From: Scolanthus callimorphus | Lineage: Eukaryota > Cnidaria > Anthozoa > Actiniaria > Edwardsiidae | Assembly (NCBI GenBank): GCA_033964015.1 | Contig: CM066918.1 | Span: 186,001 to 250,000 of the forward strand | Direction of reading: 5' to 3' | DNA length: 64,000 bases | In this document: piece after piece, positions 1 to 64,000 of the stretch | How positions within the stretch are numbered: position 1 is the stretch's first letter | Layout: each line of letters starts with the position of its first letter | Notes under the pieces: generated by a model | Told to the model about the DNA's origin: nothing | The model's input: the letters and a program-made list of their open reading frames with translations, nothing else | Database searches by the model: none | Position numbers and translations under genes: made by a program

Positions 1-167
1 TGTAGCGTACGTGACAAGCGACACCTACGCACCACGACAACAGGGTTTAGGGTATGCTGTAGCGTGCGTGGCAAGCGCAACATGCAGAGAAAGGATAGAT
101 TCACAAGCGTAAAGGGTAAGAAAGCTGGTAATAATGGCATGTACACGCCCATCGCACGACATATTAC

Positions 168-3100
168 CATGGTAATGACAATAGCAATGCCGGAGAGTAA
201 ACGCGGCTTCCTTTTTTCTTCCGGAAAGTGTGGCTCCAGGATTCCCGTCACGGGATTTCTCTCCACCGAAGGGGCGAGAGCTGCGAACGTGGGGCGGGGG
301 CGCTCCTGTGACAACAGAGAAACGTATCAGGAAACAGGCAATAATTCGGCTACTTGGATTATAACAAAAAGGCTCTGCAATCCATGTTTGTCTTTTGCGT
401 TTCTATTTCCGTTTGGAAGTTATTACTTACAGCTTCTTCTTCGTACTCAAGTACATCCCAATGGTATGCCAGCGTTACTTCCTTTCTTTTCCAATACTCT
501 AGGAAGAAGCTCCCTGGAAGAGTGTGAACTGAGTATTAGGTCAACGCCCTACGCTCTTTAACGATTTAAGAAGCATAGACGGGACCATATATTGGAGTAA
601 TTTACGGAAAACTTACCCCAGAATGAGACGAAGACAGCAAAGAATACTGTAGATGCATTGTCAAAAAGATACGCAATCTGGAACAAAAACATTATGATAT
701 ATTATTACAATAAGCCAAAATGGTTTCAGTTGTGTCAACTTCCATGCATTCTACAAATCACCAATAGCTGTTTCCAACATATATGATAAGGTGTTGTCAC
801 CTTTCCAGATTTACAGCTGATTTTCAGATCCCAGTACTGACAGCCAAGCTCTTCGTCGCACAGGGGGCACATTCTAAACGTCCAGGCTGGGGCCTCACAA
901 ACTTCAAGACTAAAGGAAAAACACCGGCATTGGTGAGCAAACCTTTGCGAATGAGGAGTTTGTAAGTAAAATGCCAATAACAAGACCATACACGGACAAA
1001 TTGGTGTGATTTGAGTGGCATAAAGAGAGAGAAGGGATACCAGCCACGCTATGCTGAAACCATGCAACTCATATCAGCAATAGGGCAATGACCAAAAGGT
1101 CACAATAATGCATGGCCGACACGGAAAATTCTCGTACTGGTGATGGATAGCAATGGGATGAAAAGTGACAAAGGGCAAACATTCAGCAGACCTAACAATG
1201 TAACAACGTTGAATATGAACTGTTACATGCTTAGAGGTGTATATCATTGGTACGATAGGAATGATATTTTTTACCTGTGGCAATTTAGCATTACTTACGC
1301 TGGTCTGTTGTCTGAACTATTGACGGTAGCAACGCCATAGAGGAACACGAGGAGGCCAAGCAAAGATGGCATGATCAGCCAGGCAGTGTACTGACCTGGG
1401 GTGGGAGAAGCAGCAATAATAATTCAGTAACGAAACGTAGCAAGTTTTCATCCTGTAGTTGGGCACACTCACCGAGCCATCCGAAATAGATAGCAATTTT
1501 CTCGCCAAAGTAGTCCCTGCGAATAAGACAAATGAAAGGTTCGAATCAAGTATCGCATAAAATATTCAAAATAATGTGCGTGTCTTTACCTTATATGATC
1601 AAGTGGCTGATACTTGAGCCACTTGCCCCATCTTCCCCAGTACTCTTTCAAAATCTGAAGGACAGAAAAAAAGGGAGAATGATAAGAGAATGATAAAGTT
1701 TTGCTAGTCATTTGGTATGCTCACTTTGGCATACACACCACGAATAGCAACCCGTTGCATGCTCTCATGTCGAACCAAAAGATAGAAGGAAAGCAGGAGG
1801 AGATGGTGGAGCAGGAGAATCAGGAGGTGTTAGAGGAAAAGGAGGAGGAGATGGTGGAGCAGGAGAATCAGGAGGTGTTAGAGGAAAAGGAGGAGGAGAT
1901 GGTGGAGCAGGAGAATCAGGAGGTGTTAGAGGAAAAGGAGGAGGAGATGGTGGAGCAGGAGAATCAGGAGGTGTTAGAGGAAAAGCAGGAGGAGATGGTG
2001 GAGCAGGAGAATCAGGAGGTGTTAGAGGAAAAGGAGGAGGAGATGGTGGAGCAGGAGAATCAGGAGGTGTTAGAGGAAAAGGAGGAGGAGATGGTGGAGC
2101 AGGAGAATCAGGAGGTGTTAGAGGAAAAGCAGGAGGAGATGGTGGAGCAGGAGAATCAGGAGGTGTTAGAGGAAAAGGAGGAGGAGATGGTGGAGCAGGA
2201 GAATCAGGAGGTGTTAGAGGAAAAGGAGGAGGAGATGGTGGAGCAGGAGAATCAGGAGGTGTTAGAGGAAAAGGAGGAGGAGATGGTGGAGCAGGAGAAT
2301 CAGGAGGTGTTAGAGGAAAAGGAGGAGGAGATGGTGGAGCAGGAGAATCAGGAGGTGTTAGAGGAAAAGCAGGAGGAGATGGTGGAGCAGAAGAATCAGG
2401 AGGTGTTAGAGGAAAAGGAGGAGGAGATGGTGGAGCAGGAGAATCAGGAGGTGTTAGAGGAAAAGCAGGAGGAGATGGTGGAGCAGGAGAATCAGGAGGT
2501 GTTAGAGGAAAAGGAGGAGGAGATGGTGGAGCAGGAGAATCAGGAGGTGTTAGAGGAAAAGGAGGAGGAGATGGTGGAGCAGGAGAATCAGGAGGTGTTA
2601 GAGGAAAAGGAGGAGGAGATGGTGGAGCAGGAGAATCAGGAGGTGTTAGAGGAAAAGGAGGAGGAGATGGTGGAGCAGGAGAATCAGGAGGTGTTAGAGG
2701 AAAAGGAGGAGGAGATGGTGGAGCAGGAGAATCAGGAGGTGTTAGAGGAAAAGGAGGAGGAGATGGTGGAGCAGGAGAATCAGGAGGTGTTAGAGGAAAA
2801 GCAGGAGGAGATGGTGGAGCAGGAGAATCAGGAGGTGTTAGAGGAAAAGGAGGAGGAGATGGTGGAGCAGGAGAATCAGGAGGTGTTAGAGGAAAAGGAG
2901 GAGGAGATGGTGGAGCAGGAGAATCAGGAGGTGTTAGAGGAAAAGGAGGAGGAGATGGTGGAGCAGGAGAATCAGGAGGTGTTAGAGGAAAAGCAGGAGG
3001 AGATGGTGGAGCAGGAGAATCAGGAGGTGTTAGAGGAAAAGGAGGAGGAGATGGTGGAGCAGGAGAATCAGGAGGTGTTAGAGGAAAAGGAGGAGGAGAT

Positions 3101-6100
3101 GGTGGAGCAGGAGAATCAGGAGGTGTTAGAGGAAAAGGAGGAGGAGATGGTGGAGCAGGAGAATCAGGAGGTGTTAGAGGAAAAGGAGGAGGAGATGGTG
3201 GAGCAGGAGAATCAGGAAGTGTTAGAGGAAAAGGAGGAGGAGATGGTGGAGCAGGAGAATCAGGAGGTGTTAGAGGAAAAGGAGGAGGAGATGGTGGAGC
3301 AGGAGAATCAGGAGGTGTTAGAGGAAAAGGAGGAGGAGATGGTGGAGCAGGAGAATCAGGAGGTGTTAGAGGAAAAGGAGGAGGAGAAAAAAAGAAAGGG
3401 GGCAGTAAGAGGAATCAATCAGGAGGGGGGGGGGGCAATGACAGCAGTGTCCTTGATGATGACAATAATGACTGTTTTTACATATATAGCGATGTGATTT
3501 ACCTGTCTTTTGTTGAGTTTTATTTCTTCAGGTCCGTGAGGACCTTGATTCCACTCTTTTGGTAACTCTGCTGGGCCCTGTAATGCAAAAGAACATTTTT
3601 CAGAGAGGTTGACTCAATGGTATCAACAGGATTCTTTGAAAACTCTATCTAGAATACTAGACGTACCACATGCAATGGATATCCCGCTTTAAAAACACCT
3701 TCCTCAACAAGACGCTCAATTCCTAAATAAAATAAAAAAACAGAAGGCAATGAACCCTGGCAATTAATGAACAGCTTCTAACTAAGTCGAATCGTTACCA
3801 ATCTCTCCTCGTTGTCGCTTCCCATAAGGAGCTGTCTCTAGAATTTCGTACGCCTGAAACATGAAGTTTGAAGTCACATTAATACTGAATCCCTGAACTA
3901 GATGTGCCTCATATTATATGCTCGGCTGACCATAGACACATAACGTCAGCACATTGGCTCTATGTAAACTTCACTGGCTTCCTGTGGTTAGATGTATTTT
4001 CTCAACCCTCGTACTCAAAGGATTTGTGGAGTTTAGTATTATAGTAACGTACCACTCTCGTTCGTTCGACATCAGTGAAGTAAGTATCAGGGTTGTCGCT
4101 CCCGATGAATCTGGGAAGAGAAATCATCATCATCATACATCAAGACATGTACTTTGGACGATGGCCTTTGACTCGGACGATCTTGGTTTTGCAGATCGAG
4201 TGTTTTGTATTGATGGTGTAGATAACATCTTTGGGGTGCAGGAGATCTATTACGAGGGCTTTTAGTCCTAAGTTTATTTATTAGTAAACAAGTGAAATAC
4301 AACTCACTTGCTGATTTTCGCGAGTACTTGTACCAAAATTGGACGTACGACCTTAACGTGCTCGCAAATGTTAAACAGAAAAAATACATACAACAGGAAT
4401 ACAAACTAGACAGTACCAATATAAATACAAGATAAATACATACAAGACAGTACCAATCCAAATCAAGTTATTTTTCTTTTTGTGAGTAATCTCGGGAATC
4501 AGTATTAATTGTTGGCGCACATGATGTCTCCACGCCACAACCCTAGACTGTCTTTCTAAATTCCACTGTTTTATCTCTCAGTCTACCTAGTTGGCCACAA
4601 AATGACACCAAATACGCCAATAAAAATTAATTCGTCTACACATATTGAATTCCAATTAAGTTCATGAGCGGTATAATAGTGACGGCGAAAATGCATGCTA
4701 GAAACACGAGACTTTTTGTAGGCGGAAAGGCGGCATCAAGTTTTTAAAGACGCAACAGTTCAGTTCGCTGGAGCCATACTAAGTATGTGAAATAAAATTT
4801 AAAAAAAATCCACACATACTTGTTGAGCTTGTTGGCTTGAAAGGTGCAGGTAAAGAAGTCTGGTGGTGGGTTTGGAACTTCCTCCTTGAATATGTTCGGC
4901 AGATGGAATCTCTCCAGCATTCGCTCAGACCAATTCACCTTTTTCGTAGTACGAAGCTAAAGTTTCAAAGGTAGACATCTATAAATTTTCTTGTATATAG
5001 TATTTATTTTCTTCAAAGTACGTTGCCTCTAGGTGATTCAACAAAGGAAAGTGCATACTGAAGTATATCAAAAAATACTAATGCAGATGTTGAATACCTC
5101 TAGTGGTGCCCTGAAACTGAGTTCCTCTGCATAAAACAACAGGACCTCCCATGGAACATGGATTTTGATAAAATGCAATTTTACTTTCTTGTCTTGAGTA
5201 ATTTCCTGTACGAGTGAGAGAGAAAAAAGTGTTGGTCATCACAAACAGTTAAATGTGCGGTTGGGGTTATCGCTTTCGTTGTCGCTGCGAATTACCCGCG
5301 ACGTAGCTGCTTTGCCTCAATTGTCATATAGAAATTACGAACTCTTCTCGTCAACCCAACTGAGCCCCTCGGACCTGTTTCGTTATAGTTTTTGTCTCGA
5401 TAACCATCAAGGCGATTCGACCTCTGGTTGCAATATCATGTCATGTCGCTTGTACTTTAATAAACAAAGCCTGTCAGAAGCCCAGGAAGTACACTACCTC
5501 AACTATATAGGTTAGGTTGTATTATTCATGCGCACACTACCGGTAGACTTCAGCAAGTTTGTATTTGGATACAAAATGTACCTCACCTCTTCAAATTCTA
5601 GCTGGGACTTGGCAAGGTTTTCAAGAAACTTCTGCCGATACTCAAGTGCTTGTGGTGGCGGATCCTTTTCTCCTTCTTCATATACTATGACATAGTCTGA
5701 AAGAGGCGTTCAAAACACATCACACCTTTTGTTTTGACATTGATCTGCAGCGGCTGTTTTGTTTAAAAATAGTGTGAAAAAAGCGTGGACCTTCTTTAGT
5801 TCAAATTTGGAATCGAAAGATCGCTTGTTTTGGGGGGCACAGTCTTTATGGGGTGTTTTGAAATGGAAAATAATTTTTACGGTAGCTTTCGCGGGTCGTA
5901 CCCTTCTGGGCTGGCTATTTTTATTTGCCTGGAATGATGCTAACGACATGCTGTTGCATATCTCACCGATTTGCCGTTTTCCATCTCTGAAGAAGCACCC
6001 TCTCTCACCGGTCATGTCCTCATCGTCGACGCTCTGATGACGAAGCCATTAAAATCATTAATATTCAGTTATTCCTTCGTCTTTATGCAAGCATAACATT

Positions 6101-9051
6101 TTAAAACACTTGAACATATTCATTGGCCATCACTTTTAAACTAGATTGACATCCCTCAGTGAGCTCAGTGGGCTAGCCACAGTCAAACCTCTACTCAATG
6201 GGCACCCAAACATTAGATAATTGTGGTGAAGCTCGCGGGATCTAAGAAGTAATTCTCCTAACGTTTTGCATTACATTGGGAGAATCTGGTGCCAGATTAA
6301 GTAATAATCAATCACTGAGCTGATGCATGGATCAATTCTCATTATCAGCTTGCCCGACAAAGTATTGACGTTTATTTTAAAAAGAAGTCTGAATTAAGGG
6401 CTGAAAAGGTTTTACCTAAGTACAGGTTTGACTGTGTATCATTTGGGTCTCAATATCATACAGTGTACCTATCTTGCAGCTTTTCATTTGCATTTAACGT
6501 TATTTTTATTCTTTTACATTCACAAGCCATAGCAGAATTATATTTCATTTTCATCATTATGTCGCCACTATTTTAGATTTTAGATGAAATCTGACTTGGA
6601 TTTTCTTGCTAAATTCGCAAACACTGTCAGATAAGCATCATTCGGAATCGTGCGCCAGTTCATTATAATTTCATTCAATTCCGTAGTTCATGTGCCACCA
6701 CTTAATTTGTTACGAATGTTACAAAATCGTCTAGTTTAGGTAGCCATAGACAACCTTTCCGACAGCTCAGATTCAGACACCAACTGACATGCATTTATCA
6801 TGCTCGGTTATAAAATCAAGTGCTCGACTCATTTATTTGTGTTTTAAAGAAGAATGCATTGATTTAAAGACAGTGCACAGCTTAAATAAGCAAGGTGACA
6901 CTTTTTTATAAGAAACAGGAAAACAAGTGAGAAAAGTGTGAAAAGGTGATACTAACAGAGGCTCCATAATAGCCAGGTTCGTCATTGTAAGGCTGGCCCA
7001 TTCCACCCTGCCAACATCACACAAGAGCAAAGTCCAGAATTAGAACAACTAGCCAAGAAATACACATCGTCCAAAATATGTTTGTCAATTAACCTATGCT
7101 GTTTGTTAGCAGTCGAAATATGCTTTCAGGCGAAAGGAAACCAACCTAATGAATAGTCACATAGCTTTGTGAAATGTTCCGCACGATATGCAAACTCCAA
7201 AGGGTAATCGAGTCATTTTGTAAAGGCCAGTTCATGTTAATAAGCATGCAAAGCCGACTGAGTTAAATTTAGTGAACATGTGATGTGCTTATTAGAATGG
7301 TATTAGATGAGTTAGAAGTTTTACACGAAGGGAACATTGAGAGGGTAAAAACACTCGAGAAGAGCCAGTTTTAGGGCTACACGGATAACATGACTCATAA
7401 CATGCAAAATACGTACAGCAATAAAATATTTTTAAAGTATTCCGAAAACAGCAAACAAAGAGGCACGAAAACCCGATAATTACCCAATGCAACAAATGTG
7501 CTTTAACTTAAAACATACAAAGACAGCACAAAGGTAGGTCCCGTCCAGGTAGTTTTACTTTTGTTGGTAAAGAAGTAGATAAGTGCAAACTGGATGCAGA
7601 CAAACGTTACAAAATACACGGAACAAAAGGAGAAGAGAAAATCAGATAACCTTGTAAATGTCATCGCTGTAATTGGGGTTGTAATTGGGATCAAAAGTGT
7701 TATAAGAAGCCATTTCCTGAAGAGAGTGAAAATAAAGAACAGAATGCATTAGAGGAATAATGAACATGGTCTTTACTACATGAAGTATTGAAAATCGCTT
7801 TTATATTTCAAGGAACGGAGGAACTTAATGAAGAAAAGACGGAAAGTAAAGATTATATATGGCATTTAGATCCTTCAACGTTTATGAGATGATAATAAAA
7901 ATGGTGTATAAACTTTTACATTCAGATTTTCATAATCTTATCCATTTAAAGGCAATCTTTAAACGTCGGAGGTTTATGGTTACAGTCAAAGTGCTGTCAA
8001 AACGAACCAAGCGGTCAGTCTAAGTAGAGAGTTGTCCTCAACTCCCCGGTCTAAGTGAAGATCTTCTTTTGGTATTTCAAGAAATACTTGTTTTTGGAAG
8101 GAGGGGAAGTTAACAAAAAGCAGAATGGAAATGTCAAGATGAATTTTCTTCCAAGGTGTCTGTTCTCTCGAGAATCACATTAAAAGTGCATGGTCAAGGT
8201 CGTAAAGGAGTAACACTTTCTGTACTGCTGAATAGCTACATGTAACCAATAAAAAGCAAGACTTAATCACCGTTAACTAAAATTGTTAGTTTGTCACACT
8301 TTCAGTGACCGCACCCTAGTAGAAGCTTGTACTCATTTCTTAAAATCGTAAACTAAATGCGTAAAAAAACATGTTGCGGCATAATTAGAATCGCAAGCTA
8401 TCCTTAATAGAATGTTCACGCTTATCTAACGTGATAGCACACGAACACGTTCTAATCATCCAAAAAGCTGACAGTACCGACGTTCTGAGTTCGATATACT
8501 TATACGCGCTTATCGAGAGCAACGCAGCAGACGAACAGGCCCCTAAATAACTAAAGCTCGTATGGTTGTACCTTGATCAAACTCCCCTTATAACAACATA
8601 CTGGTGTATTATCATTATCTTGATTTATCCCTTTAAACTCCTGAATCATAGAACTTTAGACTTGTGCGTATTCAATCGTTTCTCCTCGCTCACAATTTAA
8701 AAAAATATCTAACTAGTGCAGCAATCGCAGAAATAGTTTCCTTTCTTAACAATGCGCGGACAGTGGCTTTTATATGAATCACAAGAGGAGGGAAGATTTT
8801 GAACTGCTGAATATTCTTGACAGCTAAAAGTCAAACAAAACTTCACAGACACAATAACAAACCTAATTCTACTTGGCTTAACTGTCAAAAAAGCCAACTT
8901 AGAGATCCTAACACTCCATGACACATTCCATGTTAAGTACCTGTCCTGGAGCAACTCTTCCCCTAATAAACCCCAGTGTTGTTGGAAAGGTAATCTTTAG
9001 TTCAACTTCACCATCATCGTCTTTAGCTATTGGATGTTTTTGTTGTGCCAT
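168..9051 (-). CDS. Anoctamin (TMEM16) family protein, gene A; 3' part beyond left edge
   Basis: Anoctamins are multi-pass membrane proteins acting as Ca2+-activated chloride channels and/or phospholipid scramblases. Coding exons in transcript order: 9051-8941, 7716-7651, 7007-6957, 6033-5967, 5696-5587, 5205-5098, 4956-4820, 4110-4053, 3853-3799, 3722-3667, 3577-3503, 1654-1590, 1516-1473, 1395-1299, 909-801, 677-617, 513-431, 305-168; 497 codons, all junctions in phase with GT/AG. Family landmarks: [11 protein letters not shown] at the start of the cytosolic dimerisation domain, [24 protein letters not shown] leading into the first membrane helix, [18 protein letters not shown] in the extracellular loop, [11 protein letters not shown] and [21 protein letters not shown]. 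The start at 9051 is supported by an in-frame TAG twelve codons upstream. The Ca2+-binding helices and C-terminus lie off the edge. Paralogue of the gene at 15835-40295. The family is certain; the human orthologue and channel-versus-scramblase role cannot be decided. Confidence 0.93.
1796..3388 (+). repeat. 48-bp minisatellite, 33 copies, in intron of anoctamin A
   Basis: Unit of 48 bp, purine-rich on the plus strand (GGAGGAGGAGATGGTGGAGC...). 33 nearly identical units; the main variant is G or C after AAAA, with the C form at units 1, 5, 8, 13, 15, 22 and 26. Two other single changes are at about 2390 and 3217. Because 48 is a multiple of three, one frame remains open and looks like a 598-aa Glu-rich protein, but the array lies antisense inside the intron 1655-3502 of anoctamin A. 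The intronic RNA would be almost pure pyrimidine over 1.6 kb. Confidence 0.95.
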
Positions 9052-10204
9052 TTTGTTGTAGTTTTGTAGCACAATTTTCAGCTACAAAGCCTTCAGATTT
9101 TCATTTTAAAACGAGACATCCAATAGACGTCGATCAAACACAGGTCATGCGAGGACTAGAAAATATTGTTTTCATGCTTGATCACACAGCGCATCCCTTT
9201 TGTTGATATAAACAATTTCTTTTGTAAAAAAATACGTGGACATTTCCTTTCTTCCATAAGCATTCAGAGTTCAAAAAATTTCTAATAGACGAATGGACGG
9301 AATATTGAAAAAGCAGGATAAAATAAAGTGAAATTTGTTCAATGAAACCTTAAGGTTGTGTGACCGGGATCAAGTTTAGTAGCAGGTACCAAACGCTTAT
9401 TATAAAATAAAGAAAAAGAAATTGAAATAAAGCTGTAAAACTACATAGCAATTTCCATATCGTTGGAAATGGTATAAAGGCAAAAATATTTTTCCAAAAG
9501 GAAGTCCTCACTCAATTGGGAGTGACTCATCCTGAGTTTATTGGGCAAGCTTACATCACTAAGAAAACAACAACCGTTTTTATTTGGAGCTGCTAAAAAT
9601 AAAATTTGCTAAAGCTCTTTGCCACTTGTGGCTACCTAATTCAGATTTCACCCCCCCCCCCCCCCCCCTCCTTTCCTTCCCATATAATCACTGGTTAGTT
9701 TTTTTCACTTTACATTCCAGAGGTGTGGGAAAATATTTCAACCCCTTCTCATAAGAAGGGAGGGGAAAGGATTTTGGGGGATCACACATTTGCCAATAGC
9801 ACATGGGAATATCACATTTTCCCACTAGCCCCACCACCATCTGGCCACAGCCCTGAGTATGGGTCTTTTTTGTTTAGCCAGACAAGTTTTATGAAAATAC
9901 GATATAAGAGGAAAACGTCACAGGCTATAACAAGCAATATAAATACCAACAGACATCATGGTTTTGGTTATCTATAAACAGTTCTTCTAAAACATAAACT
10001 AGGAAGACATCTTAGAAATAACTAGTGGCACTTCAAAGGATAGACTTAAGAAACAAACAATAGGACTAATAGCCTTAAGAGAAATTAGCTCTGTGTGAAG
10101 CAGTTTTATCATGCTGAGTTGTTCCTCAGCCTTTTCAATTTTTGCATTTTCAACTGAGTTTGTAAATAGTTTCTGAAAAACCTCAAGAGGATGTTACTAT
10201 TAAA

Positions 10205-10205
<1 letters not shown>

Positions 10206-10253
<48 letters not shown>
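10206..10253 (+). repeat. (ATT)16 microsatellite
   Basis: Uninterrupted ATT trinucleotide run. On the minus strand it reads as poly-Asn in a short spurious ORF. Confidence 0.97.
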
Positions 10254-10460
10254 GGAAAATAAGTTGACAGTTGAACAGAATGGAGACGAAATCTGACACT
10301 TCCATTACAAGCCAGGTGCCAGAGGTTTTCACTTTGCATACAGTACTTCTCACCCAAACTTTGAAAATCTAGAGATCAAAACTGAACATGAGAAGGCTCA
10401 CTGGTCTATTTTGTACAAGCACCAAATTAAGACATGCTTAGTATTTCTAACTCTTGAATG

Positions 10461-10642
10461 GGCAATATTTGTATTCAAACAGTCAGACTGGTATGAACAC
10501 TCAAGTGAGGCTCATGCAGGGGATTCTTTTGTTTCGCCTTTTCCAAGTGCACTGAGCTGGAAATAGTGAAACAAATGAATCACCCGCATGAGCCTCACTT
10601 GAGTGTTCATCCCAGTTTGACCATTTGAATATGAATATTGTC
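10461..10642. mobile_element. Foldback (MITE-like) element
   Basis: Imperfect terminal inverted repeats of about 55 bp: ...GAACACTCAAGTGAGGCTCA in the left arm and its complement at 10586-10610. No coding capacity. Confidence 0.75.
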
Positions 10643-11109
10643 TATTAGAAAACATGTCATATTGAGCTTGATTCCCATCTATGAGTTTTTGACTTATTTT
10701 GTATACACACAATTTTGGCATTTTAGCTACTGACAGTAAAAACTGCAGGTTGCAGTTCATGTCCAATATGACATTTATTTCTTACACCCACACGTAATAT
10801 TTACAAAAGTAGTTTTCTATTTAGTACCAGTGAATATTTCATGATAAATTTATTATTTATTACAGGTATTTTATAGAAACCATTAAATAATCTTCTAACA
10901 TTCATGAATTATTCATAAGGTCTGTGACCAATGCGTGAACCCTGTATTTGGGCCCCCTGTGCCCTCCTCCCCCTGTCTATGTCCTGATTACCTTAAATAT
11001 TACACCATATTACCTAAATATTACACCGTAAACTATTTTATGTAATTGCTATTCAGAGTAAGCCTCCTCGATGAGCTCAGTTGCTCTTGAGGCAAACTGT
11101 GTCATAATA

Positions 11110-11232
11110 TGTTTAAATAAAATATATAGAGGATATTACACGGTGGAATGAGTAAAATATTGTTTTTGACACAAGAAAATAAAACTCATATCTTCAAGCC
11201 AACGTGTAATTTTCTTTTTATTATATAGACAA
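11110..11232. mobile_element. Small foldback element related to the GAGGATATTAC family
   Basis: Starts ATATAGAGGATATTACACG and ends CGTGTAATTTTC...TTATATAGAC. Appears to be a shorter relative of the element at 11395. Confidence 0.5.
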
Positions 11233-11394
11233 ACCAGAAAAAAATATTTCAAATTGGTTTCCAAGCACTTTTGTTTTGATCGATATCCTCACTAGTAAGG
11301 ATATGGAGAATATGTCACTGAGGACCCGGATGTAGCTTTGTATGAGATCTACGAGTGGCGTATTTCCCAGTAAAACATGCTCCTGTCTATATAA

Positions 11395-11735
11395 TAAATA
11401 GAGGATATTACATGGCCGCGCGGAGATACAAATTTTATCTTCGAGTGTTGAAAATTTATCTCACGAGTGAGCGCAGCGAACGAGTGAGATAAATTTTTAT
11501 CACGAGAAGATAAAATTCGTATCTCCAAGCGGTCATGTAATGTTCTGTTTATTATTATAAACATCAATGAAATACCAAATTCAAATTTTATTTGAGTTAA
11601 GCTTAAAAATCGAGCATTGAGCAAAGGCAAGTGTGATATCTTCACATGTGAAAATATCATGTTATTTTCACGTGTGAAGATATCAAGTTTTCGCGCGGGA
11701 GATCACCCGGTATTTCATTGGTGTTTATATAATAA
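11395..11735. mobile_element. Composite foldback element, copy 1
   Basis: Two adjacent palindromes: one bounded by GAGGATATTACATGGCC and its mirrored GGTCATGTAATG, the other by CAATGAAATACC and GGTATTTCATTG. The whole recurs in inverse orientation at 60117-60428. Confidence 0.8.
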
Positions 11736-11767
11736 ATATATATATTACACCATATTACCCTAAAATA

Positions 11768-11915
11768 TTATACACTTAATGACTGCTCCCGAGGGAAACA
11801 GCGAGTTTTGTTTCCCCAAGAATCTCGATGTTTCTCGAGACGAAGTCGAGGGAAACATTGAGATTCGAGGGAAAACAAAGCTTGCTGTTTCCCAGGATGC
11901 AGTCATTAAGTGTTT
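11768..11915. mobile_element. Foldback element
   Basis: Inverted arms ACACTTAATGACTGC and GCAGTCATTAAGTGT flank nested palindromes (CTCGAGACGAAGTCGAG core; GGGAAACA blocks). Confidence 0.75.
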
Positions 11916-14911
11916 TATTATATAGCAAAAAGAAAATTCGGTGTAAAAAAAGAAAATATGGTAAAAATAGTCCGCTGAAATTTCTCGCTCTAGCGATGTC
12001 GCCCACGCGGGCAACAATTTTTTAATTGTAGCCCGCGTGGGCTACATTGAATTTGTAGCCCACCACGGGACCATGATAGAACCAATCAGAGCACGCGCTT
12101 TGATCAAATAAACACGAGCTATATAATAATACACCATATTACCCTATAAATTACACCATATTACCCTATAAATTTTACACCATATTAGATTACAAAATGC
12201 AGCCAGAGACTATGCTTACCAAGGAAGTCCTTTAAATATTGGCCTGTATTTCATGGGAAATTCTTGTCTCTGATTGGTCAAGTGTAATATTTTATATATG
12301 ATAATGTTTGAAATGATCCTGCAAGAATTTCTTTGTACATATCTATCCAGCTTATCTATTATTATCAAGAAATACATATCTTAATAAACCAGACATGAAA
12401 AACTGTAAAAACAGTATAAATAGCAAAAGTAATATGTTATTGACAAATGCATATATTTGTAGACTTATCCCAGAAATCTTAAGTGGTGTGCAGTGAAAAA
12501 ACAAATAACAAGGTGTTGCTTGTTAATAGCAAATGAAAATACACATACATAGCAAATACAAATTCCTTCGTTGTTACACATACGGTAGCATACACACAAC
12601 TCTTTACTTGATGATAGCATCGAGGGAAAGAAGATCTAGTGAACTTTGGAGATGCAAAACAGCCTTTGTGTAGCTACTGTGGAATGTGTTTTTGCCTATA
12701 ATTTCAAGAATTAGATTGATTTGATCACCACAAATTAATAATAATACATGGGTAAACAATATACCCAGAAAATACCATAAATACATCCCAGCAAATAGCC
12801 ATTCTTTATACAATAACATCAGATGTTTTCTGCGTCGAAATTGCTATTGTGGTCCAGAAATCTGAGTATTGCATATATAATTGAGACATTTTAATTTTGC
12901 CATTTATCAGGGAAGTGCATCTTGTGCTCTGCTAAATGAATTTCTGTTGAATATCCCGAGTTGCTATGGTTTTACTCTATTTGGAAATGAACATGATCGC
13001 AGTCTCACTGCCTTCCTTCTGCAAATCTATCTTTACTTCAGAGAATCACACTAAATAAAGAATGCTTTATTATTTTACTGTGATTAAGTGAACATAGAAA
13101 TCTTAATTATTCTAACATTCTCTAAGCGAAAAAAATGGCTTTGATTCGCAGACAATACTATTTAAATTTAAAAACATCTACATACCAATTTAGAACGAGA
13201 AAAAAACTTCGGATATACTTTAGTGAGCACTATTTAGCCTTCTAGAAAATATTTTACATCTGGAATAGCTAGCTAAAGGTTATTAGAATTCTGTAAGTTC
13301 CGGACTGCGATCGTGCCATGCAACGCCAACGCAAAATTTGCAAGAGCTCCAACACCCAAAACCTCTCGCGCGAGGTCAGCCGAGCATAGGGGTTCCATCG
13401 AACACGCATGTAATTCGAGAACACCTTTACAAAGCCCGCCAAAAGTTCGAAAATACAACACGCACATGATGCCAGAGCTTTGTAATTAAAACTACATTTA
13501 TCGCCAAAGCATGCACATCGAGCGCGAGAGGCTGGAAATAAATGAAATAACTGCCGCAGCAATTTAGATGAGACGCGACTGGTCATGAATTTTTAATTCT
13601 CTCGCTCGAAACTTGAGCTATAATCTTTGATCTGTTTACCTCGGTACATTCGGGACAGATTGCTAACAATATCTTTGTTTTTTCTCGCTGGGAATCTCTG
13701 TGTATTTGTAGGTTGAGTACAGCGTTGAGAGGACTACGGAAGCTCTTTAAATTTCACACTTCATGTAAATTTCAGCATCAGTATTTTTCCCGCAAAATTC
13801 TACGCATTGCAAAACAAAGATGGCCGTGAGTAATGGATTTGTTTATAGCGAATAAAACCTCCCCAAATCGAAATATCAAGCTAGATTTCAGTGTACTTTG
13901 TCACAAAATACTCAAGCTACGAGGCACAGTTGTAGAAGTGTTCTCCGGTCGTTCTTATTGTGCTTTTAAAGCGCTCTTGTGCGTGTGTTTTTTCCTTAGC
14001 CACTCAGCCATGCAAACGAATCGGTTGTGAATCACTGCATCAAAAATTTAAATATTCTGGGCCGAACTGCCATGCGGTTGATTCTTTTTAAGCTTCGATT
14101 TTTTAATTTAGGAGAAAAGACACCTTGAAAAATGTTGCAAAATAAGATAAATCAGGGAAAGAAAAATAAGAGCGGAGAAAAAAGCAAGCAAAGTCGACCA
14201 TAAATACCAGGCTCTCGTTGGCGGCTAAAGGGTCTCGATCATCCATATCTTGAAGCGAATCCAGTCGCTAGCGGCGCGTTTTGTCGTCAAAATCTCAGAA
14301 TTTCTGGTGGAAGTCTTCTGCCATTCCAGCGCTACATGTCCCTGATTCCAATAAATATTTCGGTCTTTGTCCAGGGTAAGAGACGGAAATATCAGAAGAG
14401 ATTCTAGCGGCGTCCTCACAAACCCCGCCACGACTTCTCTCCTAAAGCGGAGGTCAGGTCAACATAGTGATTGCGCATGCGTACAGTTATTCGGTACACC
14501 TGCCGAAGATTGACAGCTCATGTATATGAGAGGAGGAGCCTTAGCACTGGCAGGTGCGCATGCGTAAGAGCCTTAGCACTGGCAGGTGCTGGCTAAAGGA
14601 GTGACACACATATCGGTGTGTTTCATTCTTACCTGATAGCATTTTCATTTTTACCCATAAGATAATTTATTATTTTTTTTCACTTTATTTTTTTCAATAT
14701 CTCTACCCTATAGTATGTCTCTAGTCAATTTTTTTCCCGGAATCCCAGGGCAAAATCCCGATATCGAAAGCATTCCCCCCGTGATAAGCGTCCATTTATC
14801 TTGCTGGAGGCCTGATAAATGCGTGAACCCTTTTTTTAGTCGCGTTAATTAAGTCTTAGTGGCGAGAAAAAAATTGAAAGATTTTGCAGAATTCAGACCA
14901 GAAACACTGCT

Positions 14912-15177
14912 CGCTTATTCAGGTTTATGATGATTATTTTCCTGTACGGCAGCCCCTCGTAAGGATTATTTGCCGGTTTAGTGTGCCAGTGTAAACAAAT
15001 GAAGCTTGGTGAGCCTCAGGATACCCCAGGTACAGGTCGTTAACCGCTTATTCAGGTTTATGATGATTATTTTCCTGTACGGCAGCCCCTCGTAAGGATA
15101 ATTTACCGGCTTAGTGTGCCAGTGTAAACAAGTGAAGCTTGGTGATCCTCAGGATACCCCAGGTACAGGTCGTTAAC
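14912..15177 (+). repeat. 133-bp tandem duplication
   Basis: Two consecutive 133-bp copies (14912-15044, 15045-15177), starting CGCTTATTCAGGTTTATGAT and ending GTACAGGTCGTTAAC, with a few mismatches. In the intergenic region downstream of gene B. Confidence 0.95.
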
Positions 15178-15563
15178 AAAATTCTGTGTATATAGTACAC
15201 GATATCGTTTATAAATTCATTTTTTTTTTTCAGAAGAGCAGCGAAGATAACTCTGTCCTTGACATGTAAGGCGTCGAACGTGTTTTTACTTTTAGACGAA
15301 AAAGATTTAGAATGAGTGTCCAACAATATACGAATCATTCGTGTTCTCCAGAGGAAAATTAAAACAAGGGCACTCATTGTTGTATTCCACCTTTTGATAT
15401 TTTGTATTTCGAGATGCTGTAAGGTTTTCTACAAATTAAGCCTTCTAATGTTAGCATTTGTGCACTGCACAACTAATCGGGGAGCCCTCATATGGCCGGC
15501 ACAAACCACAAAAATGTGCAAAATGACAACAACAGTGTACTTATTTTTCTAATGTCTTCTTTG

Positions 15564-15569
15564 TTTATT
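15564..15569 (-). terminator. Candidate polyadenylation signal of the PDZ-anoctamin gene
   Basis: AATAAA on the minus strand, about 265 nt past the stop codon at 15835. It is the first canonical hexamer I see downstream. Chance occurrence is possible in AT-rich DNA. Confidence 0.35.
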
Positions 15570-15834
15570 GTGTATAATGAAAACTTATAAATTCTCTTTA
15601 ACCTTTGAACTTTGTTACAATGGACCTTGAAATGCCATTATGCTAATATTTGTTCTACCTATCTGTTTTTACAGCCTCACAATCTCGAGGACAAATTAAA
15701 ACCCTCTTATTAATTATTTCCTTTTTACGAACGCAGACACAAGATCCGTAGGGTGTTATAGTAAGCTGAATCCCTGGTGTCTTGGTTAGAGGTCTGCCCA
15801 TCAAATTGAGTCTTTAACCAGTGCCTGCAATATT

Positions 15835-18800
15835 TCAGCCAATAGCAACCAGCACATCATCTTCATCGAAGTCTTTGCTCCCCATCAGCCCGTGATGCTC
15901 GGCAAGGGCCTGTGTCGCCATGTACTTCTCTCGTTTGATAACCTCCTCAAGGGCGCGGGGTACGTCTGGAACTATGATGTCAATCAGTGTTGCTACGCCG
16001 AACACAAAATGCTGGGAAGAAATAAGAGAGAACTAATGACTTGCGAGTAGGCAGTTCGTCCGCAAAGTTAAAGCGCTGTGTGTACGGTGTGGTTTATCAT
16101 TTATTGGCTATTGGTGGGCTGACCGAAAAAAAGGTCAACCAGCCAGTCAGACTGCGGATTTAGTAGTAGTAATTATTTTTTTACCAATTTACAATACATA
16201 ACTAATAATAAATCTACTGCAGTTTGGCTTGGATAACAAGGAATACAGGAATCACCTTGTCTTTCAGCATAGTAGCCTGCTTGCAGGGGGTGCAGCGCTT
16301 GGAGAGAGCGCTCTTTTGATGGCGAAAAACCCGGGAGATTTTGTTGAAACTACCTTAACACAACCACCTTAAAGGATGGTACACTTATGAAGGAAAACCT
16401 GGACAAGTTATAGCAATGTCGCGTGTACGTGGACACTGGAAAGACACTACAACCTGGACAAGTTATAGCAATGTCGCGTGTACGTGGACACTGGAAAGAC
16501 ACTACAACCTGGACAAGTTATAGCAATGTCGCCTGTACGTGGACACTGGAAAGACACTACAACCTGGACAAGTTATAGCAATGTCGCGTGTACGTGGACA
16601 CTGGAAAGACACTACTTAGCATCGAGCGATCTTATTTTTGAGCGTTCCAGAGGGATTATAGGAAACGTTGGTATATTCCAGCTAGCAACCTTTCGGCGGG
16701 ATATTGGGTGATGTTAGGACCCTATGGCGTGACGCCTGACTATTATTCTATCTATTATTCTTTTCTTTAATATTATATCTTTGTGTGGGCCCTTTATATC
16801 TTTGTGTGGGCTTCAATACAAATAGTCAAGACAGAAAATATAAACGCCATACAGCTACGTTATGTGTTGGCTTCTCACTTCGAAACAGCAGAACTCTTTT
16901 AGTTTTCCGTCAACTCCACTTCTCAGTGGGTCTAAAAGGCGAAGCCGAAACTCAATATTACCCTCCTCTAATTTGATCCTGTTATACAGAAATTAAAATA
17001 TCCTACGCGGGCTATTTGTGAACATTCCAGTGATAGACAAAACAATGATGTCTTTACAATAAATAGGTAATAACGTTGAAAAGCTGAAAACAGATAAGCT
17101 CATCACACCGAGACAGCGGGAGAACTTCTCCCAAGAGCCCAAAGCAGCTCAAAGCCGACGGCGAAAAACCCTAGAAACTATCAGTTGTTGCGTTGATATG
17201 ACAAGATGCTTTTGTTGCACCAACGCTGCCTAAGTTACGCTAAAGAGAAAATTAAACGTTAGATCAGATTTTTGTCGCTTTGTCAACGTCAAGGACTATA
17301 CTACCTGTGCCGCATCTAATTTTTTCAGACCACCACTTATTCGCTTTTTCGCATGGCAGGTTTTCCGTTTTTTAAATGTCATCGTTATTAGGTTTTAGCA
17401 AATTACTGAAATGATTGATCGCTCGATTAGATAGGAACGTGTGGATAAATCTTTTTTTAGTTTTAATGAAGAGAAAAAAATGGTTTTCGTTGCTCTCGGG
17501 GGCCATGGTAATTCTGTTGCAAAATGTTCGCATACAGTATCCGGAACGCTAAGAGGTTAAACAAGCGCATAGTACACAATGATTGTAAACAAGCGCATTA
17601 GTACAAAATGTTTGTATACGTTCGACACGACACAAAAATGAGAAAGTCGTTGAAAGGTCGCCTCGGTCGTACGGTCGTCTCGTTCTTCGCGCCATCACTG
17701 TTCAGTATTTTGACGCGTTCTATGTCAAGTTAAATGTGCTAACACAGTAGGACTGTCGTCACCAGACATGGGATGGTATCCAAATAGGGTGGTCAAAGCT
17801 TCCAACGAACTTGTTTCAATCAAGTCGCCGAATGTGTGTCGCAAATGGACCTGACGATTTGTTCGTCTTTGTGCGTCTAGTGTGAATTCAGGTCGGACTT
17901 TAGTCGATTTGTTCGTCTATACGAACAAGTTGTCTATGAAAAATCGTCTTCCTAGACGGCCAAACAGACGAACAAATTTAGACGATTTGTTCGTCTGAAA
18001 ATTTGTTCGTCCCGTTTTCACATCAGACGATTTGTTCACGATTTGTCCGTCCAGACGATTTGTTCGTCTCTAGTGTGAAAACGGCCAATGATCTTTATTG
18101 AACCCATAATAAAATAAATATTGATAATGTTACTGTATTTTTACTAATGAAGGTTTATATAGAGTGCACGCACTAAACTCGTGCAACGATTTGATCTGAT
18201 AGTTACTAATTGTTTTAATTTGACAGTAGACTCAATAGCACAAACTATCCGTGAAACATTAGCATATTTTTATATATTTATTAAATCCTGATGAGACCCA
18301 CCGTTGTAAAATAAAGTATTATTACTACTACTACTACTAAGGATCTGTCGAATGTATACTAGAACAAAACCGAGACAATCATGGTATGAATAATACATGC
18401 CCGACGTCTCCATTTTTCACAAGCCATTTTGGGAGACTTCTATTCGCATAATACACCCTAGATCGCAACAAGTTAGTAACGCAAGGACATGTTTATGAGT
18501 AACAAATCGTGGCCTACAGAAACTACGATTTGACGGTTTAGTTCCTTGTGGAACAGAGTAATATGTAAACCCTTTTCCAACTACGTTGATCGGAGCAATT
18601 ACTTAAATGCCTGCCACCAGGCTCATGGGAAACGTTATTGTTTACACCTCATGCAGTAAAGGTTGTTTTGGTATTTGGTCGTTAGCAATTGTGCGATCGT
18701 AGCCCGCAAAGCATGATGGCCATTTGGAACCTCCAAGCAAAAGCAGTGTCCTCAGCCATCAAATTGAGCTCTTTTCTAACCAGATAGCCTGATGAATATG

Positions 18801-21800
18801 TCGGGTCTTCTGGATATGGAGCAGTACCAGATACCCTGATGAATATGTCGGGTCTTCTGGATATGGAGCAGGACCAGATACCCTGATGAATATGCCGGGT
18901 CTTCTGGATATGGAGCAGGACCAGATACCCTGATGAATATGTCGGGTCTTCTGGATATGGAGCAGGACCAGATACCCTGATGAATATGCCGGGTCTTCTG
19001 CATATGGAGCAGGACCAGATACCCTGATGAATATGCCGGGTCTTCTGCATATGGAGCAGGACCAGATAGCCTGATGAATATGTCGGGTCTTCTGGATATG
19101 GAGCAGGACCAAATAGCCTGATGAATATGTCGGGTCGTCTGGATATGGAGCAGTACCAGATACCCTGATGAATATGCCGGGTCTTCTGCATATGGAGCAG
19201 GACCAGATGGCCTGATGAATATGTCGGGTCTTCTGGATATGGAGCAGGACCAAATAGCCTGATGAATATGTCGGGTCTTCTGGATATGGAGCAGGACCAA
19301 ATAGCCTGATGAATATGTCGGGTCTTCTGGATATGGAGCAGTACCAGATAGCCTGATGAATATGCCGGGTCTTCTGGATATGGAGCAGGACCAGATACCC
19401 TGATGAATATGTCGGGTCTTCTGGATATGGAGCAGGATCAGATGGCCTGATGAATATGCCGGGTCTTCTGGATATGGAGCAGGACCAGATAGCCTGATGA
19501 ATATGTCGGGTCTTCTGGATATGGAGCAGGATCAGATAGCCTGATGAATATGTCGGGTCTTCTGGATATGGAGCAGGATCAGATAGCCTGATGAATATGC
19601 CAGGTCTTCTGGATATGGAGCAGGACCAGATAGCCTGATGAATATGCCGGGTCTTCTGAATATGGAGCAGGCATGTGGCTGTTCTCAAACACACTTTTAC
19701 GTAGTAACCGCGGGCTGCGATCGACCAGTTGCTAATGACCAATTGCCAAAGCAACCTTTATTAGGTATACACTGAACCGCAAACCGAGCCTAGTGAGGCG
19801 TACTGAACCTTTGCATGAATAATAAACCAGTTTGAGTTTTACCTCAAATAGTATCACGAACACCAGTCGCATGGTCAGCAAGTGCCAGAAGAAGCGTGTG
19901 AAGTTTCCGTCTTCGTCCCTGAACCCAATGTACCTGCGGTTTGAGAATACAACTACTGTCAAGGCTTACAAACAACTATCTCTGATGAGCGTACTCTAGG
20001 TACAACAGGGCAGTTTCCGTGATAGGGAGTGTTCATAATTGTGAAACTATAAATCTCTGATAGGAGTAGTAAATATGTTTTGCTCAGACCCGTTTGTCCC
20101 AGGTGATTGTATTATGGTAAGCATGTCAGCACTGATAAAATACGCTCACGATGTAAGGTCTAGCGCTTGCAGCCCGAAGGCTTAATAACGGTTAAACATA
20201 CACGGTTTGGGGGAGGGGGCGTGACGAACTGCATATGCTGTTCTAAGCAGTCGGCGCAGTTCATAACTTTACAGGTTATTCGTGGCTCACTCGGCTGAGG
20301 AAGGACTCCAGATGGAATCACACGACCACTGTCCTCATGTTCCTCTGTTTATTGTCTCATCCGAAAGACATGCAACATTAAAATCAATGATCAATGTGAC
20401 GCGAGGAGAATTAGCAAGCTATGTACTCACCGACAGGCTGAGAAGTAGTGTTGGGCGGGGCCCAAGCTAGACTATAATTGAGATAGCCTTCCAAAGAACC
20501 ATTTGGAGATACAATGCCAGCGTATAGAAGCTTTGGCAGGAATTCAGACGTAAACGCGATAAGAAAAGCCTGCGGAAAAAAGCTGGTATTTAGGACGTAA
20601 TATATTCTGCTGATTAAAGTTTGGTAGACGAGACCTTCTTGGGGGCTATGATGGCTTCTTATCAGCCCTTACACACTTTCGAGTTGGTCTCTACGCCCTC
20701 TGAGTAATACGTCACAACGCCCCTTGACGTGCCTATTAAACGCAAGCCAGGGGTAGAGTTTGTAAGATAAACAAAGTAAACCGTAATCTCAGTTTCTTGC
20801 TCATGTCTCGCGTATAGAATTAGGAAGTAGCCCGTCTTTCATGGAGCTACTATTACTCACATTGCTGATGACGGCGAGTTTTGTGATGGATTCCAGGATA
20901 GTGAACCAGACACCGATATCCTGTGCACGATCAGCTGGCGAGCGTCTAAGGTCGTTAACAAACTTGTCAGCGTCGATGCGAATCTCGAAGATGTTATTGG
21001 CGAGCGCGAAGAACGGTGCCAAGGGAAAGGCGGCCACGAATAACGTGATGAAGCCGTACTGAATTACTGGAGAGGTTAAAAACATGCTAATTAACTTGAC
21101 CTCGAAGAGCACACCAAACACGCGCTGTAATCCGTGGCCAGCAAACATGGACTATAGCAATGCTTTAGCGTCTACTTGGCAAAGTCTCCTTAGCATGGCT
21201 GTAAGGCTCAATCCGATCCGATTTGCAGGTTGTGTCATACACTAACAACTGTCGCTCATCCCTAGATAAAAGTTACATCCCTTATACGACTGGGAACACG
21301 TGGGAATGAAGAGGACGACGATGGTTGTGGTGCAATGGTGATGCTTGTGAACCATTTATCACCTCTGTGATGGTAGATGAGTATACCTACCCATTCTAGG
21401 TATTCCTGGAAAAGACCTTCGTTCTCCAGTAGTTCATAGTCAGCTTCCCAGCGAGGCTTGATCTCGTCTTCTCTGCCTTTATCTTCCTTTTCCGGTTCTT
21501 TAGGTATTTCTTCAGTTCTCTGTATTATAGAAAACATGTTTTAAGTAAAGGTTAGGTAGAAATTAGCAGGAGATAAAGTTACCATTACGTACTATTAGGG
21601 AATCCAATAAAAAAAATTCGATCAATTTTGAAATCGTTTGAAACTTACGGGATAAATACTTCTTGTACGTTGCCGATGATTTGCTTTCCGATCATAATAA
21701 CAGCCAGCTGTTGGGCGAGCTCGATCAGGCAGCCGCCTGGACTACACTGTGAAATACACGACTCGTCGTTAGTATCAGTGATACTCAATAGAGTTGTTCC

Positions 21801-24800
21801 CATGAAGCCCAGGCGTTGCAATGGGTTTGGAGGGGAAATGGGGATCATGTGAAGAACAGGGGCGAGGACGTGAGACGCAAGGTCTCCGCTCTGTGTTTTG
21901 CGTTTTATTGGTTGTGATGATATCAGTCCCGTCTTCACTCGTGAAAACGAATAAAAATAACAAATCACCAAAAATAACATGACGATGGTGACACGTAAGA
22001 TCACTTTCTCTCGCAAATTAACACACAAAGGCTATTTGGAATATGCATGTTTACGACGGGAATACAATAAGTGTCAAGGTGTCACTTACATCTTCGTTTC
22101 GTAGACCAAATATCTTCCCATAGTGACCTGGGTACCCGACAAATCTTCAAAGAAAAACGGTATTCACTTATCAATGTATAGTAGACATGAGTAGAGGCAG
22201 TAGTACATTCCTTCGGTCCTTTCACGAATAAAAAACATCATACAGTTCATGAGAAAAGAACAGTGGGTCTAAACAAAAGGTTCAAAGCGTCTTTTGCAAA
22301 AATAATTGTTATTTCGTTTGCTTTTAAGGTAGGTACATGTATTATATATTATTTAAAAGCTTTTGTAGAGTAGAGACATTGTCAAATGAGTCCTGATGAA
22401 CCTTTCGTCATACCTTGAATTGAATTAGTTCTCTCAGATAACTGCTGGCATGAACTTGCATTATTAACAAAGAGCTGTTTACATTGACTTACTTTCCCTT
22501 AAAGAAGGCGATATAGAAAATGGAGGAGTAGAAATTGGTAAACTGGAAAATGAACACTTTCAGTGTCAGGTTGTCTTCGTATTCAGTTTGTGTCCGATGC
22601 ATTTCTATTAAAGAAAAATACAAAATATTATCAATGTGATGGACCGTTACGAATGAATAACCTTTCTAACTATGCATTACAGAAGGAAAACATTGTCGGA
22701 AGAAAACTGTTCATAAGACCTACCCCAGTGGTTTAGCATAAGAGCCAACTTCTCGTACACCTGAGATGTTAAATTTAAAAGTGAGCGATGAGCATATTTG
22801 ATTAACTCCTGTCGAGGTGGGAAAGGTCGATAAGCCTCTTTACTTGTTTGCAAATACTTGGTAGTTGACAAGTGCAAAACGAAAGATTTCTACGAAGAAA
22901 TCTTGCTCTGCAGGACTCCCGTTTCTTGGTCCCCCAAAGATTTCCAGTCTTTATAGAGCTGGATCTTCCAGCTTTCAAACAGTCACTCGTGTCCCCTGTA
23001 ACCCCTTACCCCGTGAGATATAATCTATATTTGACCAAGAGAGCTTATGATAGTATCAGTGATAGTACCTCGTCCCCTGTAACCTCTTCCCCCGTGAGAT
23101 ATAATCTATATGTTGACCAAGAGATCTTGGTAGCACCTGATAGCAAAATCTGCGGAATACAAGTACGACTTACTCTGCTAAGAATCATGATAATAATAAG
23201 ATTCATCACGGCACCCGTCCCAGACGCGAACTGATTAGCGTAAGGCTGCAGGTTGGGGTTTTTGTAGAGGGGATGGATGACAAGAAGCTTGTAGACGATT
23301 ACGCCAACCATGAACAGCATTACTAAAGAAACCTAGAGAAAATATGTCAAATATATCAGGGTCAGGGAAACTGAGACTATAGCCAACATGACTAAAGAAA
23401 CCTAGAGACAATATGTCAAATATATCAGGTTCAGGGAAACCGAGAATAGCTCAAGAGAAAATATGTCAAATATATCAGGGTCAGGGAAACCGAGAATAGC
23501 TCAAGAGAAAATATGTCAAATATATCAGGGTCAGGGAAACTGAGAAGAGCTCAAGAGCAGACCGGCTCTCCTCTGAGTTTACTCAGGGTTTTGGGATTCC
23601 TTTTCCCAATAAACTAACAAGAGAACCAGCTAAAAGACTGGAAAAATGTACTTCTGACGCAGTTAGTCCTATCTATATCACCCTTTAGATTGCTCGATAC
23701 AAACTTTTACTTTCCGTATCACACTGGCCGTCTGAGTTTAGCTCAGGTTTACAGTGCGCCGAACCCGACTGTAAGCAAATCCAGATGTTACGTTTATTAG
23801 GTCCATGAAAGTACTTTGCCTGTTACTACATATCAACCCCCGACCCCCCCCCCCCCCCCCCCCACATACACACACCTCTAATGCCCTAATCTAGCCATGA
23901 CATCACTAAGTTATTTTCTAACTTACCATTCCACAAATAATAGCGATGCCAGATAGAACCTAGGTGAGCGCTTCTCCTCAGGAAAGTACGGTTCCAGCAG
24001 ACCTGTTATTGGGTTTCGCTCTACTGCTGGGGCTAATGCTGCAAATGTTGGTCGAGGTCTCTCCTGAAGACAAAAAAACACATTTTTTTTTTCCGGTGAC
24101 GGTCATATTTCTCGCTCTCAACGAATAGGAAATAGGGTCGCAACCAGATAGACATAGGCTATATACACAAAGAGAAAAAGAAGCGCTACTTTCTAACCAC
24201 AATAGGACGAACAACACGATCATTTGCATTGTGGTTCCTCATCGTGTTAACAATAGAGGGAGCAAACAAGTGAGCCATTGTATTTCGCACCTCCTGTTAT
24301 ACCTTCGTATCCTCGTGTTAAAATACAAAGATCTGATTGTGTTACCTCTTCGTCTTCAAATTCCAACACATCCCATGCGTGTCCAATCGTTACTTCCTTT
24401 CTTTTCCAGTATTCCAGAAAGAAGACAGCTAACACAGAAGAAGGATTATGGATAAGTATGACAATATTTTTTGTTATTGCAATTTGTGCTACCTTCTGAG
24501 ATATCTATCCACTTACCCCAGAAAGAGACGAAAACAGCGTACGCTACTGTCATCGGGTTGTCAAATAAATAAGCGTGCTGAAAAGAAACGTTTAGTGGTT
24601 GAGTAGAACAGTTGTATGGTTTCTCTGACTTCACTGGCGCGAAGCTTTAATTACGGCTAATTTTGATTTAGGTGTTGTGTTGTACATGTAGCAGGATTTG
24701 ACAGCATTTTATTGAAAGCAACTTATCTTCAAACTCCTCACATCAATCATCCTTCTAATCGGCACCCACTTGTCCTGCTAAACAGCGTCAACAACGCTCG

Positions 24801-27800
24801 TTATTCTCGCCGCCGTCATCATTATAATTCTCATAGATATCTGTCTCACTCGTACTTAACATGTCCCTAATCGACCTCGGTATCATCATCGACCGCCACC
24901 ACAACCAGCACCTATGCCAACATCAATACCATCATCACCACCACAGCCACCTATTGCACTACAATAACATCATCTTCATCATCATCGACCGCCAACAGCA
25001 CCAGCACCTATACCAACATCAATACCATCATCACCACTACAGCCACCTATGGCACTACAAGTAGTGCCAAATCATCGTCATCGTCGAAATCACCATGATA
25101 CAAACATGACCGTCTCACCTTAGCCCGACTACATGACTTTTTCAGGTCCCATACGGCACATCCCACCTCACAATTAGGACACATTGGGTACGTCCATTCC
25201 GGGTGTTCGCACATGTCAAGCCTATACACATCGTTAGTGAAAAAGACCAGCACAAATTACAATCTTGAAGACAGTATATCTCTACTTATTTGGAGATTTG
25301 ATTATTCTAGCTTCATTCTGATACAGGTTTGCTTATTCTTGGATTGCAATCATTCCTTTGAGAATTAAATAACAAAAGCGCGGCGGTCATGCTGATGCCC
25401 TGAACAAAGGGAGCAAATTAACTTTTCTTTTGTTCTATATCACCAGCATGGCCGCCAGTGACGTCACATGCAATCCAAGAATCGTGATAATTAAACGGCA
25501 AACCGTTGATTGTTCGTTGTTTGATTTTGTTTTTGTATTTGGGGTAGAGAACCTGTCGTTTTGTTGACTAGTCATGCGGGAGCAAAATGTTTGCATCAGC
25601 AACCAAATAATCGCAAATTGACACCTGAAAATAAGCTCTTAAACGCCTGTTCCACGCTTACTACACTATGAATGTTCCAAAGGGCGATAATTATTAGCTC
25701 TATTCCTGCTTACGGCACTATGAATGTTAGAAGGGCGAAACTAATTATTGGCCCTATTCCACGCTTACTGTTCTATGAATGTTCAATAGGGCTATAATCA
25801 TTAGCTACAATAGCGGTAATGTGTGAGCTACTTACGCGGGTCTGTTGTTAGGTCCGCTTATGGTGGCGAACCCATAAATAAAAACTATGAGTCCAACTAT
25901 GGAGGGCATTATCAACCAAGCGGTGTACTGGCCTGTGGAAAGGAACAGAACGGATGAATTACAGGGACACCTGTTATGTGTACTTCTCAAGGTCAATCAC
26001 ACACCTATCGTAGACCCATATGTAAAGATCCTATTCTCTCAGAAGCAAGTGGAGCGCGTGATTGCTCGTAAATTAACAGTAAACATCCTAGACTTGAAAG
26101 AGAAGTTAAGTTTATTTATCTCACTAGTTGGGGTTGTAATACTTTTGTTTTGTTGTTCGCTTATTTGCAAGAAAAGATGCGTGCTGTCTTCATTAGTGTT
26201 AGAGACTACATTGATATGTCTACTTCTGAAAGGCAACTCGATAATATCGAGAGCTCACGACAAAAGAGACGTGAAACTCACCAAGCCATGCAAAATATAT
26301 TCCTATCTTTTCACCAAAGTACCATCTGGAATAACACCACAAGGAAGTAAAAGTTAATGCAACCAAGTCTATTAGAAATATACAGATGATAGAGTCGGCA
26401 TTCCTTACCTAATATGGTCAAGGGGTTGGTACTTATACCATTTGCCCCATCGAGCCCAGTGCTCTTTGAGAACCTGAAAACACAATCACATGTAGCAGAG
26501 TCACGCACGTTCATCCACATTTAATTTAGAACTCTTTGAGAACCTGGAAACACAATCACATGTATCAGCCAAAAATCTGCAAATGGCGGCGGCGAAGGGT
26601 CCCAGGTAACCCTCGGGTTTCTCGCCCAAAAAAAAAAACATCCCTCTACCCTCTGCATGCAGGCAAGTCTGATTGATTCAAACGTGCTTGAAGTTGTTCA
26701 TTTTCGGGTCATACGCATGAAGTCTTACTTGTCTCGTATTGAGTCGTATCTCTTCGGGTCCGTGTGGCCCCAGGTGGTATTCAGGAGGCAGGTCCGCAGG
26801 GCCCTGGAAAATATGGTCGCAGAATAAGTTACAGTACCAGTTAGGCCGGGCTGGTTTCCATAGAATATCTATGTGACTTGCAGGAAATAAACATTGGTAA
26901 ATCAGTTTTATTTTCGATGACATATTTACCAGATATAAAGAACACTTCGCTCAATTTCAGTGCCTTACTAGAAGAGGTGTCTAAAGAACAGTTTTCACTT
27001 ACCACATGTAATGGATATGCTGCAGTGTATGTTCCTTCCTCTACAAGCCGGCTAATGCCGATCTCACCCTTCTCTCGCCTGCCATACACCGCTGTCTCAA
27101 GAATCTCATTCGCCTAGAAAATTGAAAAGTACTTCCGTTTTCAGGTCTGTCTACATATTCTCAACTCTGTAACTTTGAGATCTATTAGGGGCCGACCATT
27201 TAACTTCTGAGGGGGGGGGGGGGGGGGGGATTTTGAAAAAACATTCCTACACAGCAAAATGGTGACTAAAACCCTTCTTTCTTATTGGAAAAAACTTTCT
27301 CGCCGCATAACTGAGGTATAAAAAAAATCTTGCACGGAACAAATTCCCCCCCCTCCCCCTCAAAAGTTAAATGGTTGGCCCCTAACAATTCGGCAAGCGT
27401 CCATAGTATAACGCGGGGCGGACCAACCTCCCCCAACTTCTGCCGTCTGTCGCAGTTAGGGAAAGGCGTCTAGCCGCCTTCTAAAATAGTTTTATAACCT
27501 TGGCACTGATAAGCGGTCGCACAATGCGCGCCTACTAAGCTGTCAGTCAAACTAAGTTGGCGATCGCTCCGGCGTCTGAATGAGTATTGTCACGCAAGTC
27601 CCAATGCGCATACTATTACACAAGGGTAAAAACGAAAGCCGTTTTAAGGAATACTTACAACTCTTGCTCTTTCGGTGTCTGTAAAATATGTATCAGGGTT
27701 GTCACTCCCTACAAACCTGAAATTATACAAAAAAGAGCTTGTTCAATCTGTGACAAGTGACTATGTGATAGACAGACTTCACCTTTATCAATAGAGTACA

Positions 27801-30800
27801 TAATACATAGTGATTACACACTGCCTGCGAAATAGCAAGCTAGTCGAGGCAGGCAGTGTTGGGGACGTGAGACAGATAGCATACCCTACAAGGGGTGGGG
27901 TGGGGTGGTAGTAGTCAATGCTTCATTTTCCAGGAAACAACAGCATGACGCGGGACTATAATGTTCAACCCAACGGATGACTACGAAAAACCCACATCTT
28001 CTAAAATTGTAATTTCTAGAATTGGTTAGAAGAGGACTTACTTGTTGAGTTTATTAGCTTTGAATGTCGTCGTAAAGTAGTCTGGTGGCATGTTAGGTAC
28101 ATCATCTTTAAAGGGGTTCGGAAGATGGAACTTTTTCAACATTCTCTCTGTCCAATTGATCTTCACACCAGTTCGTATCTGAGGTGAAAAAAAAAACAAT
28201 ACGCGACATTACCAAACCATTGCCATAATTGAAACGCAGAGTAATGAATTCGAGTCACTAAAAAACAAATTTAATATTTTAAAGTAATAATTTGATGTTC
28301 ATGTTTTGCGCGCATCCCAAGCAATGCGTGTAGTCTACTGCAATTCGTTTTTAATTCATTAAATTTACATCGAAAAACGGATTTTCATCAATTTTCGTTT
28401 AACGTTTCGATGTCGATTAGTGGCCGGGGAAGAGCAACCAAGCCGCCGTCATCCAAAATGAATCTAAAATTTGAAGCACTTACTTCTAACGGCGCCCTGA
28501 AACTCAATTCCTCTCCATAAAACAGCATCACTTCCCAGGGAACGTGAATTTTGATAAAATGAAGTTTGCTCTTTTGTTCTTGAGTTACTTCCTGTGAATA
28601 AGAACAACAAGAAAAATAAAGCTTTTTAATTACCCTGTAACAAAGAGGGTGCGAAGTGGACGCCATCTCAAGTACGGCGCAATTTACAACCCTGCTACAT
28701 ATTTTTAATACACTTCCAACTCTGAGCACATGCAAGAATCTATCTATGAGCCCCCCCCCCCCCCCTATCCTGCCATACAATCTTAATAATGAGCCCCCAA
28801 TTTGAAAACTGTTCTGTCGTCCCTGAGTACTCCGTATACCTCCTCAAATTCCAGCTGTGATTTTTTCAAGTTATGTGTGTATGTTTCTCTACTGTGAAGA
28901 ACCTCAGGATCCGCTTTCTCCTCTCCTTCTTCGTAAACCAGGACATAATCTGTGAACGGAAGACCGAGATCATACAGCTAAAGTTTTTTGTTATAGCATT
29001 GTAAATTCTATGAAAAGAGAGAAAATTGTAGATCCTTCATTATATAAAACGCCAAGAAATCTTGACCTGTTCCCCAACAGTCCCAAGCATTGGAGTGACA
29101 ATCATATCAAATTTACACCTAGACACCTTACCTATCCTTCGTTTTCCGTCTCTGAAGAAGCAGCCTCTCTCTCCGCTCATGTCTTCCTCGTCGTAATTCT
29201 GACGAAACAACGGCAAAGCTCAGCTCAATTTAGGCAAACATTTTATCTCTGTTCGGGAGAACGATAATGTATTTTGTCTTACCAAGTGATAAAACTCGGA
29301 CTTCTTGAAGAGTTCCTCCGCGTTCTTCTCGACAAGTAACCTGACCCTGTCCCCTGCACGCTTGACGATCTGAACCGCCGCATCTTGAGGAACATTACGG
29401 ACATCTACGCCATTTATCTACACAGAACAAACAAGACACAATAACTTCATTAGCATCGACTTGGAGAGATAAGTGAGGCAGGGTGCATATTGACTGCTGG
29501 CGTTTCTTAGTACACGGCTCGTGTCCCTGAATGGTGGCAAGAGACTTGTTTAGTCGATTGTCTCCAAATGAGACTGCATTCCATACTTTGCCTTTAAAGG
29601 AGTTTGAAAACGTTTTCTCTTTGTGATAGAATGACGGAAATAGGCAGGATTTTGGCAATATTTTTTACCAGTGCAAATAGCTTCCTGTACGCTCTGCGTA
29701 CCTATGTTTTTTTTTACCAGTGCTATTAGTTGGATCAACAAACAAACAGAACAAATGGAAACAACGCCCAGCACCGCTTATAATTCAAATGTCTGTGATT
29801 CTTTGTATATCTTGACAAATTCTCTGTAAAACCAAAGCCAGGTATCCTGGCTCCTACCTCAAGTATACGATCTCCGGGCTGTAGCCGTGATTCTCGGGCT
29901 GCAGGGCTGCCGCGTTTGATTGACGTGATAAAAATACCCGGATGATAACGCATGTAATTTGCATCGTTGCCGCCGCGAATGTTGAAACCGAGACCTGAAA
30001 TTGCATCCAAAGGGAAACAATTCAATCTGAGTGTTATTGAGTTTATACCTAGAATTGATCGCTGATAGACGTCCAGTACAAAATGTCAGATTGCTTGAAG
30101 ACGGAGCAAGAAACGGCAGAAACTGGTAATGCCGATCCGTGTTGTGATGCTCTAAGTACGACACGCAATGCGCAAACCTGCTTATCAAATTGCCATCTCC
30201 CAGAAAAGAAGCGCGATTCCACATTTCCGCTCGAATTATCGTAGATTATTGTATTTTTGTATAGATATTCTTCAGGTATCCCTCTTTGCTCCTCTTTGTG
30301 GGTTCTCTCTACCCTTTGGGTGGAATAAAACTGCAATCATACCTTCATTTGGGTCCTTCTTCAAATCTATTGTCAGTTCCTGCCCTCTAACACTGTCCAC
30401 TGCCCCTTCCTGGGCTTGTTTCTGGGTAAAGAATAAATCGTTATTTTCCATGATAGTTTTTACAAGTAGACAAATGCTAGCACAGAATTGATAAAAATAT
30501 CTACCCCTTATGACTGAGGTAGGCATTGGAATTTGAAGAGGGGAAAGTCCGGGTAAATTTCTCCTTTTTCGAGAGGGTCTGTGCCCTATTTTCCAAAGGA
30601 TTGTAGTGCAAGTGCGATAAATAGGCGAGGTCTATGGGTCTTCTAACACTCCACACGTTTTAGTGGTGTCCTCGAAGCCCCGGATTTTCAGTAACAAATC
30701 ATGATTTTGTATTTCACTGATGTTTGTATAATAATCCGAACATTACATGACCGCTTGGAGATACGAATTTTATCTTCTCGTGTTAAACATTTATCCCAAT

Positions 30801-33800
30801 CGTTCGCTGCGCTCACTCGTGAGATAATTTTTCAATACTCGATGATAAAATGCGTATCTCCGCACGGCCATGTAATATCCTCTATAGGTAATCAAGTGGT
30901 CAGTGATGCTGAAAGCAAACCTCTTGAAACTCGTCAAGCGAAGCTCGTAGGAACGTTCCTTAACTCCGAAACAAAGTTTTTAGCTTTTAATATATGGTAG
31001 CTAATACAGAATATAAGGTCAGCAAAATGAACAGCATTTCTTGTTCTAATCGTAGTGTTGTAGTTCTGATTTAGAAATGAACCCCTACTAAGCGAGCGCC
31101 AAATTCCACTTGAGGAATTAACCGACAGATATGTATTTGTCTTCAAATTCCACTTCAAAAAAGCCAGCATAGAAAGTGTAAACAAAACGGCAAAACTAAG
31201 ATAGAGCGTCAGAATAGAAAAAAATGTATCTTTAAAAGAAGTCTAAAAGCCTTGTCAATAGTTTAACTCACCGTAGGCACCCGGGTTGACATGTTTCACT
31301 TTGGCGCCAACTAAACCGAAGTTTGTTAACTTTTGTCCATCTGTTTAACTGCCATGATGTGAAACGACTCTTACATGCTTAACACCAGTGTTATTCCAAA
31401 AGACAGTACTTCGTATTTCGCTCAAACGGTCGAAATCAAAGGACTTGAAGAATTAGGTATGTGATCTTGGGTTGTATTCCAATGGAAAGGTAAAATATGC
31501 ACATATGCTGAGCAATGGAGCCCAAACACAAAAAGATCAAAGCTCCGCAAGAGTGATTTTCAAAAGCAGTGCAACGCTTCATTTCACAGCAAAGTCTACT
31601 AACCTATTGGCTTTTGGATTAATGATAATATATGCTAAGGATTATCATCTTCCCACCGACAGGCATTTATTTGATATCATAAAATGAAGGGTGCTAAATC
31701 GAAGACGACTTTTCATGAAAAAAGAGCCGTTATGTCGGTTTCCTTGATAACTGAAGTCACATCAAAACTTTCGCCAGAAAAATATCGGGGATCCGCCGAG
31801 AGTCAGTGGTGTGAAAAGAAAGTCCTCGCAATAAGAAAATACTCGATACATGGACGCACGGAAAAACCATCAACCAAACGACAACGGTTCCGTTGAGCTT
31901 TCATTTTAGGTTCGAGTTTCGTGAGTGCGCTGTGGAATGTGATATTTGAAGGGACACGCTTCGCGGTGCACAATAGCGACAAGCGACGCGAATCTTCTTT
32001 TGAACGAGCAAAACAAGTGATAAATAATCGGGAATTCGTCAAGGCCTTCACCATTCTCATTTTATTTCCATCTTTGAACTTACTTGGTTATTTGAACCCT
32101 TTTGGGGGGAAATCAATTTTATAAGAATCGCGTTCATGAGAACGCTGAGACTGAGAATGTGAAAAATAAGGACGTTCCCGTATGTACTGTAAAAATATCC
32201 CACCGCACACACCATACAAACAAAACGGGGATTGACAGTTTTACGTGGAAAATAAAATTCACTTGAAATTTTAAGGTTCTCCATCCAACACAAGAAATGT
32301 TTTTGAAAGTTGCTATTTTTAAAGAATTTCACGAACATTTCAAGAATCCCGTAACAAATAAAGGCTTAAGCACGACCAAGTGCCTTGGGAGACCTTGGCC
32401 AGGAGAAAAATGAAAATTGTCCAAACTCGAACATCATGCGGTTTTTCAAAGTTTTGTGAAAAGTAGTTTGCTTTGAAGATTTTGAATAACGGCGCTTGAA
32501 TAAACCAAGGGGGTTTTATTGTGAGATAAAACCTCCTTCAATAAACTAATAAGAAAAAGGGGTAACAATCTACACTAGATAAACTATAAAGCTACTTTTA
32601 CAGTAATAATAGTACAGAAACGTCTGTATATATTGAATCATTCTGTAATGATGAGCTGCACTCAGTCATTCCGACAACATAGAGCTTAATGATCGAGGAC
32701 TTACCACAGCTGTTTGCAACGCATTCTTTTGTACTATCAATGAAACTTTTTTCTTGGTATCTTGTAACAACTTGACTACCTCATCTATGGGTATAGCGCG
32801 CACGCTCACTCCGTTCACCTAAAAATAATATATAGATTTAGCCACTGGCTAAAAGCGGAGCTCCCGGTTGCATATTTTTCTATGTTAATGAGAGAAGAAG
32901 GTTGTCATTGTACATAGATAGCTTGTCACCGCCATACCACGTGACTATGGACTTGCACCCCCTTGCCACTTAGAAAACTAGTTTGGTTGTCTAAATTCAT
33001 CCCTTCCCGACATATATTCTTTTTCCCTTACGTAATCGACGACGTCATACCACGTGGACAGAACCCAAAAATGGCAAGATTTCTACCCTAAGGTCAGGTA
33101 AAGTCAGATAGGCTCGATTCTTTGCATAGAGTATCCTTATACAATAAGAAACAAAATAGAAATGAGTATTTTTTTCTAATTGATCCGTCTTTAAGATATG
33201 AGGAGTTACACTTTGGTTGCTGCAGCACTTTTTGACATTTTTTGTTAGAATTGTACAAATTTTGCCATAAAACGATGCAGTAACCAAAGTTTAGCAGCTG
33301 ATATCTTAAAGACGGATCAACTAGAAAAAAATACTCATTTCTGTTTTGTTTCTTATTGTATAACGATACTCTATGCAAAGAATCAAGCCTATCTGGCTTT
33401 ACCTGACCTTAGGGTAGAAATCTTGCCATTTTGGGTTCTCGGTCTACCACGTGACCATGCAGTTGCACCCCCTTGCCACTTAGACAACTTCACCCAAGTT
33501 TGGTTGTCTGAGGTTCATCCCTCTCCGAGATATATTCTTTTTCTCCTATGATGACGTCATCGATGACGTCATACCACGTGACCAGGCAGTTGCACCCCCC
33601 TTGCCACCTAGATGATCTTCACACAAGTTTGGTTGTCTAGGCTTCATCCTTTCCTGAGATATGAGTCTAATAAACGGAAACGAGTCTTGGTTTTCCTGTG
33701 GTGGGGCGCGCAAACAGACACGCACGGACGCGCCAGCGATACTATAGTGGGAATACCGCTGAACCATGAAAAATGAAGTCGATCGTATACTTGAGCTATA

Positions 33801-36800
33801 GAGTTCTTCCTGCGATACCTATGGTGCTCCGCTCTGCGGCCTTCGGCCGCGGGATGCAAACGTAAGCGAAAACCTGATTTAATAAGCGCCGTGTGTAGTT
33901 TGTAAATAGACCGGGTGAAGGATAGCCTGATTATCACGCGTGTACAGTACAGCAATACTTTACTTTGAACATTTTGAAAGCATTTCGCAGAGAACTAGTT
34001 ACAGCTTCTGCCATCTTGGATATCTAGTTTGGCGATTCATTTATCGGCTCTGTGATTGGCTGAAATTTAACAATAGCCAGAACACACTAAGGGCGCCTGT
34101 GGAATCAGGCAGTGAAAAGTGAGAAAGCTTGCGGACGAACTTGTAGACGCGTGATAATCGGGCCAGGTGTATGATCACCAAGGAGCATCTTGTGCACTAA
34201 AGCGTTTTCTTTTGTGTATTGTTTGATTTCTTGTGTGTTACATTTGTCATCAAAATACCTCCAATATCTTGTCGCCCACGCTGAGTCTCCCGTCAAATGC
34301 CGCGGTTCCATCACTCCTTATCTGAGTTACATAAATACTCGGATCTCCAGGCACATAAGGCTTATCGGTTCCTCCGCGGATGTTAAACCCCAAACCTGGG
34401 GGGAGAGAATATATAGGTAGCCATGCATTCAACATCTACAAAACAGTTGTCGCCCGCTAGGCAACTAAAAATCATGCTTGGCGACAAGTTTTGAAACGTT
34501 CAAGTAGCCATTCAGTTGCGACTTCATGACAAGCCTACCCCCTGTCTTAAGTGATGAATACAAGAACAGCCTAACCTCGTAACTCACCCTTCTTATCTTT
34601 CCGTAGCTCAATCCGTGTTGTACCTTTATCATCTTCTCTCTCTCCCATAAGTTCACTCGGCTGTAAAAGACACATTAAGACATTGCCTCATAGTTACTAA
34701 CTATGTTTAGGCCAAAAGACCCACGCGAACGGAGCCCAACGTGAGAGAGCTAACCTCGTGAATACCTCCGCGCTAACGCATTCCTGTGAGAGTGAGAGTG
34801 CTAACCTCGTGAATACCTCCGCGCTAACGCATTCCTGTGAGAGTGAGAGTGCTAACCTCGTGAATACCTCCGCGCTAACGCATTCCTGTGAGAGTTACTG
34901 GTTTCTGAGCGAATTTATTCCGAATGAGTTTGCTGCAAACAGTTCTTTGAAAGACAAGATATTGCCTAGAGTGAGAATGAACTACACTAGTACCAGCGCC
35001 GACCGTGTCTTCGCGCACCCGCAAATTAGCGATGAAACCGCGCGCATTTAGTTTTGTTCACGTACCGTGACTGCGTCTTTCTCCACCACAAGACTTATCT
35101 TCTGCAAATCTTGGCGAACAAGTTCAAGAGCCTGCTCTTGAGTTACATTTCTTGTACTCGTTTCGTTGATCTGCGATCAAAACAAATGCACGTGAAAATG
35201 TTTGCACTTCCAATACTACATGACTTTATGGCTTGGGTGCAGCTGGTATCAAATTCAAACGGGAATAAATAGTGAATTTTCACTTTATGGCAAGCGGAAA
35301 ATAAAGAATTGAGGGCAAGGAGAAATGTGAGGAAAAATGAATGTCATCAAGCTCCTGCTCGTACTAACACTTGTAGCCATAGTTAGTAGAGACTCTTCTA
35401 TCTATGTAGAGACTAGTAGACTAGTCTCTACAAGTCTCTACTATCTATGTGGTGGAAACTAGTAGAGACGCTACTAGATTCCAGAACAGGATCTGAATAC
35501 TGTCATCAAAACAGCGGACGGACGTTAGTGACGTTTGAACAAGCGATCTAAACTAAGCGCAGCCAGAAACAGATTTCATCGTTTGGCCAGCACGTCCTAA
35601 GGGATATTTTAATAAATTGCAGCCAATTGTCGTTTCACAATCGTTGAGCATGATTGAATCAACAAATTTGGCGGCACATACTGAAATAATTTATTCCAAT
35701 ACCTGCACTGCACCATAAAGTTCTAACAAATCTACAGATCCGATTAAGGAGTGAGCCCGACGAACTAGGCTCTCGTCCGATGAACAATCTGCCGGTTTAC
35801 AGGCAAGGTTTGATAACATACAAACATAGAACAGTTATGAGCCAAGATCATAGTAAATAAAGTATAGTACACTGTCTTACCGTTCACCATAAGCACTTGT
35901 TGGTTGGTGTTATAGTAGGGATTTTATGATCAATGGCATAAATACCCGTAAAAATCAAATAATTTAGCAGAATGAAGCCGAAACAGAACCTCTTTTGCTA
36001 AAAATATTGACTGATAACTTAGCATACAGAATAATAATTGCCATTGTCTAGAGTGAGATGGGTCACAATGGAAACAAAAAGATTATGCAACCCAAGCGGC
36101 GCAGGCTTTTGTACTTTGATTTTTACCTCAACAACATAAGAATATAAAACGTAATGAATTTCTAAAGCCAATCTTTAGTTATTCAAGATATTGCCGCGTT
36201 GGAAGTTGCGAAAAAGCGAAACTCAAAGACAAGTTGTTCTAAATTCAATAACTGACGACAGAGATTGGTACACTACAGTAAAAACCCACGTACAAGAGCC
36301 TAAAATTTTAGCCTAAACAGGTTCTTATACAAGGAAACATTGGGTTGGTTTGTACACTCTTAGGCGAATAGGTTCATAAAATCTAGGTTCTTATATGCGG
36401 GCTTTTACAAAACTACGAACCTCAATGATTCTATCCCCGGGCCCCAAGCGGCCATCCCTGTCCGCGGCAGCCCCCGGGCGGAGTCTGCTGATGTAGATAC
36501 TGGGGTCGCCAGGCCTTATGGGTTTGTTATTTCCTCCAGTGATGTTGAATCCCAAGCCATCTGAAAATGCACCAAGACTAATATTACAACTGAGAGCAAT
36601 CCCAAGCAATCTGAAAATGCACCAACACTAATATTACAACTGAGAGCAATCCCAAGCAATCTGAAAATGCACCGAGACTAATATTACACCTGCGTGCTGC
36701 AGTCAAGCACTGAGACGTTTTTGTTGGCTACAGCGCACTACTGAATTCAGGTCTAAGTGTGGGTTTGAGCAAGGGGAATCGATGTCGCTCAAATGCATGT

Positions 36801-39800
36801 TATATACTTTTGGGGGAGGGGTGCGTGGCGCGCTCGCGTTTTATTGTAAGAACAAAACTCATATCACAATGTACCAGCATGCACAGCGCGCATTCCTATC
36901 TCCACGCAAGTCAAGCGCGTGTTGCATGCCGGTACGTTTGTGGCAAGTGTAGCTCGCGCGCACCCCCTACAGCTTAGTTACAACAACACCTCGTCCCGCA
37001 AAAACATGTTTCTCATCGTATACATGAGGTCCTAATTTCATTCTGCCGAACAGGGATGTAACGGCAAGAGCGTTACTCGTTATTTTGCGAGCGTGAACCA
37101 AGAATAATTTGTTTAAATTAAAAATGCGGGCTTATTTGCTGACAAAGTGACCTTGGCTTCCGTGGAAGGTCTGATGGTATAGCGCGGTTCATTATGACTG
37201 GATTCGTCTTGCCATAACGATAGTTATTTGTAATGCACAAATAACCACGCCATTCTAGCTACAACTTGTGTGAGCTTTCCAGTCTGCCCTGCTGGCAGGT
37301 TTGGGGATAAGTGGAATGCTAACTACTACTGTTTTCCATACCTCGCCTGACTCTAAGCTCGACACTGATAGTTGTGAGAGTAGCACCACTTGAGGAAGAA
37401 TCTACTGCTGGCTGAGTAATGTATGGGTCCTAAACAACAAATAATAAATAAATAAATGTGTCTATACAGTGAACTTCAGCTTTGCCATAATTATGATAAA
37501 TGATAATTATGACAATTGATTGTTATCCCTTTTGATAATTATGAAAATTGCTAATTATGCCTTTGCATCTTGATAATTATGACAATTGATAATTATGCCT
37601 TTGCCTCTTGATAATTATGACAATTGATCATTATGCCTTTGCCTCGAAGATAAAACCAAGTTGATCCAGAGAGCTTTCACGCCATCTAAATAACGCTTGG
37701 AAGGGATCTGGTTGTACTTCTTTATCACAAAAGTGAAATGACTCACCAATATTTATTCCAGCTGTTTAAGGGGGCATGGACAGAAGAGTGGGGAGATATC
37801 ATTGTAAGCACTCCGCTATTCCATGTTTAGAATGCTTATTTGTTTCCAGTGGGAAGGATTACGCGCATGGGAAAGTGCTGGTGATGTTATGCGAGTCAGC
37901 GACTGGTGTTCAAAAGTTCGATAGCAGACAATTATAATAATTCCGACCCTTGTCTCAGTTCGATAGTAGGTAATTAAAATAATTCCGATTCTTGTCTAGT
38001 TCGATTAGCAGACAATTGTAAAGAGTCGGAATTTAGAGAATGTATTTTAAATTATTATTTATAGATTTATTCCATGTATTATGAATATCTAGATAGATTT
38101 GTATATATATTATATTTTTTATTTATACTGATGTGATACCGGAATTGGTTTTATCAGTCAATAAAGTAGATGTAGATGTAGATGTCTCATCCCCGATAAA
38201 GCTGAATGAGCACAAAATCACTTGACAGTTCGGAGCCATTCAGCTCCACTTTGGTCACGAGTGGCTGGCGCCTTCAAAGTTTTACATTAAATGCGAGGAA
38301 ATTTTCTTAATTCAATAACAAGTCTTCGGCACCAACTATAGTTGTTGTTTTAAATTGCTGCCATAGATACTACATGCCTCCATTTTAACAGCACTTCACT
38401 GACCGCAAAATTATAAAAACTAAACTCGGAAAAACTCAGTTTCCATTATGTGAAATCTATTCTAGCCTCTACGTTTGGAAAAAATTAAAACACTGTTATT
38501 TAATAAAATTTATAAACTTTGTTGGGTCAAAAATAATTAATCGTGTTTGAGTTTGTTCTCATTTGAAAAAAAAAAGTTTGGCGTGTGTGAAGCGCTACAT
38601 ATTTTGCTTCCAGAATAGCTCTTATTCTTCGCCTGCCATTTCTTCAGTTTTTCTAGACTTCGTGTTGTGATCAATCATAAATCAGATTATTTTTAAAAAA
38701 ATTCTAAAACCCGCTTCTCACCTGAAGCATTGTGATCCATTCGAAGTAATATTAGAGCCTGCACAGCTTTGGAGATCTTCCTGACTAAAACTTGATCTCT
38801 ATTCGCACAATTCGGCTTTGTTCAGTTGCAAACATTGTTTCCATTAATGTTCTCTAAACGTCCTTGATTTCAAAGCAAAAATTTGGGCTAACGGCTCTAA
38901 TTTGTCGAGTTTACTTAACAAATTTGAATTGCTAAATGATTGTGAAGTCCTGAGTAAACATTCCAAAAGTCACCAGAGGCTGGCGGTTGAAGGCTCTTGG
39001 GAGATCTGTGATGCATGGGCACCCTGTGCCGTTTTGGTCACGACACTGAACAAGTAGAGGCGAGTGATTGGTGTGATTGTCGCCGTTTGAGCATAGCCAA
39101 TATCAGAACAAGAAAGGAATCGTGTGGGTGACTAATCTATCCCTGCGCACTACTGATTTTTAGTAGAATGCTTCAAGAAACCTGATTTATAAAACAAATC
39201 AACTAGTTTCACACGGTAGTTTCTAGTTCTTTCTATTTGCAGAAATATCCATGACCACACTAGAGAATGCAAACCAGACGAAAGGGACGGTGGAGTGCCT
39301 TTCGTCATTTTAAAGATAGACAAAATAATTACTAGAAATGGTTCCTCTGACACGCAGGATGGCTTGATCAGAAACCACAGGGACATATAACTTTATTTTT
39401 TGTGGTCCGGAATCCATCAAATCGCGCTTTCTGATTGGCGATTGGCCCACCAGCGGTCCGGAGCGCGCGCTTATTTGTGTTTATGTGTTTTATGCTGTTC
39501 AGTAGCATGAAAAAATATATGTTTACCGGCTTGGTACAGATCGCTAGCGGTCCAGATCGTGAAATCCGTGACCTGGGCATTACTTCCAAGATTTTGGTCA
39601 CGGTATTTCACAAACCGGATGATGGGAAATAACATATACACCAAATGACTGCATTGGGCATTAGCATTTCTCGCCACCTTTCGCTGCTCATTGAGGGAGT
39701 AGAAATGAATTGAGAGCAGATTTCTTATGACAGTGAAAATGCCGCGACACGGCGGCCTGCAGTCGACCTGTAGTCGCGGCACGGTCGCGACACGGCGGCC

Positions 39801-40295
39801 TGCAGTCGACCTGTAGTCGCGGCACGGTCGCGGCACGGCGGCCTGCAGTCGACCTGTAGTCACGGTCGCGACACGGCGGCCTGCAGTCGACCTGTAGTCG
39901 CGGTACGGTCGCGACACGGCGGCCTGCAGTCGACCTGTAGTCGCGGTACGGTCGCGACACGGCGGCCTGCAGTCGACCTGTAGTCGCGGTACGGTCGCGA
40001 CACGGCGGCCTGCAGTCGACCTGTAGTCGCGGCACGGTCGCGGTCACGGTCACGGTCGCGGTCACGGTCGCGGCGCGGCACAACTTTGTCGCGGCACTTT
40101 TCACAGTCATACGAAATCTGCTCTCAGGGGATCGTGGTCTCTTGTAAATCTAAATATCACAGCGTTTTCCCCACCCTTTACCTCTGCGCTCGATCGAGGA
40201 GATAGCATTCCTCCTGTAGAGCTTGTGGGACTTGTGCGACCGGAATTGTGCGGATCAGTATCAAACACTAGGTAGCTACGCCTTCTTCCAGCCAT
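15835..40295 (-). CDS. PDZ(x3)-anoctamin fusion protein, gene B
   Basis: Predicted membrane anoctamin with an N-terminal array of three PDZ domains, about 1,210 codons. Exons: 40295-40182, 37429-37342, 36560-36421, 35170-35066, 34660-34588, 34395-34259, 32818-32705, 30421-30343, 29994-29858, 29417-29283, 29198-29132, 28949-28840, 28591-28484, 28178-28042, 27716-27659, 27113-27003, 26803-26729, 26473-26409, 26325-26282, 25932-25836, 25221-25119, 24577-24517, 24428-24346, 24063-23927, 23332-23174, 22760-22724, 22604-22493, 22144-22090, 21746-21649, 21517-21387, 21066-20861, 20569-20431, about 20344-20273 (weak), 19933-19843, 16011-15835 (stop). PDZ exons cover residues ~61-371, anoctamin from ~375. 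[19 protein letters not shown] and [12 protein letters not shown] keep acidic residues known to bind Ca2+ in TMEM16A. Frame problems: exon 24063-23927 is one base short relative to gene A, exon 21517-21387 needs non-obvious splice sites, and the 20273/19933 junction does not keep frame. The gene may be partly decayed, or the sequence may hold indel errors. Confidence 0.85.
16396..16615 (+). repeat. 55-bp tandem repeat, 4 copies
   Basis: Units start at 16396, 16451, 16506 and 16561 (AACCTGGACAAGTTATAGCA). Nearly identical; one G/C change in unit 3. Inside the last intron of the PDZ-anoctamin gene. Confidence 0.95.
17850..18085. mobile_element. Element with repeated ACGATTTGTTCGTCT motif
   Basis: The 15-mer GACGATTTGTTCGTC and its inverse occur many times, flanked by TAGTGTGAA (left) and TAGTGTGAAAACGGCCA (right). 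A degenerate foldback structure in the last intron of the PDZ-anoctamin gene. Boundaries uncertain. Confidence 0.5.
18784..19672 (-). repeat. 46-bp minisatellite, about 19 copies, in the last intron of the PDZ-anoctamin gene
   Basis: Unit begins CCTGATGAATATGTCGGGTC and is 46 bp. Variants alternate TAGCC/TACCC, GTC/GCC and GGATAT/GCATAT. As 46 = 1 modulo 3 and no frame holds a stop on the minus strand, it yields three overlapping spurious ORFs that cycle frames. Confidence 0.95.
22982..23127 (+). repeat. ~82-bp direct duplication
   Basis: CCCCTGTAACC(C/T)CTT(A/C)CCCCGTGAGATATAATCTATAT occurs at 22993 and 23075, with the following GACCAAGAGA also shared. Intronic. Confidence 0.8.
23332..23558 (-). 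repeat. 50-70 bp tandem repeats overlapping a splice acceptor
   Basis: ATATGTCAAATATATCAGGG recurs at 23342, 23411, 23461 and 23511 (units ~69, 50, 50 bp). The second unit also copies the first 11 bases and acceptor of exon 23332-23174 (ACTAAAGAAACCTAGAGA), making a duplicate acceptor near 23401. Confidence 0.9.
23927..24063 (-). other. Frameshifted exon in the PDZ-anoctamin gene
   Basis: This exon is 137 bp, whereas its paralogue in gene A (168-305) is 138 bp. It reads normally through [17 protein letters not shown] and FPEEKRSPR, after which the conserved LSGIAI peptide is found only in another frame. The missing base lies at about 23957-23958 (AGG TT- CTA on the minus strand). With the obvious donor at 23926-23925 the next exon (23332-23174, phase 0) is entered one base out and meets TAG after a few codons, which would remove the later membrane helices and the Ca2+ site. 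It may be a true mutation or an assembly indel. Confidence 0.75.
24885..25061 (+). repeat. Duplicated CAT/CAC-rich low-complexity block
   Basis: Two ~80-bp copies (24885-24966 and 24981-25061) rich in CATCATCACCAC. They produce a His-rich spurious ORF in an intron of the PDZ-anoctamin gene. Confidence 0.8.
25336..25495. mobile_element. Foldback element
   Basis: Left arm TTCTTGGATTGCA and GCGGTCATGCTG; right arm CAGCATGGCCGC and TGCAATCCAAGAA. Intronic. Confidence 0.65.
25640..25815 (+). repeat. Degenerate ~60-bp repeats, about 3 copies
   Basis: CGCTTAC...CTATGAATGTT...AGGGC recurs three times with substitutions. Intron of the PDZ-anoctamin gene. Confidence 0.7.
26461..26571 (-). repeat. 70-bp spaced duplication around an exon acceptor
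   Basis: CTCTTTGAGAACCTG(A/G)AAAC at 26462 (contains the acceptor of exon 26473-26409) recurs at 26532 followed by the same CACAATCACATGTA. Confidence 0.85.
27187..27383. mobile_element. Foldback element, AGGGGCCGACCATTTAACTT family, copy 1
   Basis: Ends AGGGGCCGACCATTTAACTT and its mirror AAGTTAAATGGTTGGCCCCT, each next to a poly-G or poly-C run. Shares its internal CTTGCACGGAACAAA with copy 2 at 59472. Intronic in gene B. Confidence 0.85.
29283..29994 (-). CDS. PDZ domain 3 and junction to the anoctamin part
   Basis: Exon 29994-29858 reads [15 protein letters not shown], then [11 protein letters not shown] and LQPGDRILE. Exon 29417-29283 continues [32 protein letters not shown] and ends KSEFYHL at a donor GTAAGA. 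An 84-nt intron follows, then exon 29198-29132 ([15 protein letters not shown]), which is the homologue of the 67-bp exon 6033-5967 of gene A. There is no stop before the donor, and both exons meet at phase 0. Reading through the intron meets TGA. This is the key evidence for the fusion. Confidence 0.9.
30706..30889. mobile_element. Composite foldback element, partial copy 2
   Basis: Begins with a remnant GTATTTCACTGATGTTT and continues with the ACATGACCGCTTGGAGATAC ... GTATCTCCGCACGGCCATGT palindrome found at 11395 and 60298. In an intron of the PDZ-anoctamin gene. Confidence 0.75.
32705..34395 (-). CDS. PDZ domain 2 of the PDZ-anoctamin gene
   Basis: Exon 34395-34259 reads [18 protein letters not shown], then DPSIYVTQI and [11 protein letters not shown]; exon 32818-32705 continues [18 protein letters not shown] and [11 protein letters not shown]. 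The preceding linker exon 34660-34588 ends IELRKDKK plus one base, giving a phase-1 intron just before GLGF, as in PDZ1 and PDZ3. Helix alpha-B appears to begin with Ile, not His. High confidence as a PDZ domain. Confidence 0.92.
32933..33680 (+). repeat. ~120-bp tandem repeat, 3 copies, interrupted by a palindrome
   Basis: CATACCACGTGAC...TTGCACCCCCTTGCCAC...GTTTGGTTGTCT recurs at about 32933, 33446 and 33569; the palindrome 33059-33444 lies between copies 1 and 2. In an intron between PDZ2 exons. Confidence 0.8.
33059..33444. mobile_element. Large palindromic element, ~170-bp arms
   Basis: Left arm from GAACCCAAAAATGGCAAGAT, right arm ending ATCTTGCCATTTTGGGTTC. The arms agree over about 170 bp with few mismatches around a short spacer. 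It interrupts a ~120-bp tandem repeat array. Confidence 0.85.
34749..34901 (+). repeat. 51-bp tandem repeat, 3 copies
   Basis: Units begin GCTAACCTCGTGAATACCTC at 34749, 34800 and 34851. Perfect or nearly so. In an intron of the PDZ-anoctamin gene; the local ORF is an artefact. Confidence 0.93.
36421..37429 (-). CDS. PDZ domain 1 of the PDZ-anoctamin gene (first part; ends in exon 35066-35170)
   Basis: Exon 37429-37342 ends in VELRVRR and carries one base into exon 36560-36421, which reads [10 protein letters not shown] and later PGDRIIE. Exon 35170-35066 supplies the rest ([22 protein letters not shown]). GLGF is the carboxylate-binding loop of PDZ domains, which bind C-terminal peptides of partner proteins. 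The overall pattern resembles SYNJ2BP/Dlg-type PDZ domains ([24 protein letters not shown]). The first residue of helix alpha-B appears to be Gln rather than the His of class I domains, so the ligand class is probably not class I (inference). Confidence 0.9.
36551..36700 (-). repeat. 50-bp tandem repeat overlapping the PDZ1 exon acceptor
   Basis: CCCAAGC(C/A)ATCTGAAAATG starts at 36551, 36601 and 36651. The first copy contains the exon start and acceptor at 36560/36561; the other two duplicate the acceptor-like sequence upstream. Confidence 0.9.
37490..37640 (+). repeat. AT-rich ~38-bp tandem repeats
   Basis: TGATAATTATGACAATTGAT followed by (A/C)TTATGCCTTTGC recurs about four times. In intron 1 of the PDZ-anoctamin gene. 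Confidence 0.8.
39741..40080 (-). repeat. GC-rich 43-bp minisatellite, 7 copies, plus CGGTCA/CGGTCG run
   Basis: The core GGCGGCCTGCAGTCGACCTG recurs at 39751, 39794, 39837, 39874, 39918, 39961 and 40004 (one unit is 37 bp). It ends in short CACGGT/CGCGGT repeats to 40078. It is CpG-dense and lies in intron 1, about 100 bp past the first coding exon of the PDZ-anoctamin gene. Apparent ORFs here are repeat artefacts. Confidence 0.93.
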
Positions 40296-40498
40296 TACAT
40301 CACAGTCGTCATGGAAACATGTCTGAGTGACAGGGGGGAGAAATAAATAAGAGCAAGAGTAGTTGTCATGGTAATTGTAAAAATAAAATTATTTACATTT
40401 ACATTACATCACAGTCGTCATGGAAACATGTCTGAGTGACAGGGGAGAGAAATAAATAAGAGCAAGAGTAGTTGTCATGGTAATTGTGAAAATAAAAT
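40292..40498 (+). repeat. ~110-bp spaced duplication at the 5' end of the PDZ-anoctamin gene
   Basis: CATCACAGTCGTCATGGAAA through TTGTCATGGTAATTGT occurs at about 40295-40378 and again at 40407-40489. The first copy abuts the start codon (40295), so the region just upstream of the ATG is duplicated. Confidence 0.85.
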
Positions 40499-41200
40499 TA
40501 TTATACTCCTTTTATATCTAATTAAGAACTGACTGTGTTAGAGATTACGTCAACGACAAGCTACATGTGTACCTCCAGAACTCATGGCAAGGAATCAGTG
40601 CCTTTGTTCGTAATATATATATAGTTTACAAACCTTTCATCATCTGTTGATGAGAGAGGCTTCTCTTGCTTGTTTCCGTACATTTTTCTAGCTAATCACA
40701 CTGCTTCTGACATGCTTTAGTCCCTTATAGAAAAACTTTATCTAAACGCGATTCTAAGAGAAGCCTTCTTATAAAAAAATCTATCATGAAGATGTCAGCA
40801 AAGTTCCTCTACGAAGTTCTTAGGGCTACCGTCAGCTGATAGCCAGCTAGCCGGTTCTCCAGTGTCACACCAGTGGGTTTTTTCGGATATTTGTTTTTTT
40901 GGGCGTGCGGGATTCAGTAAATCAAATATCCGGAAAAAAAATCTAATTGTTATGCATTGTAATTGTTCAAGTAAAAACTAGCGTTTGTGTTTTGAAACCA
41001 TTACTTTATTTTTTCTTTTTTGTTGTTGTTGTTGTTTACTGATGCATCTTATATGATACAAGGTGTATTAGTAAACAATTATTATAATAATTATAAAATA
41101 TAAACAGAGGTCAGACTTTGTGCCCTTTGAATAATATAAATGTTCAAAATGTGACCGTTATTTCATTTATATCTAGCTACCCAATGTAAATATCTCCATT

Positions 41201-42170
41201 AGGGACCGGTCATTATTTATCGCCTTGGGAGGGGGGGGAGTATTTTGGGTAATACAAGGTCAAAATGCAGTGATCCTCCCTCTAGAAGTACAATGATTAA
41301 CGTGATCCCCCCTCAGAGCAGTTAAACGTTTTCGTGATCCCCCCGACCCCTAATTGACCTTGTAGAAGACAATTTACAGATAGAGGGGATCGCATTTTTC
41401 TTTCCTTGCGCGCGAAGCGCGCCCGAATTTTGATAAACGCATTTCATCAAGCCTCAGAGAAAGTGTACATGAACATTCCGTTTTATTTTGTGTATAGTAA
41501 ACAAATCCAGTAGGTTTTATTATTCATGCGCGCAATTGCGCGCCGAAATGACGAAATTGTTATTATTCATTTGCGTGAAGCGCGACCCAAATGACGAATT
41601 TCTATGCCTGTAACTTCGAACTCACGCTTACTCACTTCTTTCAAACATAGTGACTACCCGCCAGGCCTATCACTGCAGGGTAGAGTTTGTTTTTCCGAGC
41701 CAAGATGCACTTGTTCTTGTGATTGGTGCGAAGGTAGTGTCTTCGTTGCGCAAGTTGGCAAAGACTATATTAGATTAAATTCTTTATGCGCGCGAAGCGC
41801 GCCGAAATTTTTATTATGTATTGAGTGAAGAAGACGTTTATTCTACTTATACCGTTATCGATACATGAGAATACATACAATAAATCATATAAACATTAAG
41901 AGAAATGGAAAACTGTACCAAAAAATCATAGTAGATCATACTGGTACATTAAATCATTGATAAATTTAGCTGTCCGATTAATGATCGATTCGTCATTCAT
42001 TGAAGATACAATACAGAAAATGCAAATGTTAGAGAAGTTGCTGGAATAACTACTTAGAAAATTTCTTGTGGTCCCCCCTTTCAGGGCTTCAGGCTTTGAG
42101 AGATCCCCTTTCGCTCGCCCTAAAATGAAGTGATCCTTACTAACCCGAAGAAGATCCGTAATGGCCGATC
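41201..42170. mobile_element. Palindromic repeat element with GCGCGAAGCGCGC motifs, copy 1
   Basis: Starts AGGGACCGGTCATTATTTAT; ends around AATGGCCGATCGAAA. Contains several GCGCGAAGCGCGC palindromes (41409, 41788) and blocks shared in inverse orientation with 50649-51125. Boundaries approximate; no transposase ORF seen. Confidence 0.55.
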
Positions 42171-44511
42171 GAAATATCATATTAAATAATTTTTAAAAGC
42201 TGTATGTCGACCTTTCATTAAAAAAAAAAACGATTTTCAGGATCTACAGCTTTCAGCAATACCTTCCATACCTTGTACGCGAATTTGCATTTTCTTAGTC
42301 TACATGTACCTCTGTAGGCACATCACTTGTTTTATAAACAGGGCCCGGCTAGCGGATGGTTGTGGGATGGGTCACCTCACGACTGTTTCTCTAATATCTG
42401 TCTAAAGGCCCGCTTGCCGCTCGTATGGAAGACTGCCGTGACACGCGAGGGGTCCAGATAGTAGAGCTAGATAGTTGGACCGATTACCAGGATGAGTCTC
42501 CTCGTGTATAAAATTAAAACAAGTACTTTGACTGTGTGAAATAATACCATTGGTGCTTAAGTCGCATCAAGGGATCAGATCTAAAAAGGTTCGTCCGAGG
42601 AAGCACCAGGAAAACAAATATTTTATTAAAGTCCCGTTGCCCTGAGAGGAACTTCCCGTTGTAAATAAACTGACAAATGCAAACTTCACACACATAGATT
42701 CCACATATAAAACTAAAGATCATGCAACATTACAAAATTAATTCAATTTTTGCTGGGCTTTTGTCTGTCTTGTTGTGTTTTGTCTGCTGTATTATCAACA
42801 CTAAACATACTGGTAACACTAATATAACCTGAACCTGTAACACGGAGCAGTTAAACCTAACGAGATCTTATTCTTTATGTACTTTTATTTGAGTATGAAG
42901 TCATATCTCAGTTAGTGAGCGGTGGCGAAATGTTTATAAGTTTATAGTAGGGGAGTTCGAAGCACAAATCTACAGCCGGATAGCGATATTGAAATCACAA
43001 CATACAAACGTGCAAACCCTCACCTGAATTCACTCTCAAGTGCCTTGAAAACAACGGCGATCTAGAACATCTCCTTCTGTCAGGCTTTCTTTCAGTCGTT
43101 TTTCATAATAATTTGTGCCAAATAAACTGCATATTACGAATAAAGGCACTTATTCATTGCCATGAGTTCTGGAGGCAGTTAAAAACCTGGCGTGATGTGT
43201 GTAGTTGGCGCGCTTTTACAAATACTAGTAGTATTATGATAATTATGTAAGCTGTATTATGTTACGCATTTAGTGAGTTTTGATTGGTCGCGCACGCATT
43301 GATGACTCGCCGGGTTAATGTTGCGTGACCAGCCTGTTGTATGACGGTTGAAGTCATGCAATTCAAAGGTTTTTACTTGCGCTATAGATTGTATAGAAAC
43401 TGTATTCCTGGTTGAGCTGCTTTCTCTTGGATATCTAGTCTGTTTTATACAGAATATATTATCTCTACGCGAAGGGTATTTCGGACGAAAACTTCTCCAG
43501 TGCGCACAAGATGAATTTTGAAAAAGGCGGCGGGCGCGTGGGACATTTGGCTACCATCTGGTTCTTCTGTAAAACTCTGAAAATCTCTGCGGTTTGTATA
43601 AGTGAAAATTTTATAACAAACGGTGTAACGGAATTAAGACGGAACCACTCCATTGCCGAGAGACTTCATACTATGATTGCAAAAAAAGGTATTGGCAGTA
43701 TGACGGGTCACAAATGGGGACTTTCGGGCCATTGTAAAGCATACCCGCCAACAATATGTTATACAATTATGTAGCTATAGCATCTACGCATTTCAATTCG
43801 ACTACGAAAGACACTCAAAATACTGATAAAATCCACAGCGAAAGCAATATCATCATACAAGTCGTGTGCCACAATGACTGAAATTGGACACTGAAAAATG
43901 CTAACTCTTTATTGCACTTGCTATTACAGGTTAAAGGCTTCTAATTCTGCTTTCATTGTACTGCAGTTAACTAGTAAAGTCTCGGGTGAAAGTAGAACCG
44001 TTTTTTTTACTTGTGCGCAGCTTGAAAAACAGTTGCTTGTCATGCTTCACATGAATACACGAGAATACTGAATTGTTTTGCTTTTTATACTTACTTTCTG
44101 TACTTTTACTAAAGCTTTCTTTGTCCATAATTCAGGCAAATATTTTTGTTAGCGGTTTCACTAGTTGCTCAGCTTCCATACTTCATTATCTTCTTCCTTC
44201 TCCCGTTCACAATCACTGCTCTCTCTCTCTCTCTCAAATGACCTTGCCATGAAATCACCGCTCTGACGAGGCCATGGAAAGAGCGAGTGGGAAACAGCCA
44301 AGTCCTAAAATGCGATTCCCCATTCTAGTCGAAACTGTCGCATTTCGTTTGACAAGAAGTATCGATAAATCATTGCAAATTTTAAACACATATCATAATT
44401 AGCCAATCACTTTGGCTTGAAAAGACAGAAGATAACAAACTTAAATGGCCTGACAGTGACGTGTAATTGTGCATTCCCAAGAAGATTTTAATCAATTCTC
44501 ATTTTTTTTAC
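42171..44511. other. Intergenic, nothing recognised
   Basis: No conserved protein, repeat pair or RNA gene seen apart from a short CT run near 44219-44236. Confidence 0.5.
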
Positions 44512-44830
44512 TATATATATAAGGTTCGATAAAGGAATTTAAGGAATGAGGCTCGATATATATTTTACGCTATGGAGCTCACTAGCTTTATAGTCGCGAT
44601 GTTATCATGAGCTCATCCCCAGTCGCAAACAAGAACAACAAAAACACGAACGTTGAGATAAGTAACAAGTTTCCGAGGTCCTGTCACCACAGCGCAATAT
44701 TCACGATGCGCGCGAAAGTTCATGATCAGCGAGACTGGCAAAGAGACTTCTGTAAACAGCCAAAAATGGATGGAGCAAGCATTTTCAAATCATCTCCGCT
44801 ATTCAAACCGCCAGAGTACGTAAATGTAAG
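44512..44830 (+). CDS. Possible TATA-driven first exon, unknown protein
   Basis: A TATATATAAGG box at 44512-44524 is followed 83 nt later by ATG at 44607. The ORF stays open to 45005, but the part with real protein character is the first ~73 codons, rich in Ser, Asn, Lys (MSSSPVANKNN; DWQRDFCKQPKMDG). A possible donor AAT|GTAAGC lies near 44826. I find no acceptor partner and recognise no family. It could equally be a chance ORF. Confidence 0.22.
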
Positions 44831-45245
44831 CAACCGCAAAAACCCAAAGAGCTTTAAAAATGCATGTTCAGCCTTTTCCCACGCATTTCTTTTCATCGTA
44901 TTTAGACTTTCTTTATCCGGAATATTGCGTCATCTTTGGCTAATGTGCGTTATTGGCATAACTATTTTCAGACACTGCGATAAGAATTGCATACAGTATC
45001 TGTGAGATTCTCCCTCACGTGGCAGGTAAATACAGAAAATGTATGAAAAAATCCAGAGAGTGACAATGCGAGTGAAATATCAGTAAATATATGAACATTT
45101 TCCATGCGTGTGACAGGCTTCAAAATCTTGTGCATGACACCCGCCTAATGCCGGTAGCCGGTAGCTATGGAATAGAGTGCAGAGCAACATTTTTCCCGAA
45201 CGTGTTCTGACATGTCAGAATAACAGTGGCGGCCAAGGAATCGTA

Positions 45246-45449
45246 GACCCCGTCCACACTACACCGTTTTCAAACGAAAACGGATACTTTTTGCTCCGTT
45301 TTCAAAAAGATTTGCGTCCACACTTATCGTTTTCGTATTGTTTTTGCCGTTTTCGGTGATCGTTTTCGGCGTTGTAGTGTGGACGATAGCCGTATCCGGA
45401 GCAAAAAGTATCCGTTTTTGTTTGAAAACGGTGTAGTGTGGAGGGGGTC
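45246..45449. mobile_element. Foldback element with ~55-bp arms
   Basis: GACCCCGTCCACACTACACC at the left and its mirror GGTGTAGTGTGGAGGGGGTC at the right; arms include GGATACTTTTTGCTCCG and its mirror. Confidence 0.85.
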
Positions 45450-45689
45450 TTATAAGGTGGCTGGACTGTATAAACGGGTTACTCTGTCACACTCTGAGTA
45501 AATAGAAGAATGCCACCTGCTTTTCACTGGAGCCATATCCTTATTGATTTCTCTGTTTGTCTGGTCTCATGTCTGCTTCATTGTTAGTTATTTGAGAAAA
45601 AATGGAAAACGCTAGCATTTTATATACTGATCAAATGCGGGTTTGCCGATGTGAATATAACATATGCGAGGACCAATGAGGTCTTATCG

Positions 45690-46878
45690 CAGGGTCTGGA
45701 TGGGGTTAACCGACTAGCGACAAACGGCCTAAAAAATAACCGACTACCGACAAAACGGGGAAAAAGTTACTGACTACCGACAAAAAAATATTTACTGACT
45801 ACCGACATTTTATGATTGCCCGTATTATAAACTCTTCATTTCTATCGCCAACATACATAAATCCTAATTTATATTCTTGCGAACTCGGCTATCTACTAAA
45901 CGAAACGCAAGTTCACACAAGTCGATGCAAGTTGTGACTTGCACAGACTTTTGACTTTTGACTTTTGTTCACTTGCGCTGAGATGCAAGTTTTCATCACG
46001 TTAGGGGCCGACCATTTGACTTTTTTTGGGGGGGATGGATGATTTTGAAAAAAAAAAATATCCTGCAAGCTACGTTCCCCAGAAAACATTTCATGCAAAA
46101 GCAGAAGAGTAAAAGAAAAAATTCTACGATTGTGCACCCTGCATGTGGTAACTTCACATACTGGGCTCTACATTTTCGCGCGCATAAGAGTTCATTGAAC
46201 TTTCCCTACAAGCTTCCTTGGATTTTATTGCCGTGCCCGTGGAGGTTTGCAACCGGGTCCGGGTTTTATTGTTACGGCTCCCGTGTAGCTTATTCATTGT
46301 GTGAGTAAGAGAAACGAGTGCTGAAAATGCTAGGACATTTTTTAAATCTCTTTTTATCATTGAGATATACTAAAATAATTTATATTCGATGATATAACGT
46401 CTCCAAAACAAATATACACAAAGGACTTTAATTTTTTGATTTCAAATGTTTCTCCTTCTGTTAATTCTGCCAATCTGTTTGCAGCAGCCATCTCACACTT
46501 CCCTGCTGCCAGTAAATAAACTAGTAATTGTTGCTGAATAAATTAAAATTATATGCCAATCAGGGGGCTCGAATCCCTATATTTACTGGAAAATTATACT
46601 TAATGTTGGATATATACTACTTCAGGAACCAATCAGAGTGCGCGAAAATGACTATTTACTGATTTGCAGCGCTTACTACTCAGAAAAAGGCAAAATATCT
46701 TAAAAGAGACTCCATTTGTAGAACCTGACAGTAACTAACAAGGTTTGTAATTTTCAATTTTACTACTTTTTAATTGTTAACTTAGATTTACCGACTACCG
46801 AAAATTTTAACTGACTACCGACAAATTACTGAAATTTTAACTGACTACCGACATGCGGACCCCCCCATCCAGACCCTG
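45690..46878. mobile_element. Non-autonomous DNA transposon with subterminal ACTACCGACA repeats
   Basis: Perfect 16-bp terminal inverted repeats CAGGGTCTGGATGGGG, flanked by TTATCG on both sides (45684-45689, 46879-46884). Inside each end are several copies of (T/C)GACTACCGACAAA. No transposase ORF. Contains the AGGGGCCGACC fragment at 46003. Confidence 0.85.
46003..46090 (+). mobile_element. One-ended fragment of the AGGGGCCGACCATTTAACTT family
   Basis: AGGGGCCGACCATTTGACTT followed by poly-G and GATTTTGAAAAA, without a recognisable right end. Lies inside the element 45690-46878. Confidence 0.65.
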
Positions 46879-47472
46879 TTATCGACGTCGTGCCAGAGTC
46901 GCATCGTCCGTAGTACCAGTCCGATCCAAAACTAGAAGATCTCACCCGGAATCCTTCATACTTTTCATCTCTCCTTTTTTCCAAGGACGATAATTCAATG
47001 GAACAATCTCCCGCCTCTGTTTTTTGTGAAAACTGCTCATTAGACTCTTTTAGAAACCAGATAAGCCGCTTAAATCATAATTCAATTTAATTGATGATTT
47101 ATTTATTTATTTTATTTATTATTTATTTTATTTTCCTTAATTAGACTTAGTTTGTATATATATCTAGCTGACCCCCAGCCAGTAATCCTCGTTTGTGAGG
47201 GGTCGGACTGTTTTGGAAAAAAGTTAAAGTAAACTGAGTAAAACAATTTAAAAATGTCTAATGAAACGGCATCATTTGAAAAAGGAAAGGGACCGAGACG
47301 AACTTTCTTTCTTTCTTTATCTCTTTCTTTCTTTTGTTCATTCCGAAATATAACTCATTATTGCAAAAAGAGCCCTGCCCGCCCGGTCCCCGGCCCCCTC
47401 TCTCTAACAGTGCCCCGCCTACTTGCGCCCACGCACTTATTGCCCAGTTACAGTTCAGTTAACATGGTAGGG

Positions 47473-47479
47473 TATAAAA
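47473..47479 (+). promoter_or_regulatory. TATA box of the first PAQR gene
   Basis: GGTATAAAACA lies about 95 nt upstream of the ATG at 47569. A start site about 30 nt downstream would give a 5' UTR of roughly 65 nt, in keeping with an intronless gene whose promoter abuts its coding exon. Positional inference only. Confidence 0.5.
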
Positions 47480-47568
47480 CACAAGCAATACTACCGGTAT
47501 GCAGAATAGATGTATTGCAGCTGCGATAAACAGCAAAAGATATTTCCAAAGTTCCTCCCCACAGTAAA

Positions 47569-48687
47569 ATGATCAATCAACAGATTGAATCCTTCGCTGC
47601 TTCGGCTTCAACTCCACTTGTAGGCATTGACGGCATTCAACAGGTCGCTGAAAGTGAAACTTCAATGAACAACAACCAAGCTCCAGAATCTCAGGAGGAT
47701 TTTGAGGAGGATACTTTGGGTGACAGAGCCGTAGAGTTTGAGTTCCGAGAGCCGTTTATTATTTCTGGTTACAGAAGACCTGGGTGTTCTATCAAGAAAT
47801 GCATCCGTAGTCTCTTCCAAGCTCACAACGAGACGATCAATGTTTGGAGCCATATCGTGGTGTTGTTTGGTTTCGTGTTCCATTGTTTACCAGTATTCTA
47901 TAAACACAGTCCATTAAGAGATCATTTTGTTTACCCCTTGTTGTCATTTGCTATTGGATTCTCGGCAATGATTCTAATGAGCATCAATGCTCATTTATTT
48001 AACTGTATGTCTTCCAAAGCGAGGCACATATGTTTTTTCTTGGACTATGCTGCTATAAGTACGTACACTTTCACGGTTGGTCAGTCATTCTTCTTTTACT
48101 CAAGACCCACGAACATGAATTCAGTCCTCATAAACTCACCCTACATATACCCAACAATTTCAGCTGCTATTTCACTAACTGCAACATATTTTTGTTGTGC
48201 ATCAAGACATTCATGGATCAAGTATAAATTTATAATCAGAACAGGAAGTTTTATTGCATCATGGCTATTCAATACCCTCCCATTTACCATGCGTGCAATG
48301 TATTGCAACTGCAGTATAGAATGCAATAACCCAGCATATACATATTTTAAACAGCAAGTCATGTGCTTTTCAATAGCTGCCATCTCGAATGTGATTCGTA
48401 TACCTGAGAGATTTATTCCTGGTTTATTCGACTTCTTTGGACAAAGCCATCACTTTTTACATATTCTGTGTTCCCTTGGGGCTATAGATGCTTTTGTAGC
48501 TCTTGAGCTGGATATGGTATCAAGGAGAGAGCTACTCACAAGTCCACAAATGCCGATGCCAACATTTGCTAATAGTATAGGGCTGCTTTTAGGAGTTCTC
48601 TTGGGCAACCTTATGATTGTAATTTGGTTTGCTGTACACTGCCCAGACAAAACAATGCCAGACATTTCATGCAAGAAACTGGAATAA
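47569..48687 (+). CDS. PAQR family seven-transmembrane receptor (membrane progestin receptor-like), copy 1
   Basis: Intronless gene of 372 aa. PAQR proteins include adiponectin receptors and membrane progestin receptors; the N-terminal FREPFIISGYR motif and NETINVWSH (residues 87-95) are most like the mPR/PAQR5-8 branch. Other family signatures: NAHLFNC near 140-146, the FFLDYAAIS segment at 156-164, PERFIPGLFDFFGQ near 279-292, and SHHFLH at 293-298. These His and Asp residues correspond to the metal-binding set of the family. Seven to eight hydrophobic stretches follow an acidic, disordered N-tail of about 55 residues. The ATG is preceded by a TATA box and followed by AATAAA at 49264-49269. 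Its closest relative in the window is the gene at 57475. Ligand unknown. Confidence 0.93.
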   Translation: MINQQIESFAASASTPLVGIDGIQQVAESETSMNNNQAPESQEDFEEDTLGDRAVEFEFREPFIISGYRRPGCSIKKCIRSLFQAHNETINVWSHIVVLFGFVFHCLPVFYKHSPLRDHFVYPLLSFAIGFSAMILMSINAHLFNCMSSKARHICFFLDYAAISTYTFTVGQSFFFYSRPTNMNSVLINSPYIYPTISAAISLTATYFCCASRHSWIKYKFIIRTGSFIASWLFNTLPFTMRAMYCNCSIECNNPAYTYFKQQVMCFSIAAISNVIRIPERFIPGLFDFFGQSHHFLHILCSLGAIDAFVALELDMVSRRELLTSPQMPMPTFANSIGLLLGVLLGNLMIVIWFAVHCPDKTMPDISCKKLE

Positions 48688-49263
48688 GAAATATGGAAAC
48701 TTGTTTTCAGACTAATCATAGTTTTAGTTTTAATGGGTAAGGTAAAAAAACAATGATGCTGACTCCAACATATAAATTGTGACATAGGTACTACAACAAC
48801 AAACTAGATTGTTAAGCTAAATTCAGCTCTTTCTGAACCAAGCCAGCTCAAACATATAAAACAATGGCATAATTAATAGACCCTATCTTTGGATGCCTCC
48901 CACGGAAAAAAAAAATTTGACTATTGAATGCCTTAGACACGCTTTACTTAGTAGGCAGTAGTGCATTCACTTTTTAATGGCCTTTGGGGAGTAAAAATCT
49001 ATTTTGTGAACAATTAATATTCATGTTGTGGATAATTCAGTCTGCCCTAGATACTGTTACCTCAAATTCAAAATCGTTAGTTGTTAAAAATCTTATTTAC
49101 CAGCAAACTATCTCTATGCTCCGTGGTGCAATTTTTGTAATAATTTTGATATATTTATATCACTAATATTTAGGTAAAGATACAATTGTGAAATTATAGC
49201 TTTATTAATAAGTATTTTGTTAAGGTATTTGCTAAGGTAGTTTTTTATCATATTTATTTTTTA

Positions 49264-49269
49264 AATAAA
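49264..49269 (+). terminator. Candidate polyadenylation signal for PAQR copy 1
   Basis: First AATAAA downstream of the PAQR stop at 48687, giving a 3' UTR of about 0.6 kb. The surrounding DNA is AT-rich, so chance occurrence is possible. Confidence 0.4.
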
Positions 49270-49607
49270 ATATATACCATCTGGTCTATCTATGTTCAAG
49301 TTATATAGCTAATTATTAAACCTATTTTCATTTAATCAATCTGCCCTGCAATCTACAACAAACTTCTCCTGCACATATTTTACACAACTCTCTTTTCATA
49401 ATACGATCAGGCACATAATAAAATCAGGCACTGGTAGATTAAGCTCACTTTTTTTTAGTGTTCTGTGCATCCCACATCTGTTTTAATTAGGTCAGCTATG
49501 TGTTCCTGCTTATTCAGATAAACCCTGAGGTGCTGACAGATAAACTGCATACCATACATGTACCATGTCTAGGCAGACATCATTCTGCATCTGTCACTGA
49601 ATGATCT

Positions 49608-49745
49608 GGGGTAGGTTCCTAGAAGGCCAGTCAAGAGTTATCGGTGGATAAATGCTTATCCAATGGATAAATCCTGAACAAAACCTATAGAACAGATAAC
49701 TTATATCTGTGGATAACTTTATCCAACCTTTCAGGAACCGGCCCC
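49608..49745. mobile_element. Foldback element, TTATCCA-rich
   Basis: Ends GGGGTAGGTTCCT and AGGAACCGGCCCC, with inner TGGATAA / TTATCCA blocks. Confidence 0.65.
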
Positions 49746-50523
49746 TATATAAGATAAAGAAGCTGATAATAAATTATGATATTCTCAATTAAAGGCATAA
49801 ATTTATTCCTTTCTTTAAATATTTTCCACCAGTTAAATGAAAATTGTATCCAGCTTCTAGCAGTTAAGGTGGTTGTGAACCTGCTGTTCAGCTGTATGTT
49901 TTTTCCTAGAATTTTAACAGAATGGACTGAAAAATGAATGGACAGAAATTCCTAACTTGTTAAACTAGTGTGGAATACATATTATAATTTATATACTTAC
50001 TAATTTTGCTTTGAAAAATGAATTCCCACAGGTCCTTAAAAACCTGGAAAGTCATGGATTTTAGAAATGACCTCCAAGCCTGGAAAGTCATGGATTTTTT
50101 TTTTTTTTACAAAAACCTATCATTACAAAAACCTAAGGCATTAAAAGTCATTTAAATAATTCCTGAAGAAAGCTTTGCAAGATGTTGAGAAGTAAACAGG
50201 GGCGTACAGCTTTTTTTTCGTGAACCGTGATCGGCCCTTTTTCGTTTTCGTGATCCGTGAAAATGGCCAATCCTATTTCGTGATTCGTGCACAAGAATCG
50301 TGGCGTGACCCGTGAGAGTCGATTTTTAAATGCTCGAGAATCGTGATTTTGAGCTGATAAAATCGTGATTTGTGATTCTTTTTGGTCCCGGCTGAGAGTG
50401 TGCATACAGCGAATTGTCCGTGGTATTCAAGTTGAGTTACGTCACCCCTCTTCACGCAGTGTGGCGAGTGATAGCGCCTGGCCAATATCATCATGTCAAA
50501 AATATCAATGGTTACATTGTTTG

Positions 50524-50594
50524 TTAGCCTGCGTAAGCAGCCACCACTAAGGACTTTCCGGCGAGCGCTAGTGGCGGCTGCTTACGCAGGCTAA
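50524..50594. repeat. Short palindrome
   Basis: TTAGCCTGCGTAAGCAGCC and its mirror GGCTGCTTACGCAGGCTAA enclose ~33 bp; could form a hairpin. Confidence 0.8.
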
Positions 50595-50648
50595 TTGTTT
50601 GTCCAAGTCACGCGCATTTGATCTTGAGGATACTTCGTTCAGATACTG

Positions 50649-51125
50649 AGGGACCGATCATTATTTATAGCCTGTCGGGGGCTGAGGATTTTTTGAGGAT
50701 CACTTCATTTTTGGGCGAGCGAAAGGGGATCTCTCGAAATCTCATGCCCTGAAAGGCCAGGGAGACCACAAGAGTTCTTTCAGCAATCATGTGCATTAAA
50801 AATTTCGGCGCGCTTCGCGCGCTAAGGAAGACGGTTTTGGAGAACGCGCGCAACGAAACCAATAACTCTCCCCCCTCCCCCAAAAAAACATTTAAAGACC
50901 TGACGGGCAGTCACTATGTTCGAAAGAACTGACACTTTAGGTAAGCGTGATTTCTACGTTGCAAGCATAGAAATTCATCATTCAGGCCGCGCTTTACGCA
51001 CAGAACAATAATTTCGTCATTTGTGGCGCGCTTTGCGCGCATGAAGAATTTGCAGCCTTTATTTACTTCACACAAAAATGGAATGTCCATCAACATTTTC
51101 TCTGAGGCTTGATGAACGACTCTCA
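50649..51125. mobile_element. Palindromic repeat element with GCGC motifs, copy 2
   Basis: Starts AGGGACCGATCATTATTTAT; shares GGGCGAGCGAAAGGGGATC, GGCGCGCTTCGCGCGC and CTCTGAGGCTTGATGAA with copy 1 at 41201-42170, in inverse order. Confidence 0.55.
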
Positions 51126-52891
51126 GCCCAGCGAAATACATAGGAAAGAGGCCTCTGCCAGCAGGGTAGTTTCATTATGTAAGGTCATTAAATTTTTTCA
51201 AACCTTGAAAAGGTGTGCTTAACGTTCAGGGGCGGCGAAGCACCCTAAAAAGTGGGGGTGCCGAAGAGGTGGACACGTAATTTTGTTTTTCATGTTTTCA
51301 CCTCATATTCTTAACCCCTACGTTCTCTGAGCCTGATGTCAAAACAGAAACAATCAAAGGCATGCCGTAGGCCAACTCGTGGCTTTACCCCCTTGAAAAA
51401 CCTACGAAACTTCGGAGAATGCCGCGCTTCTGCATTACTCAAGTTTTAATATAGCCAAAGAAAAAATACCAAACTTTGATGAGATTTGGAGGATATGATT
51501 TTGTATATTAAACTTAGGGAGACGCGATACTTTAATCAGCACAAAAATAAATGTTTTACCATCTTTCGTGCAAAAATGGCTATAAATTAGCGTTTTAAAA
51601 AAATATTTGCGCAAATAACGTACCTTTCATTTGCCCCCATTTTCAACCTCTTGCTTTGCATAATGAAGGTCCTTATACAGTGCAGGGTTTAAAATGACTA
51701 AAAAAAATAGCGCTTTAAGAAACAAATTTGTTTTGTAGGCTCCCACATGGATAAATTAAGCGGCAATCAGTAGTATTATACTTTGGCGAAGGTATAAGCT
51801 AAGGGTAACAGAGAGATGACCTTGAGGTTTAGTCCCGCAGATGACCCGCTAGATCCCGCAGCTCGATTTGATGGTGACTTCAGCATAAATTATGAGTGAG
51901 TGATATCGAGCCCCTCCAATAACTCTTTGGCTGTTGCCTACGCAACTAGCCACGAGTTAAAAAGAACACGCTTCTGTTCCTTTTCTTCTTTATGTGGAAA
52001 TACAAAAAAATATATCCAGCTTCAGGTGCTCAGCCCTCCCCCCCCAGTTCAAAAAGTTGGGGTGCACCCCCTCCCCCCCCCCCCCCCCCCCACCCGGGTC
52101 CGCCGTCTAAGTCGTTGCGTTGCGCGTTGCAAGTAAAATTGCTTACTGTGAAATGGCTGTACACTATTTCTATGAGAATCTCCCGCATTTGCCATCTATG
52201 ACTTATTCTTATTACTATTATGCAATTCTGACTCTCCCGGTTTTAATATTTTTTTGGAAACATTCCATATATTTCCAGGGTAAATTTGTTACATACGGTA
52301 CATTTTATTTAAGCACGCCGGCCATCCGTAACACTTGTTTTTGACAAAAAACCGAACTGATTTCCCTGTGGGGCTTGACTGAATTAAATAATATGCATCA
52401 TATAGATAAATTAAAAGATAAATAAAAAAATATATACAAACTATTTACACATTCTATCTACACAATATACACATTCTATCTACACTATACTACATCATTA
52501 TTGACTAAAGATAAAGAAACAAATATATATATATGTATATAGCTGCGATTAATATCCGATTTAGTGTCAACAGAAACCTATAAGTGACTCACTTATTTTC
52601 TGGTGTCAATCCGTGGCAAAAATCGGCAATTCCTCTTTCTGATTTGTTTTCTTTTGTGTGCGTGGTTGGGAGGTCGCCGCTCGACGTCCACTCCGTTTTG
52701 GGTTCCCTGTTATTATTTGACCGTGTAGAAACCGAAGCCTGATAACATCGGTCAGCAGTCAGTGTTTTAATGGCGGCAGAGTTTTGCCCAGAACTTGAGA
52801 CCAGAACTAACCTAAATATCACTGTTTCTTGGTCGCTATATGGACTGATCGTATGCGGGAATTATACTATAAATAACTAGAAGCAGTTGCA
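51126..52891. other. Intergenic upstream of mS38/AURKAIP1
   Basis: A mixed poly-C tract near 52040-52090. A short ATG-initiated reading frame at 52770-52877 (MAAEFCPELETRT, 35 codons) lies just upstream of the mS38 start and could be an upstream ORF. Otherwise nothing recognised. Confidence 0.4.
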
Positions 52892-55536
52892 ATGAACGCT
52901 TTGCAGGCATCTCGCGGAATTCACGGGTCTTTGTCAGCATTCGTGCGTGCATTCAGAGCAACTAGAATAGGTAAGAAGCTCTTAACAAAGGTAATTTCGC
53001 TTGACTCGTATGAATCACTCTTTCCTTTATTTAATCAACTGTTCCGCAGATAACTGTGGTAAACAACTATTGTAGGCCTTCCTAAAAATGTGATGCACAA
53101 AAGACTAATTTGGGAATCTTGAAATGATGCATACCTTCCCTGTTAATAACACTGAGTCTCTCATGGCAGGGAAATGCATACCCAGACCCAACACAATAGG
53201 AATCATATTTGCTGTGCGGCACCTACAAAACCTGGATCACGGATCGTCGGATCGGATCGGATCATCGGATCGGATCATCGGATCGGATCATTTTCACTTA
53301 TATGTAGTAATCAATATAAAATTCGATACATCTCGATGACGTCATTAAAACTAGAAAATTTAATATCTACACAAGGGAACATTCCAACTTGGAGATAGGG
53401 GAACAACCCCCTATCATGTGATATGATGTCGTCAAAACCTAGAAAATCAAATATCTTGACAACAATCAAACGTTGTTTAACGACTAATAGAAGTTCTAAA
53501 ATTGGTGGAGATTTTAGTTTTGGCTTGGAGACAACTTTCCCTAGTTTGGACTTATGTCCCCTTGTCGAGATATTTAAATCACTCTAGTCTATATGACGTC
53601 ATCAATAACGGTCATTGGTGACGCCATACAACGGTGACGTCATACAACGTTTCCCATCCCTTGATCATCGACGATCCGATCCGATCCGATCCGATGATCC
53701 GATCCGAACCGATGATCCGATCCGACGATCCGATCCGATGATCCGATCCGATCCGACGATCCGTGATCCAGGTTTTGTAGGTGCCGTTTGCTGTGCAATC
53801 ACCATATTTTTTATTTTAAACTATGGGTAAGCCTGATTCTCATCTGATACATCTTCTCATCTGATACCGAGGGGGACATTGGGGAGGTACAGAAACCGCA
53901 AAACCGCCCAAAAATTACATCAAAATCGCAAAACCGCACACAAAATCGTATCAAAACCGAATTCACAAACTATTTCTTTAAGAAAAAATGACGGGAGTAG
54001 AAGGCAGTCATAGCAGAAAAATCTGTGTTCTGTAGAAATTTTAAAACCGTAAAACTGCATTAAAAAATGACAAAATCCGAAAAATCATGATTGAAAAATG
54101 TCAAAACCGTGCTCCACAGGCTTTTCAAAAACCGTGAAACCACATTGGAAATTTAAGAAAACCGAAAAAACGCAAATAAAAACTGCCAAAACCATGGAAC
54201 CGCCAACCCCAATGTCCCCCTTGATACCGCATCAAGTGCTCTTCCAGGTTGACATGCCAAGGAATCATCATCCATCTCATCACTGTAAATGTACCTTTCC
54301 TTGCTTTAAGGTTAAGATTTCACAAGTGATTCCTTTCAAAAACACTAACAATCCCCTCTAGCAAGCTAGCACTGCCTTGAATAGACCTTTCCGAAGTTTT
54401 TCTTATTTCAACAGGAGGCCACAGAGAAACAATCCATCACCATAGCTGGATAGAGCAGCCTAAAATTAGTAAAATTGGAAAGTTCAGAGGAAAATCTTTT
54501 GAAATAATGAAGAAATGGCAAGGTAAAGTTCGCGATTTTAATACCGATTTGTTTGGCAAACGAGAAATCTTGCATACGGAGTATGCAAACTTTGGAGGCT
54601 TGGTCGCAAATCCTATACGAACGTACACAAAATTTGAGAAATTTGCCGGGCTATTTCTTCGTTATTTCATAAGATTTTCCTCTGAAACTTTCCAATTTTA
54701 CTAATTTTAGGCTAATTTTTCCAGCTATGGTGATGGATGTTTTCTCTGTGGCCTCCTGTGGAAATAAGAAAAACTTTGGAAAGGTCTAGATTGGCATGAC
54801 TCTTGTAGCTGGTGAGATATAAGCTTATTTCTTATTGGCCAATAGTTGGTGCAAAATAAATTATTCTCCACATTTTTCATCCAGAACTTACTATTCTGTG
54901 ATACTGATCAGACACAGGGCAGAAAGTGTAACATGCTCTAATGCAGCAGCAGTAAGAATCATTCCTGAAATTACATAATTTCTTAAGAAAATGTTTTTCT
55001 TTTTCACAGTCACAAATTCACTTCTAAACAGAAGCATCTGTACTGAAACTAGTCAAAATGGTGACAGGTTTCTAGGCAAAACCAACTACAGAATATCTGG
55101 AGTAAATAAGTGCATTATTACACCATCTGTTATGGTAGCAAAGCTGGATGAACTGCTTTGTCTTGCACTGGTGCCATTCAAAAACAGCACAAAGATATCT
55201 GTTCCTGGATCTCTTACTGAACTGCCCAAGTGGGAAATTGGGACTTCAGACATATCAAGTATAATTGGTTACAAAACAGTTCTGGGAAGTGAAATTATTG
55301 GAGACCAAGATCTGAAAGATGGGCCAATAATCGGGTATGTACCTGAGAGTGAAAACACTGTCAGCTGTAGTAGCCTATTGAAGAAACGAAAACAAAAAAT
55401 GAACAAACATAAGTACAAGAAGAGAAGAAAGAGAGACAAGTTCAAGAGAAGAAACCTGGAGAATATCAAAGAGAGAAAGAGAAAAGTTAAGGAAAAGGCA
55501 GAAGAGAGAGATCAAGAGAGGCAAGCTATGGCATAG
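52892..55536 (+). CDS. AURKAIP1: Mitochondrial small-subunit ribosomal protein mS38 / AURKAIP1 homologue
   Basis: Two exons, 52892-52970 and 55010-55536, joined in phase 1 (donor GTAAGA, acceptor TTTTTCACAG), giving 201 aa; the human protein is close to 200 aa. Exon 1 encodes a typical mitochondrial targeting peptide: Arg and Ser/Ala rich, no acids (MNALQASRGIHGSLSAFVRA). The C-terminal quarter is strongly basic, KKRKQKMNKHKYKKRRKR at about 151-168, matching the conserved mS38 tail (known pattern KM-KHK-RK) that contacts rRNA in the mitoribosome small subunit. Residues 110-145 are acidic and poorly conserved. A start at an internal ATG near 54991 would read from intron and lose the presequence, so I prefer the spliced model. 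Lies between the two PAQR genes on the same strand. Confidence 0.85.
53217..53786. mobile_element. Foldback transposon with 9-bp target duplication and GGATCGGATC arrays
   Basis: Terminal inverted repeats from CGGCACCTACAAAACCTGG, continuing into GGATCGGATCATC tandem arrays in both arms. Flanked by TTTGCTGTG at 53208-53216 and 53787-53795. In the single intron of the mS38/AURKAIP1 gene. A 9-bp duplication is typical of Mutator-like elements. Confidence 0.85.
53870..54221. mobile_element. 352-bp non-autonomous element with 8-bp target duplication
   Basis: Terminal inverted repeats AGGGGGACATTGGGG, flanked by TGATACCG at 53862-53869 and 54222-54229. The interior is crowded with AAAACCG and ACCGCA repeats. 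An 8-bp duplication is typical of hAT elements. In the mS38 intron. Confidence 0.88.
54382..54787. mobile_element. Foldback element with ~120-bp arms
   Basis: TAGACCTTTCCGAAGTTTTT at the left and its mirror at the right; arms continue through GGAGGCCACAGAGAAA and CCATCACCATAGCTGG. Third element in the mS38 intron. Confidence 0.85.
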
Positions 55537-55928
55537 TTGTGCTGATTGTGAGTTTCGGCATTTTGTGCTTATAAGTGGGATTCCATTGACTCAAATTGTA
55601 TTAAATAAGTTGAAACAAATCTCCAGGTTGGACTGGTACAATTTTCATTGCACATATTATTCTATTTCACAAATTAAGAGAGTGGTAAAGGGGATACAGA
55701 TCTACTTTCATGTGGCAAAAAATGGCTATTTTGTGTTTCTTGGCATTGAAAAGTTTTTTTCATTTCAAGAAAAAAGGGCTTGTATAAAAGTACTTGTTAG
55801 ACCAAAAGTAAAAAAAATCCTCATGTTTCACAAATTGTAAAACCTTGAGTCTTGGAGACCATGCATAGTAAAATAGTAGTAAATCTCCTTTTTTGGTGTT
55901 AACTTAAAAATCTTGTTTCACTGGCACT

Positions 55929-55934
55929 AATAAA
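55929..55934 (+). terminator. Candidate polyadenylation signal for mS38/AURKAIP1
   Basis: AATAAA about 390 nt after the stop at 55536. No better signal is seen closer to the stop. Confidence 0.4.
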
Positions 55935-57474
55935 TGCATTTTACACTTCTCTACCAATTAAAATGGCCCTTTCTTATTTTTCAAAATAATGTATTACATG
56001 AAATCAATATGAAGATCCAATTATCTCTTGTCATAACTTAAGTTATGGGCACACTGAAAAATTAACATTCGTAGTGGGCTGTTTATTTCTCGAAAACTGC
56101 GAGAATGTAGAACACTCATTCTTTTTCATTAGATATATCTCGGAGGTAACCTCATTTGATATTAAGTTCTGAAATTATGTCAATTTCATGTGTTATATGC
56201 ATTTTTAGTAGGTATGGGACCAATACTAATGAACTGCCTTTCACATCTTCTGCAAAGGGCTAGATCTTGTCTTCTCAGAAGACATTGAAGATAAGTTTGG
56301 GCACCACAACCTGAATCATAGGACCGATAAAAACCATTGAGATGTTGGTATTGATTATCCCCAGTGAGAATGTTTAGTACTGACACGTGGTCATTTGCAG
56401 TCTGGATCTTAGCAATGAGTAATATCGTACACACCTGTACACTTGACTATACCAACATAACCATGGAATTTGAGAGCCCACTTTAATAATCTAAGATAGT
56501 TCAACTTATGGCAAGTCAAGTTCGAAATTTTTACTTGCCCTTAGAAGGACTATAAACTTATAAAACTATTATTGTCCCCTGCCCGCCCAACCCTTTCCCA
56601 TAATTCAAAACCGCGGAAGAAGCTTGCCTTTTGTTAGTGAATTTTCCCAACAAACAGACCTAAATTGAACTCCTGAAAAGCTGAACATAAATGTATCCAG
56701 TCTCTGGTTCAGAAACGTGAAATATTTCCTTCATATTTTAGATTTAGGATATTTTTGGCCATAGCGACAACACTGGTTTTGAAAGGGGCTTTACCGCAGG
56801 AAAGTCTTTAATTGCCATCGTTTTTCATTATTAATGAAAGATACCAATAAGCATTCGAGTTCCCATGGAAAACAATAACTATGTAGAACGTATAGTTTAC
56901 ATGAACGTATAGTTTACATGGATATGTCGAAAGCTTTCGACACGGTGTGTCACCAAGTTTCAGTTTATGAATTTAGTCACAATATAAATACAAAACTATA
57001 CATACATTTACATTAAATAAAAAGGTGGCAATGAGGGTCATAAGAAACCACAGGGCTTATGCGAGATGACCCTCCTTTTACAAACATAAAATTATTTCTA
57101 AAATACTATGATCTGGCAGCGTAGGTTACATTTAAAGAAGAGTTTAAAAACATGAAAAACTAGCAGAATATATATAAAAAGCACATAAATACACACAAAA
57201 TTGAACTAAAGAAGAAAACCATACTCCAACGTCTTCTGAAGTTGCGCGTCTTCGGATCTTATTTTGACCGTTATATTAATGATTTCGAAATCTTTCGGTC
57301 TGAACCGAAAGTAATATATTAACCATTGTTGAAGGCTGTCATGTTATGTTAATCAGCCCTGGGGAGTCCTTCAGATTTGCATAATCGCCTTGACCCCGCG
57401 CACTCGAGTCGAATCACTGGCTAACCGGCTTTCCACCGTTTCTTTAACAATCCATACTCGCTTGTCGGTTGACA
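55935..57474. other. Intergenic between mS38 and PAQR copy 2
   Basis: AT-rich, no recognised feature beyond a short duplicated GAACGTATAGTTTACATG near 56886-56920. Confidence 0.4.
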
Positions 57475-58593
57475 ATGGACAACAGTCGGGCGATTTATAG
57501 CGGTGTGATTGCTCTGGAAAGCCAAGAAACCGACATCATTCGTAGAACAAGTGCGCCACAAAGGGATCAATTCACTACGAGTGACAATAACAATGGCTTG
57601 TCAAGAGCCGACCAGCACCAAGGGACGGCAAGTGAAGTTCTCTCGTTCGATGTGGATCTTCCTGAAGGATTTCGTACTCCATTTATTAAGACAAGGTACA
57701 GAGCCCCTGGTCTAACCCTATGGCAGTGTTTTCTTAGTCTATTCGAGCCTACGAACGAGACCATCAATGTCTGGAGTCATGTCATTGCTCTTGCTTTATT
57801 CATCGTTCGATTTCTCAACGTGTTCACGAGCGTGGACTTTGACCGCTGGTGTTTCCCGCTGGTGTGTTTCGCTCTTGGCATCTCAAGTCTAATGGCGATG
57901 AGTTCAGTGGCGCATCTTATCAACTGTGTTTCACTGGCTGCTCATCATATCGGCTTCTACCTCGATTACGCCGCCATCAGCGTATACAGCTTTGCCGGTT
58001 CTCAAGCGTTCTTTTTCTATTCCCGGCCACCACCAGATTGCGACTTCAGTCTCCTCCGATCGCCCGGTGTATTCCTAACTGTGTCAGCGATCATGTCTTG
58101 CATGTGTACCTGCCTGTGCTGTGCATCTAGGCATCGCTGGGGCAAATACCGCTATGTAATCCGGACTTCCATGTTCATGATCTATTTCATAATAGTAACT
58201 TCACCATTCACCTATCGCATCATATCTGGACACCACGGCCCAGAGACTAGCCGCGCGCTGCACTATTTTAACCGCCATATTGTTAACTACATCCTGACAG
58301 CCTTCGTCAATGTCACTAAGCTTCCAGAGCGTTATATTCCTCGTGTATTCGATTTCTTGGGGCAGAGCCATCATTTCTTGCATGTGCTAGCAGCTCTCGG
58401 TGCGGCAGACGCTTTTTCAGCCACGCACCTGGACATGTTGACCAGGAAAGACCAGTTAGAAGATCTTCAACGACCCGACGTGTTCAGCACGTTTGGGGTA
58501 TTTGCAGCAGTGTCACTCACTAATGTCGCCATCGTGTTTCTTTTTTCACGAGCTTTGTTGAAAAGCGAAAAGGAAAAACCGAAACGTCAATAA
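57475..58593 (+). CDS. PAQR family seven-transmembrane receptor (membrane progestin receptor-like), copy 2
   Basis: Intronless, 372 aa counted from the ATG at 57475; the triplet at 57469 is TTG, so I do not start there. Shows the same family signatures as copy 1: FRTPFIKTRYR, NETINVWSH (94-102), SSVAHLIN (143-150), FYLDYAAISVYSF (161-173), FCC/LCCASRH cluster, PERYIPRVFDFLGQ (284-297), SHHFLHVL (298-305). The conserved His/Asp set is complete, so it should be functional as a PAQR fold. Ends in a basic tail (KSEKEKPKRQ). The hexamer AATAAA at 58589-58594 overlaps the stop codon. Tandem paralogue of 47569-48687; ligand and signalling unknown. Confidence 0.93.
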   Translation: MDNSRAIYSGVIALESQETDIIRRTSAPQRDQFTTSDNNNGLSRADQHQGTASEVLSFDVDLPEGFRTPFIKTRYRAPGLTLWQCFLSLFEPTNETINVWSHVIALALFIVRFLNVFTSVDFDRWCFPLVCFALGISSLMAMSSVAHLINCVSLAAHHIGFYLDYAAISVYSFAGSQAFFFYSRPPPDCDFSLLRSPGVFLTVSAIMSCMCTCLCCASRHRWGKYRYVIRTSMFMIYFIIVTSPFTYRIISGHHGPETSRALHYFNRHIVNYILTAFVNVTKLPERYIPRVFDFLGQSHHFLHVLAALGAADAFSATHLDMLTRKDQLEDLQRPDVFSTFGVFAAVSLTNVAIVFLFSRALLKSEKEKPKRQ

Positions 58594-58594
58594 A
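58589..58594 (+). terminator. Polyadenylation hexamer overlapping the PAQR copy 2 stop codon
   Basis: CGTCAATAAAGAAG: the stop TAA (58591-58593) lies inside AATAAA. If used, the 3' UTR would be only some 10-30 nt. A later hexamer could be used instead. Confidence 0.35.
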
Positions 58595-58639
58595 GAAGTT
58601 TACTTGGCTGATTGCGAAACAGCTGCATGGCTGTTGGAT

Positions 58640-59471
58640 CGAGTCAGGCTTGTCAAGTGATTGGAGCCTAGTTTAGTCTATCATCTGGCTGTGTTTCTAA
58701 TGACGGATAGCCGAGGTGTCTCACGTGGCCTGCTCGCTGTGTTAGTGATAACAAGCGCCTTTAAACCCTAAAGATTATTAATTAAGGCAGCTGCTGTTCT
58801 CTCCCGCCTCGTCTTTCTTCGATGGCTCACGCAAAGCCAGCCAATTAACACACACGAAATATTAACTGAAAACAATTTGTCAGCGAAGTAAATCTAGTCA
58901 CGCAAAGCAAACTAAATGTCATATTCAGACTTATCCGCTCCGAGGGGACCTCCTCCTGTGGTATTTCAGGAGAGAGAACACTGAGGACGAACCCGTTGCC
59001 AACCACAGGTTCAAGGAAACCGAAAACAGCAGGACGCCATGCCAGCTACCAGTATTCATAGCTCTGAAACATTCCCATCCCCAATTATTATATATAAAAG
59101 ATGAGAAAAAATAAAACAGCGACGTCCCCGGATCCTTAAGGATGCTGGTCATCCCCAATTATTAAAAGCAGTATTATACTGTAACACACAAAACCTCTTT
59201 GACTCTTAAATATTGAAGATATTTATACAAATTTATCAGTCATACTTTTTATTAATAATATCTGTACCATCTTTGGAACGCGACAATTTTTATTTCCTCG
59301 CATGTAAACCAGGGAATCTTTGAAAGATGACCTTTCACTAGTGTCGGCCATAATACAAGTCGACAGCGCACCGAAAACGCAAATAATGCTGATGGGTGTA
59401 TTTGATGTACTGTATTTGATGAAGGAAATATGCAATTTTTCGTCCCATGAGGTTAGAAATATCTCTTCCTT
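58640..59471. other. Intergenic downstream of PAQR copy 2
   Basis: No gene seen. CATCCCCAATTATTA occurs twice (about 59076 and 59149). Confidence 0.4.
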
Positions 59472-59602
59472 AGGGGCCGACCATTTAACTCTTGAGGGAG
59501 GGGGGGGGGGGGGGGCTCTTGAAAAAGAATTCCTGCACGGAACAAAATCTTGCACTGACAAAAAAGTCCCCCCCCCCCTCAAAAGTTAAATGGTCGGCTC
59601 CT
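59472..59602. mobile_element. Foldback element, AGGGGCCGACCATTTAACTT family, copy 2
   Basis: AGGGGCCGACCATTTAACTC ... AAGTTAAATGGTCGGCTCCT with poly-G and poly-C arms; same internal sequence as 27187-27383 but shorter. Confidence 0.85.
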
Positions 59603-59644
59603 TATTTAAATTGGCTCTGGTGCTAGGAAATTTAGCGCCATAAG

Positions 59645-59766
59645 GCCTGGTTTCCGTATAGTCTTATCTGTCTCATCAGTCGACCGTGAAACAATGAAAA
59701 TTGGAATTATTCTTTTGTTTCACGGTTGACTGATACGACAGATAAAACTATATGGAAACCAGGCTT
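59645..59766. mobile_element. Foldback element, GGTTTCCATATAGTC family, copy 1
   Basis: Arms CCTGGTTTCCGTATAGTCTT and its mirror ACTATATGGAAACCAGG, with inner GACCGTGAAACAA / TTGTTTCACGGT. Confidence 0.8.
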
Positions 59767-60002
59767 AAGACACAGTTGGTCATCCGCTTTTCCTTTGATA
59801 TTATGATACTGAATTGTGTGAGAATTAAAACTGAATTCACATGGTGGTGTGTTACAATAAGGGTAGAGGGGTGGTGGAGGATACAATTATTTCAACTCCG
59901 CGGCGCAAAACCATGTACATGAATTGCTTCGTTCCGGCAAGAATTATCATTGAGAACTCGTGATACATGGTTTCACGAGCAATGTTAATTGAAACAGGCT
60001 TA

Positions 60003-60447
60003 AAGCCTAGTTTCCATATAGTCTTATCAGTCGTATCAGTCAACCGTGAAACAATAGAATAATTCCAATTTCCATTGTTTCACGGTCGACAGATGCGACA
60101 GATACGACAGATAAGACTTTATTATATAAACACCAATGAAATACCAGGTGATCTCCCGCGCGAAAACTTGATATCTTCACACGTGAAAATATCATGTTAT
60201 TTTCACATGTGAAAATATCACACTTGCCTTTGCTGAATGCTCGATTTTTAAGCTTAACTCAAATAAAATTTGAATTTGGTATTTCATTGATGTTTATATA
60301 ATAAACAGAACATTACATGACCGCTTGGAGATACGAATTTTATCTTCTCGTGTTAAAAATTTATCTCATAAATTTTCAACACTCGAAGATAAAATCCGTA
60401 TCTCCGCGCGGCCATGTAATATCCTCTATATATGGAAACTAGGCTTA
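60003..60447. mobile_element. Foldback element, GGTTTCCATATAGTC family, copy 2 (interrupted)
   Basis: Same arms as copy 1; split by the composite element at 60117-60428. Confidence 0.75.
60117..60428. mobile_element. Composite foldback element, copy 3, nested in another foldback
   Basis: Inverse-orientation copy of 11395-11735, lacking ~27 bp at one palindrome centre. It splits the host element 60003-60447: the host reads GATAAGACT at the left and ATATGGAAACTAGGC at the right, contiguous in the intact copies 59645-59766 and 60951-61135. Confidence 0.8.
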
Positions 60448-60950
60448 ATGCTTTTATGATATAGCGGGAGAGAACCATTACTTTATCGGAGTAATAAGAG
60501 CATAGATTTGGACCAATCAGGGCGCGCGTTATATCGTAGCTATATTATAATTCCTGATAAAGAATATTTTCGCGTCATTCGAGACTGGAGTGAACACGCG
60601 ACTACTAAAACTCAGAGCTTGAGCGTAGACTGTTTTATTTTTAACACCCTTCTAAGTAAAACAAGTTACAAACTCGCCCTCAGCGTGTTTAGTGGGTAAT
60701 ATAATAGAGCTAGCTATAGGAGGCATGAGATATTTCCAATTTATATGTACATATTAATTAGACATTTTTCTCGTCACAAAGCTCACATGGGTAGTCGCAT
60801 TTATTCGCGTTTCCCTATTACGAGCGCCTGTTATATTGTAACAAAAAGTACGCCCATTTTCAAATGGATATACTTCTAGCTTTTCTTTGTTTACACCCCC
60901 GAATGTAAACCTTCGTTTCTGTGCGTTGTAGTGTGGATGGAAAGTTAAGG

Positions 60951-61135
60951 CTGGTTTCCATATAGTCGTATCTGTCTCATCAGTCAACCGTGAAACAAAA
61001 TAATAATTCCAATTTCTATTGTTTCACGGTCGACTGATGAGACAGATACGACCGTGAAACAATGGAAATTGGAATAATTTTTTTGTTTCACGGTTGACTG
61101 ATACGACAGATGAGACTATATGGAAACCAGGCTTA
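60951..61135. mobile_element. Foldback element, GGTTTCCATATAGTC family, copy 3 (internally duplicated)
   Basis: Same arms; the inner GTGAAACAA...TTGTTTCACGGT hairpin is present twice. Ends about 70 bp before the 3' end of the M13 gene. Confidence 0.8.
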
Positions 61136-61205
61136 AAACTGAAAAGACCTCAAAAACTCCTCTAGCCTGTGAGACCTGACTGATATGCGTGTGTTTTTGG
61201 AAATG

Positions 61206-63885
61206 TCACCAAACTGCACACTTTTTCTCTGGATTCATCGGCGATCCAACAGGACAATTGAAGTGTTCCGCAAATTTCTTGAAGTTTCGTAAAGACCCAT
61301 TTACCCTAAAACAAAACAAAGAACAAAGTAAATCCCCTTGAATCTCATGAGTACAGGCCGTGAAACAAAGTCGAATAGAGGGTTTTCAATCAAGATTGGT
61401 CGGTCGCGCGTGCACTCACGCCTTCAGTAATCAGTAATCGCTTCAAATTCAACACGTGTGCCATGCCAGGAATTTGACACAGTATTAAGTAGCGTAACCT
61501 TACCTCCACGACATAGGCGCATGCTCGTCCCATGCGAGTGACATCATACCCGCCTCGTCACTCAATTTGCCGCACCAGTTCTTCGTAACGAAAAATGTGA
61601 ATGTATTTAATAATAATATCTAATAATATATTAATACCAGCTATTAATTCTAGCCTGGTAAATTTACATATAAGTGTTCAGCGGCCACTGAAAACTTTGA
61701 ACATTTAGAAATCCTTGCGATTGGCTTCAAAATTATTTCGCCAGTTTTTAAATTGACGAATGTAAGGATATAAATGTAAAGCCATACCTTCTAGAATATG
61801 GTTCGCGTAAGAGCTGAAATATTTGGAGGACTAAGTACTGGCAAGAGTGGATTAACAAGAGTTAGAATCTTTCGTACAGTATTTGTCCACATCACAGTCA
61901 GAAAAGTGTCTATTTTTAGATTTGAATTTCGCGCGCGATTGAACACGGTTATTAAGTTCTTACCCTCGCAAAACTGAAAAAGAAGATCTGTTCATTTGTT
62001 AGCATCACTCCAGGCAGTCTCGGCTCCTCCCCGTTGGTGCGTACCCAGTTCTGGTAGGCCTATAATAGAACAAGGAAGTTCTTATTAGAGCTCCGAAAGT
62101 TTAGCTGCTTTTTGCTAAATCCGATTGGTAAGCTCGGATTATATGCATCCTGTAAGGGTTTGTAGTGGGTTGAGAATGGTTTAGGTTTATAACGCGTTTC
62201 TTTAGTGTGTTCAAGCTATGCAGCTTGACATACTAAACACTTTTTAGCCTTTAATCGACCGATTTCGGTACCTGCGCCCATAAGTAGAAAGCAAACACAT
62301 AAGGCGCTGCCTTTAAAACTAAAAACAAATGTTTTTTTTCTTTCAAGATTTACTCAACCCATAAACTAATACTGATGAGTTGATTGTCTAATATTTATCA
62401 ACCCAAAAAGAAATCACGAATCCTAGTACGCGAAAAAATTATTTGCGCATGCGTCGAAAGAAAGTTGCTCAAACTGATACCAATAGACATGTTTGTATCG
62501 GGAATGTTTAAATCAGGGTCATAACGATACTCAAAACAATGCCGATAAAAAGCTGTCGGGTTTATTGCACAACCGTAAATGTAGAGAACAAACTGTCCCA
62601 CATGGATCAGGTGAACAGAGTGCCGTTAATTGTTCACTTCTCGTACAAAGGGCGTCTATCTATGGTCTGGTGGTGTCAGGGCGGAAATCTCTGGCGTGGG
62701 GGTAAGAACCGTTCATCGGACGCCATACGACGCTTCAGCTCTGTCTGGAAGTATGGTCCCTTTTTTACGTTCAATTTCTGCGGTTTTCATAATTCTACGA
62801 ACTCTGCACAGACTAATTTATATGTTCATCACCTGTTATTGTGTTCCCTGGATCAAACAACCCAGCTTTTGCAGAATCTCAATGATGTTTGTGGATGCTA
62901 AATGTTAGTTGTGAGGTCGAAGGAAGCTGCTAAAACACGGTTTCTTCCGAGTTCGGAAGAATATACTAGAAGTAGTACTTCTAGTATTCTAATCATTTTT
63001 TTTTCATTTCCGTGGTAAATTCATGGGTTTTAATCGTTTGTCAGTACGTAAATTGAGTCTACTTTTTAGGTTGTTGAAGGTTTTACCTCAAACGCTTGCT
63101 TTACCCCGCCATTATCAGCAATATTTTCAGAGAGAGTTAATTTTCCATCCACCTGAAAAAGCAGACACAATATACTATTGTCAGCTGAAAATAGGTCCCC
63201 CTAGATTATACATTGGCTGATTCCTTATCGCTCACCTGTAGGCCATAGAAAGTAAAGTTGTTGTACTGATCCACCAGACACTGGGACCTGTTGTTAAAGT
63301 TCCCTATGGTGTAGTTAGTCCACCACTTGATGTTATTACCGTCCTTGTTATAGTCTTTCCCTGAAAACACAGTATCACGTGACATGAGCGGGGGGGGGGG
63401 GGGGGGGGTGGGGGGGTGGAGCCGGGTCAGTGGCATTTTTGACGGACTCCCTAGGGTAATGTGAGGTCTACTTGTAGCTAAGGATGCCTGAGATCGGGCA
63501 TTCAAAAGGGCTTTAGGAATACTCAGATCTGATTTGTCCTGCTATTCATTGCCTCAGATATACCGCCAGCCAACGCCTAAGACTAAGCTTGCGCAATGAC
63601 TCTTGCACTACGTACGTTGCATGATGCTGCTTGATCACCTCGCAGCGAGGAAAAGAAATACGTGGAAAAGGAGTCGATATGATCTATACACAGGGTAATA
63701 CCGCTCGATAGCCTATTAATCTCCTCCTCGCCTGGGTGTGCCATGATCGTAACACTAGTACAATTGTATTGAGTAGGAAGTTTGCTTATCTAGTTAGATC
63801 TACTCTAAAACCATTACCTGTGACGTCAAAACCATGGGTTAATTCATGTGCCATGATCGTCCCTATCGCACCATAATTCACCGCT
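61206..63885 (-). CDS. M13 family zinc metallopeptidase (neprilysin / endothelin-converting-enzyme type), 5' part beyond right edge
   Basis: Type II membrane ectopeptidase family that cleaves extracellular peptides. Exons in order: 63885-63818, 63360-63236, 63152-63087, 62059-61964, 61580-61504, 61305-61206 (stop TGA at 61208-61206); all junctions keep phase. The first visible exon has [20 protein letters not shown] with the HExxH zinc site (HELTH). Next come [12 protein letters not shown] and [12 protein letters not shown], then [12 protein letters not shown], which holds the third zinc ligand Glu and the catalytic-site Asp (ExxxD). Then [17 protein letters not shown] and the C-terminal [18 protein letters not shown], typical of M13 with the Cys-x-x-Trp end. 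The usual LGEN reads LSEN here. N-terminal half not in the window. Confidence 0.93.
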
Positions 63886-64000
63886 CTGAAATACACATGA
63901 TAATAGTTTCGCAATGATCGTCTTAACGTCACCATGGCAACATGCACTAACGTAACATCCACTTACTATATAAAGAAAAACATGGGAGATATCTCTATCA

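Follow-up and report, generated by a model that had tools for sequence, protein, structure and literature searches.

Gene content of the locus

The window, which is the whole stretch of 64,000 nucleotides analysed here, corresponds to C8:186001-250000 of the 597-Mb genome of Scolanthus callimorphus, and positions are those of the window unless another contig is named. Two anoctamin genes lie in tandem on its minus strand. Gene B has 34 exons between 40295 and 15835 (24.5 kb); all 33 introns of the spliced model are GT-AG, and the spliced translation of exons 1-23 gave 747 codons without a stop. The 34-exon model was 86% identical to the Nematostella protein P0001 over its whole length, and its product consists, in order, of a leader, PDZ1-PDZ2-PDZ3, a short linker, Anoct_dimer and Anoctamin. 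Gene A, an ANO7 relative, lies downstream of gene B on the same strand, and its exon 6033-5967 corresponds to gene B exon 11. The features are as follows.

40182-40295, minus strand: gene B exon 1, start codon and N-terminal leader (aligned with the N-terminus of Nematostella P0001)
37342-37429, minus strand: gene B exon 2, leader and first strand of PDZ1 (translation, alignment with Nematostella, splice model)
36421-36560, minus strand: gene B exon 3, PDZ1 with GLGF loop, phase-1 entry (Pfam, splice model)
35066-35170, minus strand: gene B exon 4, end of PDZ1, alpha-B1 = Gln (Pfam, PDZ sequence comparison)
34588-34660, minus strand: gene B exon 5, linker and first strand of PDZ2 (splice model)
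34259-34395, minus strand: gene B exon 6, PDZ2 with GLGF loop, phase-1 entry (Pfam, splice model)
32705-32818, minus strand: gene B exon 7, end of PDZ2, alpha-B1 = Ile (structure-sequence alignment, splice model)
30343-30421, minus strand: gene B exon 8, linker and first strand of PDZ3 (splice model)
29858-29994, minus strand: gene B exon 9, PDZ3 with GLGF loop, phase-1 entry (Pfam, splice model)
29283-29417, minus strand: gene B exon 10, end of PDZ3, alpha-B1 = Gln, and linker, ending KSEFYHL (structure-sequence alignment, splice model)
29199-29282, minus strand: gene B junction intron 10, 84 nt, GT-AG, phase 0, in-frame TGA if retained (splice model)
29132-29198, minus strand: gene B exon 11, first anoctamin exon, in-frame internal Met (alignment, splice model)
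28949-28840, 28591-28484, 28178-28042, 27716-27659, 27113-27003, 26803-26729, 26473-26409, 26325-26282, minus strand: gene B exons 12-19, dimerisation domain and entry to the membrane domain (Pfam, splice model)
25932-25836, 25221-25119, 24577-24517, 24428-24346, minus strand: gene B exons 20-23, anoctamin membrane domain (splice model)
23927-24063, minus strand: gene B exon 24, 137 nt long where gene A has 138, with one single-nucleotide frame break relative to Nematostella (alignment)
23332-23174, 22760-22724, 22604-22493, 22144-22090, 21746-21649, minus strand: gene B exons 25-29, membrane domain (alignment, splice model)
21391-21519, minus strand: gene B exon 30, putative Ca2+ ligands in QEYLE, two single-nucleotide frame breaks (alignment)
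20861-21066, minus strand: gene B exon 31, putative Ca2+ ligands in FEIRID (alignment)
20431-20569, minus strand: gene B exon 32, with a single-nucleotide frame break close to the 3' end (alignment)
19933-19843, 16011-15835, minus strand: gene B exons 33-34, last helices, C-terminus and stop (alignment, splice model)
168-14246, minus strand: gene A, tandem paralog without PDZ, running past the low end of the window (alignment, tblastn)
14246-14208 (MDDRDPLAANESL), 7716-7651, 7007-6957, 6033-5967, minus strand: gene A exons, the first of them the likely first coding exon, followed by downstream exons

By tblastn, the PDZ-free Oculina protein matched the putative first exon of gene A (14246-14208), and a YNTF-type exon (7716) and a DPLAANESL exon (14258-14208) were found only upstream of gene A. 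The 18 assembled exons of gene A, with an ORF at 9051-8941 included, are stop-free, and the rest of the gene had no frame break by tblastn of the Actinia and Nematostella proteins on L017, done without phase check. The ORF at 9051-8941 is doubtful and probably not an exon, and its LGFIRG stretch, considered as a PDZ remnant, matched nothing in Pfam at E ≤ 10. The A and B proteins of Actinia come from contigs of equal length (55,985 nt), presumably one and the same contig, and those of Oculina have consecutive tags.

Tandem repeats were also seen in the window. A 48-bp unit in 33 copies (98% matches) lies at 1783-3387 inside a gene A intron, and a 47-bp unit in 19 copies at 18779-19671 inside the last intron of gene B. 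Partial tandem copies of acceptor or exon pieces of gene B are found at 36548-36692 (exon 3), 23404-23557 (exon 25) and about 26473-26580 (exon 18), and one of a gene A exon piece at about 6909-7088 of L017, and these copies place decoy acceptors next to the genuine sites. On the 5' side of gene B there are two intronless plus-strand ORFs (47569-48687 and 57475-58593) of the HlyIII family (PF03006, E 3.5e-27 and 1.1e-28), each of 372 aa from the first likely Met; they are apparent paralogs, which we take to be PAQR-like. Rfam and tRNA scans found no structured RNA or tRNA in the window.

Domain content of the gene B product

Pfam found in the gene B product three PDZ stretches (PF00595, 204.5 bits, above the curated cut-off, E = 2.4e-61), a full-length Anoct_dimer domain (PF16178, 227.2 bits, profile 1-221/221, E = 3e-67) and a full-length Anoctamin domain (PF04547, 540.7 bits, profile 1-460/460, E = 4.1e-162), the anoctamin part being scanned as an exon read-through with frame breaks marked X. 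A sequence-only reading of this locus had assigned three GLGF-type PDZ domains to ten minus-strand exons from 40295 to 29283, and the one consistent frame of these exons and the three Pfam PDZ matches bear this out. The three PDZ stretches and both anoctamin domains were also found by Pfam in P0001, P0004, P0006 and P0008. No SH3 or guanylate-kinase domain, the mark of a MAGUK, was found in the gene B product by Pfam at E up to 0.001.

The anoctamin part matched the ANO1 and ANO6 structures with E values of 8.8e-170 and 1.8e-165. Five acidic positions of the putative Ca2+ site in helices 6-8 match in the ANO1 (6bgi) alignment, the residues of which we take to be Ca2+ ligands, and one of the five adjoins an exon 30 frame break. 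The best matches among those listed are mostly named anoctamin-7 or anoctamin-7-like, which suggests an ANO7-type anoctamin.

The GLGF carboxylate loop is kept in all three PDZ domains. Class-I PDZ domains carry His at alpha-B1, and this residue is Gln, Ile and Gln in PDZ1, PDZ2 and PDZ3 of the window, so the class-I His is found in none of them. The call was made from a PSD-95 alignment for PDZ2 and PDZ3, in which PSD-95 has His where the window has Ile and Gln, and from PDZ sequence comparison for PDZ1. At the PDZ1 position Nematostella has Gln, the octocoral has Arg, and Actinia and six stony-coral or species-unassigned rows have His. The pockets of the window copy therefore suggest that its partners are probably not just class-I tails. 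Nor is the protein's own C-terminus, DDVLVAIG, recognisable as a class-I ligand.

The same architecture in other anthozoans

Proteins matching both PF00595 and PF04547, which the sequence-only reading had proposed to look for in other cnidarians, numbered nine among the 120 listed, and the same nine and no other appeared in each of three 120-protein lists. Each list holds the best 120 of about 8,000 candidates scored, clustered at 90% identity, and absence below means absence among the matches listed. The nine clusters are as follows.

P0001: Nematostella vectensis
P0002: Actinia tenebrosa
P0003: Montipora foliosa
P0005: Oculina patagonica
P0007: Pocillopora damicornis
P0008: Dendronephthya gigantea (octocoral)
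P0010: Porites evermanni (partial)
P0004 and P0006: no species name

All seven species-named proteins are anthozoan, from the anemones Nematostella and Actinia, four stony corals and the soft coral Dendronephthya, and among the matches listed no PDZ domain was found in medusozoan or bilaterian relatives by the precomputed Pfam column. Among the best candidates listed for the genome itself, PDZ and anoctamin hits co-locate only at gene B, which gives no second PDZ-anoctamin; the next nearest pair of hits is about 0.7 Mb apart, on C2.

At the junction, exon 10 ends KSEFYHL at the consensus donor gtaaga, and exon 11 (29198-29132) begins 84 nt further on at phase 0 after the acceptor cgtcag, as the sequence-only reading had placed them. 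Its statement that no stop lies between the two parts is true of the spliced message only, since the 84-nt intron itself has an in-frame TGA. An intron of this size is ordinary in gene B, which has introns of 83, 84, 88, 119 and 129 nt among its 33. The alignment of the PDZ-anoctamins is continuous over the junction, and the length of the linker from PDZ3 to FRDG stays within one residue from anemones to octocoral.

P0004, an ORF of 1191 aa, comes from a contig of 3,932 nt, and the longest contig of P0006 (1179 aa) measures 4,363 nt. These contigs, taken as assembled public reads, have at about 4 kb no room for the introns of a 24.5-kb gene, so they are probably spliced transcripts; they could in principle come from retrocopies. 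The PDZ-anoctamin is thus very probably expressed in relatives, and there the supposition that joined transcripts might be missing is contradicted by these two ORFs. With nine protein clusters having both domains, including the two ORFs on contigs of intron-less size, the fusion is, as judged from sequence, a genuine architecture conserved across the sampled anthozoans. It had been thought that no PDZ-TMEM16 architecture was described. This stands as far as papers are concerned, as none describing it was found in the open-licence literature, to which the search was limited, but the proteins themselves are already in NCBI/UniProt, where five of the seven species-named ones stand as anoctamin-7 or anoctamin-7-like.

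Origin and history of the fusion

In a tree built from 37 anoctamin parts, a single clade (100/99) comprised nine PDZ forms, hexacoral or species-unassigned, and the PDZ-free P0011, window B paired with Nematostella B (100/99), and hexacoral PDZ-free forms, including gene A, fell outside the clade of PDZ forms. Seven named medusozoan rows formed a clade with P0021 (100/100). The octocoral anoctamin part grouped in the best tree with the PDZ-free hexacoral A clade (94/90), which counts against a single simple gain of the PDZ domains. However, a single clade of all PDZ forms (P0011 included) was not rejected (p-AU 0.083), nor was one of all Anthozoa (p-AU 0.243). In a quick tree of single PDZ domains the octocoral PDZ3 grouped with hexacoral PDZ3 (SH-aLRT 95); PDZ1 and PDZ2 had no such placement.

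A short N-terminus with the YNTF motif and DEDMSGERG is common to hexacoral A proteins (Oculina, Acropora and window A) and several Medusozoa, and Actinia A is without the YNTF motif. As gene A thus begins as medusozoan proteins do, it seems that anthozoans gained the PDZ exons at a splice junction that was already old. The simplest account that we infer is that PDZ exons were added on the anthozoan stem, upstream of the old phase-0 junction of an ANO7 with a short N-terminus, and that one hexacoral copy without PDZ, or having lost it, would have given the tandem pair of B (PDZ) and A (PDZ-free).

In each of the three PDZ domains of gene B, a phase-1 intron falls at the GLGF loop, with PDZ1 having it one codon earlier, and a phase-0 intron follows the next strand. 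Among the possible donors compared in the same genome (DLG, SYNJ2BP-like and multi-PDZ genes), the phase-0 border is widespread, and the DLG PDZ2 exon has only this position in common with gene B. Both borders are in common with a gene that we call SYNJ2BP-like, whose GLGF glycine codon is split by a phase-1 intron and whose next strand is followed by a phase-0 intron. This gene, at about 5257-7590 of L035 (C5:1935500-1945400), encodes a single PDZ domain, spread over two exons, and probably a membrane anchor at the C-terminus.

Proposed function and competing readings

Anoctamins are dimers with cytosolic N-termini, so three PDZ domains per chain would give six per dimer. We consider it fairly probable that gene B encodes one polypeptide, a self-scaffolded Ca2+-activated scramblase or channel of ANO7 type whose PDZ array, gained on the anthozoan stem, docks membrane partners. 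By analogy with its family, the protein would be activated by Ca2+ at the conserved acidic site and would then conduct ions or scramble lipids, and scrambling seems more likely than conduction by analogy with vertebrate TMEM16G. For TMEM16G, scrambling is reported in cells deleted for TMEM16F, and currents were recorded in some studies but not in others (PMC8835819). The six PDZ domains at the cytosolic face would bind membrane receptors, Ca2+ channels or junction proteins directly by their C-terminal ends, and such docking would place or cluster the anoctamin, or hold it near a Ca2+ source, with no separate adaptor of PSD-95 type. Direct docking is favoured here, and gating by a collar of PDZ domains is possible. 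A more elaborate version, in which occupancy of the collar tunes or gates the pore of an anthozoan-specific self-scaffolded scramblase or channel and the ancestral job is split between a docked B and a free A, is a long shot.

That a PDZ-only gene and a neighbouring ANO7 gene have been falsely read as one is scarcely credible. Exon 11 does have an internal Met, and P0011, an ORF of the B clade on a 2,906-nt contig, starts exactly there without PDZ domains, but nine clusters from sea anemones to a soft coral are joined at the same site with a linker constant to within one residue, the joined ORFs P0004 and P0006 stand on contigs of about 4 kb, and the gap is only 84 nt with one ATG that runs into a stop after two codons. 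The unbroken alignment, the constant linker and the ORFs on short contigs make two mis-joined genes very unlikely. The same internal Met bears on another reading, in which one gene has switchable outputs: the full PDZ-anoctamin, a PDZ-free form from the exon 11 start, and a soluble triple-PDZ protein by retention of the junction intron, which is divisible by three and has the in-frame TGA. P0011, within the B clade and without PDZ, suggests that PDZ-free forms may exist; yet it may be either a short isoform or just a truncated contig, and in hexacorals gene A could fill the PDZ-free role, so we regard switchable outputs as a tentative possibility. A hidden short first exon for gene B was also looked for with the short N-termini of Oculina, Actinia and Rhopilema ANO7 proteins, which by tblastn hit only upstream of gene A; between 29198 and 40295 there were only matches at E > 0.5 apart from exon 11 itself.

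It is unlikely that the PDZ domains form an internal regulatory collar acting on the anoctamin itself or on lipid in place of partner C-termini. The short linker of conserved length adjoins the dimerisation domain and the pockets of the window copy have no class-I His, which would fit such a collar, but the three GLGF loops are kept, the protein's own tail is no recognisable class-I ligand, and corals and Actinia retain His in PDZ1. Direct docking stays the preferred reading. The remaining alternative concerns the window copy. The 3' half of the anoctamin part of gene B has four single-nucleotide frame breaks relative to Nematostella that the sequence-only reading did not mention, one in exon 24, two in exon 30 and one in exon 32. 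They are probably assembly errors. A recent pseudogene in this animal is suggested by the occurrence of the four breaks inside about 3.6 kb, by the lack of any break in gene A or in the two intronless HlyIII-family ORFs, and by several intact HSP70 frames in the same assembly (the longest of 644 codons). A search for a second copy or haplotig of 21391-24063 to compare, in which 40 of 240 candidates were scored, matched at 100% only the window itself, the other matches being pieces of gene A and a short repeat. However, GT-AG borders are kept at all 33 introns, the part best conserved relative to Nematostella is exons 24-34 (413/444 = 93.0%, against 325/373 = 87.1% and 290/373 = 77.7% upstream), and elsewhere in the assembly HSP70 loci are frame-broken and near-duplicate contigs differ in length by one base at many places, so we hold a pseudogene to be improbable. 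Intact copies of the PDZ-anoctamin are present in relatives.

As to the assembly, an HSP70 gene is frame-broken near C9:837.9 kb. The stretches C1:43.26 Mb and C83:480 kb, and likewise C6:4.35 Mb and C30:1-1400, are near-identical with one-base length differences and broken HSP70 frames, and these pairs of large and small contigs look like unpurged haplotigs.

Comparison with known systems

The nearest PDZ-free relatives of gene B are mostly named anoctamin-7 or anoctamin-7-like (ANO7/TMEM16G), and among the matches listed the medusozoan ones are 56-67% and the bilaterian ones 40-58% identical in the aligned part. Gene B has the full Anoct_dimer and Anoctamin domains as they do, but the medusozoan and bilaterian proteins among those matches are without PDZ domains, whereas gene B has three. 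The best solved-structure matches of the PDZ part are DLG/PSD-95 (2xkx, 2.3e-45) and SYNJ2BP (2eno, 9.9e-18), and unlike these, gene B has no SH3, GK or tail anchor and is joined to an anoctamin. MUPP1/PATJ also have PDZ arrays, and 'multiple PDZ domain protein' gave the top non-anoctamin matches among those listed; however, MUPP1/PATJ are soluble scaffolds without an anoctamin, and the matches so named are 23-31% identical.

PDZ domains usually reach ion channels as separate adaptors on the channel tail. Vertebrate TMEM16B (ANO2) is reportedly found in a PSD-95 complex at photoreceptor terminals, which likewise brings an anoctamin near a DLG-type PDZ, but the adaptor is a separate protein there and the PDZ domains of gene B are in the chain. 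The PDZ-anoctamin is already in databases, mostly as anoctamin-7, with its architecture unremarked there. It would be a natural covalent form of the anoctamin-scaffold complex, conserved from sea anemones and stony corals to a soft coral, and the PDZ-free tandem sister gene A would serve as a built-in control for what scaffolding contributes to the placement and activity of an anoctamin.
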